64,000 nucleotides of DNA, from assembly GCA_017510725.1 (NCBI GenBank), contig JAFWMD010000049.1, forward strand, positions 18,478 through 82,477, read 5' to 3'. Source of the stretch: Mogibacterium sp. GTDB taxonomy: Bacteria; Bacillota; Clostridia; Peptostreptococcales; Anaerovoracaceae. The notes beneath the pieces are model-generated. The model did not search any database. It saw only the letters and a program-made list of their open reading frames with translations, and had not been told where the DNA came from. Below, piece by piece: positions 1 through 64,000 of the stretch (the first letter of the stretch is position 1; each line of letters opens with the position of its first letter). Made by a program: the position numbers and the translations under genes.

Positions 1-162
1 GAGGTCGAGTTCAAAGAGCCCTCCAAAGCCTCCTACCTGGCCCATAACTCCCGGGACCGCAGTCCTGGCGATGTGCTTCTTCATGAGCTCCACTGCCCTG
101 TATCCGGCTGTGATATCTACTCCTGCCGCTTTGTAACTGTTTGATGATGAATTCGTAATCAT
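1..162 (-). CDS. purM: Phosphoribosylformylglycinamidine cyclo-ligase (AIR synthetase), N-terminal 54 residues
   Basis: Partial gene cut by the left edge. Reading leftwards from ATG at 162 the product begins [20 protein letters not shown] and continues into RAVELMKKH, then [14 protein letters not shown], which is the well-known start of PurM: an SYKxAGVDI motif followed by the glycine-rich FGGLFEL segment. PurM converts FGAM to AIR with ATP in the cytosol. An AGAAGGTG ribosome site lies about 8 bases upstream of the start, and the gene follows the purF-like gene by 42 bases in the same operon. Identification is confident although most of the enzyme is outside the window. Confidence 0.93.
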
Positions 163-204
163 TGAACACCTTCTGTTCTGTCTGCTGCTGTGCTGCCTGT
201 TTCT

Positions 205-1635
205 CTAGTCATCCCTGCCTGTCCAGCAATATTTACATAGTTTGCACGACGGGAGTCCGATTGCCTCCACGACGCCGTCCAGTGTCTGGAACTCCAGCGT
301 CTCAAAACCCATCTTCTCGGCGATGACCTCACGCATCCTGCGTCCGCGCTCTGTATTTGCGTCAGAGTACTCGTCCAGATGCTCAAGCCCCTCTTCGCCT
401 TCTATCTCTGCAATGATCCTTCTCGAGAGAAGATCCATGTCGCTCCTGTTACGCGAGAAATTGAGATACTTGCATGCGTACATGATAGGCGGGCAGGCCG
501 ATCTCATGTGGACCGACTCCGCTCCGTTGTCGTAGAGGAACTCGACCGTCTCACGCAGCTGTGTGCCGCGAACGATGGAGTCATCCACAAACAGGAGGTT
601 CTTGCCCTTTATGAGTTCCGTGACCGGTATCTGCTTCATCTTTGCGACCTTATTGCGCTCTGCCTGTGTGGTAGGCATGAAGCTTCGCGCCCAGGTAGGC
701 GTGTATTTGATGAACGCTCTTGCAAAAGGCAGATGTGTCTCGTTTGAGTAACCGATCGCATGCGGTGTGCCGCTGTCAGGCACGCCGCCTACATAATCAA
801 CTTTGGAGACATCGAAGCCGTTTGCCATGTCGTTGCGCGCCATGATACGCCCGTTCCTGTAACGCATGACCTCTACGTTCGTCCCCTCGTAAGTAGTCGT
901 CGGATATCCGTAATAACTCCAGAGGAATGCGCAGATCTTCATCTCTTCGCCCGGAGCCACAAGCTGTCTGCAGCTGCCCGGTGTGAGTTCTACTATCTCT
1001 CCCGGGCCGAGGTCCCTGAAATCCTCGAAGCCGGCCTTCAGAAGAGCGAACGACTCGAAGCTTACCGCTGAAGCATTTTCGCTTACCGCAACGCTCATCG
1101 GGAGTCTTCCCTTAAGGTCACGGGCAGCAATTATGCCGCCGCCCTCTTTGAGCACGAGTATCGTTGCCGAACCGTCGATCGTCTCCTGAGCATATCTGAT
1201 GCCCTCTACAAGGTCTTCCTTTTCTGAGATAAGCGCCGCAGTCAGTTCCGTCTGATTTATCCTTCCGCCCGTCATGGCTTCGAGATGACCGTGAGAGCCT
1301 TTAAGCACTATGTCTGTGATCTCGTCAACATTATTGATGATGCCAACAGTGCATATCGCATATGTACCGCTGACCGAACGGAACAGCAGCGGCTGTGGAT
1401 CCATGTCACTGATGCACCCTATTGCCGCCTTGCCTTTCATCTTGCTGACTATGCCCTCGAATTTCGTGCGGAAAGGCGCGTTCTCTATATTGTGGATCTC
1501 ACGCTGAAATCCACGCTCTTTGTCATATGAAGCCAAACCGCCCCGGCGTGTGCCGAGGTGGGAATGGTAATCTACGCCGAAGTAGACGTCAAGTATGCAG
1601 TTTTCGTTAGATGTGATGCCGAAAAATCCGCCCAT
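205..1635 (-). CDS. purF: Amidophosphoribosyltransferase-like protein (PurF family) without the N-terminal catalytic cysteine
   Basis: A 476-residue class II glutamine amidotransferase plus PRTase. The PRTase loop is clear (LLFVDDSIVRGTQ near residue 350) and the N-terminal half keeps the PurF layout (YHSHLGTRRGG, IHNIENAPF). The mature enzyme normally begins at Cys2, the glutaminase nucleophile; here the chain begins MGGFFGITSNENC, so no cysteine stands at the processed N-terminus. I recall MGGFFG-type homologues from other anaerobes, so this is probably a real subfamily and not an error. It may use free ammonia or a partner glutaminase; that is inference. The C-terminus has a CxxCxxC cluster (SCKLCKYC). 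It sits between purC and purM, so a role in the first purine step is likely. Confidence 0.85.
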   Translation of the reverse strand: MGGFFGITSNENCILDVYFGVDYHSHLGTRRGGLASYDKERGFQREIHNIENAPFRTKFEGIVSKMKGKAAIGCISDMDPQPLLFRSVSGTYAICTVGIINNVDEITDIVLKGSHGHLEAMTGGRINQTELTAALISEKEDLVEGIRYAQETIDGSATILVLKEGGGIIAARDLKGRLPMSVAVSENASAVSFESFALLKAGFEDFRDLGPGEIVELTPGSCRQLVAPGEEMKICAFLWSYYGYPTTTYEGTNVEVMRYRNGRIMARNDMANGFDVSKVDYVGGVPDSGTPHAIGYSNETHLPFARAFIKYTPTWARSFMPTTQAERNKVAKMKQIPVTELIKGKNLLFVDDSIVRGTQLRETVEFLYDNGAESVHMRSACPPIMYACKYLNFSRNRSDMDLLSRRIIAEIEGEEGLEHLDEYSDANTERGRRMREVIAEKMGFETLEFQTLDGVVEAIGLPSCKLCKYCWTGRDD

Positions 1636-1657
1636 ATAGCCAGTCCTTCCAGTCGAT

Positions 1658-2338
1658 CTATGCGAAGAACAGTTCGTTCAACTTGAGCGGCTCGATGTAC
1701 TCGCCATTCTTATATACACGCATATTTCCGGATGCGATCTCATCGATCAGCATTACCTTGCCGTCCGCGTCATAACCGAACTCAAACTTGATGTCGTAAA
1801 GCTCGAGCCCTTTATCTTTCATGTCGTCAGCTACGATCTTTGTGATCTTCTGAGTCATGTCTCTGAGGTCATCATACTGCTCCTCTGTCATGACTCCGAG
1901 TACCACGAGACCGTCTTTTGTTACCAGAGGATCGCCGAGAGCGTCGTTCTTGAAGGTAGTCTCCACATAGTAAGGGAGATCCGTACCCGGCTCTACATAT
2001 TCTCCGTATCTTTTGATAAAACTGCCTACTGCCTTGAGTCTGCAGATGACCTCGAGTCCGTGTCCGAATACCTTGGCCGGCTTTACTTCCATTGTAGTAT
2101 CTTCAAAGTTGGCTTTCACATAATGAGTCCTGATGCCTGCTTCGTTGATTTTTTTGAAGTAGTAATCCGTCATCTGAAGGTTGATGTCTCCAACGCCTTC
2201 GATGGTCAGTCCGATCTGGTTTTCGCCCGGATCAAACTTTCCGTCCTTGCCTGTGACATCATCCTTGAACTTCAGCAGATAGTTACCGTTCTCAAGTTCG
2301 AATACGTTTTTGGTCTTGCCTGTGTAAACAAGTTTCAT
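1658..2338 (-). CDS. purC: Phosphoribosylaminoimidazole-succinocarboxamide synthase (SAICAR synthetase)
   Basis: 226 residues, a little shorter than the roughly 235-240 usual for the family. It opens with the typical nucleotide-binding strand ([14 protein letters not shown]) and has [14 protein letters not shown], a [16 protein letters not shown] substrate segment, and [25 protein letters not shown] with the acidic metal/ATP residues. It condenses CAIR with aspartate using ATP in purine synthesis. It lies 15 bases after purE and 22 bases before the purF-like gene on the same strand, so the set is one operon. Confidence 0.96.
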
Positions 2339-2353
2339 CTTAGTCCTCCTCTT

Positions 2354-2842
2354 TTATATGCGGCTTTCAATTGTTTTGTCTTTTTTCAGTACTGCCTCCG
2401 ATTCGGCATTCCGGCGCGCGATAAGCTTCTGCGCCAGGTCTTCGTCAGACAGCGCAAGTATCTCGGCGGCAAGGAGCGCTGCGTTTTTGCCCCCGTCTAT
2501 CGCGACCGTTGCGACCGGGATTCCGCTCGGCATCATCACGGTCGATAAAAGAGCATCCATGCCGTCAAGCGCAGCGCTTTTGCATGGCACTCCAATAACA
2601 GGGAGCGTCGTATTAGCGGCTATCGCTCCCGCAAGGTGAGCTGCCATGCCGGCGAAGGCTATGACAACGCCGAAGCCTTCGTCCCTTGCCGCCAGTGACC
2701 ACGCTCCAGCCTCAGCAGGTGTGCGATGAGCCGAATACACATGAGCTTCGTAAGGTATGCCAAGTTCTTTCAGTACGGATGCTGCCTTCTGCACTACCGG
2801 CAGATCGCTGTCGCTTCCCATGATAAGTCCTACCTTCTTCAT
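2354..2842 (-). CDS. purE: N5-carboxyaminoimidazole ribonucleotide mutase
   Basis: Compact PurE of 162 residues. It has the [11 protein letters not shown] loop at the N-terminus, SAHRTP, and the [25 protein letters not shown] core that binds the ribonucleotide. It moves the carboxyl group from N5-CAIR to CAIR. I chose the ATG at 2842, which has AGGTGGGAG just upstream; a GTG at 2851 in frame would add three residues and is less well spaced from a ribosome site. First recognisable purine gene of the operon, directly after a VanZ-like membrane gene. No purK is present in the window. Confidence 0.96.
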
Positions 2843-2862
2843 CGCTCCCACCTTTCCTGTTC

Positions 2863-3315
2863 TTATTTGTCGTCGATGTTCAGTTCGTCTCTGGAATAGA
2901 CTCTTGTCTTACGGGTATCCTTATAGACCATCGCCTTTATCCCGTGGTAAAGCCCCCTGAGGATGGCAAAAATCAGGAACATCACAAGGAATCCCGTGAT
3001 GCCGTATGCTATATCCTCACTTTCCATTACACCTGTGCCCGTGTACCACTGGCCCACTTCTATGGCAAATGCCAGCACTATTATTACCGTAAACACATAC
3101 AGCCAGGTGATCACCATCGTATGATCACGTTTCGCGAGCATTTTGAACAATGGATACAGGAAAAAGATAAGCAGCATCCCGAAGATACCGAAGACAATAA
3201 AATGCAGCTGCTTGTCATCAAAGTACCAGCCGCCTGCATCGTTTATGCGGAGCACACGGTCGTGTACCCTCGCAACCCATGTTGTAAATGTATAAATAAT
3301 ATCCCACATTGTCAT
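2863..3315 (-). CDS. VanZ-like membrane protein
   Basis: About 150 residues with three clear membrane segments after an amphipathic start. It shows DKQLHF before helix 1, an AIEVGQW segment in helix 2 and a conserved acidic residue before the glycine of helix 3 (ESEDIAYGITG), the scattered DKxxH / ExxQ / D pattern of VanZ-like proteins. VanZ relatives occur near wall genes and one raises teicoplanin resistance; the biochemical role is not settled. The frame is open further upstream to 3471, but that extra stretch has no ribosome site and is not hydrophobic, so the ATG at 3315 or 3309 is preferred. It ends 20 bases before purE and may be the first gene of the purine transcript. Confidence 0.6.
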   Translation of the reverse strand: MTMWDIIYTFTTWVARVHDRVLRINDAGGWYFDDKQLHFIVFGIFGMLLIFFLYPLFKMLAKRDHTMVITWLYVFTVIIVLAFAIEVGQWYTGTGVMESEDIAYGITGFLVMFLIFAILRGLYHGIKAMVYKDTRKTRVYSRDELNIDDK

Positions 3316-3428
3316 AGCGATATTATAATACGTTTGTTGCTCTCTTTTGTGTTCTAATTGCGAAACCTCAACGTTTTGAAGCATTTTCAGCCTTACGAAA
3401 TATAAAGGTTTATGTTTGTAAAGATATA

Positions 3429-3458
3429 TTGAGAGCCTGATGCCTGCGTTCCTATAAT
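3429..3458 (+). promoter_or_regulatory. Sigma-A-type promoter of the SH3/propeller protein
   Basis: TTGAGA, 18 bases, then a perfect TATAAT. Transcription would start about 70 bases before the ATG at 3537. The leader contains an ACCGGC / GCCGGT hairpin near 3474-3504. Seen in sequence; activity is inferred. Confidence 0.6.
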
Positions 3459-3536
3459 TTTGAATGGACACATACCGGCTTCGCTCATATTGACATGCCG
3501 GTCGGTTCGCATCTTATAAAAAAAGTGGGAATAACT

Positions 3537-4898
3537 ATGGAGAACAAATGCAATCAGATAAAGAAAAAGGTGATCGCTCTCATGCTGACGGCAGCAGTGG
3601 TATTTACCGCTATGCCTCTTCTGAGCATCCCTGCATTTGAGGCCTCTGCGGCAGCGGTTACAGCGACCGGTAAGGTAAGTGAAAGCGGTGTCAATCTCAG
3701 ATCTTCCGCAAGTGTCAGCTCCTCATCGGTAGCGACCCTCAGAAAAGGCAAAAAACTGACCATCCAGAAGGAGATCTTCACCAAGAAGAAGAATCTGAAG
3801 GCGGAGAACCGCTGGTACTATGTCACAGCAGGCAAAAAACAGGGCTATATCAGGTCCGACTTTGTTACGGGCATCAGCTGGAGCAATACCGCTGCGGTAA
3901 CGACCGAAGAGCTCAACTACAGGACAGGCCCGGATACAGCATTCAAGAGACTGGGCACTACAGGAGTCGGTGCCCGTGTCACACTTCTTCTTCCTGCAAA
4001 ATTATCCGGGAGCAGTCTCGCGTGGTACAAGGTAAGCGTGAACAGCAAGACTGCGTATGTATGCGCAGACTACATCAAGTTCGGAACGTCCCTCTTCATC
4101 CAGAAATCTGCAAAGGAACTCGAAGGCAAATCCGATCTCGCAAGAGCTCTGCTGGTCAACCCTACCAGAGGCGGCAAGGCAAGAGTCGTTTATACATTCA
4201 CTCCGGACAACTGCAAGAAGCGCTTTGCGATTCAGGGATATAAAAAGGCGAAAGTCCCTCAGGGCTTTACATTCAACGGAAGTGAATACTATATCGTCTA
4301 CGGCATGGCAGCCGGTCAGAGCATAGTTACATATGCCCAGGATGGCACGCGTCTCGCCGAGTCAAAGTTCGCATTCTCGATCGGTCACCCTAACGGCATA
4401 ACCTGGGACCCGGTCACTAAGTTATGCTATGTCTTCAAGGGCAACCAGAAGAGGATCTACACCTGGAACCCTGCGACTAATAAATTCGGCAAGTCGAAGA
4501 CTCCATACTCATCTTCAGGCGTCGGATACGACAATGCTACCAACATGATTTTCGCAAGCTCACATACCGGCATCAGGATGTACACTGCTGACGGAAAGTT
4601 CAGGCACCAGAAGCTCTTCCCAAGATGCAAGCCGGGCTTCTTCCACTACATTCAGGACTGCGGAGCGGGCGAAGGTTTCATCTTCCACGGTGTCAGCGGA
4701 AGAAGCAAAAAGACCAAGAACCAGCTCGATATCTACAGGGCAGCCGACATGGCGTATCTGGGATCCATCAAGATCACCATAGGTGAGTTCGAGAGCGCAG
4801 TAGTCGGACCTGGCGGGTACCTGGAGCTGCTTATCAACACGGACGGCAATATCGACTATGTATGGCGTACACCGCTCAACATAAACGAACTGAAATAA
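3537..4898 (+). CDS. Exported protein with two SH3-type domains and a C-terminal propeller-like domain
   Basis: 453 residues. A long signal peptide (hydrophobic IALMLTAAVVFTAMPLLSI, ASA cleavage region) is followed by two bacterial SH3 repeats (GVNLRSSASV..., then LNYRTGPDTAF...), which commonly bind peptidoglycan. The C-terminal 240 or so residues contain repeated Gly/Tyr/Trp blades (VPQGFTFNGSEYYIVYGM, GHPNGITWDP, SSSGVGYDNATNMIFASSH, IQDCGAGEGFIFHGVSG). This domain recurs in the proteins at 5998-7566 and, more distantly, 29594-31318. I chose the ATG at 3537 (GTGGGA site) over an upstream in-frame ATG at 3495. Probably a wall-associated protein; its ligand is unknown. One of only three plus-strand genes. 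Confidence 0.75.
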   Translation: MENKCNQIKKKVIALMLTAAVVFTAMPLLSIPAFEASAAAVTATGKVSESGVNLRSSASVSSSSVATLRKGKKLTIQKEIFTKKKNLKAENRWYYVTAGKKQGYIRSDFVTGISWSNTAAVTTEELNYRTGPDTAFKRLGTTGVGARVTLLLPAKLSGSSLAWYKVSVNSKTAYVCADYIKFGTSLFIQKSAKELEGKSDLARALLVNPTRGGKARVVYTFTPDNCKKRFAIQGYKKAKVPQGFTFNGSEYYIVYGMAAGQSIVTYAQDGTRLAESKFAFSIGHPNGITWDPVTKLCYVFKGNQKRIYTWNPATNKFGKSKTPYSSSGVGYDNATNMIFASSHTGIRMYTADGKFRHQKLFPRCKPGFFHYIQDCGAGEGFIFHGVSGRSKKTKNQLDIYRAADMAYLGSIKITIGEFESAVVGPGGYLELLINTDGNIDYVWRTPLNINELK

Positions 4899-4921
4899 AA
4901 AGCCATTTTATACAGACATGA

Positions 4922-4950
4922 AAAGAGAGACCAGTCCGGTCTCTCTTTGT
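4922..4950. terminator. Bidirectional terminator between convergent genes
   Basis: An 11-base-pair perfect stem (AAAGAGAGACC / GGTCTCTCTTT) with a 5-base loop lies between the plus-strand gene ending at 4898 and the minus-strand gene ending at 4973. T-rich tails lie on both sides, so it can serve both. Confidence 0.85.
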
Positions 4951-4972
4951 TATTTACAGAAACTGCATGTAT

Positions 4973-5899
4973 CTAGCCCTTGCGCAGTTCAGCGATCTTC
5001 TGGCGTGCCGTGATGGCCAGATAGAGGATCTCGTTTGCAGGAGTCGGTATGCCGTGCTTTTTGCCAAGCCTTACGACTTCGCCTGCATATTCGTCGATCT
5101 CTAAAGTCCTGCCCGCCTCATAATCCTGAAGCATGGACATCTTCTTGTCAGGCGGGAAGTTGACGAGTATCTCGATGATATCATCGCGGTCCTCCTCGGT
5201 CAGATTCACGCCCTCAGCCCATGCAAGCTCAAGGATCTCGTCCATAAGCATCTTCATAAGTTCTCTTACTTCCTCGACCTGTCCGAAGAAGCCGCACTCA
5301 GCCTGCACCTCAACGGCCGTCTGGCTGGCACCGGTGTTGAGCATCCACTTACGCCATTTTGCCCTGCGCATGTCTTCATACACCTTTACGTTGATGCCCA
5401 GCTCCTTCAGTCTTTCATATGCTTCTATTACTTCAGGCTTAGGGTCGTGGTTATCTGCATAGCCGATCTGCATCTCGCCAAGTGTGCGGTAGTATACCCT
5501 GCGGCTCATCCTGTGTGCGTCAGTCCTGAGAACTACTCCGTAAAAAACACGGTTTTCAGGGAACTCTTTTTCGAGTAGAGTCGATGTCGTGATTCCGTTT
5601 TCGATAGGAAGAAGAATCGTGTCCCTGTCGATCAGCGGACGGATATCTTTAATAACCGAATCCATGCTGTATGTTTTTGCCGCAAGGATCAGGAGATCAA
5701 TGTGGATGCCCTGTGAAGGATCCGAATACACTGCAGGGTGAAATACCTCGTTGTTTACAGAGATACCCTTTTCGTTGAGACGTTCAGCGCGCGCACCCGT
5801 TGCGAGCAGATAAACGTTCTCCGGGTCCCTTTTATACATTTCATACATCAGGGCGCTGCCTACTGAGCCCGCGCCGATAATGCCTACTGTTCTTATCAT
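4973..5899 (-). CDS. Ketopantoate reductase (PanE/ApbA) family oxidoreductase
   Basis: 308 residues. The N-terminal Rossmann fold begins VGIIGAGSVGSALMYEM; LLILAAKTYSMDSV and a GI-rich PIENGITTSTLLEKEF segment follow as in 2-dehydropantoate 2-reductases, and the C-terminal helical domain has KWRKWMLNTGASQ, the family's KxxxN substrate region. Such enzymes reduce 2-dehydropantoate to pantoate with NADPH, but many homologues act on other 2-oxoacids, and no panB or panC is present. The ATG at 5899 has AGAGGAA 8 bases upstream; a TTG at 5920 is the alternative. Transcribed alone. Confidence 0.8.
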   Translation of the reverse strand: MIRTVGIIGAGSVGSALMYEMYKRDPENVYLLATGARAERLNEKGISVNNEVFHPAVYSDPSQGIHIDLLILAAKTYSMDSVIKDIRPLIDRDTILLPIENGITTSTLLEKEFPENRVFYGVVLRTDAHRMSRRVYYRTLGEMQIGYADNHDPKPEVIEAYERLKELGINVKVYEDMRRAKWRKWMLNTGASQTAVEVQAECGFFGQVEEVRELMKMLMDEILELAWAEGVNLTEEDRDDIIEILVNFPPDKKMSMLQDYEAGRTLEIDEYAGEVVRLGKKHGIPTPANEILYLAITARQKIAELRKG

Positions 5900-5997
5900 C
5901 TGTATGTTCCTCTTTTTCAAAGAAATAGCCTGATTTCCGACATAAGCATATCAGATTTCAGGCCTGTAAATCCATCATAACCGGTAAAAATTAACTC

Positions 5998-7566
5998 TTA
6001 CAGCCCTTCCCCCAAAGTTTCGATATTCAGACTTGTCTTCCAGATATAGTCTACGCTGCTTGAATTGTTGGACAGGATCTCAAGGAATCCGTCATTGTCG
6101 ACTATGCAGCTCTCAACCTCCGAAAGCTCACATGAGATCGTTCCGAGGTAACGTCCGTTCTTCATGTCATAAAGGTCTATGTAGTTGGTGCCGTGCTTGC
6201 TGCTTCCCGACAGACATCTGAGCATTATGCCCGCATGGCCGCCGCAGTCCTGTGTAAATGTAGAACCGCTGTGTTTTACCACGCCGCATCTGTATTTCAC
6301 GCTGTAGCCATCGCTTATGTCGTAAGCAACCATGGCAGTACGCGAGCAGGTGTAAAGGAGCTTCTCCTTTCTGTCGTAACCGATGCCTGAGCATCCGTAT
6401 GACAAATTGACCGATCCATAACTGTCTGAAGTCGGCTCATAGGTATAAACCTTTGAGGTCCATCCCTTTGCGCAGTAACAGAGTCCGTTCTCATCGGCGT
6501 ATGCAAGCCCGTTCGGATGTCCCATTGAGATGCTCGGTACGCTCACGTCCTTGCCATCCCCGTCAACATCAAAACTGATCATGCGGTTAGGATTTCCCAT
6601 GCCATATGCGACTATGTATTTGTCTCCGGTATATCCGAGGCCCTGCGGTACTGCCGCTCCGTTTGCCCCGGTGATCCTCTTGACGATCTCGCAGTTGTCA
6701 GAGTCAAGGCTATATATGATCCGCGCCGATGCCCCTCCTGCGCTCACGGGCTCTGCATCGATGACTTCAAGCTCCACCACCTTGCTGGCGCTCTCGTATT
6801 CAGCTGAGGATCTGGCGGTGACAGTGATATCCGTGACACCTTCACCGTTGATCTTTATCTCACGTGTTTCAGGATCTATCTCGGCGACTTCAGGATCGCT
6901 TGATTCGTACATCAGATCGGTCGCAGCATCGGCCTTCAGTCTGAACGGCTTACTGAATGTGAATTTGGTTATCTGTTTATCGACCTTTATCTTCTGGGAC
7001 TTCTTGGTGCTGAAACTGCGCGGCTCTGTCACTGCGCCTTCCTTCTCTTTACTGTCCGGCCTGATTACGAATGAGTATGATGTATCCTTCTTGAGATCCT
7101 TTACAGTGATCTCCGGTACATCGGTTTCTACTTCGCTCCAGCTGTCGTCGATCACGACTTCTTCTTTTTCACTTCCGGACTGATCTTCTGCTTCCGGCGT
7201 CTTATCTGCAGCAGGTTCCTCTTCTGCAGGTTCGTCACTCTCCTTGTACCAGACCTTGTATACATCTGCATTGCGCGCATCGTCCCAGCCAAGAACGATG
7301 TAGTCAGCACCCCTGCCCGGAGAAGTGATTGAGTCTCCTTTTATACTGCCGGGATATTGTTTGTAGTGATTGACAGACATTACTATTACGAGGGCCAGGG
7401 CTTCCACAAGCAAAATTGAGACAAGCGAAAAGAACAGGCGCCATCTGCGGGCCTTGGCAGGGCTGAGCCTGATGAGCCTTTTGCGTTTTCCTTCACCGGC
7501 TGTCCGTTTGCTGGTTCTCTTAACTTTTTCTTCGCTTGTGTTCTCCGGCATATTCTCCTTCTTCAT
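5998..7566 (-). CDS. Membrane-anchored protein with fibronectin/Ig-like region and propeller-like domain
   Basis: 522 residues from the ATG at 7566. A basic cytoplasmic tail (KRKRLIRLSPAKARRWR) precedes one membrane helix (FFSLVSILLVEALALVIVMSV). Outside come an acidic linker, a fibronectin-like segment (DYIVLGWDDARNADVYKVWY), an Ig-like bacterial segment (LMYESSDPEVAEIDPETREI) and the same C-terminal domain as the gene at 3537 (VPQGLGYTGDKYIVAYGMG, GHPNGLAYADENGLCYCAKG, CSGIGYDRKEKLLYTCS, TQDCGGHAGIMLRCLSG, DYIWKTSLNI). An upstream in-frame start would add 21 residues but lacks a ribosome site. Likely an envelope protein; function unknown. Confidence 0.7.
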   Translation of the reverse strand: MKKENMPENTSEEKVKRTSKRTAGEGKRKRLIRLSPAKARRWRLFFSLVSILLVEALALVIVMSVNHYKQYPGSIKGDSITSPGRGADYIVLGWDDARNADVYKVWYKESDEPAEEEPAADKTPEAEDQSGSEKEEVVIDDSWSEVETDVPEITVKDLKKDTSYSFVIRPDSKEKEGAVTEPRSFSTKKSQKIKVDKQITKFTFSKPFRLKADAATDLMYESSDPEVAEIDPETREIKINGEGVTDITVTARSSAEYESASKVVELEVIDAEPVSAGGASARIIYSLDSDNCEIVKRITGANGAAVPQGLGYTGDKYIVAYGMGNPNRMISFDVDGDGKDVSVPSISMGHPNGLAYADENGLCYCAKGWTSKVYTYEPTSDSYGSVNLSYGCSGIGYDRKEKLLYTCSRTAMVAYDISDGYSVKYRCGVVKHSGSTFTQDCGGHAGIMLRCLSGSSKHGTNYIDLYDMKNGRYLGTISCELSEVESCIVDNDGFLEILSNNSSSVDYIWKTSLNIETLGEGL

Positions 7567-7664
7567 GTCTGATGAGCCACCATCACACCGACACTTCTCG
7601 ATTTTATGCAAATGGAGTGCCAAAGGCAAGGTCTTTGCCTAATCATTCACAGAATCTTCCCATA

Positions 7665-7695
7665 GAAAAAACCGCAGGAGCATGTCCCGCGGTTC
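7665..7695 (-). terminator. Terminator after rpsR
   Basis: On the minus strand a stem AACCGCGGGA...TCCTGCGGTT, with one bulge, is followed by TTTTTTC. It lies ten bases after the rpsR stop and closes the rpsF-ssb-rpsR transcript. Confidence 0.75.
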
Positions 7696-7704
7696 CTTCG
7701 TCTT

Positions 7705-7956
7705 TTACTGATCTGCGTCGAATGACAGTATCGCGACTACTCTGGCTCTCTTGATAGCCTTTGCAACTGCTCTCTGGTGCATTGCGCATGTGCCTGTGAC
7801 TCTTCTAGGGAGGATCTTACCTCTCTCTGTGATGTATTTCTTAAGAGTCTCTGCATCCTTGTAGTCGATCTTCTTGTCCTGATCAGCACAGAACTGGCAG
7901 ACTTTACGTCTTCTGATGCCTGTGTTCATGCGCTTAGGTCTTGAATTTCTTTCCAT
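7705..7956 (-). CDS. rpsR: 30S ribosomal protein S18
   Basis: 83 residues with the S18 core ([45 protein letters not shown]). It binds with S6 to the platform of the small subunit. The two N-terminal cysteines (CQFC) and a third in GTC suggest the zinc-type S18 form. Third gene of the conserved rpsF-ssb-rpsR cluster, 20 bases after ssb. Confidence 0.98.
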
Positions 7957-7976
7957 GATTCGTGCTCTCCCCTTTC

Positions 7977-8456
7977 TTAGAATGGAATATCATCTTCAGC
8001 GGCCTGGAATGTATCCGGCATGTCGTCGAAGCCCGTGAAGGCATCCTGCGGTGCGCTGAAGCCGGTGTCCTGTGTCATGCCGCCGAAGCTCGGTTCTCTG
8101 CCGGTGAACGTATCGCGGCTTACGCCCTGTCCGCCACCATTGCCGCTGCCGAGGAATTCTACTCTGTCGGCTACGACATCTGTCGTATAGACTGTGACAC
8201 CTTCTCTGTTTTTGTAGCTTCCTGTCTGGATCCTACCCATGACGGCGACCTGTCTTCCTTTGCTGAGGTAGCGGTCGCAAGTCTCAGCCTGTCTGCCCCA
8301 TACAGTGATACGGATGAAATCCGCACCCTGGTCTTCGCCCTGTCTTCTAGGCCTGTCCACTGCGATAGTGAAGCGGCATACTGCAGACTGTGTATTTGGC
8401 GTGTAGCTGAGTTCAGGGTCTCTGGCAAGTCTTCCGATAAGTATTACACTGTTCAT
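7977..8456 (-). CDS. ssb: Single-stranded DNA-binding protein
   Basis: 159 residues: an OB fold ([54 protein letters not shown]), then a Gly/Phe-rich flexible linker and the acidic DDIPF tip that recruits repair and replication partners. It coats single-stranded DNA in replication and repair. It lies between rpsF and rpsR, as in most Bacillota. Confidence 0.98.
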
Positions 8457-8475
8457 AACTTACCTCCCCTTGTGA

Positions 8476-8763
8476 TTACTCTTCGTCCTGGCAAACGATG
8501 ATATGTCTCATAACGTTTTCATTGATCCTGAGTCTTCTGTCGAGTTCCTTCGGCAGGTCTGCTTCGGCCTTGAACGGGATTACTACATAGTAACCTGTGT
8601 TCTTCTTGTTGATGCTGTAAGCAAGTCTTCTGTCGCCCCAAACATCAGCTTCACCGGCCTCGCCGCCAGCATTGATAACAGTCTTTACTGTCTCAATGAG
8701 GTTTGCCTTAGTTTCTTCGTCCAGGCTTGGATCAAGCACGAATAGAAGTTCATAATCTCTCAT
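8476..8763 (-). CDS. rpsF: 30S ribosomal protein S6
   Basis: 95 residues with the ferredoxin-like S6 fold (MRDYELLFVLDPSLDEETK, WGDRRLAYSINKKNTGYYVVIPFKA, LRINENVMRHI). Strong ribosome site GGAGGTG six bases before ATG. First gene of the cluster; it pairs with S18 in the 30S platform. Confidence 0.98.
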   Translation of the reverse strand: MRDYELLFVLDPSLDEETKANLIETVKTVINAGGEAGEADVWGDRRLAYSINKKNTGYYVVIPFKAEADLPKELDRRLRINENVMRHIIVCQDEE

Positions 8764-8787
8764 GTTGACACCTCCTGTGGTCTTTTT

Positions 8788-8808
8788 GGCGCAGGTTTGC
8801 CCTGCGCA
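8788..8808 (-). promoter_or_regulatory. Hairpin in the rpsF leader, possible S6:S18 control site
   Basis: A 7-base-pair stem GCGCAGG / CCTGCGC sits about 25 bases before the rpsF start. The S6:S18 complex is known to bind a stem with a CCG-type bulge in many rpsF leaders and repress the operon. I see the stem in the right place but could not confirm the bulge consensus. Confidence 0.35.
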
Positions 8809-8823
8809 GAAAGTAATAAATTA

Positions 8824-8846
8824 GGGCGCGTCCATATGACGCGCCC
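8824..8846 (-). terminator. Perfect GC-rich hairpin between the CYTH-fusion gene and rpsF
   Basis: GGGCGCGTC / GACGCGCCC with a 5-base loop, followed on the minus strand by TAATTTATTACTTT. It lies about 55 bases past the stop of the gene ending at 8902 and probably terminates it. A weak promoter-like TAAAAT (near 8853) upstream of it could instead place the hairpin in the rpsF leader. Confidence 0.6.
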
Positions 8847-8901
8847 ATATATTTTATTCAATCAGCAATGCAAATGCAACTGTTTTTTTATTTTTATTCT
8901 G

Positions 8902-10212
8902 CTATTCTTCTGGCATCTTTCTTGCCATCTCATGGTTTGTATATGCCGGGTCACCTGTCACCTCTCTGATGACTTTGATGCCCTCAGGCATCGTGACTTC
9001 CTCGTTTTCGTCCTTCAGTTCTATCTCGAGTATCGCCTGTTTCTTCCACTCAGGATAAATGTCTATCTCATAATACCTGTTGTTTTCCGTGAGACAGTAG
9101 CGGGTCTTACGTATCGGCCTGCGCTCAGGATCTGCTTCTGCCAGGAAAGATACGTATTCCTTCATGTCTATCCTGCGGTCGACCTCGACTCTTGTCGTAT
9201 CCGAGATGCGTCTCTTTTCAGTTCTGTAGCACATGAAGTTGCCGTTCTGTCCGCGCTGACGCACTCTTGCTTCAGTTCCGTCCGGCTGATCCTTAAGATA
9301 TGTCTGCATCATTTCTACCTTGCTGCAGTTAGGCAGATCTTCAAGTCTCAGCAGATCAGGATATCTGATCAGGTATTTGCGCTCTATCTCCATTGGCTCA
9401 GGCTCGCCGAGGAATGCCGCTATCTCCGCCACTACCCTGTGCAGCTTTTCTTCAAATCCGGTCGAGTTATCTATTACCCTGAGATGAGGATGTCCTGTCC
9501 ACGCTGCAATCAGTTTGTCATCAAGCGCAGCCGCCTGCTCCGGTGTCTCTGTCCTTACCGAAGAATTGGCGTATGCCTCAGGAGCTCCCTTTGCAGCAGT
9601 GACCATGTGTATTATGGCATCGTACTGATCGCGTTCTGCCACCTCATTGGTATGCAGCGCTCTCATGACAGCGTCAAAGTCTTCCTGTGACATGTATGCC
9701 TTGTTGTCAAGGACTCCGCGGTCGCAGACTATGAGCACCTTGTCCGCATCCATCGAGCGTGCTGCTTCGTCAAAGACGGATTCCTTTTCTTTCTGGAGCC
9801 TTACCTGGCATTTCTGATAATCCAGATTGCTTCCGCAGGTCCACGGAGCAACTCCGCCGCCGATAAGCTCAGTGGCTGTCTCCGGAATGAAGAGCACGCG
9901 GTAGCCGCGCTTTTCAAACTCCTCTTTTATCCTGCTCATGCCGGTTGTTTTGCCGGCACATGGCCCTCCGGTTATAACGATCTTAGTGATTTCCATATCG
10001 TGTTCCTCCATCATTCCGGTAAGTTCATCCATGGATATCCTGTAAATGTCTGCCAGTTTGCGCAGCTGGCTCAGCGCAGGTTTTGATCTTCCGTTCTCCC
10101 ATTTGGAGACCGCCTTGTCGCTCACCCCGAGCCTGTGTGCCAGAAGCTGCTGGGTCATGCCGTATCTTTTTCTGAGCTCTGTCAGATAGTTGCCGAATCT
10201 GTATTTATTCAT
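8902..10212 (-). CDS. Fusion of XRE-type helix-turn-helix, NadR-kinase-like P-loop ATPase and CYTH domain
   Basis: 436 residues in three parts. Residues 5-65 form an XRE/HTH_3 DNA-binding domain (LRKRYGMTQQLLAHRLGVSD, AVSKWENG). Residues 74-270 are a P-loop NTPase with Walker A GGPCAGKTT (82-90) and CDRGVLDN, resembling the AAA_28 group that includes the NadR kinase domain. From residue 274 a CYTH (triphosphate tunnel) domain begins with the diagnostic ExExK-type motif MEIERKYLI and continues with Arg/Lys/Glu strands (RVRQRG, KTRYCL, EIDIYPEWKKQAILEIELKD). The gene overlaps the ECF S-component gene by 8 bases. A nucleotide- or cofactor-sensing regulator with kinase or triphosphatase activity is inferred. 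The fusion is in frame with no sign of a frameshift. Confidence 0.8.
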   Translation of the reverse strand: MNKYRFGNYLTELRKRYGMTQQLLAHRLGVSDKAVSKWENGRSKPALSQLRKLADIYRISMDELTGMMEEHDMEITKIVITGGPCAGKTTGMSRIKEEFEKRGYRVLFIPETATELIGGGVAPWTCGSNLDYQKCQVRLQKEKESVFDEAARSMDADKVLIVCDRGVLDNKAYMSQEDFDAVMRALHTNEVAERDQYDAIIHMVTAAKGAPEAYANSSVRTETPEQAAALDDKLIAAWTGHPHLRVIDNSTGFEEKLHRVVAEIAAFLGEPEPMEIERKYLIRYPDLLRLEDLPNCSKVEMMQTYLKDQPDGTEARVRQRGQNGNFMCYRTEKRRISDTTRVEVDRRIDMKEYVSFLAEADPERRPIRKTRYCLTENNRYYEIDIYPEWKKQAILEIELKDENEEVTMPEGIKVIREVTGDPAYTNHEMARKMPEE

Positions 10213-10723
10213 CGCTTTTCCTTTTATCGAGCAGTTCGCAGACCGGGATGCTGACTATCATCATCACCACATCTGCCACAAACGCGTAGCTGTTTTTTGC
10301 CATTCTCACTGCCATAGGCTGAGCATACAGCAGGCATTCAGTCAGGGACTTCAGTCCCAGTATCCCCACCGCAGTCATCAACACTATGACCAGTACCATA
10401 AGTCCTCTGCGCAGCCAGTCTGACTCAAGCTTCTTTAGTCTCATGAATGCGATTCCGCAGACGATGCCGATCGCGAGATTTCCTATAGTCCAGCCCGGCA
10501 TTCCTCTGAGACCTGACGTCAGCACGCAGTACAGAACTACTCCCAGGCTGCCGACTATCGCGCCGGATGCTGCGCCGTATCTGTAACAGTACACCATCAT
10601 CACCACATATCCAAGGCACAGATAGTAGTTTTCAAATACCGGTACCTGCAGGCACATCGTCAGAACAACGAAGAGTGCGATCCCTATGCCATTCAGTGTA
10701 ATGAACTGAGTTTTGCCATTCAT
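10205..10723 (-). CDS. ECF transporter substrate-binding (S) component-like membrane protein
   Basis: 172 residues with five or six hydrophobic helices (IGIALFVVLTMCLQVPV, YYLCLGYVVMMVYCYRYG, AIVGSLGVVLYCVL, WTIGNLAIGIVCGIAFM, GLMVLVIVLMTAVGILGL). Size, helix spacing and the Gly-rich GNLAIGIVCGIAF helix fit vitamin-specific S components, which work with a shared EcfAAT module not present here. Substrate cannot be read from sequence. Coupling to the NadR-kinase-like gene downstream by an 8-base overlap suggests a nicotinamide-type or other phosphorylated vitamin, but this is inference. AAAGGAGA precedes the ATG. Confidence 0.65.
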   Translation of the reverse strand: MNGKTQFITLNGIGIALFVVLTMCLQVPVFENYYLCLGYVVMMVYCYRYGAASGAIVGSLGVVLYCVLTSGLRGMPGWTIGNLAIGIVCGIAFMRLKKLESDWLRRGLMVLVIVLMTAVGILGLKSLTECLLYAQPMAVRMAKNSYAFVADVVMMIVSIPVCELLDKRKSDE

Positions 10724-10784
10724 TTTCTTCTCCTTTCACCTCAGTGCTCTCCCCTGCATCTATATTGTAAATTGGGAAAAGGTG

Positions 10785-10819
10785 CTGTGGTAGAGGGGTA
10801 AGGTATACCTGCGGTAGAG
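10785..10819. promoter_or_regulatory. Repeated motif and palindrome upstream of the ECF/HTH genes
   Basis: Two 11-base direct repeats, CTGTGGTAGAG and CTGCGGTAGAG, start 24 bases apart and flank a perfect palindrome AGGTATACCT (10801-10810). They lie 60-95 bases upstream of the gene starting at 10723. They could be operator sites for the HTH protein of the same transcript. No firm -35/-10 pair was found here. Confidence 0.4.
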
Positions 10820-10831
10820 TTTTGGCCGGCC

Positions 10832-11893
10832 CTAGTTCATCTTATGATAGTGATTGTATCTCCAGGTCCCTTTTTTGCCGTAGTAGATTTTCCAGCCATT
10901 GCGCCCGGTCTCGTTTTTGAAGTTCGGGTCATATACCCAGTCCCTTCCGTTCTGTCTGATGACCGTCCACGAATGCGGAAGGTCTACCCTGCCTTCTACC
11001 TGATGCACATCATAACCGAGCAGTTTAGCCTGTATATAGAATGTTGCAGCCATTACGTAGCAGTTGCCGTAACCCTTAGTGAACCCCTTGATTGCATAAG
11101 TCTCGGAGTTCTTTGCGCGGTACGATCTTCCCTGATACCTGATCCTGTAGGAGAACTTATATGCCTTTCTGAGCGACCAGCCGCTTTTATCGAGCTGTTT
11201 TACTCCAAGGGCATATGCCTTTCCGAGCCTTCCGCTCTTAGGGATCTTAAGATATCCTACTTTTCTGTTCTTGGCCATGATGCCGGTATTCTTATTGAAA
11301 TACATGGCATGTTTTCCGATCGCAGCCCAGCCAGTTTTGAGCACTCCGCCGCCAAGCCCGCAGTATTCGTTTCCGTTATACTTGAATACCCCTTTCGTGG
11401 TTATGAGCTTGCCGTCCCTGCCGAACATGTACAGTCTGTTTGCGGCAACTGTGACCTTCTGCTTTTTATACTTAGTCTTAGCGCCTTTGATCTTCTTTTT
11501 CTGCCACGTCTTTTTCTTCCTGTTGTAATAGTACTTCACCTTTTTTGTGACGGTTTTTGTGCCGGCAATCTTTGTCGGGACTGTTACTATGACTCCCGAA
11601 CGCACATAATACCTGCCATCCGAAGCGGTCTTCCAGCCATCAGACATGTCAGGCTTTCCTTCTGCATTGTAATAGCAGAGTTTTCCGTTTACCGAAATGA
11701 CTTTGTTGACCGCAGGGGCCGGAGCAGGAGCCGGTTCCGGCTGCTCAGGCTCATCCGTGGTTTCTTCAGCGGTCTCCGTGCTTTCAGGCTGACCTCCCGG
11801 TTCCGTGCCTGTTTCGTCATCAGCGAACGCATAAAACGGCATGGATGTTATGAGCATCGCTGCCGCGATCAGAACAACAAGTTTCTTTTTCAT
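10832..11893 (-). CDS. Exported transglutaminase-like protein with wall-binding-type repeats
   Basis: 353 residues. Signal peptide (VVLIAAAMLITSMPFYAFA), acidic Pro/Glu linker, then Tyr/Gly repeat segments like choline/cell-wall-binding modules (LCYYNAEGKPDMSDGWKTA, LYMFGRDGKLITTKGVFKYN, GKHAMYFNKNTGIM). The C-terminal domain has a transglutaminase-like triad: Cys278 in GYGNCYVMA, His307 in LPHSWTV and Asp322 in WVYDPNF. A very basic aromatic stretch (residues 113-148) separates the repeats. Such exported proteins act as proteases or crosslinkers of wall proteins; the substrate is unknown. Confidence 0.75.
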   Translation of the reverse strand: MKKKLVVLIAAAMLITSMPFYAFADDETGTEPGGQPESTETAEETTDEPEQPEPAPAPAPAVNKVISVNGKLCYYNAEGKPDMSDGWKTASDGRYYVRSGVIVTVPTKIAGTKTVTKKVKYYYNRKKKTWQKKKIKGAKTKYKKQKVTVAANRLYMFGRDGKLITTKGVFKYNGNEYCGLGGGVLKTGWAAIGKHAMYFNKNTGIMAKNRKVGYLKIPKSGRLGKAYALGVKQLDKSGWSLRKAYKFSYRIRYQGRSYRAKNSETYAIKGFTKGYGNCYVMAATFYIQAKLLGYDVHQVEGRVDLPHSWTVIRQNGRDWVYDPNFKNETGRNGWKIYYGKKGTWRYNHYHKMN

Positions 11894-11921
11894 GTATTAC
11901 TCCTTTGCGTTATATAAGGAT

Positions 11922-12977
11922 TCAGAGAAAACTGAATATCCTGAATTTCTTAAGAACACAGGTTATCGCGAACGATGCCGCGAAGAACACTATTGCTGCG
12001 CCGATGAATCCGGCAGGACCGTAATCGAAAGGATTGAATCCCAGCTCCTTCATCGTGAGTCTTATGAATATCATGTGGATAAGGTAGATCCCGAATGAGC
12101 ACCTGTCGATATTCTCGATCAGTCTGCCCGCTCCCCGCCTGATCCTTAGCATCAGCGAGAACGCCGCAGCCGACTGCATCACCACGAGCGGTGAGTTGTA
12201 CGCGGTAAGCCCTGAAGCATCGATATCCGTTGGCGCGAGCCTTACCGTAACGAGAGGCAATGCGATGGTGCAAAGCACAAGCATTACTGCCGCTATCCGC
12301 GCGTCCATGTTGTGCCTGTAAAGCAGGAAGCCGATGAACAGATACGCTCCGTATACGATCCACGTAGGAATGTACAGCGCCGCCTCGACATCCAGATACG
12401 ACGCCAGAGGCAGTACGGAACATATTATCAGGAGAACCGCTGTCAGCATCGCCAGCTGCTTATCCGTCGCCCTGTTGACTATGGCCTTGAAAAGCGGCAT
12501 CAGCAGGTATATCGCCAGCATCATGTAAAGATACCAGAGATATGCCATGCAGTGATTGAAGATGAGTCCTTCAGCGAATTCCCTTAGTATGCCCGAACCT
12601 GCGGACGGATCATGTCTTATCACTGTGAATATTGCGGTGAACACCACCAGAGCGATGAGCATGCGCTTTATGTACTTGCCAAACAGCTTTGACAGCGGGA
12701 TCACCCTCTCCCTGTCCAGAAGCAGGGCTCCGGTCACCATCAGGAAGCACGGTACGGCCCACATAAGCGAAGCGCAGGCTGCGAATGCGGTCGTTATCTG
12801 ACCGTCTGTCAGCAACTCCGAGTGATAGACCCTGGCGTTGTTGAAGCAATGCAGCAGTACTATTGCAAAGCATGCAACTGCCTTTATATACGAGAATTGA
12901 GAGACCCGTTTTTTTGAGTCTCTCAATCCGTCAGTTTGCCCAATATTGGTTTTAAATGCTAAATCAGTTGAAGACAT
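11922..12977 (-). CDS. Acyltransferase-3 family membrane protein
   Basis: 351 residues with about ten helices. The N-terminal catalytic region has IKAVACFAIVLLHCFNN, where the His of the first helix is the conserved catalytic residue, followed by MWAVPCFLMVTGALLL. The C-terminal SFGIYLIHMIFIRL helix is also typical. The family moves acyl groups, usually acetyl or succinyl, onto sugars of the cell surface. The start overlaps the upstream repeat-protein gene by 14 bases, so the two are likely translated together. Acceptor unknown. Confidence 0.8.
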   Translation of the reverse strand: MSSTDLAFKTNIGQTDGLRDSKKRVSQFSYIKAVACFAIVLLHCFNNARVYHSELLTDGQITTAFAACASLMWAVPCFLMVTGALLLDRERVIPLSKLFGKYIKRMLIALVVFTAIFTVIRHDPSAGSGILREFAEGLIFNHCMAYLWYLYMMLAIYLLMPLFKAIVNRATDKQLAMLTAVLLIICSVLPLASYLDVEAALYIPTWIVYGAYLFIGFLLYRHNMDARIAAVMLVLCTIALPLVTVRLAPTDIDASGLTAYNSPLVVMQSAAAFSLMLRIRRGAGRLIENIDRCSFGIYLIHMIFIRLTMKELGFNPFDYGPAGFIGAAIVFFAASFAITCVLKKFRIFSFL

Positions 12978-13611
12978 CCGAACCAGTACCTACACATCCC
13001 TTGCTTCCGGAAGATTTTTTCTTCTTGCTCTTTTTCCTTGATGCTGCAGCCGCAGCAGCTGCTACCGCCTCTTCTTCCGAGTATTCTGCATCTGTCTTGA
13101 ACTCTGCGAACTTCTCAGCAGCCTTTTCGATCAGCGCGTCTATCTCAGCCTGATCTTCGGTCTCACTGATCGCAGCTTCCGTGCTGTCCAGTATCTTCTT
13201 TATTTCTTTCTGCTCAGCCTCTCTGTAAAGATCCAGATCCACGGCCTTCTTCAGCTTTGCGATACCTTCCTCTTCTTTTGTATATGCTGCGTCAGTCTTG
13301 AATCCCGCGGTGTCAGCAACAGCCTTTTCGACCAGAGCATCCATCTCCGCCTGATCCTTTGACTCGCGTATTGCAGCTTCCGTGCTGTCGAGGATCTTCT
13401 GTATCTCCTTCTGTTCAGCTTCTCTGTACGCACCCGGATCCACAGCCTCCATCATCTTTGCGACACTCTGGTTCTGCATGGCTGCGATCTCAGCCTGATG
13501 CGCCTGATATACATCTCCGATACACGCGGCGGTCAGCAGTATCGCCAGCACTGCCGCGGTGGACTTCTTCATTGCGTTCAGTTTCTGAAATATCATGATT
13601 TCTTCTTTCAT
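12964..13611 (-). CDS. Exported or membrane-anchored coiled-coil protein with two ~55-residue repeats
   Basis: 215 residues, not recognised. An N-terminal hydrophobic segment (STAAVLAILLTAACIGDV) is followed by two near-identical helical repeats, each beginning VDxxxYREAEQKEI and continuing KILDSTEAAI, then a QAEMDALVEKA-like stretch ending FKTDAxYxxEE. After the second repeat come an Ala-rich run and a basic tail KKSKKKKSSGSKGC. The start could be the ATG at 13596 or 13572 instead. The high charge and heptads suggest a helical bundle. Its overlap with the acyltransferase gene suggests a joint envelope role. Confidence 0.55.
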   Translation of the reverse strand: MKEEIMIFQKLNAMKKSTAAVLAILLTAACIGDVYQAHQAEIAAMQNQSVAKMMEAVDPGAYREAEQKEIQKILDSTEAAIRESKDQAEMDALVEKAVADTAGFKTDAAYTKEEEGIAKLKKAVDLDLYREAEQKEIKKILDSTEAAISETEDQAEIDALIEKAAEKFAEFKTDAEYSEEEAVAAAAAAASRKKSKKKKSSGSKGCVGTGSDVFN

Positions 13612-13616
13612 AAACA

Positions 13617-13644
13617 GCAGCGCGGGACGATCAGCCCCGTGCTG
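13617..13644 (-). other. Strong hairpin between the ADP-ribosylglycohydrolase and the repeat-protein gene
   Basis: A 10-base-pair stem, GCAGCxCGGG / CCCGxGCTGC, ends six bases before the ATG at 13611. It follows the gene ending at 13714, so it may terminate that transcript, but no long T-run follows. With the promoter at 13666-13695 it would instead lie in the leader of the repeat protein. Confidence 0.5.
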
Positions 13645-13665
13645 CCAGCTTCAATTATCGCGTCG

Positions 13666-13695
13666 ATTATATCACGTGGTACAAAAGAGTCGCAA
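13666..13695 (-). promoter_or_regulatory. Promoter for the repeat-protein/acyltransferase pair
   Basis: On the minus strand: TTGCGA (13690-13695), an 18-base spacer, and a perfect TATAAT (13666-13671), about 55 bases before the ATG at 13611. Confidence 0.5.
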
Positions 13696-13713
13696 GCTGC
13701 AATACTGATGGTT

Positions 13714-14775
13714 TCACTCAGATACACTCCAGGCAGCGCACTCATCTGCGAAATGCAGCAGGAGCTTATGGAACTGCAGATTCTTCTTCCACTTTTCATC
13801 TATCCGGTCGTATCCGATAAGAGCTCCGAGAATATTGCCTGCGACCGCTCCTGTCGAATCGCTGTCTCCGTCGTGATTGACAGATGCTATGAGACATGCT
13901 GAAAAATCATTCTCATACCTGAGCGCACAATATAGCGCTATTGCAAGGGCCTCTTCTGCTACCCATCCTTCACCGAGTTTCTTTATGTTGGATTCATCAC
14001 TTCCGTCATTGCCAGCCAGACTTACAGCCTTGTCAATAAGAGCCTCCAGATCTTCCCACAAATCACTTTTTCCGTACAGATTGCGTGCCGCATCCATTGC
14101 GCTTCCCGTGATCTCAGCAAGAGTTTTCTTTTCGTCATTCCAGATCGCCTGACGTATTATTTCCGCAAATATCCCTGAAGGGAAACAGCCGAGAGGATGC
14201 CCGTGAGTGATTGCGGATATCTCAGCTCCCATCTCTACGATTTCTTCCGGTGCTGCTTCAGGATACAGTATCCCTACCGGAGCCATTCTCATTATGGTTC
14301 CGCATCCTTTGCTGTCGTTGATCGGATTGTAAAGGTCTCGCTTTTTCGGACTTCCGAGTGCACTGAGGCAGGTCAGTCCCGGCGCTCTTGTTTTGTACAT
14401 CTCCGGGATATCCATGAGTTCGCTTGCCGGCATGTCATTTACCGGCATTTTCCCCGGCTTGCGGCCCTGTGTTTCATACCAGTTCAGATATGCGCTGTGC
14501 ACATACGGATACATCTTTTTGTCCGCCGGTTTTACTACACCGCACTTTTTGGCAGCGATTATGCCCTCGGCAGTGAACAGCGTCATCTGCGTATCATCCG
14601 AAACAACAGCTGAGCCTGTAAGAAAGTCCAGATTATATTCAGTTATGCCCTGTTTTCCATATTCCTTGCGTATCGATCTCAGCTTATCGAACTCTACAGC
14701 ATATCCGAGCGCGTCGCCTGCTGCTCCGCCGACCAGGCATCCCCTGATCCTGTCAAGATAATCATTTTTATTCAT
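13714..14775 (-). CDS. ADP-ribosylglycohydrolase family protein
   Basis: 353 residues from the ATG at 14775, which has GGAGGA 7 bases upstream; an in-frame GTG-side extension to 14880 is not needed. The metal-binding motifs of the DraG/ARH family are all present: GCLVGGAAGDALGYAVEF, VSDDTQMTLFTAEG and SVNHDGDSDSTGAVAGNILG, which supply the acidic Mg ligands. These enzymes remove ADP-ribose from arginine or other acceptors, or split ADP-ribose-like small molecules. No ADP-ribosyltransferase or nitrogenase gene is nearby, so the substrate is open. Confidence 0.9.
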   Translation of the reverse strand: MNKNDYLDRIRGCLVGGAAGDALGYAVEFDKLRSIRKEYGKQGITEYNLDFLTGSAVVSDDTQMTLFTAEGIIAAKKCGVVKPADKKMYPYVHSAYLNWYETQGRKPGKMPVNDMPASELMDIPEMYKTRAPGLTCLSALGSPKKRDLYNPINDSKGCGTIMRMAPVGILYPEAAPEEIVEMGAEISAITHGHPLGCFPSGIFAEIIRQAIWNDEKKTLAEITGSAMDAARNLYGKSDLWEDLEALIDKAVSLAGNDGSDESNIKKLGEGWVAEEALAIALYCALRYENDFSACLIASVNHDGDSDSTGAVAGNILGALIGYDRIDEKWKKNLQFHKLLLHFADECAAWSVSE

Positions 14776-14983
14776 AGATCTGTCCTCCGGCTGTCTATAT
14801 CCATTTCCACTGATTATAACACGCCCCGGCCGGATTTTTTGCATGCCTGTTCCCCGAGGTTTGACTGACTCATGACTCAACCTGTGTCCTCAAGTTAATT
14901 CGGGAGCTGGATATTGTCTATATAACTGCCTTTGTAACGGCCAAAAAGAATCTTTGTATGTGCCCAAACGCATTGATTTCAAC

Positions 14984-15017
14984 GAAAAAGAGGTGGTCAG
15001 CAGATACTGTCCACCTC
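14984..15017 (-). terminator. Terminator of the long surface operon
   Basis: Minus strand: GAGGTGG...CCACCTC stem, extended inside by CAG/CTG, followed by TTTTTCG. It lies 28 bases past the stop of the acyltransferase at 15045. The remaining bases up to 14880 hold nothing I can name. Confidence 0.85.
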
Positions 15018-15044
15018 CTCATTACAGATATCGCTTCTGTCATA

Positions 15045-16208
15045 TTATCCTTTTTTCCCATTATCCCGGCTGAAGTTTATGGAAACGGCATTTTTAGCAA
15101 GTTTCATGAGGTCGCTGCACGGATGCTCAAACACCTTAAGGCTGAAAAAAGCTGTCATTGCAGCCGCAATCAGTATGTAGACTGCATAGGCTGCAAGCAT
15201 CGAACCATTATGCCCCACGAACGCGAGCCCCTTTACCTGGCCTGCCACTGCAGCATTGTATTTGCCGCCGAAAAGCACGAAGAGCTTTGGAAGTATCGCC
15301 CAGTTGCGGAAAAGATAGCACAGCGGCCTGTGCCAGAAGTACACGTTCAGCGTGCGTGATCCTATAGTCGTGATGAATCCCAGGTCTTTGTCCGGTATCA
15401 CCGAAATGATGCATAGAGTTATCGCAATTGCGACCGCCCACACAGCCAGCCTTATCCACCAGCCGTTATCATAGGCATAGCTGAAGAACTGATTCAGGTA
15501 CTCATAAGAGCGCCTTCCGGTGAACCACTTGCGCCAGCTGTACATTCCCCACTTTCCGAGATAGCAGACGACCATGGATATTATGATACCGGCCCATCCT
15601 GCTATCATGAGCCAGCGCTTGCCTGCGAAGAATTCATTGAACTTCTTCATGTCGAAGTAGTAGCCTGTCATGTAGATCGGCAGGAAGTTTATCATTCTAG
15701 AAAGGCAGAATGCATCACCGACAGACGGGAAGTATCCTATGACCGCGCTCAGCGCAAATGCTCCCGTAATCATCATCCACGGCTTCACTTTAGCGTCGAT
15801 CCTGCGCATTAGATAGAAGAGCAGCTCGTATTCCGCCATGACGAAAAGGTACCACGGTATGCCCGGCTCTTCGGTCCAGTGCCATATCGGATGCTGCCCC
15901 ATCAGAGTCCTCGAGAACTGCAGGAATACCTTTAAGGCATAGCCGCAGAGGAAGAATCCAAGGAACTTGTCCCAGCGCATGCGGGTCTCGCCTTTTATCC
16001 CGAGCGATGCTCTCTCCGTCGTAATGTAGTGCTTGTGTACAAGTCCGGAAATTAAAATGAACGCCGGCATGTGGAACGTATAGATCCACAGCGTCGTCCA
16101 TCTTACCAGATGAGAATCAGACACGTAGTCTGTTGTCATGTGGCCAAGCACGACAAGAAAAATCAGAAAAGCTTTAATATTGTCGTATCTGTATATTCTT
16201 TGTTTCAT
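15045..16208 (-). CDS. Acyltransferase-3 family membrane protein (second copy type)
   Basis: 387 residues with about ten helices. N-terminal YDNIKAFLIFLVVLGHMTTDY carries the conserved RxxxxH-like catalytic region, followed by LWIYTFHMPAFILISGLVHK as in OafA/WcaI-type O-acyltransferases. The C-terminal TIGSRTLNVYFWHRPLCYLF is typical. It differs strongly from the protein at 11922. Last gene of the long operon, 8 bases after the lipoprotein gene, so it probably decorates a surface polymer made by that operon. Confidence 0.82.
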   Translation of the reverse strand: MKQRIYRYDNIKAFLIFLVVLGHMTTDYVSDSHLVRWTTLWIYTFHMPAFILISGLVHKHYITTERASLGIKGETRMRWDKFLGFFLCGYALKVFLQFSRTLMGQHPIWHWTEEPGIPWYLFVMAEYELLFYLMRRIDAKVKPWMMITGAFALSAVIGYFPSVGDAFCLSRMINFLPIYMTGYYFDMKKFNEFFAGKRWLMIAGWAGIIISMVVCYLGKWGMYSWRKWFTGRRSYEYLNQFFSYAYDNGWWIRLAVWAVAIAITLCIISVIPDKDLGFITTIGSRTLNVYFWHRPLCYLFRNWAILPKLFVLFGGKYNAAVAGQVKGLAFVGHNGSMLAAYAVYILIAAAMTAFFSLKVFEHPCSDLMKLAKNAVSINFSRDNGKKG

Positions 16209-16216
16209 TTATGTTC

Positions 16217-17617
16217 CTATTGATATGTGTACGGATAATAGATATCAACGTCCAGATCAGAAGCTACCTCTTCATAGTCCATGCCTGATCCTCCGTGCAG
16301 CACGTCGAGCAACGCAATCTTATAGACCAGCTTCTGCTCATCACTTCCTTCCACAGCATCAGAAGAAATAATGATGATCGTCGGATTTATTTCTCCTCCG
16401 GAGCCCTCATCGCCTTCATCGCCTTCATCTTCCGATCCGCTGTCTCCTGACGTGCTATTGATCTTTTCGTGTATTTTTTCAGCCTCTTCTATCGCTTTAT
16501 CCTCTGTATACTCATCCAGGAATTTAAGGATTATACTGTCATCAGTAATATCGCTTGTGACATTTCCCTTGCAGGCCTCTACTATCTTTTTCTTTGACGT
16601 GCTTCCTCCGCCATCTATTACGACATCAACGCTTTCCGGAACATCATTTACAGCAGTCTTGAACTCATTGTTCCACCAGTTGTAGAGATCTTCTTCCCAC
16701 TGAGCATACAGGGTCTGGTCTTCGTTGGCTTTAAACTTTGTATCGCTTGTGACCTGACTTCCGCCTGTCGGTTCCGTGAACCAGCCGCTGAATTTGTATT
16801 TGTCTCTTTTTGCAGACGGCAGCTTTCCGTACGTCCCGCCTTCCTTGACCGTTATTTCGGTGCTGCTCAGCTCGACCTCGTCTCCGTCGCCGTTTCCGTC
16901 AAACGTGATCGTATATGTCTTCGCTTCGATCTTCGTCCAGTGCGCATACAAAGAGTGCGCCTTATCTGTCTTGACCTTTGTCTTTGAAGTCACCTTGCTG
17001 CCTTTTGTCTTTGACGTATACCAACCGTCGAAGTCATATCCGCTCCTTGTCGGTGTCGGAAGTGCTCCATAGGTGGATCCCTTCCTGACAGAAAGTGATG
17101 TTCTGCTGCATTTAGCATCCTTGCTGTTCAGATAGAGAGTTACTTTTACATATGTAGTCTGAGTTGTGGCAGGACGTCTTACAACGCCGGTCGAAGGTCT
17201 TCTTACCGGAGTCCTGCTTACCGGTCTTGTGCTGGTGCCAGGGGTTGTAGAAGGTGTAGTACTGGTCGAAGGCTGCTGTTCTGGTTCTTCTTCATCATCA
17301 CTGTCTTCGTCCTCGTCAGTAACATCTTCATCTTCAGAGTCGAAGCCCTCATCCTCATCATAGTCCTCGTCTCCATCATAGTCCTCGTCTTCGGACCCAA
17401 ACCCCGTGAACAGAGGAGGCTCGGCGACAGGGATCCCCAGCTCGTCCCTGCGCACCTGATATGACTGCTGCAGCATGCCGTTATCATCACTGATAACTCC
17501 AACCACCTCTGTATTGTTGGTGATCCTCGTACGGCAGCCACATAAAAGCATCATCAGCACGAGAGCTGAAATAAGTATCATTATTCTTAATGCATAAGGT
17601 CTGATGTTCTTTTTCAT
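16217..17617 (-). CDS. Lipoprotein with two Listeria-Bacteroides (InlB B-type) repeats
   Basis: 466 residues. The signal sequence ends LMMLLCGCRT with Cys28 as the likely lipidation site. Next comes a very acidic Asp/Glu spacer (about residues 75-112), then a Ser/Thr/Pro/Arg linker. Two beta-grasp repeats follow, each ending GWxTxxTxGSxVTSxTK... and LYAHW or LYAQW, the Flg_new/List_Bact pattern found in surface adhesins. The C-terminal part (VDVVIDGGGSTSKKKIVEAC onward) is not recognised. It is in the MoxR/DUF58 operon and 8 bases before an acyltransferase. Surface anchoring is well supported; the partner is unknown. Confidence 0.75.
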   Translation of the reverse strand: MKKNIRPYALRIMILISALVLMMLLCGCRTRITNNTEVVGVISDDNGMLQQSYQVRRDELGIPVAEPPLFTGFGSEDEDYDGDEDYDEDEGFDSEDEDVTDEDEDSDDEEEPEQQPSTSTTPSTTPGTSTRPVSRTPVRRPSTGVVRRPATTQTTYVKVTLYLNSKDAKCSRTSLSVRKGSTYGALPTPTRSGYDFDGWYTSKTKGSKVTSKTKVKTDKAHSLYAHWTKIEAKTYTITFDGNGDGDEVELSSTEITVKEGGTYGKLPSAKRDKYKFSGWFTEPTGGSQVTSDTKFKANEDQTLYAQWEEDLYNWWNNEFKTAVNDVPESVDVVIDGGGSTSKKKIVEACKGNVTSDITDDSIILKFLDEYTEDKAIEEAEKIHEKINSTSGDSGSEDEGDEGDEGSGGEINPTIIIISSDAVEGSDEQKLVYKIALLDVLHGGSGMDYEEVASDLDVDIYYPYTYQ

Positions 17618-17630
17618 TTTCAGTTCCCCG

Positions 17631-19037
17631 TCACAGTGCGTACCGCAGTTTCAGTCTCAGCTTATCCCTGAATTTGCATTTGCTCTTTACCTGATTGATA
17701 GTATCCTTGGTGAACGCCTCCATAAGCAGCCTGCTTTGTTCTGAGACCTTGTGATTGCTGTATGCGGCTTCGCTCCATGTCTTGTACATGTCCATGAAGA
17801 GTCTTGCATAGCTGTCGGAAAATTCGCTCTTAAGCGCAGGCTCCATGGATGCAAACGACGGGCCGCTCTGCTCTACTCCGTATCCCTTGAGCCATCTGAC
17901 TGCATATGGGAACAGTGCGGTGACCGCTTCACGCGGGTCAGTACTGTTTATGCCCATGCGGTTCTGAGCGCGTTTCTTCGATAAGCGCCTGTACAGCAGA
18001 TATCCGGCTGCCCCCAGACACGCAACAGCAAAGATGATAAGTCCGATTATAGCATAAGTGGCATAATCCACTTCGTCTCCCTCGTCTTCGAACTCGTCCT
18101 CTTCGTCCTCATACATGTCTTCTTCATATTCTTCGTCATAAAGATCATCATAGAGCGATAATTCGCTCTCGATAAGAGCGGACCTGAGTGCAAATCTGTC
18201 CCTGAAGTTCTCATCAATGCGTGATATGCCATAGCTTTCACCCGGATCCACAAGCACCACTGCTCCGAACAGTATGAGCGCTGCAAGTGCGACAGGAACG
18301 AATGCAAGGATGTTTCCTCGCGATACTGCCACTATCAGGGCGGCAATCATGACCGCGATGCATACTGCCGAAGGAAGCAGTCCGTAATACGCGAATGCAA
18401 GCATCACAATAATTGCGATAAGACCGCTTATCGTGCGCCTCATCCTGACAGGCGGAAGTGCTGTCAGCAGACCTATAAGTCCGGCCATCCAGGCCATACC
18501 CGCCTGAGCGTCCCCATCTGTGGCTTCGTATCCTGCAGGAATCCGGTCATATAAATACGCCTGGGCTTCTTCTGCAACATCATAAAACGTGTTGATGAGC
18601 ATCCCGATACCGCTGAAAATCCCGCTGCGCCATATGATGGCCACAACCAGCAGTATCACCGCAGCAGCCGCAGCTGCAATCCATCTGGCCTTTCCGGGTT
18701 TCACCGAGCCGGTGGTCGCGACAGCCAGGAATAACAAAGGACAGGTCAGCGCATACAGCAAGAGTTCCGGCGAATCTATGCTCATGCAAAACAGAGCAGG
18801 GACTGTTGTCACCAGAGCCGCACAGGCAAGGTTGATGACAAGATCATTCTGCCAGGCAGGCTGTTTCTTTGACTCATCAAGCTTAAGTATAGGCACTGAA
18901 GAATGAACCAGCGCACCAAAACTTTCGTCCTCAGCTTTCGTCTCACCGTTTCCGTCTGCCTTGCGGCGGAAGTGGTGTCCCCTGCCCTTATTTATAATAT
19001 CTTTTATTCTGATTTTTTCCTTTATGTTCAGTTTCAT
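17631..19037 (-). CDS. Polytopic membrane protein of a MoxR-DUF58 operon
   Basis: 468 residues: cytoplasmic N-terminus, eight or so helices, an acidic extracellular stretch (DLYDEEYEEDMYEDEEDEFEDE), one more helix (ATYAIIGLIIFAVACLGAAG), and a C-terminal cytoplasmic helical part ending in basic residues. In such operons a TgpA-like protein with an external transglutaminase domain usually fills this place. Here the acidic linker stands where that domain would be and the C-terminus has a DUF4129-like character (LKGYGVEQSGPSFASMEPAL). Probably the membrane partner of the MoxR/DUF58 pair. No catalytic triad is visible. Confidence 0.6.
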   Translation of the reverse strand: MKLNIKEKIRIKDIINKGRGHHFRRKADGNGETKAEDESFGALVHSSVPILKLDESKKQPAWQNDLVINLACAALVTTVPALFCMSIDSPELLLYALTCPLLFLAVATTGSVKPGKARWIAAAAAAVILLVVAIIWRSGIFSGIGMLINTFYDVAEEAQAYLYDRIPAGYEATDGDAQAGMAWMAGLIGLLTALPPVRMRRTISGLIAIIVMLAFAYYGLLPSAVCIAVMIAALIVAVSRGNILAFVPVALAALILFGAVVLVDPGESYGISRIDENFRDRFALRSALIESELSLYDDLYDEEYEEDMYEDEEDEFEDEGDEVDYATYAIIGLIIFAVACLGAAGYLLYRRLSKKRAQNRMGINSTDPREAVTALFPYAVRWLKGYGVEQSGPSFASMEPALKSEFSDSYARLFMDMYKTWSEAAYSNHKVSEQSRLLMEAFTKDTINQVKSKCKFRDKLRLKLRYAL

Positions 19038-19054
19038 AAGATCGCAAATCAGTC

Positions 19055-20194
19055 CTATATTTCTATTCCGGCCGTATCGCTTTTATACGTCGATGCCTGG
19101 AATCCTGCGACGGTCATGCTGCCCTCAGTAAAGCTGCCGCTGTCGCCGTATTTCAGTATTGTAACGTTGCACCCGTTTGCCAGAACATCTATATTGCCCG
19201 GGATATGTGAGCTTACTATTACTACATGAGCATATCTGGCATCAGCTATGTCCCTGCTTATTTTGGCAAATGCGCTTGGCATGCGTGCAGGCACAGCCAG
19301 GTATTCGTCTGCTGCCGCAGCAGCTTCATTTTCATCGGCAACTCTCCGTATGACTGCCTTGCCTGTTTTAGGATCCGTCCATCCTGTATAGCATGTCAGG
19401 TCATTCATCCTTAGAGTTTGTATCAGCGACGCGTATACCGCAGCGACTGCATCAAGAGCTGCAGGGTCGTGCGATATGTCTGACGGGTTGTCAAGTATGA
19501 TAAGGTACTGATCGGATACCGGGCTTCCCAGCACCCTCACGAGCGGCTTATCGATCTTTTCGGAAAGCTTCCAGTGTATGTTCCTGACCGGATCTCCCGG
19601 TACATACTCTTTTATGTCTATCATGTCGCCCGAGACAGAGCCCCTGACTCTGGCTGACTCCGCATCACTCTCCGGCATGGCGCTTACCCCTGCCTGAACG
19701 ATGTTCATTTCGAACAGCTCCGGCATTATGGTCACACCTGCCCGCCCGTCAAAATCTATCTTTTTCTTCCACAGCCCGAGGGGATCCCTCACGAGCGGCG
19801 GATCTACAGACAGCTCATATCTGCCTGCATGTCCGGGTATTATTTCAATACCTACATCTTTTGTGCCATGCGGTCCCAGGCTCTCATTTATTGCAAAGGA
19901 TTCAGTTTCTCCAGTGCGGAGGTTCGTGCAGACAACTGCCGACTCAACCATGGCGACCGGAAGTACGCCTTCGTTTTTTAAGTTAAGAGTAAACACCCGG
20001 CGGTCATCCTTAAGGCCCGCATCGTAAAGAGACAGACTGACTTTGCCTGCAGTCAGTCTGAGCAACGCATAAGAAGCCGGCAGCGCTGCCACCAGCGCCA
20101 CCAGAAGTGCGAGTGTCACGCTTCCATTCGAGAACAGGTACAGAATAAGCGCGGATACTATTAATAATGCCCAGATGATCACATTCTTGCGCAT
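19055..20194 (-). CDS. DUF58 family protein
   Basis: 379 residues. Two N-terminal helices (VIIWALLIVSALILYLF, LALLVALVAALPASYALL), a beta-rich middle, and the DUF58 signature EYVPGDPVRNIHWKLSEKIDKPLVR near residue 190-215. A vWA-like fold follows (DQYLIILDNPSDISHDPAALD), though the metal-site DxSxS is changed to DNPSD. It lies directly after the MoxR ATPase gene (8-base gap), the common pairing in which MoxR remodels or activates the membrane-bound vWA protein. Confidence 0.88.
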   Translation of the reverse strand: MRKNVIIWALLIVSALILYLFSNGSVTLALLVALVAALPASYALLRLTAGKVSLSLYDAGLKDDRRVFTLNLKNEGVLPVAMVESAVVCTNLRTGETESFAINESLGPHGTKDVGIEIIPGHAGRYELSVDPPLVRDPLGLWKKKIDFDGRAGVTIMPELFEMNIVQAGVSAMPESDAESARVRGSVSGDMIDIKEYVPGDPVRNIHWKLSEKIDKPLVRVLGSPVSDQYLIILDNPSDISHDPAALDAVAAVYASLIQTLRMNDLTCYTGWTDPKTGKAVIRRVADENEAAAAADEYLAVPARMPSAFAKISRDIADARYAHVVIVSSHIPGNIDVLANGCNVTILKYGDSGSFTEGSMTVAGFQASTYKSDTAGIEI

Positions 20195-20202
20195 CGGCTC
20201 TC

Positions 20203-21162
20203 CTATACGCTGTATGGTGGCTTGATGCTAGTGAGGATCTGCTCCAGCACTTCCCTTGTCTGTGTGCCGGCAGCACGCTCTCTCTGAGTCAGAAGGATAC
20301 GGTGCGAGCAGACATCGCAGAACACGTCCCTGATGTCCTCTTCATTTACGTAATCCCTGCCGTGCAGGAGAGCAGATGCCTTCGCCATATGGCTCACTGC
20401 AATGGAACCTCTCGGGCTTATGCCGAGTTCGGTGCTGAGGCTCGAACGCGATGCTTCGGACAGGTCGGTAATATATCCTACCAGTGAATCCTTGATGGTC
20501 ACCATCAGTGTTGCCTTCTGCATGGCCTTGACCGAAGCAAGGGTCACTACCTTTCTCAATGCCGCATACGGATCTTCAGTCTGTCTTCCGCGGATGATAT
20601 TGATCTCGCTCTCCTTGTCAGGATAGCCGACCGTAAGTCTCACGAGGAATCTGTCCATCTGAGCATGAGGCAGCATCTGTGTGCCTGCAGCTCCGACCTG
20701 GTTTTCTGTAGCGATGACTATGAACGGATCCGGCAGTTCGTGTGTGACACCGTCTACCGTCACCTGATGCTCCTCCATTGCCTCAAGCAGCGCCGCCTGG
20801 GTCCTGCTCGAAGTACGGTTGATTTCGTCTGCAAGCAGCAGGTTGGTGCGGTTGATGATGCCCGGCATGTATGTGAAGGAGTCTTTCTCTTTGTTGAATA
20901 CCGAGAAGCCGACAATGTCTGATGGCAGAACATCAGGTGTGCACTGGATCCTGTTGTACTCCAGGCCGAGCGTTTTGCCGAGAGCAACTGCAAGAGAAGT
21001 CTTGCCGACACCCGGAACGTCGTCGAGAAGTATATGTCCGTTTGCCAAGATGGCCATGAGCACCTTATGAATTACATCGCTCTTACCGATGATCACCTTG
21101 CCTATCTCTGCTTCTATAGCCTGTGTGGCCTGATAAACCGATTGTAAAGTCTTTTCCTGCAC
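20203..21162 (-). CDS. MoxR family AAA+ ATPase
   Basis: 319 residues. Walker A DDVPGVGKTSLA, MoxR signature RIQCTPDVLPSDIVGFSVFN, Walker B NLLLADEINRTSSRTQAALLEAMEE, sensor 1 IATENQVG, and a C-terminal lid (RDYVNEEDIRDVF, a MoxR-type helix). MoxR ATPases act as chaperones for vWA or DUF58 partners in envelope or metalloenzyme maturation. It precedes DUF58 by 8 bases and follows a lipoprotein phosphoesterase by 19. Confidence 0.95.
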   Translation of the reverse strand: MQEKTLQSVYQATQAIEAEIGKVIIGKSDVIHKVLMAILANGHILLDDVPGVGKTSLAVALGKTLGLEYNRIQCTPDVLPSDIVGFSVFNKEKDSFTYMPGIINRTNLLLADEINRTSSRTQAALLEAMEEHQVTVDGVTHELPDPFIVIATENQVGAAGTQMLPHAQMDRFLVRLTVGYPDKESEINIIRGRQTEDPYAALRKVVTLASVKAMQKATLMVTIKDSLVGYITDLSEASRSSLSTELGISPRGSIAVSHMAKASALLHGRDYVNEEDIRDVFCDVCSHRILLTQRERAAGTQTREVLEQILTSIKPPYSV

Positions 21163-21181
21163 TTTGGGCCTCCCTTATTTT

Positions 21182-22420
21182 TTATGCTGCATCTTCAAGT
21201 TCCATGATCGTCCTGCGTTCGATCACCGCCGGACCGGCTTCAGGGCTGCTGTAATACTCAGGGCCTATCAGGCCTTCGTCTATACCGCCTTTGTACGGAT
21301 TCGCCTCCCCTGCCGAGCCGAGATCATGTTTCCCATTCTCATCATATCTTGTGATGACTATTCTGTCATCATATATCTCTATTACGCTGCCTGTAAGCGT
21401 CTCGTCGGCAGCACGGTACTGCGATCCAGGATCGCTGCTGTACTCTTCCGGCGCACAGTTCATGTAGTAGCCTGTATATCCGGCGTTCATGTACGTGAAC
21501 CCCAGGGTCTCCTCTTTAAAGCTGTCCGTATTGATGTCGTTATCGTTGAACTCCGGTATCAGCATCGTGTCGCCGGGCGCCTTGTATACGCAGCTTCCGC
21601 CAAGGTAGCAGTCCCAGCCTTTTGAATGATCGTGTCCGAACAGGTAGATTATATCCATGCCGGACGCTGCTTCGTTCACCACATCGAAAATGAGTGATGA
21701 ATAGAGATTGTCGCCTGTAGTATGTCTCGAGGAAGTCCTCGCAGTATAGTGGAGCGGTACGTGTCCGGCTATGATCACCGGGCGTGTCTCACCGTTTGCG
21801 ATGAGTCCGTCGAAGCACTTCTTCATCTCAGAAGCTGCTCTCGTCACCTTGAAGTGACATCCGGATACCTTGCCCTGTTTCCACGGAAAATCATTCTCAG
21901 TGTTGAGCACGTAAACCAGATAATCGCTGTACTCGTGCAGACCGCTTTCAGCGATCGACTCTGTAAGCTTATCGTGGTTGCCCTGCACGAATATTATGTT
22001 TTCAGACTTCACGGAAGGAGCCTCATCCCCGATGATTTCCCTGATCTCTTCTATTGATTCCTCAGGACTCAGCTGGTAGTCATGCAGCTTTGCGTCATTG
22101 GTATAATCGCCGCATATGATGGCGGAATCAGGCTGCATTCCGTCGCGGCCCACCGCCTCAAGGATACCCTCCAGAGTATCCTCAGGATCATCAAAGTGGT
22201 AATCCGCCTGGAAATCCGACGCGGTGAAGATTACCGCATTGGCGTCGCTGTCCGGCACAGCCTCTGTCACTTCTTCGACCGCTTCTTCTGCCGCTTCTTC
22301 TGTACCATTCTCTTTGGCTGTGCCACTGCAGCCGGAAAGAATCACCGCGGCAGCAGCGCAGACGCACAGCAGCAGAACTATGATCGGCCATATTCTAAAA
22401 CTGGAACTCTTTTGCTTCAT
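21182..22420 (-). CDS. Lipoprotein calcineurin-like metallophosphoesterase
   Basis: 412 residues. Signal peptide with lipobox ILSGCSG, acidic spacer, then a phosphoesterase core: ASDFQADYH (where most members have DxH), ICGDYTND, FVQGNHDK, IAGHVPLHY and YLFGHDHSKGW. The first motif reads DFQ, so one metal ligand is altered or supplied by the nearby His. Being outside the cell, it may act on wall polymers, lipids or nucleotides. It lies between dltC and moxR in the operon, preceded by a hairpin (22448-22472). Confidence 0.8.
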   Translation of the reverse strand: MKQKSSSFRIWPIIVLLLCVCAAAAVILSGCSGTAKENGTEEAAEEAVEEVTEAVPDSDANAVIFTASDFQADYHFDDPEDTLEGILEAVGRDGMQPDSAIICGDYTNDAKLHDYQLSPEESIEEIREIIGDEAPSVKSENIIFVQGNHDKLTESIAESGLHEYSDYLVYVLNTENDFPWKQGKVSGCHFKVTRAASEMKKCFDGLIANGETRPVIIAGHVPLHYTARTSSRHTTGDNLYSSLIFDVVNEAASGMDIIYLFGHDHSKGWDCYLGGSCVYKAPGDTMLIPEFNDNDINTDSFKEETLGFTYMNAGYTGYYMNCAPEEYSSDPGSQYRAADETLTGSVIEIYDDRIVITRYDENGKHDLGSAGEANPYKGGIDEGLIGPEYYSSPEAGPAVIERRTIMELEDAA

Positions 22421-22447
22421 GTTGCGTATCAGTGTTTATACGTTCAG

Positions 22448-22472
22448 ACAGCCGGGCACACGACCCGGCTGT
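22448..22472 (-). other. Intra-operon hairpin after dltC
   Basis: Perfect 9-base-pair stem ACAGCCGGG / CCCGGCTGT with a 7-base loop, between dltC (stop 22495) and the phosphoesterase (start 22420). No T-run follows, so it is more likely a processing or stability element, or a partial attenuator, than a full terminator. Confidence 0.5.
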
Positions 22473-22494
22473 GCCAGTATTCCGAGTATTGTTT

Positions 22495-22722
22495 TTATTC
22501 GTACTGCAGCTTCTGGATAAGCTCGTACAGTGCCTCAGCTGAATTAAAGTTCTCCGGAAGCAGGTCGTTTACATTGATCTCAACATCGAATTCGTCGTTA
22601 ACATCCGTAACGATCGCAACGATGTCGAGCGAGTCGAGCATCTCGTCATCGATAAGTCTGGTCTCTGTTTCAAAGTCGATATCCGGCCTTACCTCACTCA
22701 TGATCCTAAGCAGTTCTTCCAT
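22495..22722 (-). CDS. dltC: D-alanyl carrier protein
   Basis: 75 residues, the normal length. The phosphopantetheine site is Ser31 in DEMLDSLDIVAIVTDV, and the acidic helix pattern fits DltC and other acyl carriers. It is charged with D-alanine by DltA and hands it to the membrane branch. It follows dltA by 11 bases. Confidence 0.9.
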   Translation of the reverse strand: MEELLRIMSEVRPDIDFETETRLIDDEMLDSLDIVAIVTDVNDEFDVEINVNDLLPENFNSAEALYELIQKLQYE

Positions 22723-22733
22723 TTTGCTTCCTC

Positions 22734-24251
22734 CTATTTTCTGATTTCTTCTTTTAATTTTACCCTGTCGATCTTGCTGTTCTTGTTCATAGGCAGCCTG
22801 TCATATCTCTTGAATATATTAGGCCACATGTACTTAGGCAGCTTGTCGCTCAGGAATTTGATTATCGCTTTCGTATCGTCGCTCTCCGACTGGTAGAAGC
22901 AGACGATCTTGCTTCTCTCCTCGTCATAGAGGCAGCACGATGTATCTATGAACGGTATCGCGTTTAGCGCCACTTCGATCTCACCGAGCTCGATTCTGTG
23001 ACCCATGTGCTTGATCTGGAAGTCTCTCCTTGCAGCGAATACCAGATTGCCGTCATCATTATAATACGCCATGTCTCCCGTGCCGTAAAGCAGACTCGGG
23101 TGTTCTGTGATGGCCGGATTCTGGAAGAAGGCCTCCCTCGTCTTTTCCGGATTGTTCCAGTAGCCAAGTGCCAGGCCGGCTCCTCCGACGCAGATCTCGC
23201 CTACATCTCCCACCTTCGTGACAGGCTTCTCTCTCTTCTCGTCGAGTAGCACTACCTTGGTGTTAACGAACGCCTTGCCTATAGGAAGAGCCTTCAGCTC
23301 GTCCTGCTTGCCCTCGATGATGCAGTAAGTGCAGTTGCAGGTGATCTCCGTAGGTCCGTATAGATTGACATACATAGGTTCAGGCACGTTGTCCATCCAG
23401 TAGTTGAGTGCCTTGATAGGCATCACTTCTCCGGAGAACATGATGTATCTCATGTGCGGTTTTTCTTCGACAGCGCCGAATGCCTTGAAGTCTGAAACTA
23501 TTCTGAGTGCCGATACTGCCCAGATTATGGTGTTTGCCTTGTATTTGACAAGGAATTCCAGCAGGAGCTTCGGCATCAGGAACAGTCTCTTAGGGACGAC
23601 AACTATCGATGCGCCGTTCTTCATGGCGTTATATATATCCTTGACCGAGACGTCGAAGTCGAACGGAGCCTGGTTTGCGTGAACCATTTCCGAGTCGAAT
23701 CCGAATGTGTCTCCGAAGGCCTCCACCATGTCTATGACTCCGCGGTGGCAAATCACTACGCCCTTAGGCACTCCGGTCGATCCGGATGTGAATATCCCGT
23801 ACAGCGGGTCAGTATCGATGGCTTCGCTTCTTACTTTTCTGAGGAGCTCTTCATCTATTTCAGTGCCTGTTGAAGCCTCCGTGAAATCTATGGCTCCTTC
23901 CACTGCCTTTCCGGTATCCGTACGCGCATCTATGACAGCTACAGGATTGAGCGTATCGTATATGAGCTTTATTCTTTCAGCAGGCAGGGAGTTGTCGATA
24001 GGCACATAGAAGTTTCCCGTGTACACCACTCCCATGAAAGCGACTATGGAGCGGATGTTGCGGTCGATTATGACTGCAACCGGCTTATTACTGTATTCCG
24101 AGAGCCCGTTTTTAAGCAGGTATGTGCCGATGGTTTTCGCCCTGGTAATATACTCGTTGTAAGTCAGCTTCTCATGCTCGTCCTCAAGAGCGATCTTGTC
24201 AGGAAAGTTTTCTGCGCTTTTTTCAAGATATTCAAGTACGTTTCTTATCAT
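22734..24251 (-). CDS. dltA: D-alanine--carrier protein ligase (DltA-type adenylation enzyme)
   Basis: 505 residues, the usual DltA length. Adenylation motifs are complete: GIFTSGSTGVPKGVV (A3), NLYGPTEITCNCTYC (A5), YGTGDMAYYNDDGNLVFAARRDFQIKHMGHRIEL in pieces (A7-A8) and the C-terminal lysine in MNKNSKIDR (A10). The TEITCNCTY segment is characteristic of DltA. It activates D-alanine and loads it onto DltC. It stands between the MBOAT gene and dltC. Confidence 0.92.
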   Translation of the reverse strand: MIRNVLEYLEKSAENFPDKIALEDEHEKLTYNEYITRAKTIGTYLLKNGLSEYSNKPVAVIIDRNIRSIVAFMGVVYTGNFYVPIDNSLPAERIKLIYDTLNPVAVIDARTDTGKAVEGAIDFTEASTGTEIDEELLRKVRSEAIDTDPLYGIFTSGSTGVPKGVVICHRGVIDMVEAFGDTFGFDSEMVHANQAPFDFDVSVKDIYNAMKNGASIVVVPKRLFLMPKLLLEFLVKYKANTIIWAVSALRIVSDFKAFGAVEEKPHMRYIMFSGEVMPIKALNYWMDNVPEPMYVNLYGPTEITCNCTYCIIEGKQDELKALPIGKAFVNTKVVLLDEKREKPVTKVGDVGEICVGGAGLALGYWNNPEKTREAFFQNPAITEHPSLLYGTGDMAYYNDDGNLVFAARRDFQIKHMGHRIELGEIEVALNAIPFIDTSCCLYDEERSKIVCFYQSESDDTKAIIKFLSDKLPKYMWPNIFKRYDRLPMNKNSKIDRVKLKEEIRK

Positions 24252-24267
24252 ACGGATACCTCCTTAC

Positions 24268-25914
24268 CTAGAATTCTCTGTAGATGAAGACCGAAGCGTC
24301 ATATCCCGGTCCGTAAACGCCCAGGATGAGCACTGCCAGGAAGAGAGCCAGATACAGAGCCCATCTGACAAGTGTTGACTTGCTGTCGATGTACTCTCTC
24401 ATCTCGGCGTCTGTGCCGGCTCCTTCATCGTCGCCTGCCATCTCAATTATGCCGCCGCCTGAGTTTTTCCTGGCCATCTTCTCGTTATACATTCTCTCCT
24501 GCTTCACGCTGACGATAAAGACTACAGCAATCGCAGCTATCAGCACAAGATAATCATACTTGGTGAGTTCAAAGCCCTTGTAAGCTGTCCTCCAGCTGTC
24601 TGCATACGGAATGAACAGCGACTTTATCATGTGGATGCTGGCCCTGAACGACTGACCGTTCGAAAAGATTCTTCCGAACGATACGATAAAGTACGTTCTT
24701 ATCATCGCAAACACATGCCATGCCTTGCTGCCGTCTTTGATGTGCAGCGCTTTCTTCCAGCTGACAAAGTACGGTGCGAGAATGTCGGCCAGACAGATGA
24801 CTGTAGCGTTGTACAGGCCGTAGCATACATTCTGCAGCTCGCCTCCCTGCCACATGCCGATGCAGAGGAATACGAGATAGTTTCCTATGAACACCGGCAC
24901 CATCTTGCCGATGCGGTCGCCAAACACCTTGCGCGCCTTCTTACCCAGATTTCCTATTGGTTTTGACAGCGCTACGGTGAAGAATATGTAGTCACGGGTC
25001 CAGAAGCTGAGTGAGATATGCCATCTGTGCCAGAATTCCTCAAGGCTGTCGCCGAAGTAAGGTCTTCTGAAGTTTCGTGTCATGTCTATGCCCATGAGCT
25101 GAGCAACTCCGCGGGCTATGTCGACACCTCCGCTGAAGTCCATGTAAAGCTGGATCGAATAGCAGAGGGCACCGAGAATAACGACCCATCCGCTGTACTG
25201 ATCCCAGTCAGTAAAGACTTCACCTACCAGCAGTCCTATTCTGTCGGCAATGACAAGCTTCTTGAAGAAACCCCACAGCATGAGCTGTGCTCCGTGTGCG
25301 AGGTTCTCGTATCTGAACTTATGGCCTTCGTAAAGCTGCGCGGCCAGCTGATCGTGACGTGCGATAGGTCCCTGCACTATCTGCGGGAAGAACGAGACAA
25401 ACAGCGCGAACTTTGCCAGATTAGTGTCTGCTCCGTATTTAGCCCTGTACACGTCTATGAGATAAGCGGTTGACTGGAAGGTGTAGAACGAGATGCCCAG
25501 CGGTATCAGTATGTCACCCTTGAACAGGCCTATGCCCAGAACATCGAGATAGTATCTGAAGTACTTGAGCAGTATCAGTATTCCGAAATCGATCACCAGC
25601 ACAAGTGTCAGTACGCGCTTTTTCCTTTTTGCTACCGCCTCTTTGTACGCTTTCTTTTCATCGCGCGAGAGCGTGCTTCTGTTCTCGGCGAGATATGCCT
25701 TCTGCAGCAGGTTTTCCTCGTCTATCTTCTTTGCACCGTAGAAAGTAACGACCGTTGTTGCCAGAATGAATGCGAATGACTTTGCACTCGCCTGCAGGTA
25801 ATAACCATAGCTAGCCACGAGAAGAACGATCCACCTGTACTTCACAGGAGTGACGTAATATGCCAGAACGACAGCTGCGACAAATATAAGAAACGCGAAA
25901 GAAGTAAATGACAT
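24268..25914 (-). CDS. dltB: DltB-like MBOAT membrane acyltransferase with Gln in place of the catalytic His
   Basis: 548 residues with about eleven helices and a long basic insertion near residue 90-100. MBOAT hallmarks are present: FFPQIVQGPIAR, MDFSGGVDIARGVAQLMG, RNFRRPYFGDSLEEFWHRWHISLSFWTRDYIF in pieces. In DltB and AlgI the WHG motif supplies the catalytic His; here it reads MWQGGELQNV, with Gln356 coded by CAG. His296 and His299 remain. It transfers D-alanine from DltC across the membrane in the known pathway, so either this subfamily uses another residue or its activity differs. The start overlaps the upstream stop by one base. Confidence 0.87.
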   Translation of the reverse strand: MSFTSFAFLIFVAAVVLAYYVTPVKYRWIVLLVASYGYYLQASAKSFAFILATTVVTFYGAKKIDEENLLQKAYLAENRSTLSRDEKKAYKEAVAKRKKRVLTLVLVIDFGILILLKYFRYYLDVLGIGLFKGDILIPLGISFYTFQSTAYLIDVYRAKYGADTNLAKFALFVSFFPQIVQGPIARHDQLAAQLYEGHKFRYENLAHGAQLMLWGFFKKLVIADRIGLLVGEVFTDWDQYSGWVVILGALCYSIQLYMDFSGGVDIARGVAQLMGIDMTRNFRRPYFGDSLEEFWHRWHISLSFWTRDYIFFTVALSKPIGNLGKKARKVFGDRIGKMVPVFIGNYLVFLCIGMWQGGELQNVCYGLYNATVICLADILAPYFVSWKKALHIKDGSKAWHVFAMIRTYFIVSFGRIFSNGQSFRASIHMIKSLFIPYADSWRTAYKGFELTKYDYLVLIAAIAVVFIVSVKQERMYNEKMARKNSGGGIIEMAGDDEGAGTDAEMREYIDSKSTLVRWALYLALFLAVLILGVYGPGYDASVFIYREF

Positions 25915-27020
25915 CAGTCATCCCTCCCTTCTGCCTTATTGACATCGGCCATCATGTCTATGTATTTGACCTGATACTTTGTTTCAAGGTCGTTCATAAG
26001 CCTGTCGTATTCCTTCTCCCAAGGTTCATGGCCAGGCTTGTCACGCTGGTCCTCTATCCCATAGTGTTCTTTTATATAGTTAAAGAAGTACTCAGTGTAA
26101 ATGAGCGAGCCATAATAATTGAGGTGCTCTCTGTTGTAATAGCAGGTATTGTCATCGAGTCCCGCTTCCTTGCGTTTCTCGTCAGGAAGCATGTTAAGAA
26201 CTTCATATCCCCTCGATTCCACGATGTTCTTGGCATAGTTCATCTTGCCCATGCCTTCTTCACTCGCCTGATACGGAGGTATTACGAACAGGACCTTCGT
26301 ATTCTCGAGAGTGTCGCAGTAGTCAAGAAGGTCCTCCAGCACTTCCTCCGTAGGTGGATCTATCTGAGTCGTGTGCTCGTCATACGGGATAGTCTTGAGT
26401 TTTTTCACCTTGAAAGTGAGTCCTGCATTCGGTGACCATCCGTTATAGTAATCCACATCCTCGTATTTTTTGATTTTATTTGCAGGGTTCCATCGTGAAT
26501 GGTATTTGATTATCGGGAAGTAATATGAAAGACCTGACGAGTCAACGTTGTTTGCATCTTTTGGAACATATGTGATTGTCGCTCTTATAGCCTGAAACCT
26601 GTTCAGAGAAGGTTTCATGTTATCGACAACTCTGCGGATATGCACATCTCCAACCCAGTCAGCACTTTTATTGACACCTTTAAGTTCAACTACAAAGAGC
26701 TTCGGAGTCTGGGTCTTCAGAGCTTCTTTCATCAGATATTTTGTCAACACAAAAGGCTGAGTGCCTGTTGCAAGCGTGTATGCAGGCACTCCGTAATCAT
26801 GATATGCGATCGGTGTAACATAGGCTCTCTGTGCAACACTCGATCCGAAAAATATGCAATCGACAGTATTATCTTCGAGTTCGTAAAACTGGCCCAGCAC
26901 ATTGTCCGTGCGGTCCGGATCGGCAAAGCCGAACACCTTGCTGCAGCCTGCTGTCAGCAGAGCAGCCAGGCATAGGAAAACTGTCGCTCTGATTATGTTC
27001 TTACTGAAAAAACGTTTCAC
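25914..27020 (-). CDS. DltD-like exported SGNH-type protein
   Basis: 368 residues, GTG start with AGGAT 7 bases upstream. The N-terminal helix ends LTAGCSK, possibly a lipobox. Extracellular part: CIFFGSSVAQRAY has the serine of the first SGNH block and NREHLNYYGSLIYTEYF carries the late His block. Placement between an LCP gene and the MBOAT gene is where DltD stands in dlt operons, but similarity to classic DltD is not obvious to me. Likely completes transfer of D-alanine (or another acyl group) onto the wall polymer. Confidence 0.72.
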   Translation of the reverse strand: MKRFFSKNIIRATVFLCLAALLTAGCSKVFGFADPDRTDNVLGQFYELEDNTVDCIFFGSSVAQRAYVTPIAYHDYGVPAYTLATGTQPFVLTKYLMKEALKTQTPKLFVVELKGVNKSADWVGDVHIRRVVDNMKPSLNRFQAIRATITYVPKDANNVDSSGLSYYFPIIKYHSRWNPANKIKKYEDVDYYNGWSPNAGLTFKVKKLKTIPYDEHTTQIDPPTEEVLEDLLDYCDTLENTKVLFVIPPYQASEEGMGKMNYAKNIVESRGYEVLNMLPDEKRKEAGLDDNTCYYNREHLNYYGSLIYTEYFFNYIKEHYGIEDQRDKPGHEPWEKEYDRLMNDLETKYQVKYIDMMADVNKAEGRDD

Positions 27021-28346
27021 TTAATTATCCTGATCCTCGTTTTCCTCTTTTTCTCCTTTGATCTTCTCTGAGATCTTGTTGGATACCATGTTGACATAGT
27101 TGACCACAAAGCTCTTGCTGGTGGTCTTTAATGCTTCTTCCACTTCCTTAGCCGACGGGTTCTGTATGGCTTCCATTTTGCTGACACATTTGCTGACCGA
27201 TTCAGGATCTGTGTAGTATACGGAGTATTTGTGCTTTGAAGATAAGGAAGCCACATAGTCTTCTCCGTATTCTCCCGTGATCTTCTGTGTCTGGATATCC
27301 CAGTCCGCAAGATCGGTGATCTGCATCTTTACCAGTTCTGTCATGTCTTTTGATGACATGTTGGTCGACATGTTCTTACCGGCTGCTGCCATGACATCGT
27401 CATAGCTTGTCAGCAGAGTTGTGGACGAAGTCATCTTTTTGATGACAGCCTTCATGACTCTCTGCTGGTTCTCAACTCTGATTGAATCCTGACCCTCGAA
27501 TGCGTGTCTCTCCCTCGCAAAGAACAGAGCCTGTCTTCCTCCCAGATCGTTCCAGCCTTTTTTATAGTGATATGGTCTCAGGCTGCTGTCGAATTCGACC
27601 GGCGAATAAACATGGATTCCGCCCATAGCGTTGATGATGTCTCTCACAGCAGTGAAGTTCATTTTTACATAATAGTTGAGATCGATACCGAGCCAGTCCT
27701 GAACCGTATTTATGGTTTCATCCACTCCGTAAACTCCGGTATGCGTAAGCTTGTCCATTGCCTGTGCGGTATGGAGCATAACGTATGAGTCACGCGGGAT
27801 GGAAGTGAGCAGGACCTTCTTTGTGAGCGGATTTACCGTCACTATCATGTTGACGTCGCTTCGCTCAAGGTCGTAGCCCTTCTCTTCTTCCCACTGGTCG
27901 ATTCCGGTGATATATATGTTGAACGGCTCCTGCGTTACATTCACGCTTCTGGCCAGCGGCCCTTCAGCTCTAATTCCGGCTGAGCTTATCGTAGTCATCG
28001 TATTAAGTGTGCTGCTCATGAATCCGGTGACTGACACAAGGACAAGTGTGAATACCAGGGCGATCACTATGCCTATTATCCTCTTCCACCTGTATCTGCT
28101 CGAGAACATGAAGCATGTCAGCAGAAGCAGCGCTATCACTATCACAGTTAAAATGATGGTGAGATCAGGCGGCAGCAGATCGGCGAGGATCATCATGACA
28201 AGGAAACCTATGGCTGCGAGAGCCATAAGCAATATACCTATGATGTACACAGGTTTGCGCGGGAATGCCCTTCTTTTCATCGGTCTCCCGTGCTTATCCA
28301 CGGGCACCTTTTTTCTCTTTTTTGTTTTTGCTTCGTTATTACTCAA
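27021..28346 (-). CDS. LytR-CpsA-Psr (LCP) family glycopolymer ligase
   Basis: About 441 residues from a TTG start (LSNNEAK...) that overlaps the tagO-like stop by 8 bases and has GGAAGAG upstream; a GTG at 28433 is the longer option. A basic cytoplasmic tail and three membrane helices precede the LCP domain: ITGIDQW, RSDVNMIVTVNP, LLTSIPRDSYV, MGGIHVYSP, and RERHAFEGQDSIRVENQQR with the arginines that bind polyprenyl diphosphate. LCP enzymes move undecaprenyl-linked polymers to peptidoglycan. Three helices instead of one is a little unusual. Confidence 0.88.
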   Translation of the reverse strand: MSNNEAKTKKRKKVPVDKHGRPMKRRAFPRKPVYIIGILLMALAAIGFLVMMILADLLPPDLTIILTVIVIALLLLTCFMFSSRYRWKRIIGIVIALVFTLVLVSVTGFMSSTLNTMTTISSAGIRAEGPLARSVNVTQEPFNIYITGIDQWEEEKGYDLERSDVNMIVTVNPLTKKVLLTSIPRDSYVMLHTAQAMDKLTHTGVYGVDETINTVQDWLGIDLNYYVKMNFTAVRDIINAMGGIHVYSPVEFDSSLRPYHYKKGWNDLGGRQALFFARERHAFEGQDSIRVENQQRVMKAVIKKMTSSTTLLTSYDDVMAAAGKNMSTNMSSKDMTELVKMQITDLADWDIQTQKITGEYGEDYVASLSSKHKYSVYYTDPESVSKCVSKMEAIQNPSAKEVEEALKTTSKSFVVNYVNMVSNKISEKIKGEKEENEDQDN

Positions 28347-29574
28347 GTTTCTCTTCCGGTTCCTTTTCTTCTTCCTCCATCTGAGCCTCAGCAGCAGCTT
28401 TTGCGGCTTCGCGAAGCTGTTTGCGCCTCTCACGCTCGTAGTTGAGGTATTCAGTGAAATATTCCTTTTCGAGTTCGCTCGTATCCTGGGTGATTATCCT
28501 CTTGATACCCTTATTTCCCGTTCTCTTCGGCACAATGATGATGCCGAGGTACAGAAGCGCAATAAGGAAGAGCGGTATTGCATCCTTGTACAGCTCTCTG
28601 CTTATCAGTATCGCGACCTCTCCCATGATGCCTACGATACCGTACATGATGAGCACAGAGCGTCTTTGGCCGAATCCTGCCGCCATCAGATGGTGGTGCA
28701 GGTGGCCTTTATCTGCCTTCATGATGGACTCATGTCTGAGCAGGCGCCTCAGCATCGCAAACGCTGTGTCGAAGATAGGCACCGCCAGAGTGAGCATAGG
28801 TATCAGCGCTCCAACGACAGTCGCGCGCTTGAGCGGTGATATTACGGAGAGCACGGCTATCATGTATCCGAGATACAGGGCGCCTCCGTCTCCCATGAAG
28901 GTCTTTGCCGGCGAGAAGTTGTACGGCAGGAATCCGATGCAGCCTCCGGCTACTGCCACGAGGGCTATGCAGACCGGCATGGAACCGAGCCTGACTCCGT
29001 GTATATACGCAATATACGCAAGGCAGAGCGACATGATCGCCACTGAACCTGCCGCAAGCCCGTCGAGTCCGTCCATCAGGTTCACCGCATTGGTGATTCC
29101 GACGATCCACAGCACGGTTATGATGTAAGCGACTCCTGCGCTCAGAATTACATTTGCGTTCGAGTCAGTAACAGCAGCTCCGAAGTAGTTGCTTATGAAC
29201 GTGATCCTGATGCCCATTGCATAAACACCGCTTGCGATGATGAGCTGTCCCAGGAATTTGATCGCCGGCCTCAGATTCTTTATATCATCCGCAATACCGA
29301 GCAGGTACATCAGCAAGCCGCCTATCATCGCGATCTTGATCTTGTCGTTCATTCCTGCAGGAATCAGCATGGCTGCCATTGACCCTAGGAATATCGACAT
29401 TCCTCCGAAACGCGGTGTAGGCTTTTTGTGAACTCTTCTTGCATCCTTCGGTCTGTCTATGACGCCGAGTTTGTGAGCGAGTCGTATGCTAAGCGGAGCA
29501 GTCACAAATGCGACCGCAATACTTATGATCAGCGCTTCGATGATTCTGGTTAGATAAAAGTTTCCTGTAAGCAT
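28339..29574 (-). CDS. tagO: Undecaprenyl-phosphate GlcNAc-1-phosphate transferase (TagO/WecA family)
   Basis: 411 residues, ten or eleven helices. Signatures: LGVIDRPKDARRVHKKPTP, LGIADDIKN with the DD pair, VNLMDGLDGLAAG, NFSPAKTFMGDGGALYLGY, and KGHLHHHL, the HxHHH-like loop of TagO. It starts wall polymer synthesis by joining GlcNAc-1-P to undecaprenyl phosphate on the inner face. A charged Glu/Lys-rich tail of about 60 residues extends past the usual end. Immediately upstream of the LCP ligase. Confidence 0.95.
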   Translation of the reverse strand: MLTGNFYLTRIIEALIISIAVAFVTAPLSIRLAHKLGVIDRPKDARRVHKKPTPRFGGMSIFLGSMAAMLIPAGMNDKIKIAMIGGLLMYLLGIADDIKNLRPAIKFLGQLIIASGVYAMGIRITFISNYFGAAVTDSNANVILSAGVAYIITVLWIVGITNAVNLMDGLDGLAAGSVAIMSLCLAYIAYIHGVRLGSMPVCIALVAVAGGCIGFLPYNFSPAKTFMGDGGALYLGYMIAVLSVISPLKRATVVGALIPMLTLAVPIFDTAFAMLRRLLRHESIMKADKGHLHHHLMAAGFGQRRSVLIMYGIVGIMGEVAILISRELYKDAIPLFLIALLYLGIIIVPKRTGNKGIKRIITQDTSELEKEYFTEYLNYERERRKQLREAAKAAAEAQMEEEEKEPEEKLE

Positions 29575-29593
29575 TTTCTGTAATTACCTGCCG

Positions 29594-31318
29594 CTAGAAT
29601 GATCCAAGGTCATAAACATAATTATCTCGGTTGAGATATTTAAATTCGCGGACTTTGTACTTCTTCTTTTTCTTTTTATATTTCCAGACCTTTTTCCACT
29701 TATACTTATATTTCCATTTCCACTTTCCATTTTTTCTGACTCTCTTCCATTTGACCCTGACCCTCTTTTTGACCTTTTTCCACTTGACCCTGATGATCTT
29801 CGTTTTTGTCACCCAATGGTACTTCGGGTTGTTATGGTATTCAGACAGATAGAAGTGGGATGTGCCATCTTTCTGATTGATGTGATAGATGTTCTCCGCT
29901 TCGTATGGAGTATTTATGCGTATGACAGTATCTGGTTTGCCGCTTCCATTATTGTTGCAAAGCCATCTTTTACCTATATAAGCCTTATTTCCATTAAGAA
30001 CATCCAACAGATTTTCACTGTTCCAGTCCAGTACAAGCACAATATTGTATGGCTGTTTGCTGCTATGGTAGCTGAGCACCAGATACACATATCTTTCATC
30101 TGCATCCATAGCCTGATATATCCCGGGATAATCCGCAGTGATCTTTGTCCCGGCCTGTCCGATGACTCGGAATTTATTGTCCAGGATTAAAAGTTCATGA
30201 GTTTTTCTCTGAACAGTTATATAACAATTGTACTTCTCTACATATGCAATGTTTGAAATACCATTTGATGCAGTATTGTTCCAGTATCCGGGATAGCTGT
30301 AATCGACATTCACATATGACACATCAGAAAGATTGTCAGCATTGATGACAGTCAGCTGGTTTCTTCTGCTTTTTCTGCCGTTAACAACGAGTTTCCTCTC
30401 CTTCGTATTGAGTGCCATTCCATTGCCGTGGCATATATTTATAATATTCGATCTTGCCACTACTGTGCCTGTTCCGGCAACAGTCTTCAGGATCCTTCCT
30501 TTCTGAGTATATGACGATGTCATCATGCTGTATGCAAATGTTCCATCTGTGCAGGCTCCTTGCACAACTGCATATCCATTGTGCGGCTCACCAAGCAGTT
30601 TCCTCAGATTTATAGCTAATTTTGAAGCAGCGATATTTTTCTTTGTGATCTTATTGCGGCTTGATGAGCTGACATTATCAATAGTTCCCCTGCCAATAAG
30701 AATGGTTTCAGATTCCGATGATGTATGACTGCAGTATGCTTCTACAGTGATACTATGATTGGTCCCTGTAACAGATTTAAAAACAGTCTTCAGTACAGTA
30801 TTTTCAGAAGCAATGACTTTAGTTCCGTCACTATTTCCGTCAAGTCGCACAATGTAGTATTCAGCGCTGTCAACGGCAGACCACACAACGACTATCGTAC
30901 CGTCTTCTCCTGCAGCGTTTATCCGTATTTCCGGAAGTGATTCCGGCTCCGGCTCGATACCTTCTTCTGTATTATCAGCAGGTTCAATAACATCCGATTC
31001 AGGAGCAGCTGCAGATTCTTCTGTCTCCATTATCTCGGTTGCATCATCAGATCCTTTTGCTCCATTATCGAAAAGATCCTCTTTCCCATCACTGATGTCA
31101 TTTTCAGTCTGATCTTCAATATCAGCGTCTTTAGCGGCATTTATTTCTGCATCTCCCTGGGCTTCACTGCCGGAAGAATCATCAGCTTCATACTCGAATG
31201 CACCTTCGTCAGCTTCTTGTCCGATTTCAAATGCTGATGCATAACCTGGTACCGAGAGCACCATTACCATAGCGAGCAGTATTGCCATTATTCTTTTTAT
31301 TGCTGCTTTTTCAAACAC
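29594..31318 (-). CDS. Exported propeller-like protein with an extremely Lys/Trp/Tyr-rich C-terminus
   Basis: 574 residues. Signal peptide (IMAILLAMVMVLSVPGYASAF), acidic region to about residue 130, a fibronectin-like segment (DGTIVVVWSAVDSAEYYIVRL), then blades similar to those of the proteins at 3537 and 5998 (ICHGNGMALNTKERKLVVNG, NGISNIAYVEKYNCYITVQ). The last 75 or so residues alternate Lys/Arg with Trp, Tyr and Val (RVKWKKVKKRVRVKWKRV, then KWKYKYKWKKVWKYKKKK). That tail could bind anionic teichoic acids; this is inference. It sits between the CDP-glycerol transferase-like gene and tagO. Confidence 0.65.
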   Translation of the reverse strand: MFEKAAIKRIMAILLAMVMVLSVPGYASAFEIGQEADEGAFEYEADDSSGSEAQGDAEINAAKDADIEDQTENDISDGKEDLFDNGAKGSDDATEIMETEESAAAPESDVIEPADNTEEGIEPEPESLPEIRINAAGEDGTIVVVWSAVDSAEYYIVRLDGNSDGTKVIASENTVLKTVFKSVTGTNHSITVEAYCSHTSSESETILIGRGTIDNVSSSSRNKITKKNIAASKLAINLRKLLGEPHNGYAVVQGACTDGTFAYSMMTSSYTQKGRILKTVAGTGTVVARSNIINICHGNGMALNTKERKLVVNGRKSRRNQLTVINADNLSDVSYVNVDYSYPGYWNNTASNGISNIAYVEKYNCYITVQRKTHELLILDNKFRVIGQAGTKITADYPGIYQAMDADERYVYLVLSYHSSKQPYNIVLVLDWNSENLLDVLNGNKAYIGKRWLCNNNGSGKPDTVIRINTPYEAENIYHINQKDGTSHFYLSEYHNNPKYHWVTKTKIIRVKWKKVKKRVRVKWKRVRKNGKWKWKYKYKWKKVWKYKKKKKKYKVREFKYLNRDNYVYDLGSF

Positions 31319-31357
31319 TTGGCGCCTCTGCTTTCCTCTAAAACACCTTTTTCGACC

Positions 31358-33007
31358 TTATGACTGAACCTCTGCCGATACAGGTCTGAGTACTCCGTCC
31401 CGAACAAGATGTTCGATTATGCGTTCCGTATTCTTTCCGTCGTGGAACTCTATTATTTGTCTGTATCTGTCAATGTAGTCCTGCTTCTGCGGAACTCCGT
31501 AATTTTCCTTTACTGCTGCTGTTATCTCAGGCCCTGTCATTGCTACCGGTCCGAACACATTACCGAGATTCAGCATGAGCTTCGTTCCCTCGCCGTAATG
31601 CGTCATGCACGCATCCTTCTCTGCCCAATAGAATACTACCTTGGCACCGCGATAGAACGCGTCATATGAAATCGATGAGTAATCGGTGATAAGCACCTCA
31701 GTGTCCCTTAGTACGCCTTCGTAGCTGTCAGGAACCCTTATGCGGCTGCACATCTCAGCGTCTTCAGCGTCCCCGCTTTCTGCAATGTCCGCAAACCGCT
31801 CCGCCATCAATGGGTGAGGCAGAATGACAACCTTGTCCCTGAGATCTTCTGGCACGGAATCATACATCAGACGCATCATTCTGTAATAATTTGTCTGTGT
31901 TATGTCTTCCCTTGCCTGATTGAGCTCCCATCTGCGCCACGTAGGCATTATAACCACTCTGTCAGCTCCGTCATGCCTAAATGCCTTATCGAACTTGGCC
32001 ATTCCGGTGATATAGAGATCTTCTCTATCCATGCCTCCGAGCTCAATGAAGTGCTGTGCCTCAAGTTCCGACGATACTACGGTCTTGTGGAGCTTCATCC
32101 ATGGCTTCTTCAGGAAACCGCTCCTGTTTTCCTTGTTGAGCGAGATCATGTACGTCGGACCATGCTGCAGAAATACATATGAAAGAGGTTCTTTCGTGAT
32201 TTTGTCCATCGCAGCCTTGTTTGCTACGCGAAGCTGCAGTGCGTGGTCCAATGTCTCTGTCGAGATGAACTTTTCACTCGCGAAGTAGTACTCCAGGTGT
32301 TTGTCGCTATCCTTCTCTATGAGGTTCTTTTTGTACCTCTCCGGAAGATCCCTGACTGTAGGAATAGATGTATCAACAACGAAATAAGCGTTGTCATAAC
32401 CCATGTCTATCAGCTTCTCATAAAGCACGGATGCGCTTTCCTCATACTTGGCGCAGTGCTTCTCATACATGAAGATGATATCACGATCTTTGAGTTTCTC
32501 TGCGTTCTTCGCAGCTCTTTCGAGCCTTGCCTGCTCTTCCGGGCGATCATATCTGTTGGTGTCCCTTACTGTAAGAGTCACCCTGTTGTACTTATTCTGT
32601 CTGAGGTAGTACGTCACTCCATCGTGTACGAAGAGCGGGCCGTTCCTGTTCTGGCCGGTTCGCCTGTCGAGGAGCTCGTAGGAGATAAAGCCCTCATACT
32701 GATCCTTATATATGACAAGCAGTTTGTTCTGGATATCGAAGTTCCTCGCGTCCTTCATATCAATGACCAGTTTATATGTATTCAGGTGTGAGGCCTTCGG
32801 TCCAGGCATCCCATATCTTGAACCAAAGCTTATATCAGCTGCATTCCTTTTTGAGGCCACGTCAATACGGACTTGCTTTGTGTCCAGCGCTTCCTTTCCG
32901 TTGACAAATCTTGTTAAGCAGATGCCGCTTACAACAATACAGCCATGTTCTTCCCTTATTTTTTTTGTGACCAGCCCAATCCAGGGTCTCGGTGCCTTTT
33001 CGGTCAT
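31358..33007 (-). CDS. CDP-glycerol:poly(glycerophosphate) glycerophosphotransferase family protein (TagB/TagF type)
   Basis: 549 residues. The C-terminal GT-B fold carries the family signatures: FLQHGPTYM (HGP site), KTVVSSELEAQHFIEL, GMAKFDK, VVIMPTWRRWEL, VVILPHPLM and the CDP-binding VLITDYSSISYDAFYRGAKVVFYW. The N-terminal third is a beta-rich accessory domain. It adds glycerol- or ribitol-phosphate units to a teichoic-type polymer. It starts one base after the aminotransferase stop region and is two genes upstream of tagO. Confidence 0.9.
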   Translation of the reverse strand: MTEKAPRPWIGLVTKKIREEHGCIVVSGICLTRFVNGKEALDTKQVRIDVASKRNAADISFGSRYGMPGPKASHLNTYKLVIDMKDARNFDIQNKLLVIYKDQYEGFISYELLDRRTGQNRNGPLFVHDGVTYYLRQNKYNRVTLTVRDTNRYDRPEEQARLERAAKNAEKLKDRDIIFMYEKHCAKYEESASVLYEKLIDMGYDNAYFVVDTSIPTVRDLPERYKKNLIEKDSDKHLEYYFASEKFISTETLDHALQLRVANKAAMDKITKEPLSYVFLQHGPTYMISLNKENRSGFLKKPWMKLHKTVVSSELEAQHFIELGGMDREDLYITGMAKFDKAFRHDGADRVVIMPTWRRWELNQAREDITQTNYYRMMRLMYDSVPEDLRDKVVILPHPLMAERFADIAESGDAEDAEMCSRIRVPDSYEGVLRDTEVLITDYSSISYDAFYRGAKVVFYWAEKDACMTHYGEGTKLMLNLGNVFGPVAMTGPEITAAVKENYGVPQKQDYIDRYRQIIEFHDGKNTERIIEHLVRDGVLRPVSAEVQS

Positions 33008-33008
33008 T

Positions 33009-34139
33009 TTATTTCCTGTAAAACTCTTTGATCTTGTCCGCTATATATTCCACTTCTTCAGCTTTAAGGCCGTAGTACATCGGCAGCCTCAGCAGACGCT
33101 CAAAAGTGTTTGTTGTATATTTGTCTTCTCCGCAGAACTTTCCGAATTTCTTTCCTGCAGGTGCACTGTGGAGAGGCACATAATGGAACACGGCAAGTAT
33201 GCCGTTCTCTTTGAGGAAGGATGCAAGGGCTGTCCGCTCCTCAATATCCTTCGTCTTTATGTAGAACATATGGGCGTTGTGCGTACACTCTTCAGGGATG
33301 ACCGGAAGTACGATTCGTCCTTCATCCGCGAGAGGACCGAGTAGCTCATAGTAAGCATTCCAGCTTGCCAGCCTGTTCTCATTGATCATGTCTGCCTCTT
33401 CGAGCTGAGCGAGCAGATATGCAGCATTCATCTCACTCGGCAGATATGATGATCCCATGTCTACCCATGTATATTTATCAATGGCGCCTCTCAGGAACTT
33501 GCTCCTGTCGGTACCCTTTTCTCTTATGATCTCGGCTCTGTCAATCTTCTCCTCATCCCTAATGAGCAGTGCTCCGCCTTCACCCATGCTGTAGTTCTTG
33601 GTCTCATGGAAGCTGTAGCAGCCATAATCGCCTATACTTCCCAAGCCTCTTCCCTTGTAGAATGCATTAACTCCCTGAGCAGCATCCTCAACTACAAGCA
33701 GTCCGTGCCGTTTAGCGATATCCATGATGGTATCCATCTCGCAGCCGACTCCGGCATAATGGACAGGAGCGATGACCTTTGTCTTATCAGTGATCGCATT
33801 CTCGATCAGCTTCTCGTCGATGTTCTGAGTGTCAGGCCTGATATCGACGAATACGAGGCTCGCGCCTCTAAGAACAAAAGCGTTTGCAGTCGAAACAAAT
33901 GTGAACGAAGGCAGAATGACTTCATCTCCAGGTCCGACTTCAGTTAGAATTGCAGCCATGTCGAGAGCAGTAGAACCCGAAGTGGTGAGGAGAGCCTTGT
34001 GAGCACCCATCTTATCTTCGATCCACTTGTTGCACTTCTTGGTGAACTGTCCATCACCGCAGATCTTGTGCGCATTGATGGCATCCATTATGTAGTCCTG
34101 TTCTTTGCCAATATACGGAGGAACATTGAAGCTGATCAT
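33009..34139 (-). CDS. dTDP-4-dehydro-6-deoxyglucose aminotransferase (WecE/RffA-like, DegT family)
   Basis: 376 residues from the ATG at 34139 (AAAGGAG upstream). DegT/DnrJ fold with DAAQGVNAFYKGRGLGSIGDYGCYSF and the PLP lysine Lys181 in FHETKNYSMGEGGAL. SGSTALDMAAIL binds the phosphate. Start NVPPYIGKEQDYIMDAI and THNAHMFYIKT are typical of WecE, which makes dTDP-4-amino-4,6-dideoxy-galactose. It follows rfbB, which supplies its substrate, separated by a 200-base structured element. The frame is open upstream through that element, but that part is not real coding sequence. Confidence 0.88.
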   Translation of the reverse strand: MISFNVPPYIGKEQDYIMDAINAHKICGDGQFTKKCNKWIEDKMGAHKALLTTSGSTALDMAAILTEVGPGDEVILPSFTFVSTANAFVLRGASLVFVDIRPDTQNIDEKLIENAITDKTKVIAPVHYAGVGCEMDTIMDIAKRHGLLVVEDAAQGVNAFYKGRGLGSIGDYGCYSFHETKNYSMGEGGALLIRDEEKIDRAEIIREKGTDRSKFLRGAIDKYTWVDMGSSYLPSEMNAAYLLAQLEEADMINENRLASWNAYYELLGPLADEGRIVLPVIPEECTHNAHMFYIKTKDIEERTALASFLKENGILAVFHYVPLHSAPAGKKFGKFCGEDKYTTNTFERLLRLPMYYGLKAEEVEYIADKIKEFYRK

Positions 34140-34160
34140 TTCTCTAAGTCTCCTTTTACT

Positions 34161-34360
34161 GCTAATTCGTGTATATGCGATATTTGTGTAAACGTAGACC
34201 GCGCTCGCTATTAGTCTCGTGAGGAGGCTGCAGCTGTCTAAGAGCTGACGGTCGCATGCGGAGCGCGTCGACACAGCTCTCCAGCAGGCAAAGCCTGACG
34301 AACAGAGACCCACGACGACGGAGCGATAGCGGCTGGAGTTTATACAAATAGCGCATTAGC
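34161..34360. repeat. Structured intergenic element, copy A
   Basis: About 200 bases between rfbB and the aminotransferase gene. The outer stem pairs GCTAAT...GATATTTGTGTAAAC (34161-34193) with GTTTATACAAATAGCGC...ATTAGC (34338-34360). The core (about 34206-34332) closely matches copy B at 38180-38308: AGTCTCGTGAGGAG, AGAGCTGACGGTCGCA, CGCGTCGACACAGCTCTCC and CACGACGACGGAGC are shared. Inside, AGAGCTG pairs with CAGCTCT and AGTCTC with GAGGCT. The right arm contains the rfbB stop codon. Confidence 0.8.
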
Positions 34361-35375
34361 GATTTCCATACATCTTTTCGTAATACTGCTGATATTCGCC
34401 GCTGATGATATTCTTCCACCAGTCTTCGTTATCCAGATACCACTGTATCGTCTTTTTGATGCCATCCTCGAACTTTGTCTCAGGCAGCCACCCAAGTTCT
34501 TCGTGGATCTTGGTAGGGTCAATCGCGTATCTCTGATCATGGCCCTTGCGGTCGGTCACGTATGTGATAAGGCTTTCAGGCTTTCCGAGCTGCTTAAGAA
34601 TGATCTTAACTACATCGATATTGGCCTTCTCATTGTGCCCGCCGATGTTATACACCTCGCCGACCCTGCCGTTGTGGATGACCAGATCGATAGCCCTGCA
34701 GTGATCCTCTACATAAAGCCAGTCTCTGACGTTGAGTCCCTCGCCATATACCGGAAGAGGCTTGTCTGCCGTTGCATTCGCGATCATGAGCGGGATCAGT
34801 TTCTCAGGGAACTGGTAAGGTCCATAGTTGTTAGAACATCTGCTTATGGTGACAGGAAGTCCATAGGTGCGGTGATATGCCATCGCGAGCAGGTCTGCTG
34901 AGGCCTTGGATGCCGAGTAAGGACTCGAAGCTGTCAGCGGCATTGTTTCGACGAAGAACAGGTCAGGCCTGTCGAGCGGCAGATCGCCGTAGACTTCGTC
35001 TGTTCCTACCTGATGGAACCTTTTCACACCATATTTTATGGATGCGTCCATGAGCACCTGAGTGCCAAGGATGTTGGTGCGCAAAAACAGGCCCGGATCT
35101 TCTATCGATCTGTCGACATGCGACTCAGCGGCAAAGTTGACTACCACGTCGAACTTCTCCTCAGCGAACAGCTTGTCGATCGCCTCCGCGTCTGTTATGT
35201 CTGCCTTCACGAATTTGAAATGAGGCTCATCTATTGCTGGAGCAAGTGTCTCCAGATTTCCTGCATAAGTAAGAGCGTCAAGCCCAACTATGTCGTAGTC
35301 GGGATGCGCTTCAAGCATGTGAAAAACGAAATTGCTTCCGATGAATCCGGCAGCTCCGGTAACAAGAATTTTCAT
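34356..35375 (-). CDS. rfbB: dTDP-glucose 4,6-dehydratase
   Basis: 339 residues from the ATG at 35375, with AAAGGAG upstream (a TTG at 35384 is the alternative). SDR fold: [30 protein letters not shown], the GTDEVYG active-site loop with Thr-Asp-Glu, [11 protein letters not shown] with Tyr and Lys, and [19 protein letters not shown]. It converts dTDP-glucose to the 4-keto-6-deoxy sugar. No rmlA, rmlC or rmlD is present here, so the product probably goes to the 4-aminotransferase next door and not to rhamnose. First gene of the long operon. Confidence 0.97.
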
Positions 35376-35416
35376 ATCGTACAAACTCCTTTGAATTTAC
35401 AAAAAACATTCAATAT

Positions 35417-35445
35417 ATTATACTTAATTACACCAATATTTTCAA
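35417..35445 (-). promoter_or_regulatory. Promoter of the rfbB-led operon
   Basis: TTGAAA (35440-35445), exactly 17 bases, and a perfect TATAAT (35417-35422) on the minus strand, about 40 bases before the rfbB start. Its -35 box touches that of the divergent promoter. Confidence 0.75.
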
Positions 35446-35474
35446 TTGATACAGGCGACACAGCACTATATATG
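35446..35474 (+). promoter_or_regulatory. Divergent promoter for the gene at 35514
   Basis: TTGATA (35446-35451), 17 bases, then TATATG (35469-35474), about 40 bases before the ATG. The -10 is weaker than that of the opposing promoter. Confidence 0.5.
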
Positions 35475-35513
35475 CTATATTTGCCGGATCACAGTAAAAA
35501 GAGGCTTAACATT

Positions 35514-36026
35514 ATGAAGAAAAAACACATTCCGATCCTTCTCATAGCACTCGCACTTATAGCAGTCCTTGGAGCATGGATCGTAGCAAATCACAACAGC
35601 GAACCGGAAACAGAAATCGTAGCAGAAGAGGAAGTTAACCCTGATGATCTCACTGATTCCGATGATTTCGAACTTGAGGAGAGGGAAGAAGGCAACGGCA
35701 TTGTTTTCGAAGAGGAAAGTGACGGCGCGGTTGTTGAAACAGTTGAAAAGGAAGCTTCTGACTTCTTTGGTGAGTGGGAGGCGACCTCCGATCAGGGTCT
35801 CTACCTGTACGGCAGCGTAGATATAACCGTCAAGGAAGACGGCACATGGGAAGGTGCAATCACAGGCGAACCTCTGAATGGCACATGGGAAGACAAAGGC
35901 GATCATCTCCACATGAATAACGATCTCTTCAGTTTTGACCTGGCATTCAGCAGCGGCGGCAACCTCGTCATGATAGATACCGATTCTGAAGATCCTATAT
36001 ATACGGTTCTGACCAAAAAGCAATAA
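35514..36026 (+). CDS. Small membrane-anchored or exported protein, unknown
   Basis: 170 residues. One N-terminal helix (IPILLIALALIAVLGAWIVA), an acidic linker rich in Glu and Asp, then an all-beta domain (GEWEATSDQGLYLYGSVDITV, TWEGAITGEPLNGTWEDKGDHL, FDLAFSSGGNLVMIDTD) that looks lipocalin-like or like the DUF4923/DUF5640 type of small sheet. No catalytic residues stand out. The frame is open far upstream over rfbB, but the ATG at 35514 follows a promoter and AAAAGAGG. It precedes the large membrane protein by 13 bases. Confidence 0.65.
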   Translation: MKKKHIPILLIALALIAVLGAWIVANHNSEPETEIVAEEEVNPDDLTDSDDFELEEREEGNGIVFEEESDGAVVETVEKEASDFFGEWEATSDQGLYLYGSVDITVKEDGTWEGAITGEPLNGTWEDKGDHLHMNNDLFSFDLAFSSGGNLVMIDTDSEDPIYTVLTKKQ

Positions 36027-36039
36027 AGGGGGACTATTC

Positions 36040-38133
36040 TTGAAATCTTCCAAAGGTCTCTCCAATACAGTAAGAATCCTGAGTACCATTGCGATGTTCG
36101 CGGTGGTACTTGTTTCGCTTGTGGTTTATCGCGCGGACATACTGGGTCTGCTGCTGTTTTTCGCGTTCATCGTTTTCTACGTGCTGCTGCCGGGCTTGCT
36201 GATAGTACGGCTCTGCAGGTTCAGTGCGGGGCACGCATCTGCCGATCTTCTGGTATCTTTCCTTGCCGGATGGTCGCTCGTGGTGTTCGAATACTTCATT
36301 ACACAGGCTACGGGGCCTAAGATCATGCTGTACGCTCTCGGGCCTGTACTTTCCGCTCTTTACATATGCCTTATAGCCGGCGGCAAACGCGGACCGCTGC
36401 TTATCCGCAAGGTATCCCTTGCGGACATACCTGCGTCATTCTATCTGTTCATGGCGCTGCTCATGTGCTACGTCTTCATGTTCACACAGTTCCAGTACCT
36501 TTCGCCGGAGCACACTCAGAGCATCTATACCAGTCTGGACAAGACATATCAGATGAGCCTCATCGGCTCACTCTCGCACGGATATCCTCTGGTCGACCCT
36601 CTGGTTTCAGGCAGAATCGTCCACTATCACATATTCTCACAGGTGCTGCTTGCTGTGCCTGTGATGCTCTTTGGCATGACCCCGGACTTTCTCGTTATGT
36701 CATGCACGCCGTATCTGACCACAGCTCTCATGGGTCTTTCCATGTACGCGATGTTCAGATACTTCTGCAAAAGGCAGGACAGAGCCGGCGTCTATTCGCT
36801 GTCTTTCCTGCTTGCCAATGTTTTCATAGGCAGGAGCATATCGGCCTCATACATGTTCAGAATGCTTCTGATAAACGAGAACTACGCCGGCTTCTCGGCA
36901 GCCTGCTTCATAGCTGCCGTCATAGTGCTCAGTGTTTATTTCAGACAGACCGGCACCGGACAGAAGGCTGCATCAGTCGCGCTGCTGACCGTACTGACCA
37001 TGCTTCTCACGGGCATCAAGGCCCCTCTCGGACTGGTCCTTGCGGGAGGCCTTATCGGTACATTCCTTCTCGGCATCATACTCAGGAGGGTCTCCTTCAT
37101 GGAAGCTCTGATGCCAACACTCTTACCGTCAGCAGGATTCTTCTTTGTCTATCAGTTCCTGCTTGCACTTAACGGATCTAATGGTGTCGGCGGCGAATCT
37201 ATCTTCGGCTTTGGAAAAATCGTAGGAGTCTGCTTCTGGAAGTCCGGTGTAACGAAGATACTGAAAGGCATGGGGATACCTTCATCTCTGAGACTCGTGA
37301 TCATCATGGGACTCTTCCTGGTGGTCTTCTTCACTATATACGCCCTGCCGTTTGCAATCGGATACATCCGTGAGCTCATTCTCGTCGTAAAGGGAGACAA
37401 GGAGTACGACTTTGCGAAAGTAACAGTCTATGCTTCGGCCTTCGTCGGCTTCGTCGCAATGATGCTCCTCAGGTACTCCGGTCACAGCCAGGTATACTTC
37501 GGAGTTGCGACTCTCATATTCGCTCCGCTTATAGTTTTCTGGTTCTTTGAAGACAAGGAGGACATCACCAGCAAGGCTGTCTCTGCCCTGTTCGTGCTTT
37601 CAAAGGTATGGTTCTTTGCAGTCCTCATTCTGACGACGGCAACGCTGGCCATGTGCTACAGGGACACATTCCCGACAGTGATGAAGCATGCTGATCCGAC
37701 TTCAAAATACAACAAGTATAAGAGCATGTCGGCAGAGGAGTACGAATCTGTAAAGTGGATCAGGGAAAACACCCCTGAGGACACTCTTATTGCAACGCAG
37801 ATGTACAAGTCGATGGGTGACAAGGGCTACTCGGTCGAAAACAGATGGCATCACTGCCACTTCCTGTATGCGGCATATTCAGTAAGGAATTACTATCTGG
37901 AAGGTTCCGGATACACCTTCACGGACGTTGAGGCGGAGGACCGCCGCGAGATGATAAAGAATACCGATAAACTGTATGACCCTGAAAACGAGGCCCGCGG
38001 TGATGACGCCCGTGAGCTCGGAGTTGAGTACGTAATGGTAACACAAAAAATCTACCCAACTCCTGATCTGAGCTCGGCAGATTACGAAAAGGTCTTCTCG
38101 AATAAAGACGTAGATATTTATAAGGTCAGGTAA
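36040..38133 (+). CDS. Large polytopic membrane protein, GT-C/polymerase-like
   Basis: 697 residues from a TTG start with AGGGGG eight bases upstream. About 13-15 helices are followed by a C-terminal soluble part (EYESVKWIRENTPEDTLIATQ, ELGVEYVMVTQKI) seen in GT-C type glycosyltransferases, where this motif region lies outside. The first long loop has FQYLSPEHTQSIYTSLDKTYQMSLIGSLSHGYP, similar to the Asp/His loop near GT-C active sites. Likely a polyprenyl-phosphate-sugar-dependent glycosyltransferase or polymer ligase. Its transcript ends in element copy B. Confidence 0.62.
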   Translation: MKSSKGLSNTVRILSTIAMFAVVLVSLVVYRADILGLLLFFAFIVFYVLLPGLLIVRLCRFSAGHASADLLVSFLAGWSLVVFEYFITQATGPKIMLYALGPVLSALYICLIAGGKRGPLLIRKVSLADIPASFYLFMALLMCYVFMFTQFQYLSPEHTQSIYTSLDKTYQMSLIGSLSHGYPLVDPLVSGRIVHYHIFSQVLLAVPVMLFGMTPDFLVMSCTPYLTTALMGLSMYAMFRYFCKRQDRAGVYSLSFLLANVFIGRSISASYMFRMLLINENYAGFSAACFIAAVIVLSVYFRQTGTGQKAASVALLTVLTMLLTGIKAPLGLVLAGGLIGTFLLGIILRRVSFMEALMPTLLPSAGFFFVYQFLLALNGSNGVGGESIFGFGKIVGVCFWKSGVTKILKGMGIPSSLRLVIIMGLFLVVFFTIYALPFAIGYIRELILVVKGDKEYDFAKVTVYASAFVGFVAMMLLRYSGHSQVYFGVATLIFAPLIVFWFFEDKEDITSKAVSALFVLSKVWFFAVLILTTATLAMCYRDTFPTVMKHADPTSKYNKYKSMSAEEYESVKWIRENTPEDTLIATQMYKSMGDKGYSVENRWHHCHFLYAAYSVRNYYLEGSGYTFTDVEAEDRREMIKNTDKLYDPENEARGDDARELGVEYVMVTQKIYPTPDLSSADYEKVFSNKDVDIYKVR

Positions 38134-38140
38134 TAACAAA

Positions 38141-38336
38141 GGCATCCATAAAGGCCGATGACAGCGCTGCGTAGGAGTCGCTATGAGTCTCGTGAGGAGA
38201 CTGAAGGCGGCTGGCTAAGAGCTGACGGTCGCAAGCGCAGCGCGTCGACACAGCTCTCCAGCCGGCAAAGTCGGACGAACAGAGACTCACGACGACGGAG
38301 CATAGCTGTCAGAGGCGTTTATGGATGCCGCTTTTT
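38141..38336 (+). repeat. Structured intergenic element, copy B, ending in a terminator
   Basis: The outer stem GGCATCCATAAA (38141-38152) pairs perfectly with TTTATGGATGCC (38318-38329) and is extended by TGACAGC on the left and GCTGTCA on the right. TTTTT follows at 38332, so the whole forms a terminator for the plus-strand operon. The core (about 38180-38308) matches copy A. Inner stems: AGTCTC/GAGACT, GGCTGG/CCAGCC, AGAGCTG/CAGCTCT and GCTATG/CATAGC. It lies between convergent genes and its right arm contains the stop codon of the flippase gene. Confidence 0.82.
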
Positions 38337-39584
38337 AATGAAATAGAATGTCATTACTGCAAATACAGCTGACAGTATTGCGAGCAGTACGGTATACAGT
38401 ACACATGCACCTCTTATTCCGTAAGTCGATACGGCCCTGTTTGCCGTCAGCCCCGCCAGGATCGCAAGCACTATGTAACCGGAGGTCAGGTGCTTCTGGA
38501 ATCTCATGACGGTGATGACAACGGCAAAGAAGTTGACCAATGCCAGCATTCCGCCTCCTATCATGAGTATCGCCAGGTCGATTCTGTAAGCGGAAAGATC
38601 AGCATTATACATAATACCCAGAACAGGGCAGCCTATCGTGAGCGCCACGGCTATCGCCAGCAGAGTTATCGCCAGTATGACGAATATCTGCCTTACCACG
38701 ATCTTAGTGAACCCCTTTATCTCAGAGTCGTCCCACTTATGAGCGAGATCAACGAGTATAGGGTTGAAGATGAAGTTGGCAAACAGTCCGATCGCAAAGA
38801 CAGGCATGAATATGAAATTGTAGCAAGCCTGGTCTGTGTCTGTCATGCAGGCATCGATAGCGTACTTAGGAGCGTTGCTCACATACAGCAGCATGAAATA
38901 TCCGGCGAACAGCGGGAAGCAGTCGATGAAGATCTTTAAAATCCTGCTCCACCTGAATCTGAACTCCAGCTCAGCGAAGTCTTTCATGACCGCGAGGCTT
39001 GATGTAAGGAACGCGAGTATCACTGCAACCAGCCATATGGTCATCGAGACCGCCATGTTGTGCGTTATCGCAAGAGCGATCATGAACACGACCATGCCGA
39101 TGAACGTCCTGTAGAGGTTGGTCTTTGCGGAGACATCGAGTCTGCCGACCTGCTGGTATCTTCCGAAGTATACCTCAGAGTACGCCTCTACCACCTTGAT
39201 CATGCACACCATGAATACTATGTATGCTTTATATGCTGAATAGTCGCGCCACTTATAGCAGACAATCGTATAGACCACGCTCGCGATCACAGTTATGGCG
39301 CAGGCAACCACTCTGTGTGAGTGATAGTCAGTAAAACTGAGCTCTTCATTTACGTCGCTGACCTGGTACTTTCTTACTCCGTATTCTCCGACGTAGTACA
39401 TAAGGCTGCCGACTGCGTATGCGATCGAAAAGACACCCGCATCCTCAAGGCCATTGGTCCTGGTGATAACAAGCAGGACTATTGCAGACTGAAGCGCAAA
39501 AAGGAATGCTGACATCGTGTTCCAGATGTAGCTGTCGCGCGTTATGTTATTAGAGTTTACAAACAGTCGCTTTAGTCCGTTCAT
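38319..39584 (-). CDS. Polysaccharide flippase-like membrane protein (Wzx/MATE-type)
   Basis: 421 residues with about twelve helices. The N-terminal SYIWNTMSAFLFALQSAIVLLVITRT and GVFSIAYAVGSLMYYVGEYGVRKYQV are typical of oligosaccharide flippases of the PST family, as are ACYNFIFMPVFAIGLFANFIFNPIL and LSAYRIDLAILMIGGGMLALVNFF. It probably moves undecaprenyl-linked repeat units to the outer face. It is transcribed after the L,D-transpeptidase gene, and its last codons overlap the right stem of element B. Confidence 0.82.
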   Translation of the reverse strand: MNGLKRLFVNSNNITRDSYIWNTMSAFLFALQSAIVLLVITRTNGLEDAGVFSIAYAVGSLMYYVGEYGVRKYQVSDVNEELSFTDYHSHRVVACAITVIASVVYTIVCYKWRDYSAYKAYIVFMVCMIKVVEAYSEVYFGRYQQVGRLDVSAKTNLYRTFIGMVVFMIALAITHNMAVSMTIWLVAVILAFLTSSLAVMKDFAELEFRFRWSRILKIFIDCFPLFAGYFMLLYVSNAPKYAIDACMTDTDQACYNFIFMPVFAIGLFANFIFNPILVDLAHKWDDSEIKGFTKIVVRQIFVILAITLLAIAVALTIGCPVLGIMYNADLSAYRIDLAILMIGGGMLALVNFFAVVITVMRFQKHLTSGYIVLAILAGLTANRAVSTYGIRGACVLYTVLLAILSAVFAVMTFYFIKKRHP

Positions 39585-39608
39585 TACATTTATGCCTGTC
39601 CTTTACAT

Positions 39609-39641
39609 TAAAGAAGCGTCCCGCCATTGGAGACGCTTCTT
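39609..39641 (-). terminator. Terminator after the L,D-transpeptidase gene
   Basis: Ten-base-pair stem AAGAAGCGTC / GACGCTTCTT between 39611 and 39641, 24 bases past the stop at 39665. The T-run is short on the minus strand (TTTAA) and longer on the plus strand, so read-through into the flippase gene is possible. Confidence 0.6.
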
Positions 39642-39664
39642 CGTTTCTTTTTATATCGCTGTCA

Positions 39665-41242
39665 TTAGTGTACGAATACTCTTGTATACTTAGGAATCTT
39701 CTTGTAGATCCATACAGCATTCTTGGACTGGTTTCTAGCGCATGCACCTGATTCAGGCCAGCCCGGTTTCGGCCACTTCTTCTGAACACCGTGGATTGAG
39801 AAAAACTTTGTAACGTTCCACAGCGGTGTGCCGTGCTGGCTGTTTAGCTTGCGGTTGATCTTTGTGGACCCTGTAGCTGTAGGCATTGATGCTTTTCCTG
39901 TGGATACAGGGAGCATCGCCATCTGCTTATTTTTGAGTCCGTATTCATTCGCAGTCACGATTCTCCATTTGCCGGACTTCTTCTGGAAGACATACTCTTT
40001 CTGGGAGAACAGGTTGACCCAGATCATGTAGTTAGTAGTAGCCTTCTTGATTCCGCGGTCGCGAGCATACTGCTCTGCCTCTTCGATTGTATAAGGCGGC
40101 TGTGTGTTCTCACCTCTCTTGTTCTTTATGGCAGTAATGTGCTTTGAAAGGGTCGGTTTTACTCTGATCTTCATTGTGTGGTAAGTTCTGATCTTGCCGT
40201 CCTTGCACTTATAGTCGAAAATGTATTTACCATCGCTGAAGCCTCTGGCGTACACTATCGCACCCTTCTTTACATTGATCGTTACCTTGCCGCCTGAGTG
40301 GCTTGTAAGCGAAGCGCCTGCCTTGAACTTGAGCTTGTAGTACAGTGTCTTTACGATATCGCCGGTTGTTGTGGACTCTGCGAGAACCTTTCCGTTGGAA
40401 TCCTTGGCAGTGATCGTATAGGTGAAGCGGTCCTTGCCATCGATGTTTCCTGAGAACTTTGAGCCGGAGCTCTTGTTGTAAAGGTTAATGATATCCTTCT
40501 CTGTGCCGACCTTGTGTGTCAGTGTAAGTCCTGTTGTGTTTCCATAGTCCTGGCCATTGACCTTGATGAAATATCTTGCCGCACCAGGAACCTGATTCCA
40601 CTTGAGGATAACAGTCTTATAGCTCGATACCTTTCTGAAACCAGGTACCGGACCAGGAAGGGTTGCAGCACTGACAGTTCCGACTACCCTGTCACCTATT
40701 TTGAATGTGAATGTATAGGAGGTTCCTGCAGCAAGGTCTGCAACTGTATAGGATGTGCCGGTGATGCCAGGGATCTCCTTGCCTTCATAAGCAATCGTGA
40801 TAGTCTCGCCTGCAGCAAGTGATTCATCAGGCTTGAATGCCCATGTCAGAGGGATGGCGTTTTGTGTGGCTGTGCCTGCTGCCAGGTTAACAAGTTCTGT
40901 TACGGAAGGGACTGCACGAGGAGCAGCCAGCATGGCTTCAGCTTCAGTTTCAGCACTTCCTTCAGCTTCAGCAGGGGCTGCATCTTCTGCAGGTGCCTCA
41001 GCATCTTCTGCAGGTGCCGGTTCCTCTTCTTCTGCTGCTGCCGGTTCTTCTTCAGCCGGGGTCTCCTCAGGTTCGGTTACTTCTTCAACAGTTTCTTCAA
41101 CTTGTCCTTCGCCTTCCTCGAGTACAATCTGGTCGTTGCTGTTTTCAGGCTGCTCTTCACCTGATTCAGCAAACATCTCGAAAGAGCTCATGGTTACGAA
41201 GAGAGTCATGATCAGAAATATTGCAGCTATTCTTTTACGCAT
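39665..41242 (-). CDS. Exported L,D-transpeptidase (YkuD family) with fibronectin-type modules
   Basis: About 525 residues from the ATG at 41242 (GAAGGAA 7 bases upstream). Signal peptide, a Glu/Ala/Pro-rich acidic spacer, two fibronectin-like modules (NAIPLTWAFKPDESLAAG, TVILKWNQVPGAARYFIKVNG), a YkuD domain starting NYMIWVNLFSQKEYVFQ, and catalytic blocks FFSIHGV and PESGACARNQSKNAVWIY. The family norm is SHGCxR; here the histidine next to the cysteine is replaced (SGACAR), while Cys and Arg remain. The enzyme makes 3-3 peptidoglycan links or anchors proteins. It has its own promoter. Confidence 0.87.
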   Translation of the reverse strand: MRKRIAAIFLIMTLFVTMSSFEMFAESGEEQPENSNDQIVLEEGEGQVEETVEEVTEPEETPAEEEPAAAEEEEPAPAEDAEAPAEDAAPAEAEGSAETEAEAMLAAPRAVPSVTELVNLAAGTATQNAIPLTWAFKPDESLAAGETITIAYEGKEIPGITGTSYTVADLAAGTSYTFTFKIGDRVVGTVSAATLPGPVPGFRKVSSYKTVILKWNQVPGAARYFIKVNGQDYGNTTGLTLTHKVGTEKDIINLYNKSSGSKFSGNIDGKDRFTYTITAKDSNGKVLAESTTTGDIVKTLYYKLKFKAGASLTSHSGGKVTINVKKGAIVYARGFSDGKYIFDYKCKDGKIRTYHTMKIRVKPTLSKHITAIKNKRGENTQPPYTIEEAEQYARDRGIKKATTNYMIWVNLFSQKEYVFQKKSGKWRIVTANEYGLKNKQMAMLPVSTGKASMPTATGSTKINRKLNSQHGTPLWNVTKFFSIHGVQKKWPKPGWPESGACARNQSKNAVWIYKKIPKYTRVFVH

Positions 41243-41305
41243 GTTCAATTCCTTCTCTTTCTATATAATTATCCTCAAATTTCTTAGCACATATTAAACT
41301 AACAT

Positions 41306-41335
41306 ATTATAACAGTTAACAAATATGCTAGTCAA
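41306..41335 (-). promoter_or_regulatory. Promoter of the L,D-transpeptidase gene
   Basis: TTGACT (41330-41335), 18 bases, and perfect TATAAT (41306-41311) on the minus strand, giving a leader of about 55 bases. The -35 box overlaps the stop codon of the upstream membrane protein gene. Confidence 0.7.
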
Positions 41336-43085
41336 CCGAGACCACTTTGTAAATCGGTATGTCAGCGACCTCATCCACCTGCTCAAAGACTATCTTCTTT
41401 TCATCACTTCCGTACCACTTGTTGTAGTACTCGAGCAGCATGTCCTTCTTGTACTTGCCAAACATAAGAACGCCCGGATTATCAATGAGGTCCTTTACCG
41501 GATTGCTTATACCGTGTTTGGCAAGGAAATTGAGTCTCGATGGTGTCATGGCTTCCCAGCCTCCCGTGTTGGTGCAATTATCCTGCATCTTTGCCGGGGC
41601 AAGCGGGTCCATGTACGTAGCCGGCCACTTCTGTATAGGCGTAGGCATGATGTAGAACTTATCCGGATATCCTTCGAGATAAGCCGCGACCTCCTCGCTT
41701 GCAACCACGTCGTTGTTATGAGCTGCCTTTGCGCTTTCAATCTTTACCGCCTTAGGGAAAAGTGTCAGCAGTGCTGCGGCCGCAAGTATACAGAGCAGGC
41801 GTCCTGTCCATTTGCGCCATGCCTTCCGGTCAGGTTCCTTGCCCTCGGCCATTATGACATATAGCAGCCAGAACGCTGCGCTCACATCAGCCACGTAGAA
41901 CGCCCTGTAATTGGTCCTCTGCATGTAGTAAATGGTTATGTAGAGGGCGACAGTAAGCGCTCCGAACAGCGGTATGTATATCCAGCTTTTCGGTCTGACC
42001 GTCAGCAGCATGAATACGCAGATAAACGCAAGCGCTATTATGTGCATGCCGGTAAAGCTGCGCTCCTTCAGTGCCTTCACAGTCTTCCTCACAAACCTCT
42101 TGACAGCCTTCTCCACCGTCATGTAAGTCGAAAGAGCAGGTGCATTTATTTTGTTTATTGTCTTGAGGTTCTCGAGCGAAGCAGCTCCGTCGTAGTCGAG
42201 CACAAACCTGTCGATGGTGATGATATCATTCTCACTGATGCCCGCAGCATCATACTCGGCCCTGAACTTATCGTAGTTTTTGACCAGCGGATAATCAGTG
42301 ATCTTTATGCGTTCAGCCTGATACTCCCTCGCAAGAGCGAGCTCCGGAGTGGACGCGTTCATGCGGTCTGACTGCATGTCGAAAGCATATGGAGCAACGA
42401 GAAGTGCCACTATTACCAGCACCAGGCCGATCTCCAGGACCGGTTTCTTCCCTTTGAAATACTCCCTGCCGTTCAGTATCCACCATACGAGCATGAACAG
42501 GAACACGAACGAAAGCGCAGGGAACATTCCCATCTGCCTGTAGCACACTCCCGCGAAGTACAGCAGAAAACCGCCAATATACGCCAGGATGTTTTTACGC
42601 CTCGTATAGGCATCAGCAACATAAAGCAGACCTGCCGCCATAAGCAGTGCAGATGTCTTCGTGAACTGTATCGCGCTGTAATGATCGAAGGCAAAGAACG
42701 CTATCACGACTGCCGCAAGCAGCCATTCGGTGATCTCCCTGCTCCTTTCGATAAGTACTCTGAATACAGCGGTGAACGCAATACACGACATGACTATCTG
42801 CGAAAGCATGAAAATGTTCACGCCTGTAAACATCTTCTGCAGCACTATAAGCACCCTGCACAGATAGTAATTTACGAATCCCACGTACGGGTAGCCTTCC
42901 GCTATCTTGCATGCGATAGAATAATCGTCATTGGTCTCATAGTACATTGGCGCGAAGTGCAGCACTGCAAAGAGGATCGCCAGGTTGACGGCGATCGAAA
43001 CCAGCCAGAATACCCATGCACCGGTCTTCTTCTCTTCTACAACAGTATTCGAACCATGCTTTTCTATGTAGTTATTGTTACTCAT
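41328..43085 (-). CDS. GT-C-like polytopic membrane protein
   Basis: 585 residues from the ATG at 43085; the frame continues to 43142 but only into a palindromic intergenic element. About ten helices. The first outer loop has PMYYETNDDYSIACKIAEGYP, an acidic NDD pair at the position where GT-C transferases hold their catalytic Asp. A long soluble C-terminus follows. The ribosome site is weak (AGAATTAAAAAT). With the two polyprenyl-sugar synthases upstream, it likely uses a polyprenyl-phosphate sugar to modify a surface polymer. Exact family not recognised. Confidence 0.62.
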   Translation of the reverse strand: MSNNNYIEKHGSNTVVEEKKTGAWVFWLVSIAVNLAILFAVLHFAPMYYETNDDYSIACKIAEGYPYVGFVNYYLCRVLIVLQKMFTGVNIFMLSQIVMSCIAFTAVFRVLIERSREITEWLLAAVVIAFFAFDHYSAIQFTKTSALLMAAGLLYVADAYTRRKNILAYIGGFLLYFAGVCYRQMGMFPALSFVFLFMLVWWILNGREYFKGKKPVLEIGLVLVIVALLVAPYAFDMQSDRMNASTPELALAREYQAERIKITDYPLVKNYDKFRAEYDAAGISENDIITIDRFVLDYDGAASLENLKTINKINAPALSTYMTVEKAVKRFVRKTVKALKERSFTGMHIIALAFICVFMLLTVRPKSWIYIPLFGALTVALYITIYYMQRTNYRAFYVADVSAAFWLLYVIMAEGKEPDRKAWRKWTGRLLCILAAAALLTLFPKAVKIESAKAAHNNDVVASEEVAAYLEGYPDKFYIMPTPIQKWPATYMDPLAPAKMQDNCTNTGGWEAMTPSRLNFLAKHGISNPVKDLIDNPGVLMFGKYKKDMLLEYYNKWYGSDEKKIVFEQVDEVADIPIYKVVSVD

Positions 43086-43102
43086 ATTTTTAATTCTATA
43101 TA

Positions 43103-43245
43103 GACTCAAAATTTCCTCGCTCGGGTACGCCTCCCGGCTCAAAATTTGCGACGCATCGGTTTCGGGCTCGAACTTCGCAGCACGCTGCTCGTTCTCCCCT
43201 CGTAACCGGCTGCAAATTGGCCCCTCGCTCGGACAATTTTGAGTC
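43103..43245. repeat. Palindromic intergenic element, second type
   Basis: Perfect 11-base inverted ends GACTCAAAATT (43103-43113) and AATTTTGAGTC (43235-43245). Inside, CTCAAAATTTGC (43138-43149) faces GCAAATT (43212-43218), CATCGG faces CCGG, and CCTCGCTCGG occurs twice in direct order (43115-43124 and 43223-43232). About 143 bases, GC-rich, non-coding, between the SMR gene stop and the GT-C gene start. No similarity to the 34/38-kb elements. Confidence 0.6.
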
Positions 43246-43255
43246 CGCTTATTAT

Positions 43256-43591
43256 TTATAAAGTATAAATAAGTACACCGGCGATAATAATCAGATTGCC
43301 TATCAGCTGCTTTCTGTTGAATTTCTCCTTGAGCAGGAAATACGACAGCAGCATGACGAATACGTATGTGAATGTGTCGATGACCGAGCCGTACCTCATG
43401 TCGACCTTCGTGAACGCCCAGGTATTGACGAACAGCACGGAGAACGCGATGAAGTATGCTGTGATCACTCGCCAGTTGAGGTACTCATAAATCCAGCTCT
43501 TGTGTTCCATTTTTGCGCTCTGTTTGAGCAGCACCTGCGAACCCGCCGAGAAGAAGGTCGCAATGAAAAGCATCAGCAGGTAGATGTTCAT
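43256..43591 (-). CDS. Small multidrug-resistance-type membrane protein, second of a pair
   Basis: 111 residues, four helices (MNIYLLMLFIATFFSAGSQVLLKQSA, VITAYFIAFSVLFVNTWAF, GSVIDTFTYVFVMLLSYFLL, QLIGNLIIIAGVLIYTL). It has the EamA/SMR half-size layout like ArnE/ArnF, which together flip undecaprenyl-phosphate-linked amino sugars. It overlaps the start of the pair's other gene by 4 bases, which supports a heterodimer. Drug export is the other possibility, but the operon favours a sugar flippase. Confidence 0.72.
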   Translation of the reverse strand: MNIYLLMLFIATFFSAGSQVLLKQSAKMEHKSWIYEYLNWRVITAYFIAFSVLFVNTWAFTKVDMRYGSVIDTFTYVFVMLLSYFLLKEKFNRKQLIGNLIIIAGVLIYTL

Positions 43592-43968
43592 GCCGTCTCC
43601 CTCCCTTCTTCGTCGTAATTAGTGTTGAGAGTCACTATTATGACTCCGAGCAGCACTACAATAAGGCCGATAATATTCTTCAGGTTAAGATGTTCACTGT
43701 ATATTGCTACCGCCCAGATCTGCCCCCAGATAAGATAAACGCTCCGGTTGGCATAGGCTACATGCAGGCTTATGTTCTTTATGACTATCTGCCACGCGAG
43801 TGCGTATACCACGCATACCATGAGCATCGCAAATACAAAAATATACAGGCGCGGATTGGTGAAGCCGCCCGCGTTATACGCGTTGGCGGCCGCCTTGGCA
43901 AATACGCCTGTAAATGAGAACACCATTATGCATAAATGAAGAAGTCCGTATGTCTTTACTTTTTCCAT
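43588..43968 (-). CDS. Small multidrug-resistance-type membrane protein, first of a pair
   Basis: 126 residues, four helices (LLHLCIMVFSFTGVFAKAAA, LYIFVFAMLMVCVVYALAW, VYLIWGQIWAVAIYSEHL, IIGLIVVLLGVIIVTLN). Similar size to its partner at 43256 but divergent. The 13-base overlap with the ATP-grasp gene upstream and the 4-base overlap with its partner show tight translational coupling. Likely half of an ArnE/F-like polyprenyl-sugar flippase. Confidence 0.72.
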   Translation of the reverse strand: MEKVKTYGLLHLCIMVFSFTGVFAKAAANAYNAGGFTNPRLYIFVFAMLMVCVVYALAWQIVIKNISLHVAYANRSVYLIWGQIWAVAIYSEHLNLKNIIGLIVVLLGVIIVTLNTNYDEEGRETA

Positions 43969-45167
43969 AATTCCCTCATAGGGGTCCCGTCAGCGCAGAT
44001 CGCCGCGTAGATCTCATCCATGACTCCGTTTACGATCCGCTCGTCGTCAGTGCTCGCTATCAGGTGTCCTATCCTGGTAGTTCCGTTATGCATCTGCTCC
44101 ACGGTCTGCCCCACTTTGTAATCGAGAACGATATCATATCCGCGTGCTCTTATTCTGTCAATGGCTTCTTCGTCAATTGATGTAATTGTGCCATCCACCG
44201 GGCTCATAAGCAGCTTGGACATGCACGAAGTTCTCTGATCGGATATGCCCAGATCGTCCATCTTTCCAAGGGCATTCTCTATCATTTTCTCGTAGAAGTC
44301 GAAACCGTAGTAAATCGATATGAGTTCAGGAATGCCTGTAGCACCGGCTCTGCCGCCCATCTCGATGATATATACATTCTCTCCGTCTACAAACACGTCG
44401 GAGTTGAACGCACAGTTATTGAGCCCAAGCGCCTTTACCGCCAGCGTCACCTGCTTATCGATCTCCGCAAGCACCTTTTCAGTGTTGCGGTACGGGAATG
44501 AATGGCCTGCCGGGATAGTGGCGCCCTTGAACTTATAGGTGTATTTCGTGTGAGGAGCAATAAGCATTACCTCTCCGTCCTTCACCATTCCGTCTACACC
44601 TATCTCCTTGCCGTTAAGCTTCTCCTCAACGAGCACATAGCTCTTGTGGGAGTATCCGACAGCAGCTTCATAAGCCTCCTTAAGCTCCTCCTCGGAATCT
44701 ACCACATTAATACCGCGGCTTCCCGAGCTGTCAACACACTTAACAACTACCGGATATCCGATCTCTGCAGCTGCCGCATATGCCTCATCGAGGCTTTCAG
44801 CCTTGATGAACTTCGATGCAGAAACTCCGCCGGCTGCGAAGGCTTTCTTCATTTCGTACTTGTCGCACGCCTTTACGGCTGCCTCTTCGGAGATTCCGGC
44901 AAGACCCATCGCCTCGTTTACATGACCAATCGTTGCTACCGCAACGTCAGTACCCGAAGTGCAGATTCCGTCCACGCCTTCATCTCTGCAGACATTCAGG
45001 ATGGCTTCCTTGTCTATTGTGTTGATGTAGCAGACCTTGTCTGCATCCGAAAACCCCGGATAATTGCCCGGTATACTCGATACGATAGTGTAAAGTCCCA
45101 TGCGCTTAGCTGTTCTTATCAGCGGCACCTGATACACGCTTGCGCCGAGTATCATGATCTTCTTCAT
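43956..45167 (-). CDS. ATP-grasp family ligase
   Basis: 403 residues. The pre-ATP-grasp Rossmann start MILGASVYQVPLIRTAKRMG is followed by VKACDKYEMKKAFAAGGV, PVVVKCVDSSGSRGI (ATP-binding loop), YVLVEEKLNGKEIGVDGMV and the metal-binding IIEMGGRAGATGIPEL. The family forms amide or carboxylate bonds through acyl-phosphates. Next to two sugar transferases it could attach an amino acid to a 4-amino sugar or make a small building block; that is inference. Coupled to the GT2 gene upstream by a one-base overlap. Confidence 0.85.
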   Translation of the reverse strand: MKKIMILGASVYQVPLIRTAKRMGLYTIVSSIPGNYPGFSDADKVCYINTIDKEAILNVCRDEGVDGICTSGTDVAVATIGHVNEAMGLAGISEEAAVKACDKYEMKKAFAAGGVSASKFIKAESLDEAYAAAAEIGYPVVVKCVDSSGSRGINVVDSEEELKEAYEAAVGYSHKSYVLVEEKLNGKEIGVDGMVKDGEVMLIAPHTKYTYKFKGATIPAGHSFPYRNTEKVLAEIDKQVTLAVKALGLNNCAFNSDVFVDGENVYIIEMGGRAGATGIPELISIYYGFDFYEKMIENALGKMDDLGISDQRTSCMSKLLMSPVDGTITSIDEEAIDRIRARGYDIVLDYKVGQTVEQMHNGTTRIGHLIASTDDERIVNGVMDEIYAAICADGTPMRELWKK

Positions 45168-46108
45168 CAGTCTACCCCTTTTTTGTCCTCGAACCCCACA
45201 GTCTCACGTATTATGTACTGCGGTGTCTTGTTCAGTATAAGTATTATCTTGCCCAGATACTCTCCTACGATACCGAGCACCATCAGCACTATTCCGAAGA
45301 ACAGGGCCATGATGCACATCGTTGATGACCAGCCGACCGGCAGGTCAGGCGACAGTATCTTGTTGATGATTATGTAAATTATGAACAGTATGCCGGCTAC
45401 GAACGAGAATGTTCCTACGAAGAACGATATTCTCAGCGGTACAACAGAGAAGTTCCAGTATGCGAGCCACAGCTTGAGAAGCCTGCCGAACGTATAGCCC
45501 GAATGTCCGGTCTCTCTCGCAAAGTGCTCTATCTCCACCATTCCGATATTGTGCGTCACCCTGTAGAAGATCGCGTCCACGTACGGATTGAAGGTGTCGT
45601 ACTTTATGACCTCGTCTTTTACTGCCTTTGTAATGATCCAGAAGTTGCTGGACTCTATTTCCTTAGGCCTCTCAAGCATCACTCTCGAGGTGACCTTGTT
45701 GATCTTTGAGGTGAGGTTTTTTATAGGTGAATTGTGCCTGACAGGATATACGCCGTATACCATGTCATAGCCTTCCTCTATCTTATGGATCAGCTTGAAC
45801 ATCTGTGACGGATGCGTCTGAAGGTCATCATCCATGCCCATCACATAGTCGCCTTCCGCAAAATTGAGCGCAGCCATGAGGGCGTTATGCTGACCGAAGT
45901 TGTGCATCAGGTTGGCACCTCTCACGCACGGATAGTCATCGTGCAGCGCCTTGATCTCGTCGTATGTTCCGTCCGTCGATCCGTCGTTGACCAGCACGAA
46001 TTCACATTCGTAGCCTTCGTTCTTATCGAACTCTTCGAGAATCATCTCGACTTCCTTGCGGATCGTATCCTTTGAATAGTAGCAGGGGATCACTATTGAT
46101 ATAAGCAT
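45167..46108 (-). CDS. Polyprenyl-phosphate glycosyltransferase (GT2, ArnC/GtrB-like), second copy
   Basis: 313 residues. GT-A fold with SIVIPCYYSKDTI, VLVNDGSTDGT, DYVMGMDDDLQTHPSQM (DxD-type metal site) and two C-terminal helices (FFVGTFSFVAGILFIIYIII, MCIMALFFGIVLMVLGIVGEYLGK) ending in the YIIRE tail typical of GtrB/ArnC. It loads a nucleotide sugar onto undecaprenyl phosphate. It starts one base after its paralogue, and each likely carries a different sugar. Confidence 0.9.
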   Translation of the reverse strand: MLISIVIPCYYSKDTIRKEVEMILEEFDKNEGYECEFVLVNDGSTDGTYDEIKALHDDYPCVRGANLMHNFGQHNALMAALNFAEGDYVMGMDDDLQTHPSQMFKLIHKIEEGYDMVYGVYPVRHNSPIKNLTSKINKVTSRVMLERPKEIESSNFWIITKAVKDEVIKYDTFNPYVDAIFYRVTHNIGMVEIEHFARETGHSGYTFGRLLKLWLAYWNFSVVPLRISFFVGTFSFVAGILFIIYIIINKILSPDLPVGWSSTMCIMALFFGIVLMVLGIVGEYLGKIILILNKTPQYIIRETVGFEDKKGVD

Positions 46109-47059
46109 TTATTCGTCTCCTTCCTGCTTTGCGCCGTATACTTCCCTGACCACGTACTGCGGGTAATTGCCCATGGTCAGGAACACCCGCCCAACGTATT
46201 CACCTACAATTCCGAGGGTCAGGATTATGATGCCAGCCAGAATGATCATGGTCATCATCGTGGATGTCCAGCCGGCGATCTTAGTCTTGCTGATTATCTT
46301 GCGGAACAGCAGCCATATGAGTCCCAGGACTCCGCATGCTGTCGTAAACACTCCGAATCTCTGCGCCATCTGCAGCGGCACCACTGAGAATCCCGCGATG
46401 TTGGACCACAGGCTCAGCAGCTTTTTGAGTGTATAGCCCGACTGTCCGTAAGCGCGGTCAAAATGCTGTATAGGCACGCTTGCGATGCGGTCGGTAGTGA
46501 CTGTCCTCAGGATCAGTCCCTGCATCTGCGTATAGTGCGCAGGATATGTTATGATGCTGTCCCTGACGTACTTCTTCATGCACACGAAGCTCGAAGTCCT
46601 CATGTCCTTAGGCTTGCCGATGAGTATCCTGACGGTCGTATGAGTGAACCAGGATCCGAAATTGCGGAATCCAGAGTGCTTCTTATCGTCATAATAGCCG
46701 TAGACGACATCGTGATCGTCATCAAGCCCGCCCAGCATCGTTTCGAGCTGGGACGGATGCGTCTGCCCGTCATCGTCCATGAAGATGATTACATCGCCTT
46801 TTGCGTAATTCAGTCCGCATATAAGAGCGTTGTGCTGACCGCCGTTATGCGCAAGGCACACTGCCGTTACGTAATCATGATCCTCCGCAAGAGCCCTGAG
46901 CTCCTTTACAGTCTCACCTCCGTCCGGCGAGCAGTCATCGACCAGTACGAATTCGAAAGGCGTGTTTCCCAGCCTCTCCATCTCTGCCGCGGTCTCCTCG
47001 ACCACCGCCCTGATCGTATGCGATGATTTATAACATGGTATTACTATCGAATATTTCAT
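46109..47059 (-). CDS. Polyprenyl-phosphate glycosyltransferase (GT2, ArnC/GtrB-like), first copy
   Basis: 316 residues with the same plan as its neighbour: YSIVIPCYKSSHTI, FVLVDDCSPDGG, DVIIFMDDDGQTHPSQLE, then two membrane helices (FGVFTTACGVLGLIWLLF, MMTMIILAGIIILTLGIVGEYVGR) and YVVREVYG. The catalytic region matches undecaprenyl-phosphate sugar synthases. The two copies share order and motifs but are clearly diverged. 18 bases after the amidotransferase-fold gene. Confidence 0.9.
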   Translation of the reverse strand: MKYSIVIPCYKSSHTIRAVVEETAAEMERLGNTPFEFVLVDDCSPDGGETVKELRALAEDHDYVTAVCLAHNGGQHNALICGLNYAKGDVIIFMDDDGQTHPSQLETMLGGLDDDHDVVYGYYDDKKHSGFRNFGSWFTHTTVRILIGKPKDMRTSSFVCMKKYVRDSIITYPAHYTQMQGLILRTVTTDRIASVPIQHFDRAYGQSGYTLKKLLSLWSNIAGFSVVPLQMAQRFGVFTTACGVLGLIWLLFRKIISKTKIAGWTSTMMTMIILAGIIILTLGIVGEYVGRVFLTMGNYPQYVVREVYGAKQEGDE

Positions 47060-47077
47060 GATGTCCCTGTTTTACTG

Positions 47078-47929
47078 TTATCCTTTTATCTGCTGCCTGG
47101 TCATGTTCTCCTTGACCAGTTTTCCAAACTCTTCGAACACCCGCACTCCTTCATCTCCCATCTCAGTGGCATCCGGATGCCACTGCAGGCCGTATACAGG
47201 CAGTGTTCTGTGTTCATATGCCTCGATGCATCCGCTTTCGGCATCCCACTGTGTGGCATAAAGCCCGTCTCCGAGTTCATCGACACACTGGTGATGATAG
47301 TGATATGTGACCGCTTCCGTGCCATACATGTCGTACAGCCATGTTCCTTCAGCGATTTTCACCGCCCTGTTCTTCTTATGCCATCCGTCATCCATGTGCT
47401 GGATGGTAGTTCCTCCGAGCACGTTATTGACAAGCTGTTCGCCTCGGCAAATGCCAAGCACCGGCTTTTCCGCATCGATAAACATCTGAACAGCTGCAAA
47501 CTGGAACTTATCCTTTTCTATGTCGGTGTCCTTTGTTTCCGGCTGCCTCTCGGCACCATACATGCTCGGAGTAACGCTGTGGCCGCCCGGGACTATGATC
47601 GCATCAAACCTGTCCGCATCAAGCTCTTCGATTGCTCCGACGCGCTCTGACTCAAGCCCCGCCCTGCTCAGTCTGTCCATTACACGTTCTGCATCTTCGG
47701 TATCATAATCAACAACGGCGATCAGCGGTTCTACGTATACTTCTTCCGTTTCCTGCTCCTGAGTGTCTTCAGCCTCCGGCGCTTCCGTGTCAGCAGAGTC
47801 CGCGGTTTCCGCTGTGCCTGCTGCATCCGCACTGTTTTTCTCGTGCTGATACATGACTACCGCAAAAGCGTTGGTCACCAGCAGTATTCCAATTATTATA
47901 ATATAGATTATCCTTACATTCTTCTTCAT
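47078..47929 (-). CDS. Membrane-anchored class I glutamine amidotransferase-like hydrolase (peptidase C26/PuuD-like)
   Basis: 283 residues. One N-terminal helix (RIIYIIIIGILLVTNAFAVVMY) and an acidic linker place the enzyme outside the membrane, which is unusual for this fold. The domain has FDAIIVPGGHSVTPSMYG, VLGICRGEQLVNNVLGGTT with nucleophile Cys, and YGLQWHPDATE with the His and Glu of the triad, as in gamma-glutamyl-GABA hydrolases. An external hydrolase of gamma-glutamyl bonds, perhaps in wall peptides, is inferred. It lies between kinase 1 and the GT2 genes. Confidence 0.82.
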   Translation of the reverse strand: MKKNVRIIYIIIIGILLVTNAFAVVMYQHEKNSADAAGTAETADSADTEAPEAEDTQEQETEEVYVEPLIAVVDYDTEDAERVMDRLSRAGLESERVGAIEELDADRFDAIIVPGGHSVTPSMYGAERQPETKDTDIEKDKFQFAAVQMFIDAEKPVLGICRGEQLVNNVLGGTTIQHMDDGWHKKNRAVKIAEGTWLYDMYGTEAVTYHYHHQCVDELGDGLYATQWDAESGCIEAYEHRTLPVYGLQWHPDATEMGDEGVRVFEEFGKLVKENMTRQQIKG

Positions 47930-47953
47930 TTTATTGTCCTGAAGCGCGAAGGT

Positions 47954-49693
47954 CTACTCGTCCCACTCGCAGATATAGCCAAAATACTGAGTGCTGTTAT
48001 ATTCAGGCTTACCCTCATATCCGATGGCTATGCCGTCCATGTCTATATCGTTCCACTTCATGTAATCGCTGCCGCTGTTGGTGGTCTGTATCTCAAGGCA
48101 CATCTCCTGTCCGGTATATCCGGCAGCATCCGTATTATTGTTAGGCTTTCCTTTTTCCCAGTTTTCGTAGCCCCAGTTGTCACTAGGTCCCGGTATCAGT
48201 TCACCGTCAATCCATTTCCAGCTGCCGTCTTCAGCGGTTCCGCCCAGCCAGTAATGATACCTCTTTTCTCCGGATGAACGGATGAGGTCCTCTATGAAGC
48301 TTTGCTCTGAAACATCTGCTATTGTTGCAAGATGTCCGCCGTTACTCTCGCAAAGATCTCTGGCCTGATCCCAGCGCATCGGTTCGTCGAACACCTGATA
48401 ATGATGCCCGTTAAATTCCGTAGCATCGGCGAGTACCGCAGGATTCGCACCTGTGCCGTCAGGTTCGCCTTCCGCCTCAGATGAACTTCCGCCCTTATCG
48501 CCGAACAGCATTACCGCAGCGATTGCAAGAGCTGCAACGACAAGAATGGCTGCAACTATTATGATCAGCCTGGAACTGCTCTTGCTCTCAGACTGCATGC
48601 TGCCCTGAGATGTTGGATCCGTGTCGATCTGCCCGTAAGGCTGCTGCATCGGAACGGTGTATTGGCCTGTATACTGTCTCATCGGATCCGGAGCTGCATA
48701 TTGTCCGGTAAACTGCCTCATCGGATCCGGAGCTGTTGCTGCATACGGCGCAAATGCCTGTGCCGCCTGGCTGTTGTAATTAGCCTGATAGCTCTCGAGG
48801 TCTCTCCTCATCTCCTCGGCAGTCTGATATCTCATTCCCGGATCCGCTGCACATGCCTTCTGTATTATGTATGCCAGCATAGGGCTTGCGTCTCTTGGAG
48901 CAGGAAAAGGTTCTCCCCTGAAGCGCCTCAGTCTTGCTTCTTCTTCGTCATTGTGTGTCACCCTGGCAGGCGGAGGAGGAAGAAACGGTCCGCGGTTTCC
49001 GTTCAGAAGGGAATACAGCACGATGCCGAGCGAATAGATGTCCACCGTTGCACCATAGTGCTCTCCCCTGAATACCTCAGGCGCCATGTATTTATATGTA
49101 CCCTTCTTCGACATGCCGCCCGTCGTCTTCTCCATCGTCCTTGCGATGCCGAAGTCTCCAAGCTTGAAGTCTCCGTTGTCAGATATGAAAATGTTCTGCG
49201 GCTTGATGTCTCTGTGGATTATGTTCTTTTTATGGCATGTCTCAAGCGCCTTGCACATGTCGACACCCAGCTTCACGACTTCTTCCTCATTGAGCCTCCT
49301 CTCAACCATGCGGTCGAGAAGCGGTGTGAGCAGCTCCATGCGGATAAGAATGTCGTAACCTATTCCATCATCATGAGGGATGATCTGATGGTCCTCGTAG
49401 CTGACGATGTTGCTGTTGCCCTTGAGCTGGGCCATGATCTCATTCTCATTGATGATCTCTCTGAGAATGCCTTCATAGTACTCTGAGACAGACGCGAGGT
49501 CAGTGCCTTCCGACATGCGGCTCTTGACGTCGTCATCGTCCTGAGGCACTGTAATGATCTTCAGAGCCGACCTGTATGTCGTTCCGAATTCCTCTCTTGT
49601 TATTTCAAACACCTTGCCGAAGCTGCCCTTTCCGAGCAGTCTTCCCAGATACCATGATCCGAAGATCGGTTCGTATTTTCTGTATTCGTCCAT
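47954..49693 (-). CDS. Transmembrane Ser/Thr protein kinase with a C-type-lectin-like ectodomain (kinase 1)
   Basis: 579 residues. Kinase domain residues 15-300: GKGSFG loop (21-26), Lys45 in SALKII, HRDIKPQN with Asp162, GDFG with Asp180, activation loop threonines before APE (204-206). The linker carries two PMRQ(F/Y)TGQY repeats. One helix (about 375-397) leads to an external domain from 427: WDQARDLCESNGGHLATI, YWLGG, WKWIDGE, GKPNN, MKWND and YICEW, with Cys448, Cys532 and Cys575, the C-type lectin pattern. Kinase and ectodomain together suggest a sensor of envelope glycans; the ligand is unknown. AAAGGATC precedes the ATG. Confidence 0.9.
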   Translation of the reverse strand: MDEYRKYEPIFGSWYLGRLLGKGSFGKVFEITREEFGTTYRSALKIITVPQDDDDVKSRMSEGTDLASVSEYYEGILREIINENEIMAQLKGNSNIVSYEDHQIIPHDDGIGYDILIRMELLTPLLDRMVERRLNEEEVVKLGVDMCKALETCHKKNIIHRDIKPQNIFISDNGDFKLGDFGIARTMEKTTGGMSKKGTYKYMAPEVFRGEHYGATVDIYSLGIVLYSLLNGNRGPFLPPPPARVTHNDEEEARLRRFRGEPFPAPRDASPMLAYIIQKACAADPGMRYQTAEEMRRDLESYQANYNSQAAQAFAPYAATAPDPMRQFTGQYAAPDPMRQYTGQYTVPMQQPYGQIDTDPTSQGSMQSESKSSSRLIIIVAAILVVAALAIAAVMLFGDKGGSSSEAEGEPDGTGANPAVLADATEFNGHHYQVFDEPMRWDQARDLCESNGGHLATIADVSEQSFIEDLIRSSGEKRYHYWLGGTAEDGSWKWIDGELIPGPSDNWGYENWEKGKPNNNTDAAGYTGQEMCLEIQTTNSGSDYMKWNDIDMDGIAIGYEGKPEYNSTQYFGYICEWDE

Positions 49694-49717
49694 TTGTTGA
49701 TCCTTTAGCGGGCGGTT

Positions 49718-50497
49718 CTACTGAACTATCTTACATATTATCGCAGATACATTGTCTCTTGCCTGTCCCTCTACTACCCTTTTAAGCAGCCTTGCTACAA
49801 GATATGATGCACTGTCTTCTATATTATTGGCTATTATATCCCTGATCTCATCGTCGCTCAGTTCGCCTGTCAGTCCGTCGCTGCACAGCAGCAGAATATC
49901 TCCCTTCCGGACCTCAATATCCGATACAGTCGCTTCAGGCTCGATATCGTCTTCAGTTACCATTCCGAGATACTGCGTGATTTCCCCTGCAAACCTGCTT
50001 TTATTCCTGTCGGATTCTTTCAGCAGACCGCTGTCGATCATGGTTTGCGTGATGCTGTGATCCTTTGATATCTGCCTAAGTTCTCCCTCATGGAACAGGT
50101 AAACCCTGCTGTCTCCCACATTGAAAACAACAGCATGCCCTTCAAAAACGATTGCTGCCGCTGCTGTAGTGCCCATGTTGTGAGCTTTCTTCCGAATCGA
50201 CTCCTGTATTATAGACCGGTTAGCTGCAGATATATACATTCCGATATCTCCTACCAGGCCGTTGTCTTCCATAGCCCTGAGTCCGATTGCAGCCATGATC
50301 GATGCCTGTTCGCCGCAGGCTTCGCCTCCCAGTCCGTCAAAAACCGCGTATGTATAAGGTCCGCTCTCACGCTTGCTGTGAATGATGACATTATCCTGCT
50401 CCAGATCGTTTCTGTACGATCCATCCACATAGATATTGTCTTCGTTATGTCCCCTCACATTTCCTTTATGTGTTGCTCCACATGCCTCTGTTTTCAT
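49718..50497 (-). CDS. PP2C-type Ser/Thr protein phosphatase
   Basis: 259 residues. The PPM family motifs are complete: GNVRGHNEDN, AVFDGLGGE (DGxGG), NMGTTAAAAIV, VFNVGDSRVYL, CSDGLTGELSD and ARDNVSAI, which supply the metal-binding aspartates. It removes phosphate from Ser/Thr and is the natural opponent of the five kinases around it. No membrane helix, so it acts on the cytoplasmic side. It sits between the repeat protein and kinase 1 with gaps of only 17 and 24 bases. Confidence 0.95.
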   Translation of the reverse strand: MKTEACGATHKGNVRGHNEDNIYVDGSYRNDLEQDNVIIHSKRESGPYTYAVFDGLGGEACGEQASIMAAIGLRAMEDNGLVGDIGMYISAANRSIIQESIRKKAHNMGTTAAAAIVFEGHAVVFNVGDSRVYLFHEGELRQISKDHSITQTMIDSGLLKESDRNKSRFAGEITQYLGMVTEDDIEPEATVSDIEVRKGDILLLCSDGLTGELSDDEIRDIIANNIEDSASYLVARLLKRVVEGQARDNVSAIICKIVQ

Positions 50498-50514
50498 TTT
50501 ACACCCTTTTTTCT

Positions 50515-51147
50515 TTATATACCGAGTATTTGCGCTTTCTTTCTCCTGAATTCATCCTCTGTAATGATGCCATCATCCAGAAGTTCCTTGAGCCTTCTCA
50601 GATGTTCAATATATGCCATATCATCCTTTGCGGGAGGAGCAGTATATGCAGGTGCAGGAGGTGCGGGCTCTTCCTTATAAATCGATCTGAAGTGGAAAGA
50701 AGGCGCTTCCTGCTCATCCAGTATGACGGTCTCGTCGTTTTCGAAGGCCCTGTCATCGACCAGCATCACCGTCTCATCGTTTTCAAAGGCTGCCACATCA
50801 TCGAGTATCACCGTCTCATCGTTTTCAAAGGCTGCCACATCATCGAGTATCACCGTCTCGTCATTTTCGAAAGCCGTGAAATCATCGAGCATCACCGTCT
50901 CGTCATTTTCGAAGGCTGTGAAATCATCGAGCATCACGGTCTCGTCATTTTCGAAGGCTGCCTTATCGTCGAGATCCATTGTCTCTTCATTCTCAAAGCC
51001 GTTTAAGTCAAGCTCCTTCACCATATTATCTTCCGGAGGCATGCTGTAAGCTTCCGGCCTTTCAGGTGGCATCTCCAGCTTTGTTCCGCACATGACGCAA
51101 AATCTATAGACGTCTTTATTGTCTTTACCGCATTTAGGACAAATCAT
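50515..51147 (-). CDS. Zinc-ribbon/SHOCT protein with seven 14-residue DET repeats
   Basis: 210 residues from the ATG at 51147, with GGAGG five bases upstream (a GTG at 51159 is in frame). N-terminal zinc ribbon CPKC...CVMC (Cys3, 6, 17, 20). Residues 51-147 are seven 14-residue units, mostly AFENDETVxLDDxx, so a threonine falls at 56, 70, 84, 98, 112, 126 and 140. C-terminal SHOCT helices: YIEHLRRLKELLDDGIITED, DEFRRKKAQIL. The acidic E-T-V-x-L setting is like a phospho-acceptor and FHA-binding site. Encoded between a kinase and the phosphatase, it is a good candidate substrate or scaffold (inference). Confidence 0.8.
   Translation of the reverse strand: MICPKCGKDNKDVYRFCVMCGTKLEMPPERPEAYSMPPEDNMVKELDLNGFENEETMDLDDKAAFENDETVMLDDFTAFENDETVMLDDFTAFENDETVILDDVAAFENDETVILDDVAAFENDETVMLVDDRAFENDETVILDEQEAPSFHFRSIYKEEPAPPAPAYTAPPAKDDMAYIEHLRRLKELLDDGIITEDEFRRKKAQILGI
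50707..50997 (-). repeat. Tandem 42-base repeats, about seven units
   Basis: The DNA behind the DET repeats: seven head-to-tail 42-base units. The middle copies are nearly identical at base level and the two outer ones are more worn. The exact multiple of three keeps the frame, so copy number could change by slippage or recombination without breaking the protein. Confidence 0.85.
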
Positions 51148-51186
51148 CTTTTCCTCCACGCATTTTCAGATATGAGTCGGTCCTGC

Positions 51187-53238
51187 CTATTGCATGTCCC
51201 ACTCACAGATATATCCGTAATATCTTGTTTCGTTATAGTCAGGAGCTCCGTGGAATCTTTCCCCCGCTTCACCGGAATCACCGATATCGGTCCATGTAAG
51301 ATACTCTTCCGGGCCCTGATCTCCCTTTGTTTTCTGTATTTCCATAAAGTCCTGGCCAACGGCTTCGTAATCTGCCTTGTTGTTTGGCTGGTTACCACAC
51401 CATTTCTGATATCCGCTCTGGCCTTTCATAGGAACTTTTTCGCCTGTCACCCACTTCCAGTTTCCTTCGGAAGCTGAGTCTGAGGCTCCAAGCCAGTAAT
51501 GGTATAAAGTGCCGCGGGACTCGATGAGATCTTCAATTACAGCTTCTTCATGTGCATCCAGCACTGTTGCCAGATGCCCGTTCTGTGCTTCACAGGCCTT
51601 CTTTGCCTGAGTCCAGAACATAGGCTCATCAACGACCTTATAGAAGTGGCCATTATTCTCTACTGCATCTGCGAGATAATCAGGCAGGTCTTCAAGCCCG
51701 GAAACACTGACTTCCGTTTCCTGACCGGTAATATCCATGCCAAGTTCAGCAGCGGCTGCCTCATCATACTCAGCGCGGATGACCACAATATCGCCATTTG
51801 ACAGTCCCTCGCTTACATCGGCTGTATATACAACACTGTCGATAAGAGCTCCGGCAAGGGCCCGTTTCTCTTTATCCTTAATATCTGCGAGAATGTCCAG
51901 TTCTTTATCTGTGTCTACTGTGATCGCCTCTGCGATCTTGCCATAGCCATCGTAACCGGCAACAGCAGGATTTGCCATCAATTCTGACAGATCTATCTGT
52001 TTTTTGCCGAAGCCTTTTAAAACAGCCAGCGCACTGATTACAGCAACAAGCAGAATTCCTGCTACTATCAGGATCAGCTTTGAGCTGCTGCTTTTCCGGG
52101 GCTGACTGCCCCTCGTATCCGCAGCAGGATTCCCCTGCCCATAAGGCTGCTGCATCGGAACGGTGTATTGGCCTGTATACTGCCTCATCGGATCCGGAGC
52201 CGCATATTGTCCCGTATACTGTCTGACCTGCTCCGGATTGGTATATTGTCCCGTATACTGCCTCATCGGGTCCGGAGCTGTCGCTGCATACGGCGCAAAT
52301 GCCTGTGCCGCCTGGCTGTTGTAATTAGCCTGATAGCTCTCGAGGTCTCTCCTCATCTCCTCAGCAGTCTGGTATCTCATCCCCGGATACGCCGCGCTTG
52401 CCTTCTGTATGATGTATGCCAGCATAGGGCTTGCATCTCTTGGAGCAGGAAATGGTTCTCCCCTGAAGCGCCTCATTCTTGCCGCTTCTTCATCATTAGG
52501 AGTCACCCTCGCAGGCGGAGGAGGAAGAAACGGTCCGCGGTTTCCGTTCAGAAGGGAATACAGCACGATGCCGAGCGAATAGATGTCCACCGTTGAATCG
52601 TAGTGCTCTCCCCTGAACACCTCAGGCGCCATGTATTTATATGTACCCTTCTTCGACATTCCGCCCGTCGTCTTCTCCATCGTCCTCGCGATGCCGAAGT
52701 CTCCAAGCTTGAAGTCTCCGTTGTCCGAGATGAAGATATTCTGCGGCTTGATGTCTCTGTGGATTATGTTCTTTTTATGGCATGTCTCAAGTGCCTTGCA
52801 CATGTCGATGCCCAGCTTTACGACTTCTCCTTCATCCAGTCTCCTCTCGACCATGCGGTCGAGGAGCGGCGTGAGCAGTTCCATGCGGATAAGGATGTCG
52901 TAGCCTATTCCGTCATCATGAGGGATGATCTGATGGTCCTCATAGCTCACGATGTTGCTGTTGCCCTTCAGCTGAGCCATGATCTCATTTTCATTGATGA
53001 TCTCCCTGAGTATGCCTTCGTAATACTGGGAAACGGAATGAATATCCGTACCTTCCGACATGCGGCTCTTGATATCGTCTTCGTCCTGAGGCACTGTAAT
53101 GATCTTCAGAGCCGACCTGTACGTCGTTCCGAATTCTTCTCTTGTTATTTCAAACACCTTGCCGAAGCTGCCTTTTCCGAGCAGTCTTCCCAGATACCAT
53201 GATCCGAAAATCGGTTCGTATTTTCTGTATTCGTCCAT
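51187..53238 (-). CDS. Transmembrane Ser/Thr protein kinase with C-type-lectin-like ectodomain (kinase 2)
   Basis: 683 residues. The kinase domain (1-305) is almost the same as kinase 1 at both protein and DNA level. The linker has three copies of the RQYTGQY motif. After one helix (about 390-411) comes a beta-rich domain (415-525, ANPAVAGYDGYGKIAEAI, GLSNGDIVVIRAEYDEAA) shared with kinase 3, then a lectin-like domain from 527 (WTQAKKACEAQNGHLATV, YWLGAS, WKWVTGE, QPNN, WTDIGD, YICEWD). All catalytic kinase residues are kept. It likely arose with kinase 1 by recent duplication, with ectodomain change. Confidence 0.9.
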   Translation of the reverse strand: MDEYRKYEPIFGSWYLGRLLGKGSFGKVFEITREEFGTTYRSALKIITVPQDEDDIKSRMSEGTDIHSVSQYYEGILREIINENEIMAQLKGNSNIVSYEDHQIIPHDDGIGYDILIRMELLTPLLDRMVERRLDEGEVVKLGIDMCKALETCHKKNIIHRDIKPQNIFISDNGDFKLGDFGIARTMEKTTGGMSKKGTYKYMAPEVFRGEHYDSTVDIYSLGIVLYSLLNGNRGPFLPPPPARVTPNDEEAARMRRFRGEPFPAPRDASPMLAYIIQKASAAYPGMRYQTAEEMRRDLESYQANYNSQAAQAFAPYAATAPDPMRQYTGQYTNPEQVRQYTGQYAAPDPMRQYTGQYTVPMQQPYGQGNPAADTRGSQPRKSSSSKLILIVAGILLVAVISALAVLKGFGKKQIDLSELMANPAVAGYDGYGKIAEAITVDTDKELDILADIKDKEKRALAGALIDSVVYTADVSEGLSNGDIVVIRAEYDEAAAAELGMDITGQETEVSVSGLEDLPDYLADAVENNGHFYKVVDEPMFWTQAKKACEAQNGHLATVLDAHEEAVIEDLIESRGTLYHYWLGASDSASEGNWKWVTGEKVPMKGQSGYQKWCGNQPNNKADYEAVGQDFMEIQKTKGDQGPEEYLTWTDIGDSGEAGERFHGAPDYNETRYYGYICEWDMQ

Positions 53239-53277
53239 GCTGCTTACTTTGCCTTGATCTTTTATACTGTGCTTTTA

Positions 53278-54219
53278 CTATCCTTTTGCGTCACTTGCAT
53301 CCACCGCTCCGGATCTCTCCTGTAAACCGTATTCCCTTTCAAGAGAAAGTGCAAGAGGTGTGTCGTTAGTGAAGTATGTATCCACACCAATTCGTATCGC
53401 TTCCCTGATGGATGACTCATAGTCGAGTGTCCATGCGCTGAACAGCTTGCCGTGCTCATGCGCCGCTTCACAGTTGCTCTCCGTCATGAGGCCTCTGTCG
53501 ATATCTACGGAAATGATATCCACATACGGCATTTCGAGGCTGTCATTAAATCCCGACTGGCTCTTGCATACATACAGCTTAGGCATGTCCGGGAATTTTT
53601 CTTCCAGTATGCTCAATACATCAGTCGACATTGACTGCACTATGATCACATCGCTGTAGTCATACTCATCAACCAGCTCCTCAAAGGCGTTTATGGTCGC
53701 CTGATCGGATGATTTCAGCTCTATCACATAGGTGATATCCTTTCCGTATTTGTCGAACACCTCGCTGAGACGGAGTATCTTACCCCCTGAGTGTGTCGTG
53801 AGCGATTCGATTTCTTCCGAGCTTGCTGAGGAATATGTCAGGCTGTTTCCTGTAAGCCTTCCTGCTGTCGGATCATGTGAAACAAACAGCACTCCATCCG
53901 AGGAAATCACCAGATCCTGCTCTATGTACTCCGAACCTGCCGCAATCGCGTCATCATAAGCCTCAAAGGAATGCTCATATGCACCTGCGGATCCGCGGTG
54001 AGAATAGACATGCGATGCTATCAGTTTGTCCTGTGCACTCCCGGCAGTCAGAGCGATAGTCTCTCCTGCCTGATTGTGGTTCAGTTCCTCTTCAAGCTCT
54101 GCCCGTGCTTTCTTCCCGTGATTCAGCATCTCTGCTCTGCGGAACACATATGCGCCGGAGGCTGCTATCAGGGCAAGCATTATTATTATTGCTGTAATCA
54201 GAAACCGTCTTTTCTTCAT
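53278..54219 (-). CDS. Membrane-anchored glycerophosphodiester phosphodiesterase
   Basis: 313 residues. One N-terminal helix (FLITAIIIMLALIAASGAYVF) and then a GDPD barrel: YSHRGSAGAYEHSFEAYDDAI with the catalytic HRG, YIEQDLVISSDG with the acidic metal ligands, FVSHDPTAGRLTG with the second His, and WTLDYESSIREAIRIGVDTYFTNDTPLA. It splits glycerophosphodiesters; facing outward, it could trim glycerol-phosphate polymers or lipid head groups and so match the CDP-glycerol pathway at 31-33 kb (inference). Between kinases 2 and 3. Confidence 0.9.
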   Translation of the reverse strand: MKKRRFLITAIIIMLALIAASGAYVFRRAEMLNHGKKARAELEEELNHNQAGETIALTAGSAQDKLIASHVYSHRGSAGAYEHSFEAYDDAIAAGSEYIEQDLVISSDGVLFVSHDPTAGRLTGNSLTYSSASSEEIESLTTHSGGKILRLSEVFDKYGKDITYVIELKSSDQATINAFEELVDEYDYSDVIIVQSMSTDVLSILEEKFPDMPKLYVCKSQSGFNDSLEMPYVDIISVDIDRGLMTESNCEAAHEHGKLFSAWTLDYESSIREAIRIGVDTYFTNDTPLALSLEREYGLQERSGAVDASDAKG

Positions 54220-54249
54220 GTTCGGTATTATTATTCTTTTCCTTGGCCT

Positions 54250-56217
54250 TTATTCCAGGCCGTCCCATTCACATATATACCCGGAATAGTCCGGTGATTT
54301 GTAATACGGATGGCTTTCATAGCCTACTGACAGGCCTGAATTTGACATGTCCCACCACTTTCCGTATCTGCCGGTATCTGCCTTTGATACGCAGCAGAGC
54401 TGCAAGTAATTCTGATCGCCGTCGGAGCTGCTGTCCTTGTTATTAGGCTGATCCTTACGCCAGTTGGCATAGCCCCACGGTTCTCCGGTGATCCACGTGA
54501 AAGTGCCTTCATGACCTTCGTCCGTGCCGCCCAGCCAGAAGTTGTACTTAGTGCCGTAGTCTTCTATCAGGGAAACTATGAATTTCTGTTCATCAGCGCT
54601 TGTTATCGTAACAAGATGACCGTTCATCTGCTCGCATGCAGACTTGGCTTCAGTCCACAGTATGGACTCATTCACCAGTTTGTAGTAATGACCATTGAAC
54701 TCGATTGCATCCCTCAGGTATTGCGGGAACTCCTTGAGCCCGCTCACTTCAAAGCTGGTCTCCGTACCGCTTACCACGATGTCTGCAGATTCCGCCAGGT
54801 CCGCATCATATGCCGCCTTTATAGTCACAGTGTCTCCATTGCTCAGAGCTTCGGATGGCACGGCGGTAAATGTGATTTTGTTTATAAGGCTCTCCGCCCT
54901 GGCTCTCTTTTCGTCGTTCTTTATGCCCGCAAGGCATTCCATTTTTTTGCTGTCGTCAACGGTAAGAGTCCCTGCGATGACACCCTCGCCATCGTATCCG
55001 CTGACAGCAGGATCCGCCAGCAGATCGCCCAGGTTTAACTCTACCGGCCCTGCACTCATGCGTGTAACGAGGAAAATGCCCACAGCAGACAGGGCAATGG
55101 CAACAGCCGCAATTACCGCGATCAGACCCTTATTTGATTTCTTTTTCTTCAGAGCTGCGTTGATCTGCGAAGCCGCATTTACCGGTGAGGCTGCATTGAT
55201 CTGTGCAGCAGGCATGCTTCCCGTGTATGGCCTCATGCCCTGATCATATACAGGCATGCCCGCCGGATATGGTGCAAACGCCGGAGCTGCCTGCATGTTG
55301 TAGTTCGCCTGATAGTTCTCAAGATCCCTGCGCATCTGCTCAGCAGTCTGATATCTCATTCTCGGATCAGCCGCGCTTGCCTTCTGTATTATGTATGCCA
55401 GCATAGGCCCGGCATCTCTCGGAGGAGGTAATGGTTCTCCTCTGAAACGCCTCATTCTCGCCGTTTCCTCATCATTAGGAGTCACCCTCGCGGGCGGAGC
55501 CGGCAGAAACGGTCCGCGGTTCCCGTTCAGAAGAGAATACAGCACGATTCCGAGCGAATAGATGTCTACAGTCGAGTCATAATGCTCTCCCCTGAACACC
55601 TCAGGCGCCATATATTTATATGTACCCTTCTTCGACATCCCGCCCGTCGTCTTCTCCATCGTTCTCGCAATGCCGAAGTCTCCAAGCTTGAAGTCCCCGT
55701 TGTCCGAGATGAAGATATTCTGCGGCTTGATATCCCTGTGGATTATGTTCTTTCTGTGGCATGTCTCAAGAGCCTTGCACATGTCGATGCCCAGCTTAAC
55801 GACTTCTCTCTCATCCAGTCTCCTCTCAACCATGCGGTCGAGGAGCGGCGTGAGGAGTTCCATGCGGATAAGGATGTCGTAGCCGATTCCGTCATCGTGC
55901 GGGATGATCTGATGGTCCTCATAGCTCACTATGTTGCTGTTGCCCTTCAGCTGAGCCATGATCTCATTCTCATTGACGATTTCCCGGAGGATGCCTTCAT
56001 AGTACGCGGATACAGAAGCGAGATCCGAGCCTTCTGACATGCGGCTTTTGATGTCGTTTTCATCCTGCGGCACTGTAATGATTTTCAGAGCCGACCTGTA
56101 AGTCGTTCCGAATTCTTCTCTTGTTATTTCAAATACCTTGCCGAAACTGCCTTTTCCGAGCAGTCTTCCGAGATACCACGAGCCGAAGACCGGCTCATAT
56201 TTTCTGTATTCATCCAT
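54250..56217 (-). CDS. Transmembrane Ser/Thr protein kinase with C-type-lectin-like ectodomain (kinase 3)
   Basis: 655 residues. Complete kinase domain (HRDIKPQN, GDFGIAR, APEVFRG), then a linker with one RPYTGSM motif and short Ala/Asn repeats (AQINAASPVNAASQINAA). Helix GLIAVIAAVAIALSAVGIFLV leads to a beta-rich domain like that of kinase 2 (ADPAVSGYDGEGVIAGTL, ALSNGDTVTIKAAYDADL) and a lectin-like domain from about 506 (WTEAKSACEQMNGHLVTI, FWLGG, FTWITGEPWGYANW, QPNN, YICEWD). The kinase part is more diverged from kinases 1 and 2 than they are from each other. Confidence 0.9.
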   Translation of the reverse strand: MDEYRKYEPVFGSWYLGRLLGKGSFGKVFEITREEFGTTYRSALKIITVPQDENDIKSRMSEGSDLASVSAYYEGILREIVNENEIMAQLKGNSNIVSYEDHQIIPHDDGIGYDILIRMELLTPLLDRMVERRLDEREVVKLGIDMCKALETCHRKNIIHRDIKPQNIFISDNGDFKLGDFGIARTMEKTTGGMSKKGTYKYMAPEVFRGEHYDSTVDIYSLGIVLYSLLNGNRGPFLPAPPARVTPNDEETARMRRFRGEPLPPPRDAGPMLAYIIQKASAADPRMRYQTAEQMRRDLENYQANYNMQAAPAFAPYPAGMPVYDQGMRPYTGSMPAAQINAASPVNAASQINAALKKKKSNKGLIAVIAAVAIALSAVGIFLVTRMSAGPVELNLGDLLADPAVSGYDGEGVIAGTLTVDDSKKMECLAGIKNDEKRARAESLINKITFTAVPSEALSNGDTVTIKAAYDADLAESADIVVSGTETSFEVSGLKEFPQYLRDAIEFNGHYYKLVNESILWTEAKSACEQMNGHLVTITSADEQKFIVSLIEDYGTKYNFWLGGTDEGHEGTFTWITGEPWGYANWRKDQPNNKDSSSDGDQNYLQLCCVSKADTGRYGKWWDMSNSGLSVGYESHPYYKSPDYSGYICEWDGLE

Positions 56218-56248
56218 AATTCTTTTTCTGTCAGGCTTTTATCAGCGG

Positions 56249-56983
56249 TCAGTTCAGATACTCCTCAAGAGTAAGCCCGTTCTCTGTCATTTCCTTTGCC
56301 GCCTCAATACCTACATAACGTATATGCCATGGCTCATACGGATAGCCGCTGCTGTTCCCCTCCGGATATCTCAGTATGAATCCGTAGTCAGGCAGTTTTT
56401 CATGTATCCTTGCCCATATCTCAGGATACTGGACCAGATCCTCATTCTCATAGACAGTGTTGCCGTCAACTATCAGGTAAAGGTCCAGTGCCAGTCCGGT
56501 ATGATGTTCTGACGTTCCCGGCTCTGAAGCATACGTATGAGCATAAGCCTCTCCGTACTTTTCAGTGAAATCGTCGATGATCTTCTGCTGGTCCGCAACA
56601 CTCCTGTAGGCGGAATCCAGCTCTACATATATGCCCTCCTGCGCTAAATTGTCCTTGAGTTTCAGATACGCATCATAAGCTGTTTCCTCTGTCCACACTT
56701 CATCGCCTACGGAGTTCACAGTGGATACCAGACTGATTTTTTCTTCCCAGTCATCGGGAAGCATGTGGTTTTTGTCCACAAGTATGAGATAGTCTATATC
56801 CGGTGCATCCTGCTCTTCTTCTGTCTGCGGAGCAGGAGCTTCGGGCTCAGCGGCCATCTCCTCTGCCTCCTCTTCCCGGCTGTGTCTCATATTTGCCTGC
56901 CGGACGATAAAGACCGTACCGGCCGCTATCAGGAGTACTGTTATAACTATAAATACTGTCAGCTTTCTTGTTTTGGCTGTCAT
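56249..56983 (-). CDS. Membrane-anchored D-alanyl-D-alanine carboxypeptidase (VanY type)
   Basis: 244 residues: N-terminal helix (LTVFIVITVLLIAAGTVFIV), Glu/Pro-rich linker, then peptidase M15B. Zinc and catalytic motifs are clear: ELDSAYRSVADQQKII, GTSEHHTGLALDLYL (HxxxxxxD) and YEPWHIRYVG (WH). It removes the last D-alanine from peptidoglycan stems. Located between kinases 3 and 4, it is a plausible output or partner of the island. Confidence 0.92.
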   Translation of the reverse strand: MTAKTRKLTVFIVITVLLIAAGTVFIVRQANMRHSREEEAEEMAAEPEAPAPQTEEEQDAPDIDYLILVDKNHMLPDDWEEKISLVSTVNSVGDEVWTEETAYDAYLKLKDNLAQEGIYVELDSAYRSVADQQKIIDDFTEKYGEAYAHTYASEPGTSEHHTGLALDLYLIVDGNTVYENEDLVQYPEIWARIHEKLPDYGFILRYPEGNSSGYPYEPWHIRYVGIEAAKEMTENGLTLEEYLN

Positions 56984-56998
56984 TCAGCTGCCTCGCAA

Positions 56999-58951
56999 CT
57001 ATTTTTCAAGTTCGTACAGAGCATCGTTAAAGCATTTTGCCGCCGGAGTTTTGCTCTTTACGTATTTAAACACCAGGAAGTCATCGCTGTATCCGGCGCA
57101 CATCAGCAGTTTACTGAAATCTTCTCTGTGCACTCCGAGGGCTTTGATTCCTTCCTCAGAACTTACTGTATTTTCATTTATCTTATAGACATCGCTTGCT
57201 TTTGTTTCATCCGTCGCATGATCGTAACGGTTCGTTATCGTCTGCACTGTAGAAATGTATCCCTCCGGATCCATGCTGTATTTTTTGCTGCAGTAGTAAT
57301 CGTGGTCATCGCCCTCCCGGGTCGCAATATAGAACGAGCCGGACTTACCCGTATAGATGATATAGCATGCGCCTGCCGCCACATTATAATCCGACAGCAT
57401 TTCTCCATAATCGCACTCCACTGCCTGTCCGTCCTTGCATGTGTATATATGCAGATATGCTCTCCCGTCATCATCATGGAAGGACATGAATAGCAGTTCC
57501 GGGGTTCCGTCATTGTTGAGGTCTGCGAGTGCGACACATTTGTTTACGGCATCATCTACCACATCTCCTTGTTCATACTCACCGTAATCGTAATACATGT
57601 CTCCATCTACAGTCTTCTGCCAGAAGTACTGCTTTATGGTCGTCTCGTTTTCTCTAAGCACTTCTGCGTACGCCTGCTTATAATCGTTTTGCTGCTCGTC
57701 AGCAATTCCGGCTTCAGTCTCTGCTGCAGGCTGCTCAGGTACTACGGTAACAGCTTTCGGTTCATTGCCTCTCTTTATCAGGATAACAGCTGCAGCGGTA
57801 ATAACAGCCACAGCAAGACATATCACAGCAATGATTACCGCAGTATTGCCGGATGATTTCCGGGCCTGCTGAGGCATAGGCTGTGGCATTGGTTGCGGCA
57901 TCGGCTGCGGCGTTGGTCTCGCGGCAGGCTGCGGCACTGCTCTCATTGGTTCGACCGGTATGTTTCCCGTATAAGCTCTGCCTGAAGGTCTGCCGTAATA
58001 CATCAGATAATTTTCAAGATCGCAGCGCATCTCCTCTGCAGTCCGATATCTGTATGCAGGATGTGCCGCGCATGCTTTCTGTATGATGCCTGCCAGCATT
58101 GGGCCGGCATCCCTTGGCGCCGGTATAGGCTCTCCCCTGAAGCGTCTCATCATCGCTTCTTCCTCATCATGAGGTGTCACCCTTGCAGGCGGAGCCGGAA
58201 GAAACGGTCCGCGGTTCCCGTTCAGCAGAGAGTACAGCACGATACCGAGCGAGTATATGTCAACAGTTGAGTCGTAATTTTCTCCACGGAACACCTCAGG
58301 AGCCATGTACTTGTAGGTACCCTTCTTCGACATACCTCCTGCCGTTTTTTCTATAGTGCGTGCTATGCCGAAATCTCCCAGTTTATAGTCACCATATGGT
58401 GAAATGAAAATATTCTGAGGCTTTATATCCCTGTGGATGATGTTCCTGCTGTGGCAGACTTCCAGGGCTTTGCAGATGTCGATACCCAGTCTGACAACTT
58501 CCTGTTCATCGAGCCTTTTCTGTACCATGCGGTCGAGAAGCGGCGTGAGCAGCTCCATGCGGATAAGGATGTCATATCCTATACCGTCATCATGAGGGAT
58601 GATCTGGTGATCCTCATAGCTCACGATGTTGCTGTTGCCTCTGAACTGCGACATTATTTCGTTCTCATTGACGATCTGTTTCAGTATCTCCTCATAGTAT
58701 TCGGAGATCGTATTTATGTCCGTGCCTTCGGACATGCGGCTTTTTACATCGTCATCATCCTGAGGCACTGTAATGATTTTCAGAGCCGACCTGTAAGTCG
58801 TTCCGAATTCTTCTCTTGTTATTTCAAATACCTTGCCGAAGCTTCCTCTTCCGATCAGTCTCTTAAGATACCATGACCCGAAGATGGGCTCGTATTTTCT
58901 GTACTCGTCCATATAAGCTCTTTTCTTCTTTGGTTTTTCTGCATCCGACAT
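56999..58951 (-). CDS. Transmembrane Ser/Thr protein kinase with FG-GAP/EF-hand-like ectodomain (kinase 4)
   Basis: 650 residues. It has 13 extra residues (MSDAEKPKKKRAY) before the MDEYRKYEP start used by the four other kinases; the internal ATG at 58912 is equally possible. The kinase domain is complete (GRGSFG, HRDIKPQN, GDFG). The linker has SGRAYTGN and a run of MPQP repeats, with a helix about 370-393. The ectodomain differs from kinases 1-3: VALADLNNDGTPELLFMSFHDD is a Ca-binding FG-GAP/VCBS-like loop (DxNxDGxxE). Sensing of calcium or a wall ligand is inferred. Confidence 0.88.
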   Translation of the reverse strand: MSDAEKPKKKRAYMDEYRKYEPIFGSWYLKRLIGRGSFGKVFEITREEFGTTYRSALKIITVPQDDDDVKSRMSEGTDINTISEYYEEILKQIVNENEIMSQFRGNSNIVSYEDHQIIPHDDGIGYDILIRMELLTPLLDRMVQKRLDEQEVVRLGIDICKALEVCHSRNIIHRDIKPQNIFISPYGDYKLGDFGIARTIEKTAGGMSKKGTYKYMAPEVFRGENYDSTVDIYSLGIVLYSLLNGNRGPFLPAPPARVTPHDEEEAMMRRFRGEPIPAPRDAGPMLAGIIQKACAAHPAYRYRTAEEMRCDLENYLMYYGRPSGRAYTGNIPVEPMRAVPQPAARPTPQPMPQPMPQPMPQQARKSSGNTAVIIAVICLAVAVITAAAVILIKRGNEPKAVTVVPEQPAAETEAGIADEQQNDYKQAYAEVLRENETTIKQYFWQKTVDGDMYYDYGEYEQGDVVDDAVNKCVALADLNNDGTPELLFMSFHDDDGRAYLHIYTCKDGQAVECDYGEMLSDYNVAAGACYIIYTGKSGSFYIATREGDDHDYYCSKKYSMDPEGYISTVQTITNRYDHATDETKASDVYKINENTVSSEEGIKALGVHREDFSKLLMCAGYSDDFLVFKYVKSKTPAAKCFNDALYELEK

Positions 58952-58956
58952 TCCGG

Positions 58957-60435
58957 CTACTCTACAAGCTTTTCTCCTTCAAAGTAGGTGCAGATCCAGC
59001 CGTCCGTGATTCTCATCCACTCACCGGACATGTCGAGGCACTGTACTTTAGCGCCTTTCTTAAGGCTTGCGTAATCTCCGGATTTTCCTTCTGCCTGAGC
59101 TTTGTATTCATCCGACAGATCATCTCTCTTGATCTGATTAGCGCGTTTTTTCAGCCGTTCAGGTGTTGACCTCACGGCAACTCCCTCAGGAGATATGACC
59201 GTATATGTATGGTTTTTAATAAACCCATACTCGTTAATAGGCTCTTCAATGACCGGAGTGTCCTCAGCAACAGCCGGTTCATCCGTCACTGTTTCGACAA
59301 CTTCTTCAGAGCCATCACCTGTCTCTGCCGTTCCGGTGTTACCGTCTCCCCGTCCGGTTATGATGACCGCTGCCGCAGCTATTGCGATAACGGCAATAGT
59401 GAGGCATATCGATACGACGATGATTGCTGATTTGTTTCCGCTCTGTTTTGGAGCAGGCTGAACAGGAGAAGAAGGTGTACGTGGCGGAATAATGACAGGC
59501 TCTGTCGGGGCTTCTCTGTAGTACGAAAGATAGCTCTCGAGATCGCGTCTCATCCGATCTGCAGTCTGGTATCTCATCCTCGGATCTGCTGCGCTGGCCT
59601 TCTGTATGATCTGTGCCAGCATCAGGCTCGCGTCTCTCGGAGGAGGAAAAGCTTCTCCTCTGAATCTCCTCATCCTCGCTTCCTCTTCATCATTGTGGGT
59701 CACCCTTGCCGGCGGCGCCGGAAGGAACGGTCCGCGGTTTCCGTTCAGCAGAGAATACAGCACGATACCGAGTGAGTAGATGTCTACAGTTGAGTCGTAG
59801 TTTTCTCCCCGGAACACTTCAGGCGCCATGTACTTGTAGGTACCTTTTTTTGACATGCCGCCTGTTGTCTTTTCAATGGTGCGCGCGATGCCGAAATCTC
59901 CGAGTTTGAAATCTCCGTTATCCGAGATGAATATATTCTGAGGCTTTATGTCCCTGTGGATGATGTTCTTTCTGTGGCATACTTCGAGGGCTTTGCATAT
60001 GTCTATGCCCAGCTTCACCACTTCTTCCTGCGTAAGCGGTCTTTCAAGCATGCGGTCGAGAAGAGGCGTGAGCAGCTCCATGCGGATAAGGATGTCATAG
60101 CCTATACCGTCATCATGCGGGATTATCTGATGATCCTCATAGCTGACGATATTGCTGTTGCCCTTCAGCTGTGACATTATCTCATTTTCATTTATGATCT
60201 CTTTCAGTATGCCCTCATAGTATTCAGAGACCGACCTTATGTCTCTGCTTGCGGACATGCGGCTTTTTACGTCGTCATCATCCTGAGGAACTGTAATGAT
60301 TTTCAGAGCCGACCTGTATGTCGTTCCGAATTCTTCCCTTGTTATTTCATATACCTTACCGAAGCTTCCTTTTCCGATCAGTCTCTTAAGATACCATGAC
60401 CCGAAGATCGGCTCGTATTTTCTGTATTCATCCAT
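58957..60435 (-). CDS. Transmembrane Ser/Thr protein kinase with SH3-type ectodomain (kinase 5)
   Basis: 492 residues, the shortest of the five and the first transcribed. Kinase residues 15-300 complete (GKGSFG, HRDIKPQN, GDFGIAR, APEVF). Pro-rich linker without the YTG motif, helix 336-361, acidic spacer, and an external SH3-like domain (YTVISPEGVAVRSTPERL, YASLKKGAKVQCLDMSGEWMRI, GWICTYF). Bacterial SH3 domains commonly bind peptidoglycan, so it may sense the wall as PASTA kinases do. A weak TTGACA lies about 55 bases upstream with no well-spaced -10. Confidence 0.9.
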   Translation of the reverse strand: MDEYRKYEPIFGSWYLKRLIGKGSFGKVYEITREEFGTTYRSALKIITVPQDDDDVKSRMSASRDIRSVSEYYEGILKEIINENEIMSQLKGNSNIVSYEDHQIIPHDDGIGYDILIRMELLTPLLDRMLERPLTQEEVVKLGIDICKALEVCHRKNIIHRDIKPQNIFISDNGDFKLGDFGIARTIEKTTGGMSKKGTYKYMAPEVFRGENYDSTVDIYSLGIVLYSLLNGNRGPFLPAPPARVTHNDEEEARMRRFRGEAFPPPRDASLMLAQIIQKASAADPRMRYQTADRMRRDLESYLSYYREAPTEPVIIPPRTPSSPVQPAPKQSGNKSAIIVVSICLTIAVIAIAAAAVIITGRGDGNTGTAETGDGSEEVVETVTDEPAVAEDTPVIEEPINEYGFIKNHTYTVISPEGVAVRSTPERLKKRANQIKRDDLSDEYKAQAEGKSGDYASLKKGAKVQCLDMSGEWMRITDGWICTYFEGEKLVE

Positions 60436-60520
60436 CTCTTTACTTACCAGGTTTTCCTAATTTCGGGCAAAGCCCACTTATAGTTATTATACTTTATGCA
60501 GCTGTCAAAAATCATAAAAA

Positions 60521-61315
60521 TCAGGCATTCCGGTTACGCTGAACGCTCTGTTTTGAATAATACGTGATATATACGGTCCCTGCAGCTACGCATGCAAGCG
60601 ATATAACCTGGGAGACCGAAAGCAATCCGATGTACCCCCTGTATCCGTCGCCCCTGAAGAATTCCAGTACAAACCTTCCAGTCCCGTACAGAACTGCATA
60701 TTTGCTGAGCATCACATAGCCCGGCACTTTATGTTTTGAGTCTGCATAAAGGACAAAGAAAAGCGCAAACTCATATATTGATTCAATCAGCTGAACCGGG
60801 ACAAGAGGAACACTGTTAGGCGCAAATGCGGAATTGCTGTATATGACATGCAGCAAACCGTGTGTCTCCTTCCCGAAGCAGCATCCTGTAACATAGCAGC
60901 CTATTCTGCCAAAAGCATGTGCCAGAGGGAATGCCGGCAGTACAAGCTGGAGGGAGTGTGAAAATGATACGTCTGCTGATCTGCAGTAAAAATATATAGC
61001 CATCATGCAGCCCAGCAGTCCGCCGTAGAAAACAAATCCGCCAGCCAGATATGAATATCCTGCCTTTGCCAGTCCATACTCTCCGATATCTGCAATAACA
61101 TGTCTGCATTCGATCAGCAGATACAGGATTTTTGCTCCTGCTGCAGTGCCGGCAAGAGCGCATACCAGCTCAAGCTCAAGATGTCTGTCAAGGTCAATAT
61201 AGTACTCATTCCTTACACGTTTTTTCGTGTAAAAAACTGCAGCAATTATTCCAACTGCTGCAGCAAGACTATATGTCGGAATAGTTTTTCCCAATAGGCT
61301 GATCTGAGTAAACAT
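60521..61315 (-). CDS. lgt: Prolipoprotein diacylglyceryl transferase-like protein
   Basis: 264 residues, about seven helices. Lgt signatures are present: GGFVFYGGLLGCMMAIYFYC, LAHAFGRIGCYVTGCCFGKET (the HxxGRxGC core with Arg), VPVQLIESIYEFALFFVLY and LYGTGRFVLEFFRGD. Lgt transfers diacylglycerol to the lipobox cysteine of prolipoproteins; several lipoproteins in this window would need it. The N-terminus is somewhat diverged, so a specialised paralogue is possible. It follows a zinc-ribbon gene by 9 bases. Confidence 0.85.
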   Translation of the reverse strand: MFTQISLLGKTIPTYSLAAAVGIIAAVFYTKKRVRNEYYIDLDRHLELELVCALAGTAAGAKILYLLIECRHVIADIGEYGLAKAGYSYLAGGFVFYGGLLGCMMAIYFYCRSADVSFSHSLQLVLPAFPLAHAFGRIGCYVTGCCFGKETHGLLHVIYSNSAFAPNSVPLVPVQLIESIYEFALFFVLYADSKHKVPGYVMLSKYAVLYGTGRFVLEFFRGDGYRGYIGLLSVSQVISLACVAAGTVYITYYSKQSVQRNRNA

Positions 61316-61324
61316 CCTCGTCCT

Positions 61325-61786
61325 CTAATATAATGAAGCTCCCAGCATGCCTAAAGATCCGACGCACGCCACGCAGGCTACCAGTACTACCGCCCCGCCA
61401 ATCAGACCGATCAGTGAAAGCACAAACCCGGCTGTTCTCATTCCTCCTTCAAAGCCCTCACTTTTAGCTTTTCCGGCAAGGATAAGGCCTGCAATTCCGC
61501 ATCCGACGGAAACAATTGCTGAGTATCCGAAGAACCAGCAAACAACTGCGATTATTCCTAAAACAAGGCTTGCAGTGGCCTGGCCCTTACCCTTTTCAGG
61601 GTTGGCTCCTGCGCCGGCTGATGCTGATACCGGTGCAGCTATATGCGATGCAGACTGTGGAGGAGCATAGGCAGGAGTCTGTTTAGGCCCTGCATCAAGT
61701 TTAGTTCCACAATTTCCGCAGAACAGATCGTCTGCTTCATTCATCATTCCGCAATTCGGGCAGCGGATTCCATTCATCACTTCCAT
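61325..61786 (-). CDS. Zinc-ribbon membrane protein, DUF4190-like
   Basis: 153 residues. N-terminal ribbon CPNC...CGNC, a Pro/Ala linker, then two or three helices with the small-residue pattern of DUF4190 (KGKGQATASLVLGIIAVVCWFF, IAGLILAGKAKSEGFEGGMRTAG, GFVLSLIGLIGGAVVLVACV). AGGAAA lies before the ATG. Function is not known; such proteins recur beside bacterial Ser/Thr kinases. Confidence 0.72.
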   Translation of the reverse strand: MEVMNGIRCPNCGMMNEADDLFCGNCGTKLDAGPKQTPAYAPPQSASHIAAPVSASAGAGANPEKGKGQATASLVLGIIAVVCWFFGYSAIVSVGCGIAGLILAGKAKSEGFEGGMRTAGFVLSLIGLIGGAVVLVACVACVGSLGMLGASLY

Positions 61787-61813
61787 AATAATTTCCTCTC
61801 GTTTTCTGTTTTT

Positions 61814-62203
61814 CTACCGCAGCTGTGCCCCGCAATTCGGGCAGAAACGGTCATCTTTTTCCATCTGGGATAAGTTCGTTCCGCAGTAAGGACAAAACAG
61901 TAATTGTTCTTCTGTATCATTAAAGGCGCTTACAGTTACAGTTTCCGGTACCGGTCTTTCTGCTGTGTTTACCGGGCTGTCTGCAGGCCTTTCCGGCAGA
62001 TTAAGGGATTTTCCGGCCGGAGTGCCATAGTATCTGTCTGCAAGTCTTTCTTTTGGGGGCGGATTGTTTGCTTCCTTACTTCTTACATAGGCATTCCTGA
62101 CCGAGTCCCGTCCCTTGTCTGCTACAACATTGAGCAGGTATCTCACCACCACGACAGCACCACCAGCTGCCAAAAGGATCAATAAAGCTGTCGCATCATC
62201 CAT
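61814..62203 (-). CDS. Small membrane protein with C-terminal zinc ribbon
   Basis: 129 residues: an N-terminal helix (ATALLILLAAGGAVVVVRYLL), a polar linker, and CPYCGTNLSQ...CPNCGAQL at the end. The order is the reverse of the neighbour at 61325. Not assigned to a family; likely a cytoplasmic-facing adaptor. Confidence 0.6.
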   Translation of the reverse strand: MDDATALLILLAAGGAVVVVRYLLNVVADKGRDSVRNAYVRSKEANNPPPKERLADRYYGTPAGKSLNLPERPADSPVNTAERPVPETVTVSAFNDTEEQLLFCPYCGTNLSQMEKDDRFCPNCGAQLR

Positions 62204-62216
62204 GTTTTATGATCTC

Positions 62217-62696
62217 CTAAAAGCGTGTTTTCGTTTTAATTTCCATCATATGTGTTTCTACCATTGTTTCAGGGTCGAGTGAAAGGAGCATTTTTTCCGT
62301 CTGTGTCAGAAAAATATTCATGGTCATAAAATTCGGCACTCCATTTCTGCCTTTCCAATTAGTAAAGGATAAACTGTACAGATACTTTTCTTCAGATGTT
62401 CCCAGATATTGCAGAGCCGCATTCCATGAATGGCTTGATCTGAAAAAGATGATCTTTTTCCCATCAAAGTTGTAAGTAACTTCCACAGCATTGCCGGCAT
62501 AATTAACGTTCTTTGCTGCAGCTACTACAGCCTCATAAGGAGCATCAAGCTCAAATATCTGCTTATCCTCCCAGAAACTTTTATTTCTTTCTATTATCTT
62601 TCCTTCCTGGAGCAGCCCGGTTTTTTCTCTGTTTTTCAGATAATATGCCGTGCCTACAGCAGCCACACAAATGGCTATTATTATAAAGTTGTTCAT
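62217..62696 (-). CDS. Hypothetical protein with one N-terminal helix
   Basis: 159 residues, not recognised. The N-terminal helix (NFIIIAICVAAVGTAYYL) is followed by a mixed alpha/beta domain (QIFELDAPYEAVVAAAKNVNY, VEVTYNFDGKKIIFFRSSHSW) ending with MMEIKTKTRF. Gaps of 13 and 21 bases to its neighbours place it in the lgt operon. Confidence 0.55.
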   Translation of the reverse strand: MNNFIIIAICVAAVGTAYYLKNREKTGLLQEGKIIERNKSFWEDKQIFELDAPYEAVVAAAKNVNYAGNAVEVTYNFDGKKIIFFRSSHSWNAALQYLGTSEEKYLYSLSFTNWKGRNGVPNFMTMNIFLTQTEKMLLSLDPETMVETHMMEIKTKTRF

Positions 62697-62717
62697 ATAA
62701 GCGATCGCCTCCCATTA

Positions 62718-63473
62718 TCAGGCGTTTCTTCTGTTCAGCAGGTATGCTGCCAGCACGGTGATCAGAATACCGACTCCTGCGCATATGCATATTATGCCTG
62801 CAATAAAGCGCCTTTTGTCTTCAACAACTGCGCCTTCATTTCTCTGCAGGGATCCTGTTGTGTCGGGCTCCTGGACCGGAGTCAGTTTTGATTCGTCTTC
62901 GCTTTCCGTCTTTTTATCGGCAGCTGCAACAGTCTTTGTTTTCAGATAATCTCCGCTTACCCATCCTGAAGCACCTCCGGCATTTACATACATCCATGTC
63001 GTATCGGTTTTATAAGTATGATCATATGTTACCTCTGTATCCTTATTGAGGGTTTTGATGATCTTGAAACCGGTACCCGGACCGTATCTGAGGTTGAGTG
63101 CATCCGTAGTTGTCGCAGTGGTGCTCGCCACTTCTGTACCGACAGCAGGCGATACCATGTCAGCAGCAGACACTATGTCGCCGTTGTAGATGTACACAAA
63201 GTCCAGAAACTGGTCCGGCCCTGCATTCGGATCCGTTGTACCGCGTAAGATTTCATCAAAAGTGTCCCACACATAGAAGGCCTGACCTCCGGTCAGAGTA
63301 CCGGAAGATTTTCCGTTTTGATAGTCTTCATAGTCAATATAAAACGGCACACCTTCAATCTTAAGCACAGCGGTATATTCCGGCTCTGACGGAGCTCCCA
63401 TATCTGCGCAGACCGGGATACTGCTCATAATTATCAGTAAGCCCATTATCAATACAGACAATACTTTTTTCAT
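62718..63473 (-). CDS. Exported SH3-domain protein with C-terminal membrane anchor
   Basis: 251 residues from the ATG at 63473 (GGAGAG five bases upstream). Signal peptide (VLSVLIMGLLIIMSSIPVCA), an unassigned beta domain (AVLKIEGVPFYIDYEDYQNG), an SH3-type domain (DALNLRYGPGTGFKIIKTL, TWMYVNAGGASGWVSGDYL), a charged linker and a final helix (FIAGIICICAGVGILITVLAAYLL) with basic stop-transfer residues. This layout resembles a type I wall-associated membrane protein. Ligand probably peptidoglycan (inference). Confidence 0.7.
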   Translation of the reverse strand: MKKVLSVLIMGLLIIMSSIPVCADMGAPSEPEYTAVLKIEGVPFYIDYEDYQNGKSSGTLTGGQAFYVWDTFDEILRGTTDPNAGPDQFLDFVYIYNGDIVSAADMVSPAVGTEVASTTATTTDALNLRYGPGTGFKIIKTLNKDTEVTYDHTYKTDTTWMYVNAGGASGWVSGDYLKTKTVAAADKKTESEDESKLTPVQEPDTTGSLQRNEGAVVEDKRRFIAGIICICAGVGILITVLAAYLLNRRNA

Positions 63474-63494
63474 AACACTCTCCATATATGCTTT

Positions 63495-63851
63495 TCAGAA
63501 TACAAATCTGTTGAGGATCTCTCCTATACCGTATGAAGCCAGATTGCAGACACATGATAATAAAAATGGATTCATGTCTGTTTTCATGTGCTTCTTATAT
63601 ATCAGTCCTTCAATCAATACGACTGCTGCCTCCATCACCAGCGTTATGGGCAGCAATGCGCTGCGGCTTATGAAGAACTGCACCGCAGCTCCGGTCGATA
63701 CCACAATCGGGTTCGTAAGGAGATTGGCAAGAGCTACCGTTGTCTGCTCCTGCCTGGATCTTACCCCCATGATCCAGGCCGCAATGCCTTCGATAATTAC
63801 TGTCAGAGCAAGAGCTCTGAGCATTATCAGAGGCAGCTGCTCAAGCGTCAT
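63495..63851 (-). CDS. Small four-helix membrane protein
   Basis: 118 residues, four hydrophobic segments (LIMLRALALTVIIEGIAAWIMG, NLLTNPIVVSTGAAVQFFI, LLPITLVMEAAVVLIEGLIY, FLLSCVCNLASYGIGEIL). No family recognised. AAGGGAG precedes the ATG, which overlaps the upstream short gene by 11 bases. Confidence 0.6.
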   Translation of the reverse strand: MTLEQLPLIMLRALALTVIIEGIAAWIMGVRSRQEQTTVALANLLTNPIVVSTGAAVQFFISRSALLPITLVMEAAVVLIEGLIYKKHMKTDMNPFLLSCVCNLASYGIGEILNRFVF

Positions 63852-63987
63852 CGGAGTCTCCCTTCGAGCGGATCACCAGTACTATCGTTATTATCAGCAT
63901 GGCGGCGAATACGATCCCGAGGGCCGTTAACGGCTTTTCTACCAGGGCCATGAAGGCGCTGTCCTGATGCCAGAAGAAATCATTCAT
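63841..63987 (-). CDS. 48-residue single-helix membrane protein
   Basis: Starts MNDFFWHQDSAFMALVEKPL, then one helix (LGIVFAAMLIITIVLVI) and a polar end RSKGDSDDA. AGGA lies 4-8 bases before the ATG. Its stop overlaps the next gene's start by 11 bases, which supports translation. Too short to classify; possibly a small subunit for the next membrane protein. Confidence 0.6.
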   Translation of the reverse strand: MNDFFWHQDSAFMALVEKPLTALGIVFAAMLIITIVLVIRSKGDSDDA

Positions 63988-64000
63988 TTTTCCTGTCCCC

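Follow-up and report, generated by a model that had tools for sequence, protein, structure and literature searches.

Five receptor-like kinase genes form one block of a 13-kinase island surrounding a type VII secretion locus

Background

What do five membrane kinases with nearly constant inner halves and differing outer parts sense, and on what do they act? The genes (K1-K5) lie in a stretch of 64,000 nucleotides, the whole of which was analysed here (the window). A preliminary description had seen in them a set of parallel envelope sensors built like receptor kinases and feeding one phosphatase-balanced output. Our analysis places them, as one block, within an island of 13 kinase genes surrounding a type VII secretion locus, a toxin-type machine that these kinases may control by phosphorylation. 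To our knowledge, it is largely open which signal sets off type VII secretion in the Bacillota and how that signal passes the membrane. The source organism is an uncultured, gut-type bacterium.

Composition of the five-kinase block

All five kinase ORFs were confirmed, and the block is made up as follows.

47954..49693, minus strand: K1, Ser/Thr kinase, membrane helix (376-394) and C-type lectin domain (Pfam Pkinase 1e-43, Lectin_C 3.8e-12)
49718..50497, minus strand: PP2C-a phosphatase (PF00481, 4e-14)
50515..51159, minus strand: Zn-ribbon/DET-repeat/SHOCT protein (Pfam; tandem repeat 50714-50960; seven [DE]ETxxL-type sites)
51187..53238, minus strand: K2, kinase, membrane helix, unnamed linker domain and C-type lectin domain (Pkinase 3.3e-41, Lectin_C 5.4e-12)
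53278..54219, minus strand: GDPD-family phosphodiesterase (PF03009, 1.6e-22; N-terminal membrane anchor by eye)
54250..56217, minus strand: K3, kinase, membrane helix, unnamed linker domain and C-type lectin domain (Pkinase 1.2e-41, Lectin_C 1.3e-14)
56249..56983, minus strand: VanY-type carboxypeptidase (PF02557, 6.7e-30; N-terminal membrane anchor by eye)
56999..58951, minus strand: K4, kinase, membrane helix and ectodomain with a DLNNDGTPELL motif (Pkinase 6.6e-41)
58957..60435, minus strand: K5, kinase, membrane helix and short ectodomain (Pkinase 2.4e-44)
60521..63851, minus strand: accessory block with an Lgt-like protein (by eye), Zn-ribbon and small membrane proteins and an SH3 protein
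62718-63485, minus strand: the SH3 protein of the accessory block (SH3_3, 5.3e-10)

The near-constant kinase and single membrane helix noted earlier were borne out in all five genes by Pfam Pkinase matches (E 6.6e-41 to 2.4e-44), by kinase-domain identities of 92-95% among K1-K3 and 83-89% for pairs involving K4 or K5, and by a simple hydropathy scan that predicted one helix in each. Likewise, Pfam and tandem-repeat detection placed the PP2C, VanY, GDPD and DET-repeat proteins among the kinases. The catalytic Lys, HRD, DFG and APE of Hanks-type Ser/Thr kinases are all kept in K1-K12. Loss of catalytic residues had been named beforehand as evidence against the sensor idea; none of the 12 single-pass kinases on the contig shows it. 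K13 carries HSD and DFN at the HRD and DFG positions. Bacterial PstP is among the best PDB matches of PP2C-a. The DET repeat is a 42-base tandem array of 5.9 copies, and its protein is a candidate multi-site phosphothreonine scaffold. The reading as a set of parallel receptors in the membrane, alike in their cytoplasmic kinase and accompanied by PP2C phosphatases nearby, is well supported.

Ectodomains

The outer parts had been labelled lectin-like (three), FG-GAP-like (K4) and SH3-like (K5). The three lectin labels hold on sequence, with Lectin_C scores of 47.3 (K1), 46.8 (K2) and 55.3 bits (K3), and 46.4 for K7 elsewhere on the contig, against a curated cut-off of 22.6. A profile of 13 C-type lectin domains (CTLDs; three from the window and ten from other loci) matched 248 distinct PDB sequences, and all 60 among the matches listed are C-type-lectin-fold proteins, judged by name. 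Two Cys columns are invariant across the 13 sequences, consistent with a conserved disulphide pair. The calcium-dependent sugar site of C-type lectins consists of EPN or QPD plus WND motifs; at these positions, P and W-x-D are invariant in 13 of 13 aligned sequences, the copies in the window have KPN or QPN together with WND, WTD or WWD, and both EPN and WND are complete in the CTLDs of genomes G049, G119 and G008. Genome-wide, four Lectin_C domains were detected, every one inside a kinase.

For K4, the FG-GAP label is reached only below cut-off (Pfam FG-GAP models, E 0.027-0.053; FG-GAP_3, 0.053), and a search of PDB sequences returned zero matches. The SH3 label of K5 found no significant match: Pfam gave nothing at E up to 1, the best PDB match was an entry with NCK2 (E 0.48, not significant), and an hhalign comparison with the window's SH3 relatives did not support SH3. 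The K5 ectodomain resembles a protein of genome G201 (43% over 58 amino acids), which itself matches SH3_3 below cut-off (E 0.0042).

The kinase island and the type VII secretion locus

The island exceeds the window, its kinase genes reaching contig position 121 kb whereas the window stops at 82,477. The genome holds 17 kinase genes, of which 13, 12 of them single-pass, share the contig of K1-K5, with ectodomains that include CTLD, PASTA (K6 and K8) and others. Three PP2C genes lie on this contig, more than a single balancing phosphatase, and a single shared output is conjectural. Seven of the eight FHA domains detected in the genome are also on the island contig; the eighth belongs to a cell-cycle protein of the FtsW type.

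A type VII secretion locus, recognised by an EssC ATPase together with WXG100 and YukD proteins (Pfam, NCBIfam), was found on the same contig. EssC (1081 bits against a cut-off of 778) lies at contig positions 132136-137175, beyond the window and 53-64 kb from K1-K5, with other genes intervening. Four WXG100 proteins and YukD exceed their Pfam cut-offs; in NCBIfam, one of three WXG100 proteins was over the cut-off and two were just below, and YukD had no match. An Rhs protein at the locus is a candidate substrate. Polysaccharide-type genes, some recognised by Pfam and others by eye, flank on both sides.

Conservation in related genomes

Of eight loci, three records supplied the genomes of the genus on which the comparison mainly rests, SUG1236 (G151) was examined in part and L037-L039 for the kinase only; two genomes bear two labels each (G158 is G150, and G204 is G148). 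In G158, a 28-kb run on one strand holds, with other genes interspersed, FHA, EssC, LytTR, WXG100, kinase, Zn-ribbon/T-V-repeat, PP2C, GDPD, lectin kinase, SH3 and kinase genes, and a protein built like the DET-repeat protein, with four T-V/M-I-I units, adjoins the PP2C. In G204, EssC, YukD, WXG100, a TPR kinase, a PP2C and a K5-like kinase lie within 17 kb. Relatives of the window's SH3 protein occur inside both type VII runs (36% in G204, 42% in G158).

We then counted K1-like kinases (A1 profile, E 1e-160 or better, a threshold chosen once it was seen that no E value fell between 1e-161 and 1e-131) and EssC across 47 genomes of the genus. K1-like kinases occurred in five, EssC in eight and both in four (P = 0.0018). 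In the three further genomes that have both, EssC shows 62-71% identity to ours, against 46-47/38-39% (three) or 36/29% (one) in the four without K1-like kinases. K1-like kinases accompany the close EssC form (P = 2.8e-5); both P values ignore shared ancestry. PP2C-a is close to a K1-like kinase in all five K1-like genomes, its relatives (48-55%) standing at most two genes away in the four others. The kinase-CTLD fusions that had been proposed as a check are present in G158, G049, G119, G008 and G160, and the last four (G160 being 71% complete) have no EssC over the cut-off. Related kinases elsewhere carry Big_2 or Sel1 (Pfam) and DUF285-like or LRR-like parts (by eye).

These comparisons also bear on a different function, wall homeostasis. 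Here the kinases would watch over peptidoglycan and teichoic acid in the manner of PknB or IreK and act on wall genes such as VanY and GDPD, and type VII secretion would adjoin them only since both serve the envelope. VanY and GDPD genes stand between the kinases, two genus mates have VanY relatives (72% and 67%) close to kinases, PASTA kinases share the island and polysaccharide-type genes flank it. Moreover, seven genus genomes have related kinases and no EssC (the outer part is Big_2 in the one checked), and in G151, where EssC over the cut-off is missing, a more distant kinase neighbours PP2C and FHA genes, so the kinase/PP2C/FHA set can exist without type VII secretion. Against this, a kinase adjoining a PP2C on contig C19 of our genome may already serve a housekeeping role, and K1-like kinases stand in runs with EssC in genus mates and accompany one EssC form. 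We judge wall sensing to be an unlikely explanation, though one of some weight.

Phosphothreonine motifs and FHA domains

The motif count took in 35 proteins from the kinase/type VII block and 112 others of the contig, all at least 100 amino acids long; two ORFs that are probably antisense were set aside, and expectations came from shuffling. The motif [DE][DE]T[VILM] occurred 13 times in the block versus 4.7 in shuffled sequences (highest shuffle 12; serine form 10 versus 6.4), and [DE]xT[VILM] occurred 51 times versus 30.0 (highest 44; serine form 42 versus 40.7); neither threonine motif was enriched in the 112 other proteins. The strict-motif excess rests largely on one protein, since seven of its 13 sites belong to the DET protein. 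The linkers of K1-K5 have no acidic T-V motif, and in a count of 38 linkers (without K13, the G148 cut kinase and further kinases, including L147, L148, L154, L157, L160 and most of L084-L113) the serine form was also somewhat enriched (10 versus 3.1).

Canonical FHA domains bind phosphothreonine through GR, S and N positions. None of the EssC FHA domains in four proteins has all of these, with GK in our genome and G091 and the Ser changed in G158 and G153.

Comparison with known systems

Like PknB/Stk1 PASTA kinases (NF033483), K1-K5 have the kinase inside, one membrane helix, the ectodomain outside and a PP2C nearby. They are not members, with 166 (K1), 153.8 (K4) and 154.2 bits (K5) against a cut-off of 450 in the three scanned and no PASTA repeats by Pfam in any of the five. 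Plant lectin receptor-like kinases form a large family with lectin outside, kinase inside and varied ectodomains; we draw this comparison as an analogy and claim no common descent. The threonine-phosphorylation pathway of type VI secretion, with PpkA, PppA and Fha, likewise has a membrane kinase, a PP2C and an FHA protein setting a secretion system, as proposed here, whereas the secretion machine is unrelated. We know of no kinase repertoire in that pathway.

The type VI pathway is mentioned in the available part of PMC11217815. According to the same part, type VII subtypes T7SSc-j include kinase, PPM phosphatase and FHA components, notably T7SSe and T7SSj (PMC11217815). Our locus shares with them an EssC with N-terminal FHA, WXG100, YukD, a membrane kinase, PP2C/PPM, separate FHA proteins and an Rhs candidate substrate, and TPR kinases adjoin EssC in relatives too. 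In contrast, the systems described there each have a single kinase component whose C-terminal part is helical or TPR (PMC11217815), whereas ours has 12 single-pass kinases with CTLD, PASTA or other ectodomains. TseJ of T7SSe combines DUF6382 with FHA. Scans of all our six detected FHA-bearing proteins gave no DUF6382 match, with limits of E 0.05 in general, E 1 for three of them and E 0.01 for the FtsW-type one; a TseJ of the T7SSe kind was not recognised. T7SSj has the TPR kinase TsjD with TsjI and TsjJ; TPR kinases occur near EssC in G204, G091 and G203; our FHA proteins lack DUF6382. Among the locus proteins scanned, no NCBIfam name corresponded to the T7SSb markers EssA, EssB or EsaA.

Cyanobacterial variable proteins of diversity-generating retroelements (DGRs), as far as the available text of PMC7517822 describes them, join a Ser/Thr kinase to a C-type lectin fold. 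Both groups have the kinase N-terminal, the lectin fold C-terminal and several paralogues per genome, whereas here Pfam Lectin_C lies beyond a membrane helix; a DGR reading gained no support, as the 84.5% complete genome has no match to the PF00078 reverse transcriptase. We found no description of kinases with lectin-type ectodomains at type VII loci in the open PMC literature. The individual parts are known, and their combination is a new variation.

Separate histories of the kinase and lectin halves

The two halves of the lectin kinases have conflicting histories. The CTLD tree groups K3 with G149 and G150, a grouping rejected by the kinase data (AU test, P = 2.4e-4), while the CTLD data reject K1+K2+K3 (AU test, P = 1.9e-6); in both tests the clade was named from the other half after that half had been seen, and the kinase tree was built without K13 and the 224-amino-acid cut kinase of G148. 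Nucleotide identity between K1 and K2 (30-codon windows) is 79-98% up to residue 360 and then 46-59%. Domain exchange is the best reading of how this receptor-kinase repertoire evolves. The earlier comparison with receptor kinases proved apt as an analogy, because a constant kinase half is joined to an ectodomain that varies and has a different history; such a bacterial design, constant inside and of separate history outside, can be traced across close species.

Proposed working

We consider it rather probable that this domain-exchanging receptor-kinase repertoire sets type VII secretion via threonine phosphorylation read by FHA domains. Lectin-bearing candidate receptors stand in one neighbourhood with kinases and phosphatases, with FHA readers and with a candidate phospho-scaffold built of repeats. 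Against this reading count the 53-64 kb between K1-K5 and EssC, the lectin kinases of genomes without EssC over the cut-off, the G151 set, the motif-free linkers of K1-K5, the enrichment of the serine form and the altered FHA positions of EssC. Once an outer domain, be it a lectin, PASTA or another, met wall glycan, surface polysaccharide or a neighbouring cell, the kinase would switch on and phosphorylate threonines in acidic T-V contexts of the DET scaffold, FHA proteins and some kinase linkers. FHA domains, perhaps including that of EssC, would then dock and set the assembly or activity of the secretion system, and PP2C enzymes would return it to its start state. We infer the ligands, substrates, output and direction of effect on secretion.

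A narrower version, which we regard as possible yet doubtful, is a recognition repertoire. Recombination would place different lectin and other ectodomains on one constant kinase, and all receptors would feed a single phosphothreonine/FHA switch that arms a type VII weapon. If so, the cell could recognise different neighbours or surface glycans.

Alternative origins of the pattern

Plain recent duplication of the kinases, followed by fast divergence of the lectin halves under selection without exchange, is suggested by the closeness of K1-K3, near neighbours with 92-95% kinase identity, and is very improbable. Faster amino-acid change alone is insufficient, because synonymous sites of the lectin half are also far more diverged (dS among K1-K3 saturated in the CTLD versus 0.36-0.75 in the kinase), and the K3 lectin is nearer to lectins of two other species than to those of K1 and K2.

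That the island comes from another organism, through misbinning of the contig or a chimeric join during metagenome assembly, is hardly credible, although completeness and contamination of the bin stand at 84.5% and 5.67%, 34 of the 47 genus genomes have no kinase-profile matches at E 1e-40, and the purF-like gene used for comparison lies 46 kb from K1, leaving room for a chimeric join. The identities of this gene's protein make contamination appear unlikely: among 17 genus mates, four without the protein, it is 90-94% identical in six and 69-81% in seven more, against at most 33% outside the genus. The three island-bearing relatives belong to the same genus.

The five membrane kinases and their neighbours

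The five membrane Ser/Thr kinase genes (K1-K5; window 47954-60435, minus strand) lie where the preliminary description placed them, as an ORF check of the window confirmed, in a 2.4-Mb assembly with 84.5% completeness and 5.67% contamination. All five products carry a Pkinase match with intact catalytic motifs, N-terminal of a single predicted membrane helix, and PP2C, GDPD, VanY and Zn-ribbon/DET-repeat/SHOCT genes are interspersed among them (Pfam; tandem-repeat scan for DET). The proposed ectodomains held up in part: C-type lectin domains were recovered in K1-K3, with Lectin_C scores exceeding the curated Pfam cut-off, while FG-GAP (K4) and SH3 (K5) were unconfirmed by sequence and profile comparison. 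A profile of the K1-K3 lectin domains and ten related ones matched 248 distinct PDB sequences, and all 60 of the matches listed were C-type-lectin-fold proteins by name. Tandem repeats of 39 bases in the K1 and K2 linkers (window 48660-48735 and 52166-52278) encode repeated RQYTGQY-type units, and RxYTG-type motifs were seen by eye in K3, K4 and a kinase of the genus mate G153. Elsewhere in the window (205-1635), a purF-like protein, named by eye and without a Pfam match at E 1e-10, is 69-94% identical across the genus; a second copy in the same genome matches it at 31%.

Contig C25 (JAFWMD010000049.1), of which the window is 18478-82477, carries 13 of the 17 kinase genes in the genome, and past the window end it encodes:

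K6 and K8: PASTA kinases
K7: fourth lectin kinase
K9-K12: kinases with other ectodomains
two more PP2C genes
C25:118743-121313 (L027:1244-3814), K13: AAA-kinase fusion with eight predicted membrane helices
after the K6-K13 stretch, type VII secretion locus: Rhs protein, trypsin-FHA protein, four WXG100, YukD, LytTR regulator and EssC (the secretion ATPase), with small genes interspersed
after the type VII locus: two more FHA proteins

The K13 kinase domain is split by an insert bearing several acidic T-V motifs. The Rhs protein (1578 aa, C25:121848-126584) adjoins the WXG100 genes and is a candidate type VII substrate. Seven of the eight FHA domains detected in the genome are encoded on this contig, the eighth belonging to an FtsW-type cell-cycle protein that adjoins a penicillin-binding protein, and all four detected Lectin_C domains lie within kinases.

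Kinases and type VII secretion across the family and genus

Pkinase matches were tallied by hand in a family sample of 148 genomes: 124 had one or two, 20 at least three and four none. The genome studied here had 16 in this search and the runner-up five. At least three matches occurred in 4/6 genomes with EssC over the cut-off versus 16/142 others (p 0.003; p 0.016 without our genome). The kinase profile picked up records RUG11951, RUG13623 and SIG269, which belong to the same-genus genomes G158, G204 and G153, respectively, as their matching contig positions show; G158 has eight matches (two being pieces of one frame) and G204 six. A 28-kb single-strand run in G158 comprises, in order, FHA and EssC, LytTR and WXG100 genes, a kinase, a Zn-ribbon/SHOCT protein bearing four T-V/M-I-I units, PP2C, GDPD, a lectin kinase, an SH3 protein and a further kinase, all interspersed with other genes; no YukD relative was seen in this run. 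A 17-kb stretch of G204 combines EssC, which runs off the contig end, with YukD, WXG100, a TPR kinase, PP2C and a truncated kinase sharing 86% identity with K5. G153 has its EssC locus on one contig and a lectin kinase accompanied by PP2C and VanY on another.

Among 47 genus genomes, K1-like kinases (profile match E 1e-160 or better) occur in five, EssC in eight and both in four (Fisher p 0.0018; 0.0086 without our genome; shared ancestry uncorrected). The EssC proteins of the three other genomes bearing both are 62-71% identical to ours. A different EssC form is present in the four EssC genomes that lack K1-like kinases, matching ours over two stretches at 46-47% and 38-39% (three genomes) or 36% and 29% (one). 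Two of these four genomes, G193 and G203 (L165, L166), have a second type VII locus form in which several FHA genes, LytTR and one kinase adjoin EssC; neither a K1-like kinase nor a PP2C relative was found in the 20 kb examined around EssC. The single kinase has TPRs in G203. These neighbourhoods suggest that the kinase common to type VII loci is a TPR kinase, the ectodomain kinases being an additional set in one form.

Several genomes speak against the link. A lectin kinase and PP2C occur without EssC in G160 (71% complete), and three family genomes with no EssC over the cut-off have more distant lectin kinases. G151, likewise without EssC over the cut-off, has a more distant kinase near PP2C, Zn-ribbon and FHA genes, and seven genus genomes have related kinases but no EssC. 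Lectin_C lies within a kinase in 4/11 family genomes having the domain, ours counted. Genus mates, mostly ones lacking EssC, carry a related family of kinases (L134-L140, L145, L146, L151, L152, L156) whose outer part consists of paired Ig-like domains (identified as Big_2 by Pfam in L135 and by eye in the others) and whose tail terminates in an acidic aromatic motif. The way in which lectins, kinases and secretion would be coupled is an inference. The kind of system is already known and the combination is new, because type VII clusters with kinases, phosphatases and FHA proteins are described in PMC11217815, whose main text uses neither "C-type lectin" nor "PASTA", and cyanobacterial kinase-C-type-lectin fusions appear as DGR targets in PMC7517822. 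No reverse transcriptase was detected in our 84.5% complete genome.

Conflicting histories of the kinase and lectin halves

The lectin tree grouped K3 with lectins of G153 (also G149) and G158 (also G150), and the kinase tree placed K1-K3 together and paired the two G158 kinases despite their differing ectodomains. In AU tests, the kinase data spoke against the lectin-tree grouping (rejected at p 2.4e-4) and against a pair formed by two kinases that share a WDWD-type ectodomain (rejected at p 3e-5), and K1+K2+K3 was rejected on the lectin data (p 1.9e-6). Synonymous sites of K1-K3 are saturated in the lectin half, compared with a divergence of 0.36-0.75 in the kinase half. Nucleotide identity of K1 and K2 is 79-98% to residue 360 and 46-59% after it, with K3 diverging sooner, at about residue 300. 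Either ectodomain swapping or gene conversion homogenising the kinase half would account for this conflict. In G201, whose genome has no EssC over the cut-off, neighbouring Zn-ribbon membrane proteins, not kinases, carry a K3-type lectin (63%) and a K5-type domain (42%/59 aa; L159:2919-4509). A kinase-like gene of G091 (L121:7477-9219), truncated at the contig end, encodes an FHA domain towards the C terminus and adjoins the gene of a separate lectin protein with a membrane anchor, an arrangement resembling a split receptor.

Phosphothreonine motifs and FHA domains

FHA domains prefer phosphothreonine with a given +3 residue. The DET-repeat protein (window 50515-51159) carries Thr in an acidic setting, followed by L at +3, at seven sites. 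Across a 35-protein kinase/type VII block, [DE]xT[VILM] was in excess (51 versus 30.0 by shuffling, highest 44) and its serine form was not (42 versus 40.7). In 38 kinase linkers, [DE]xT[VIL] occurred 15 times in 12 linkers versus 2.7 shuffled (highest 8) and its serine form 10 times versus 3.1 (highest 9); the threonine motif is absent from the K1-K5 linkers. The stricter T[VIL]x[MIL][FIL], picked after inspection, gave 6 versus 0.1, with none of the serine form. Judged by sequence, EssC as a putative phosphothreonine reader is the weakest step of this logic, because none of four EssC FHA domains keeps all canonical positions. Phosphothreonine sites of T7SSd and T7SSe EssC are well kept according to PMC11217815, which raises phosphorylation control. 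On C25, a protein at 138345-139430 has one FHA domain that looks canonical by eye.
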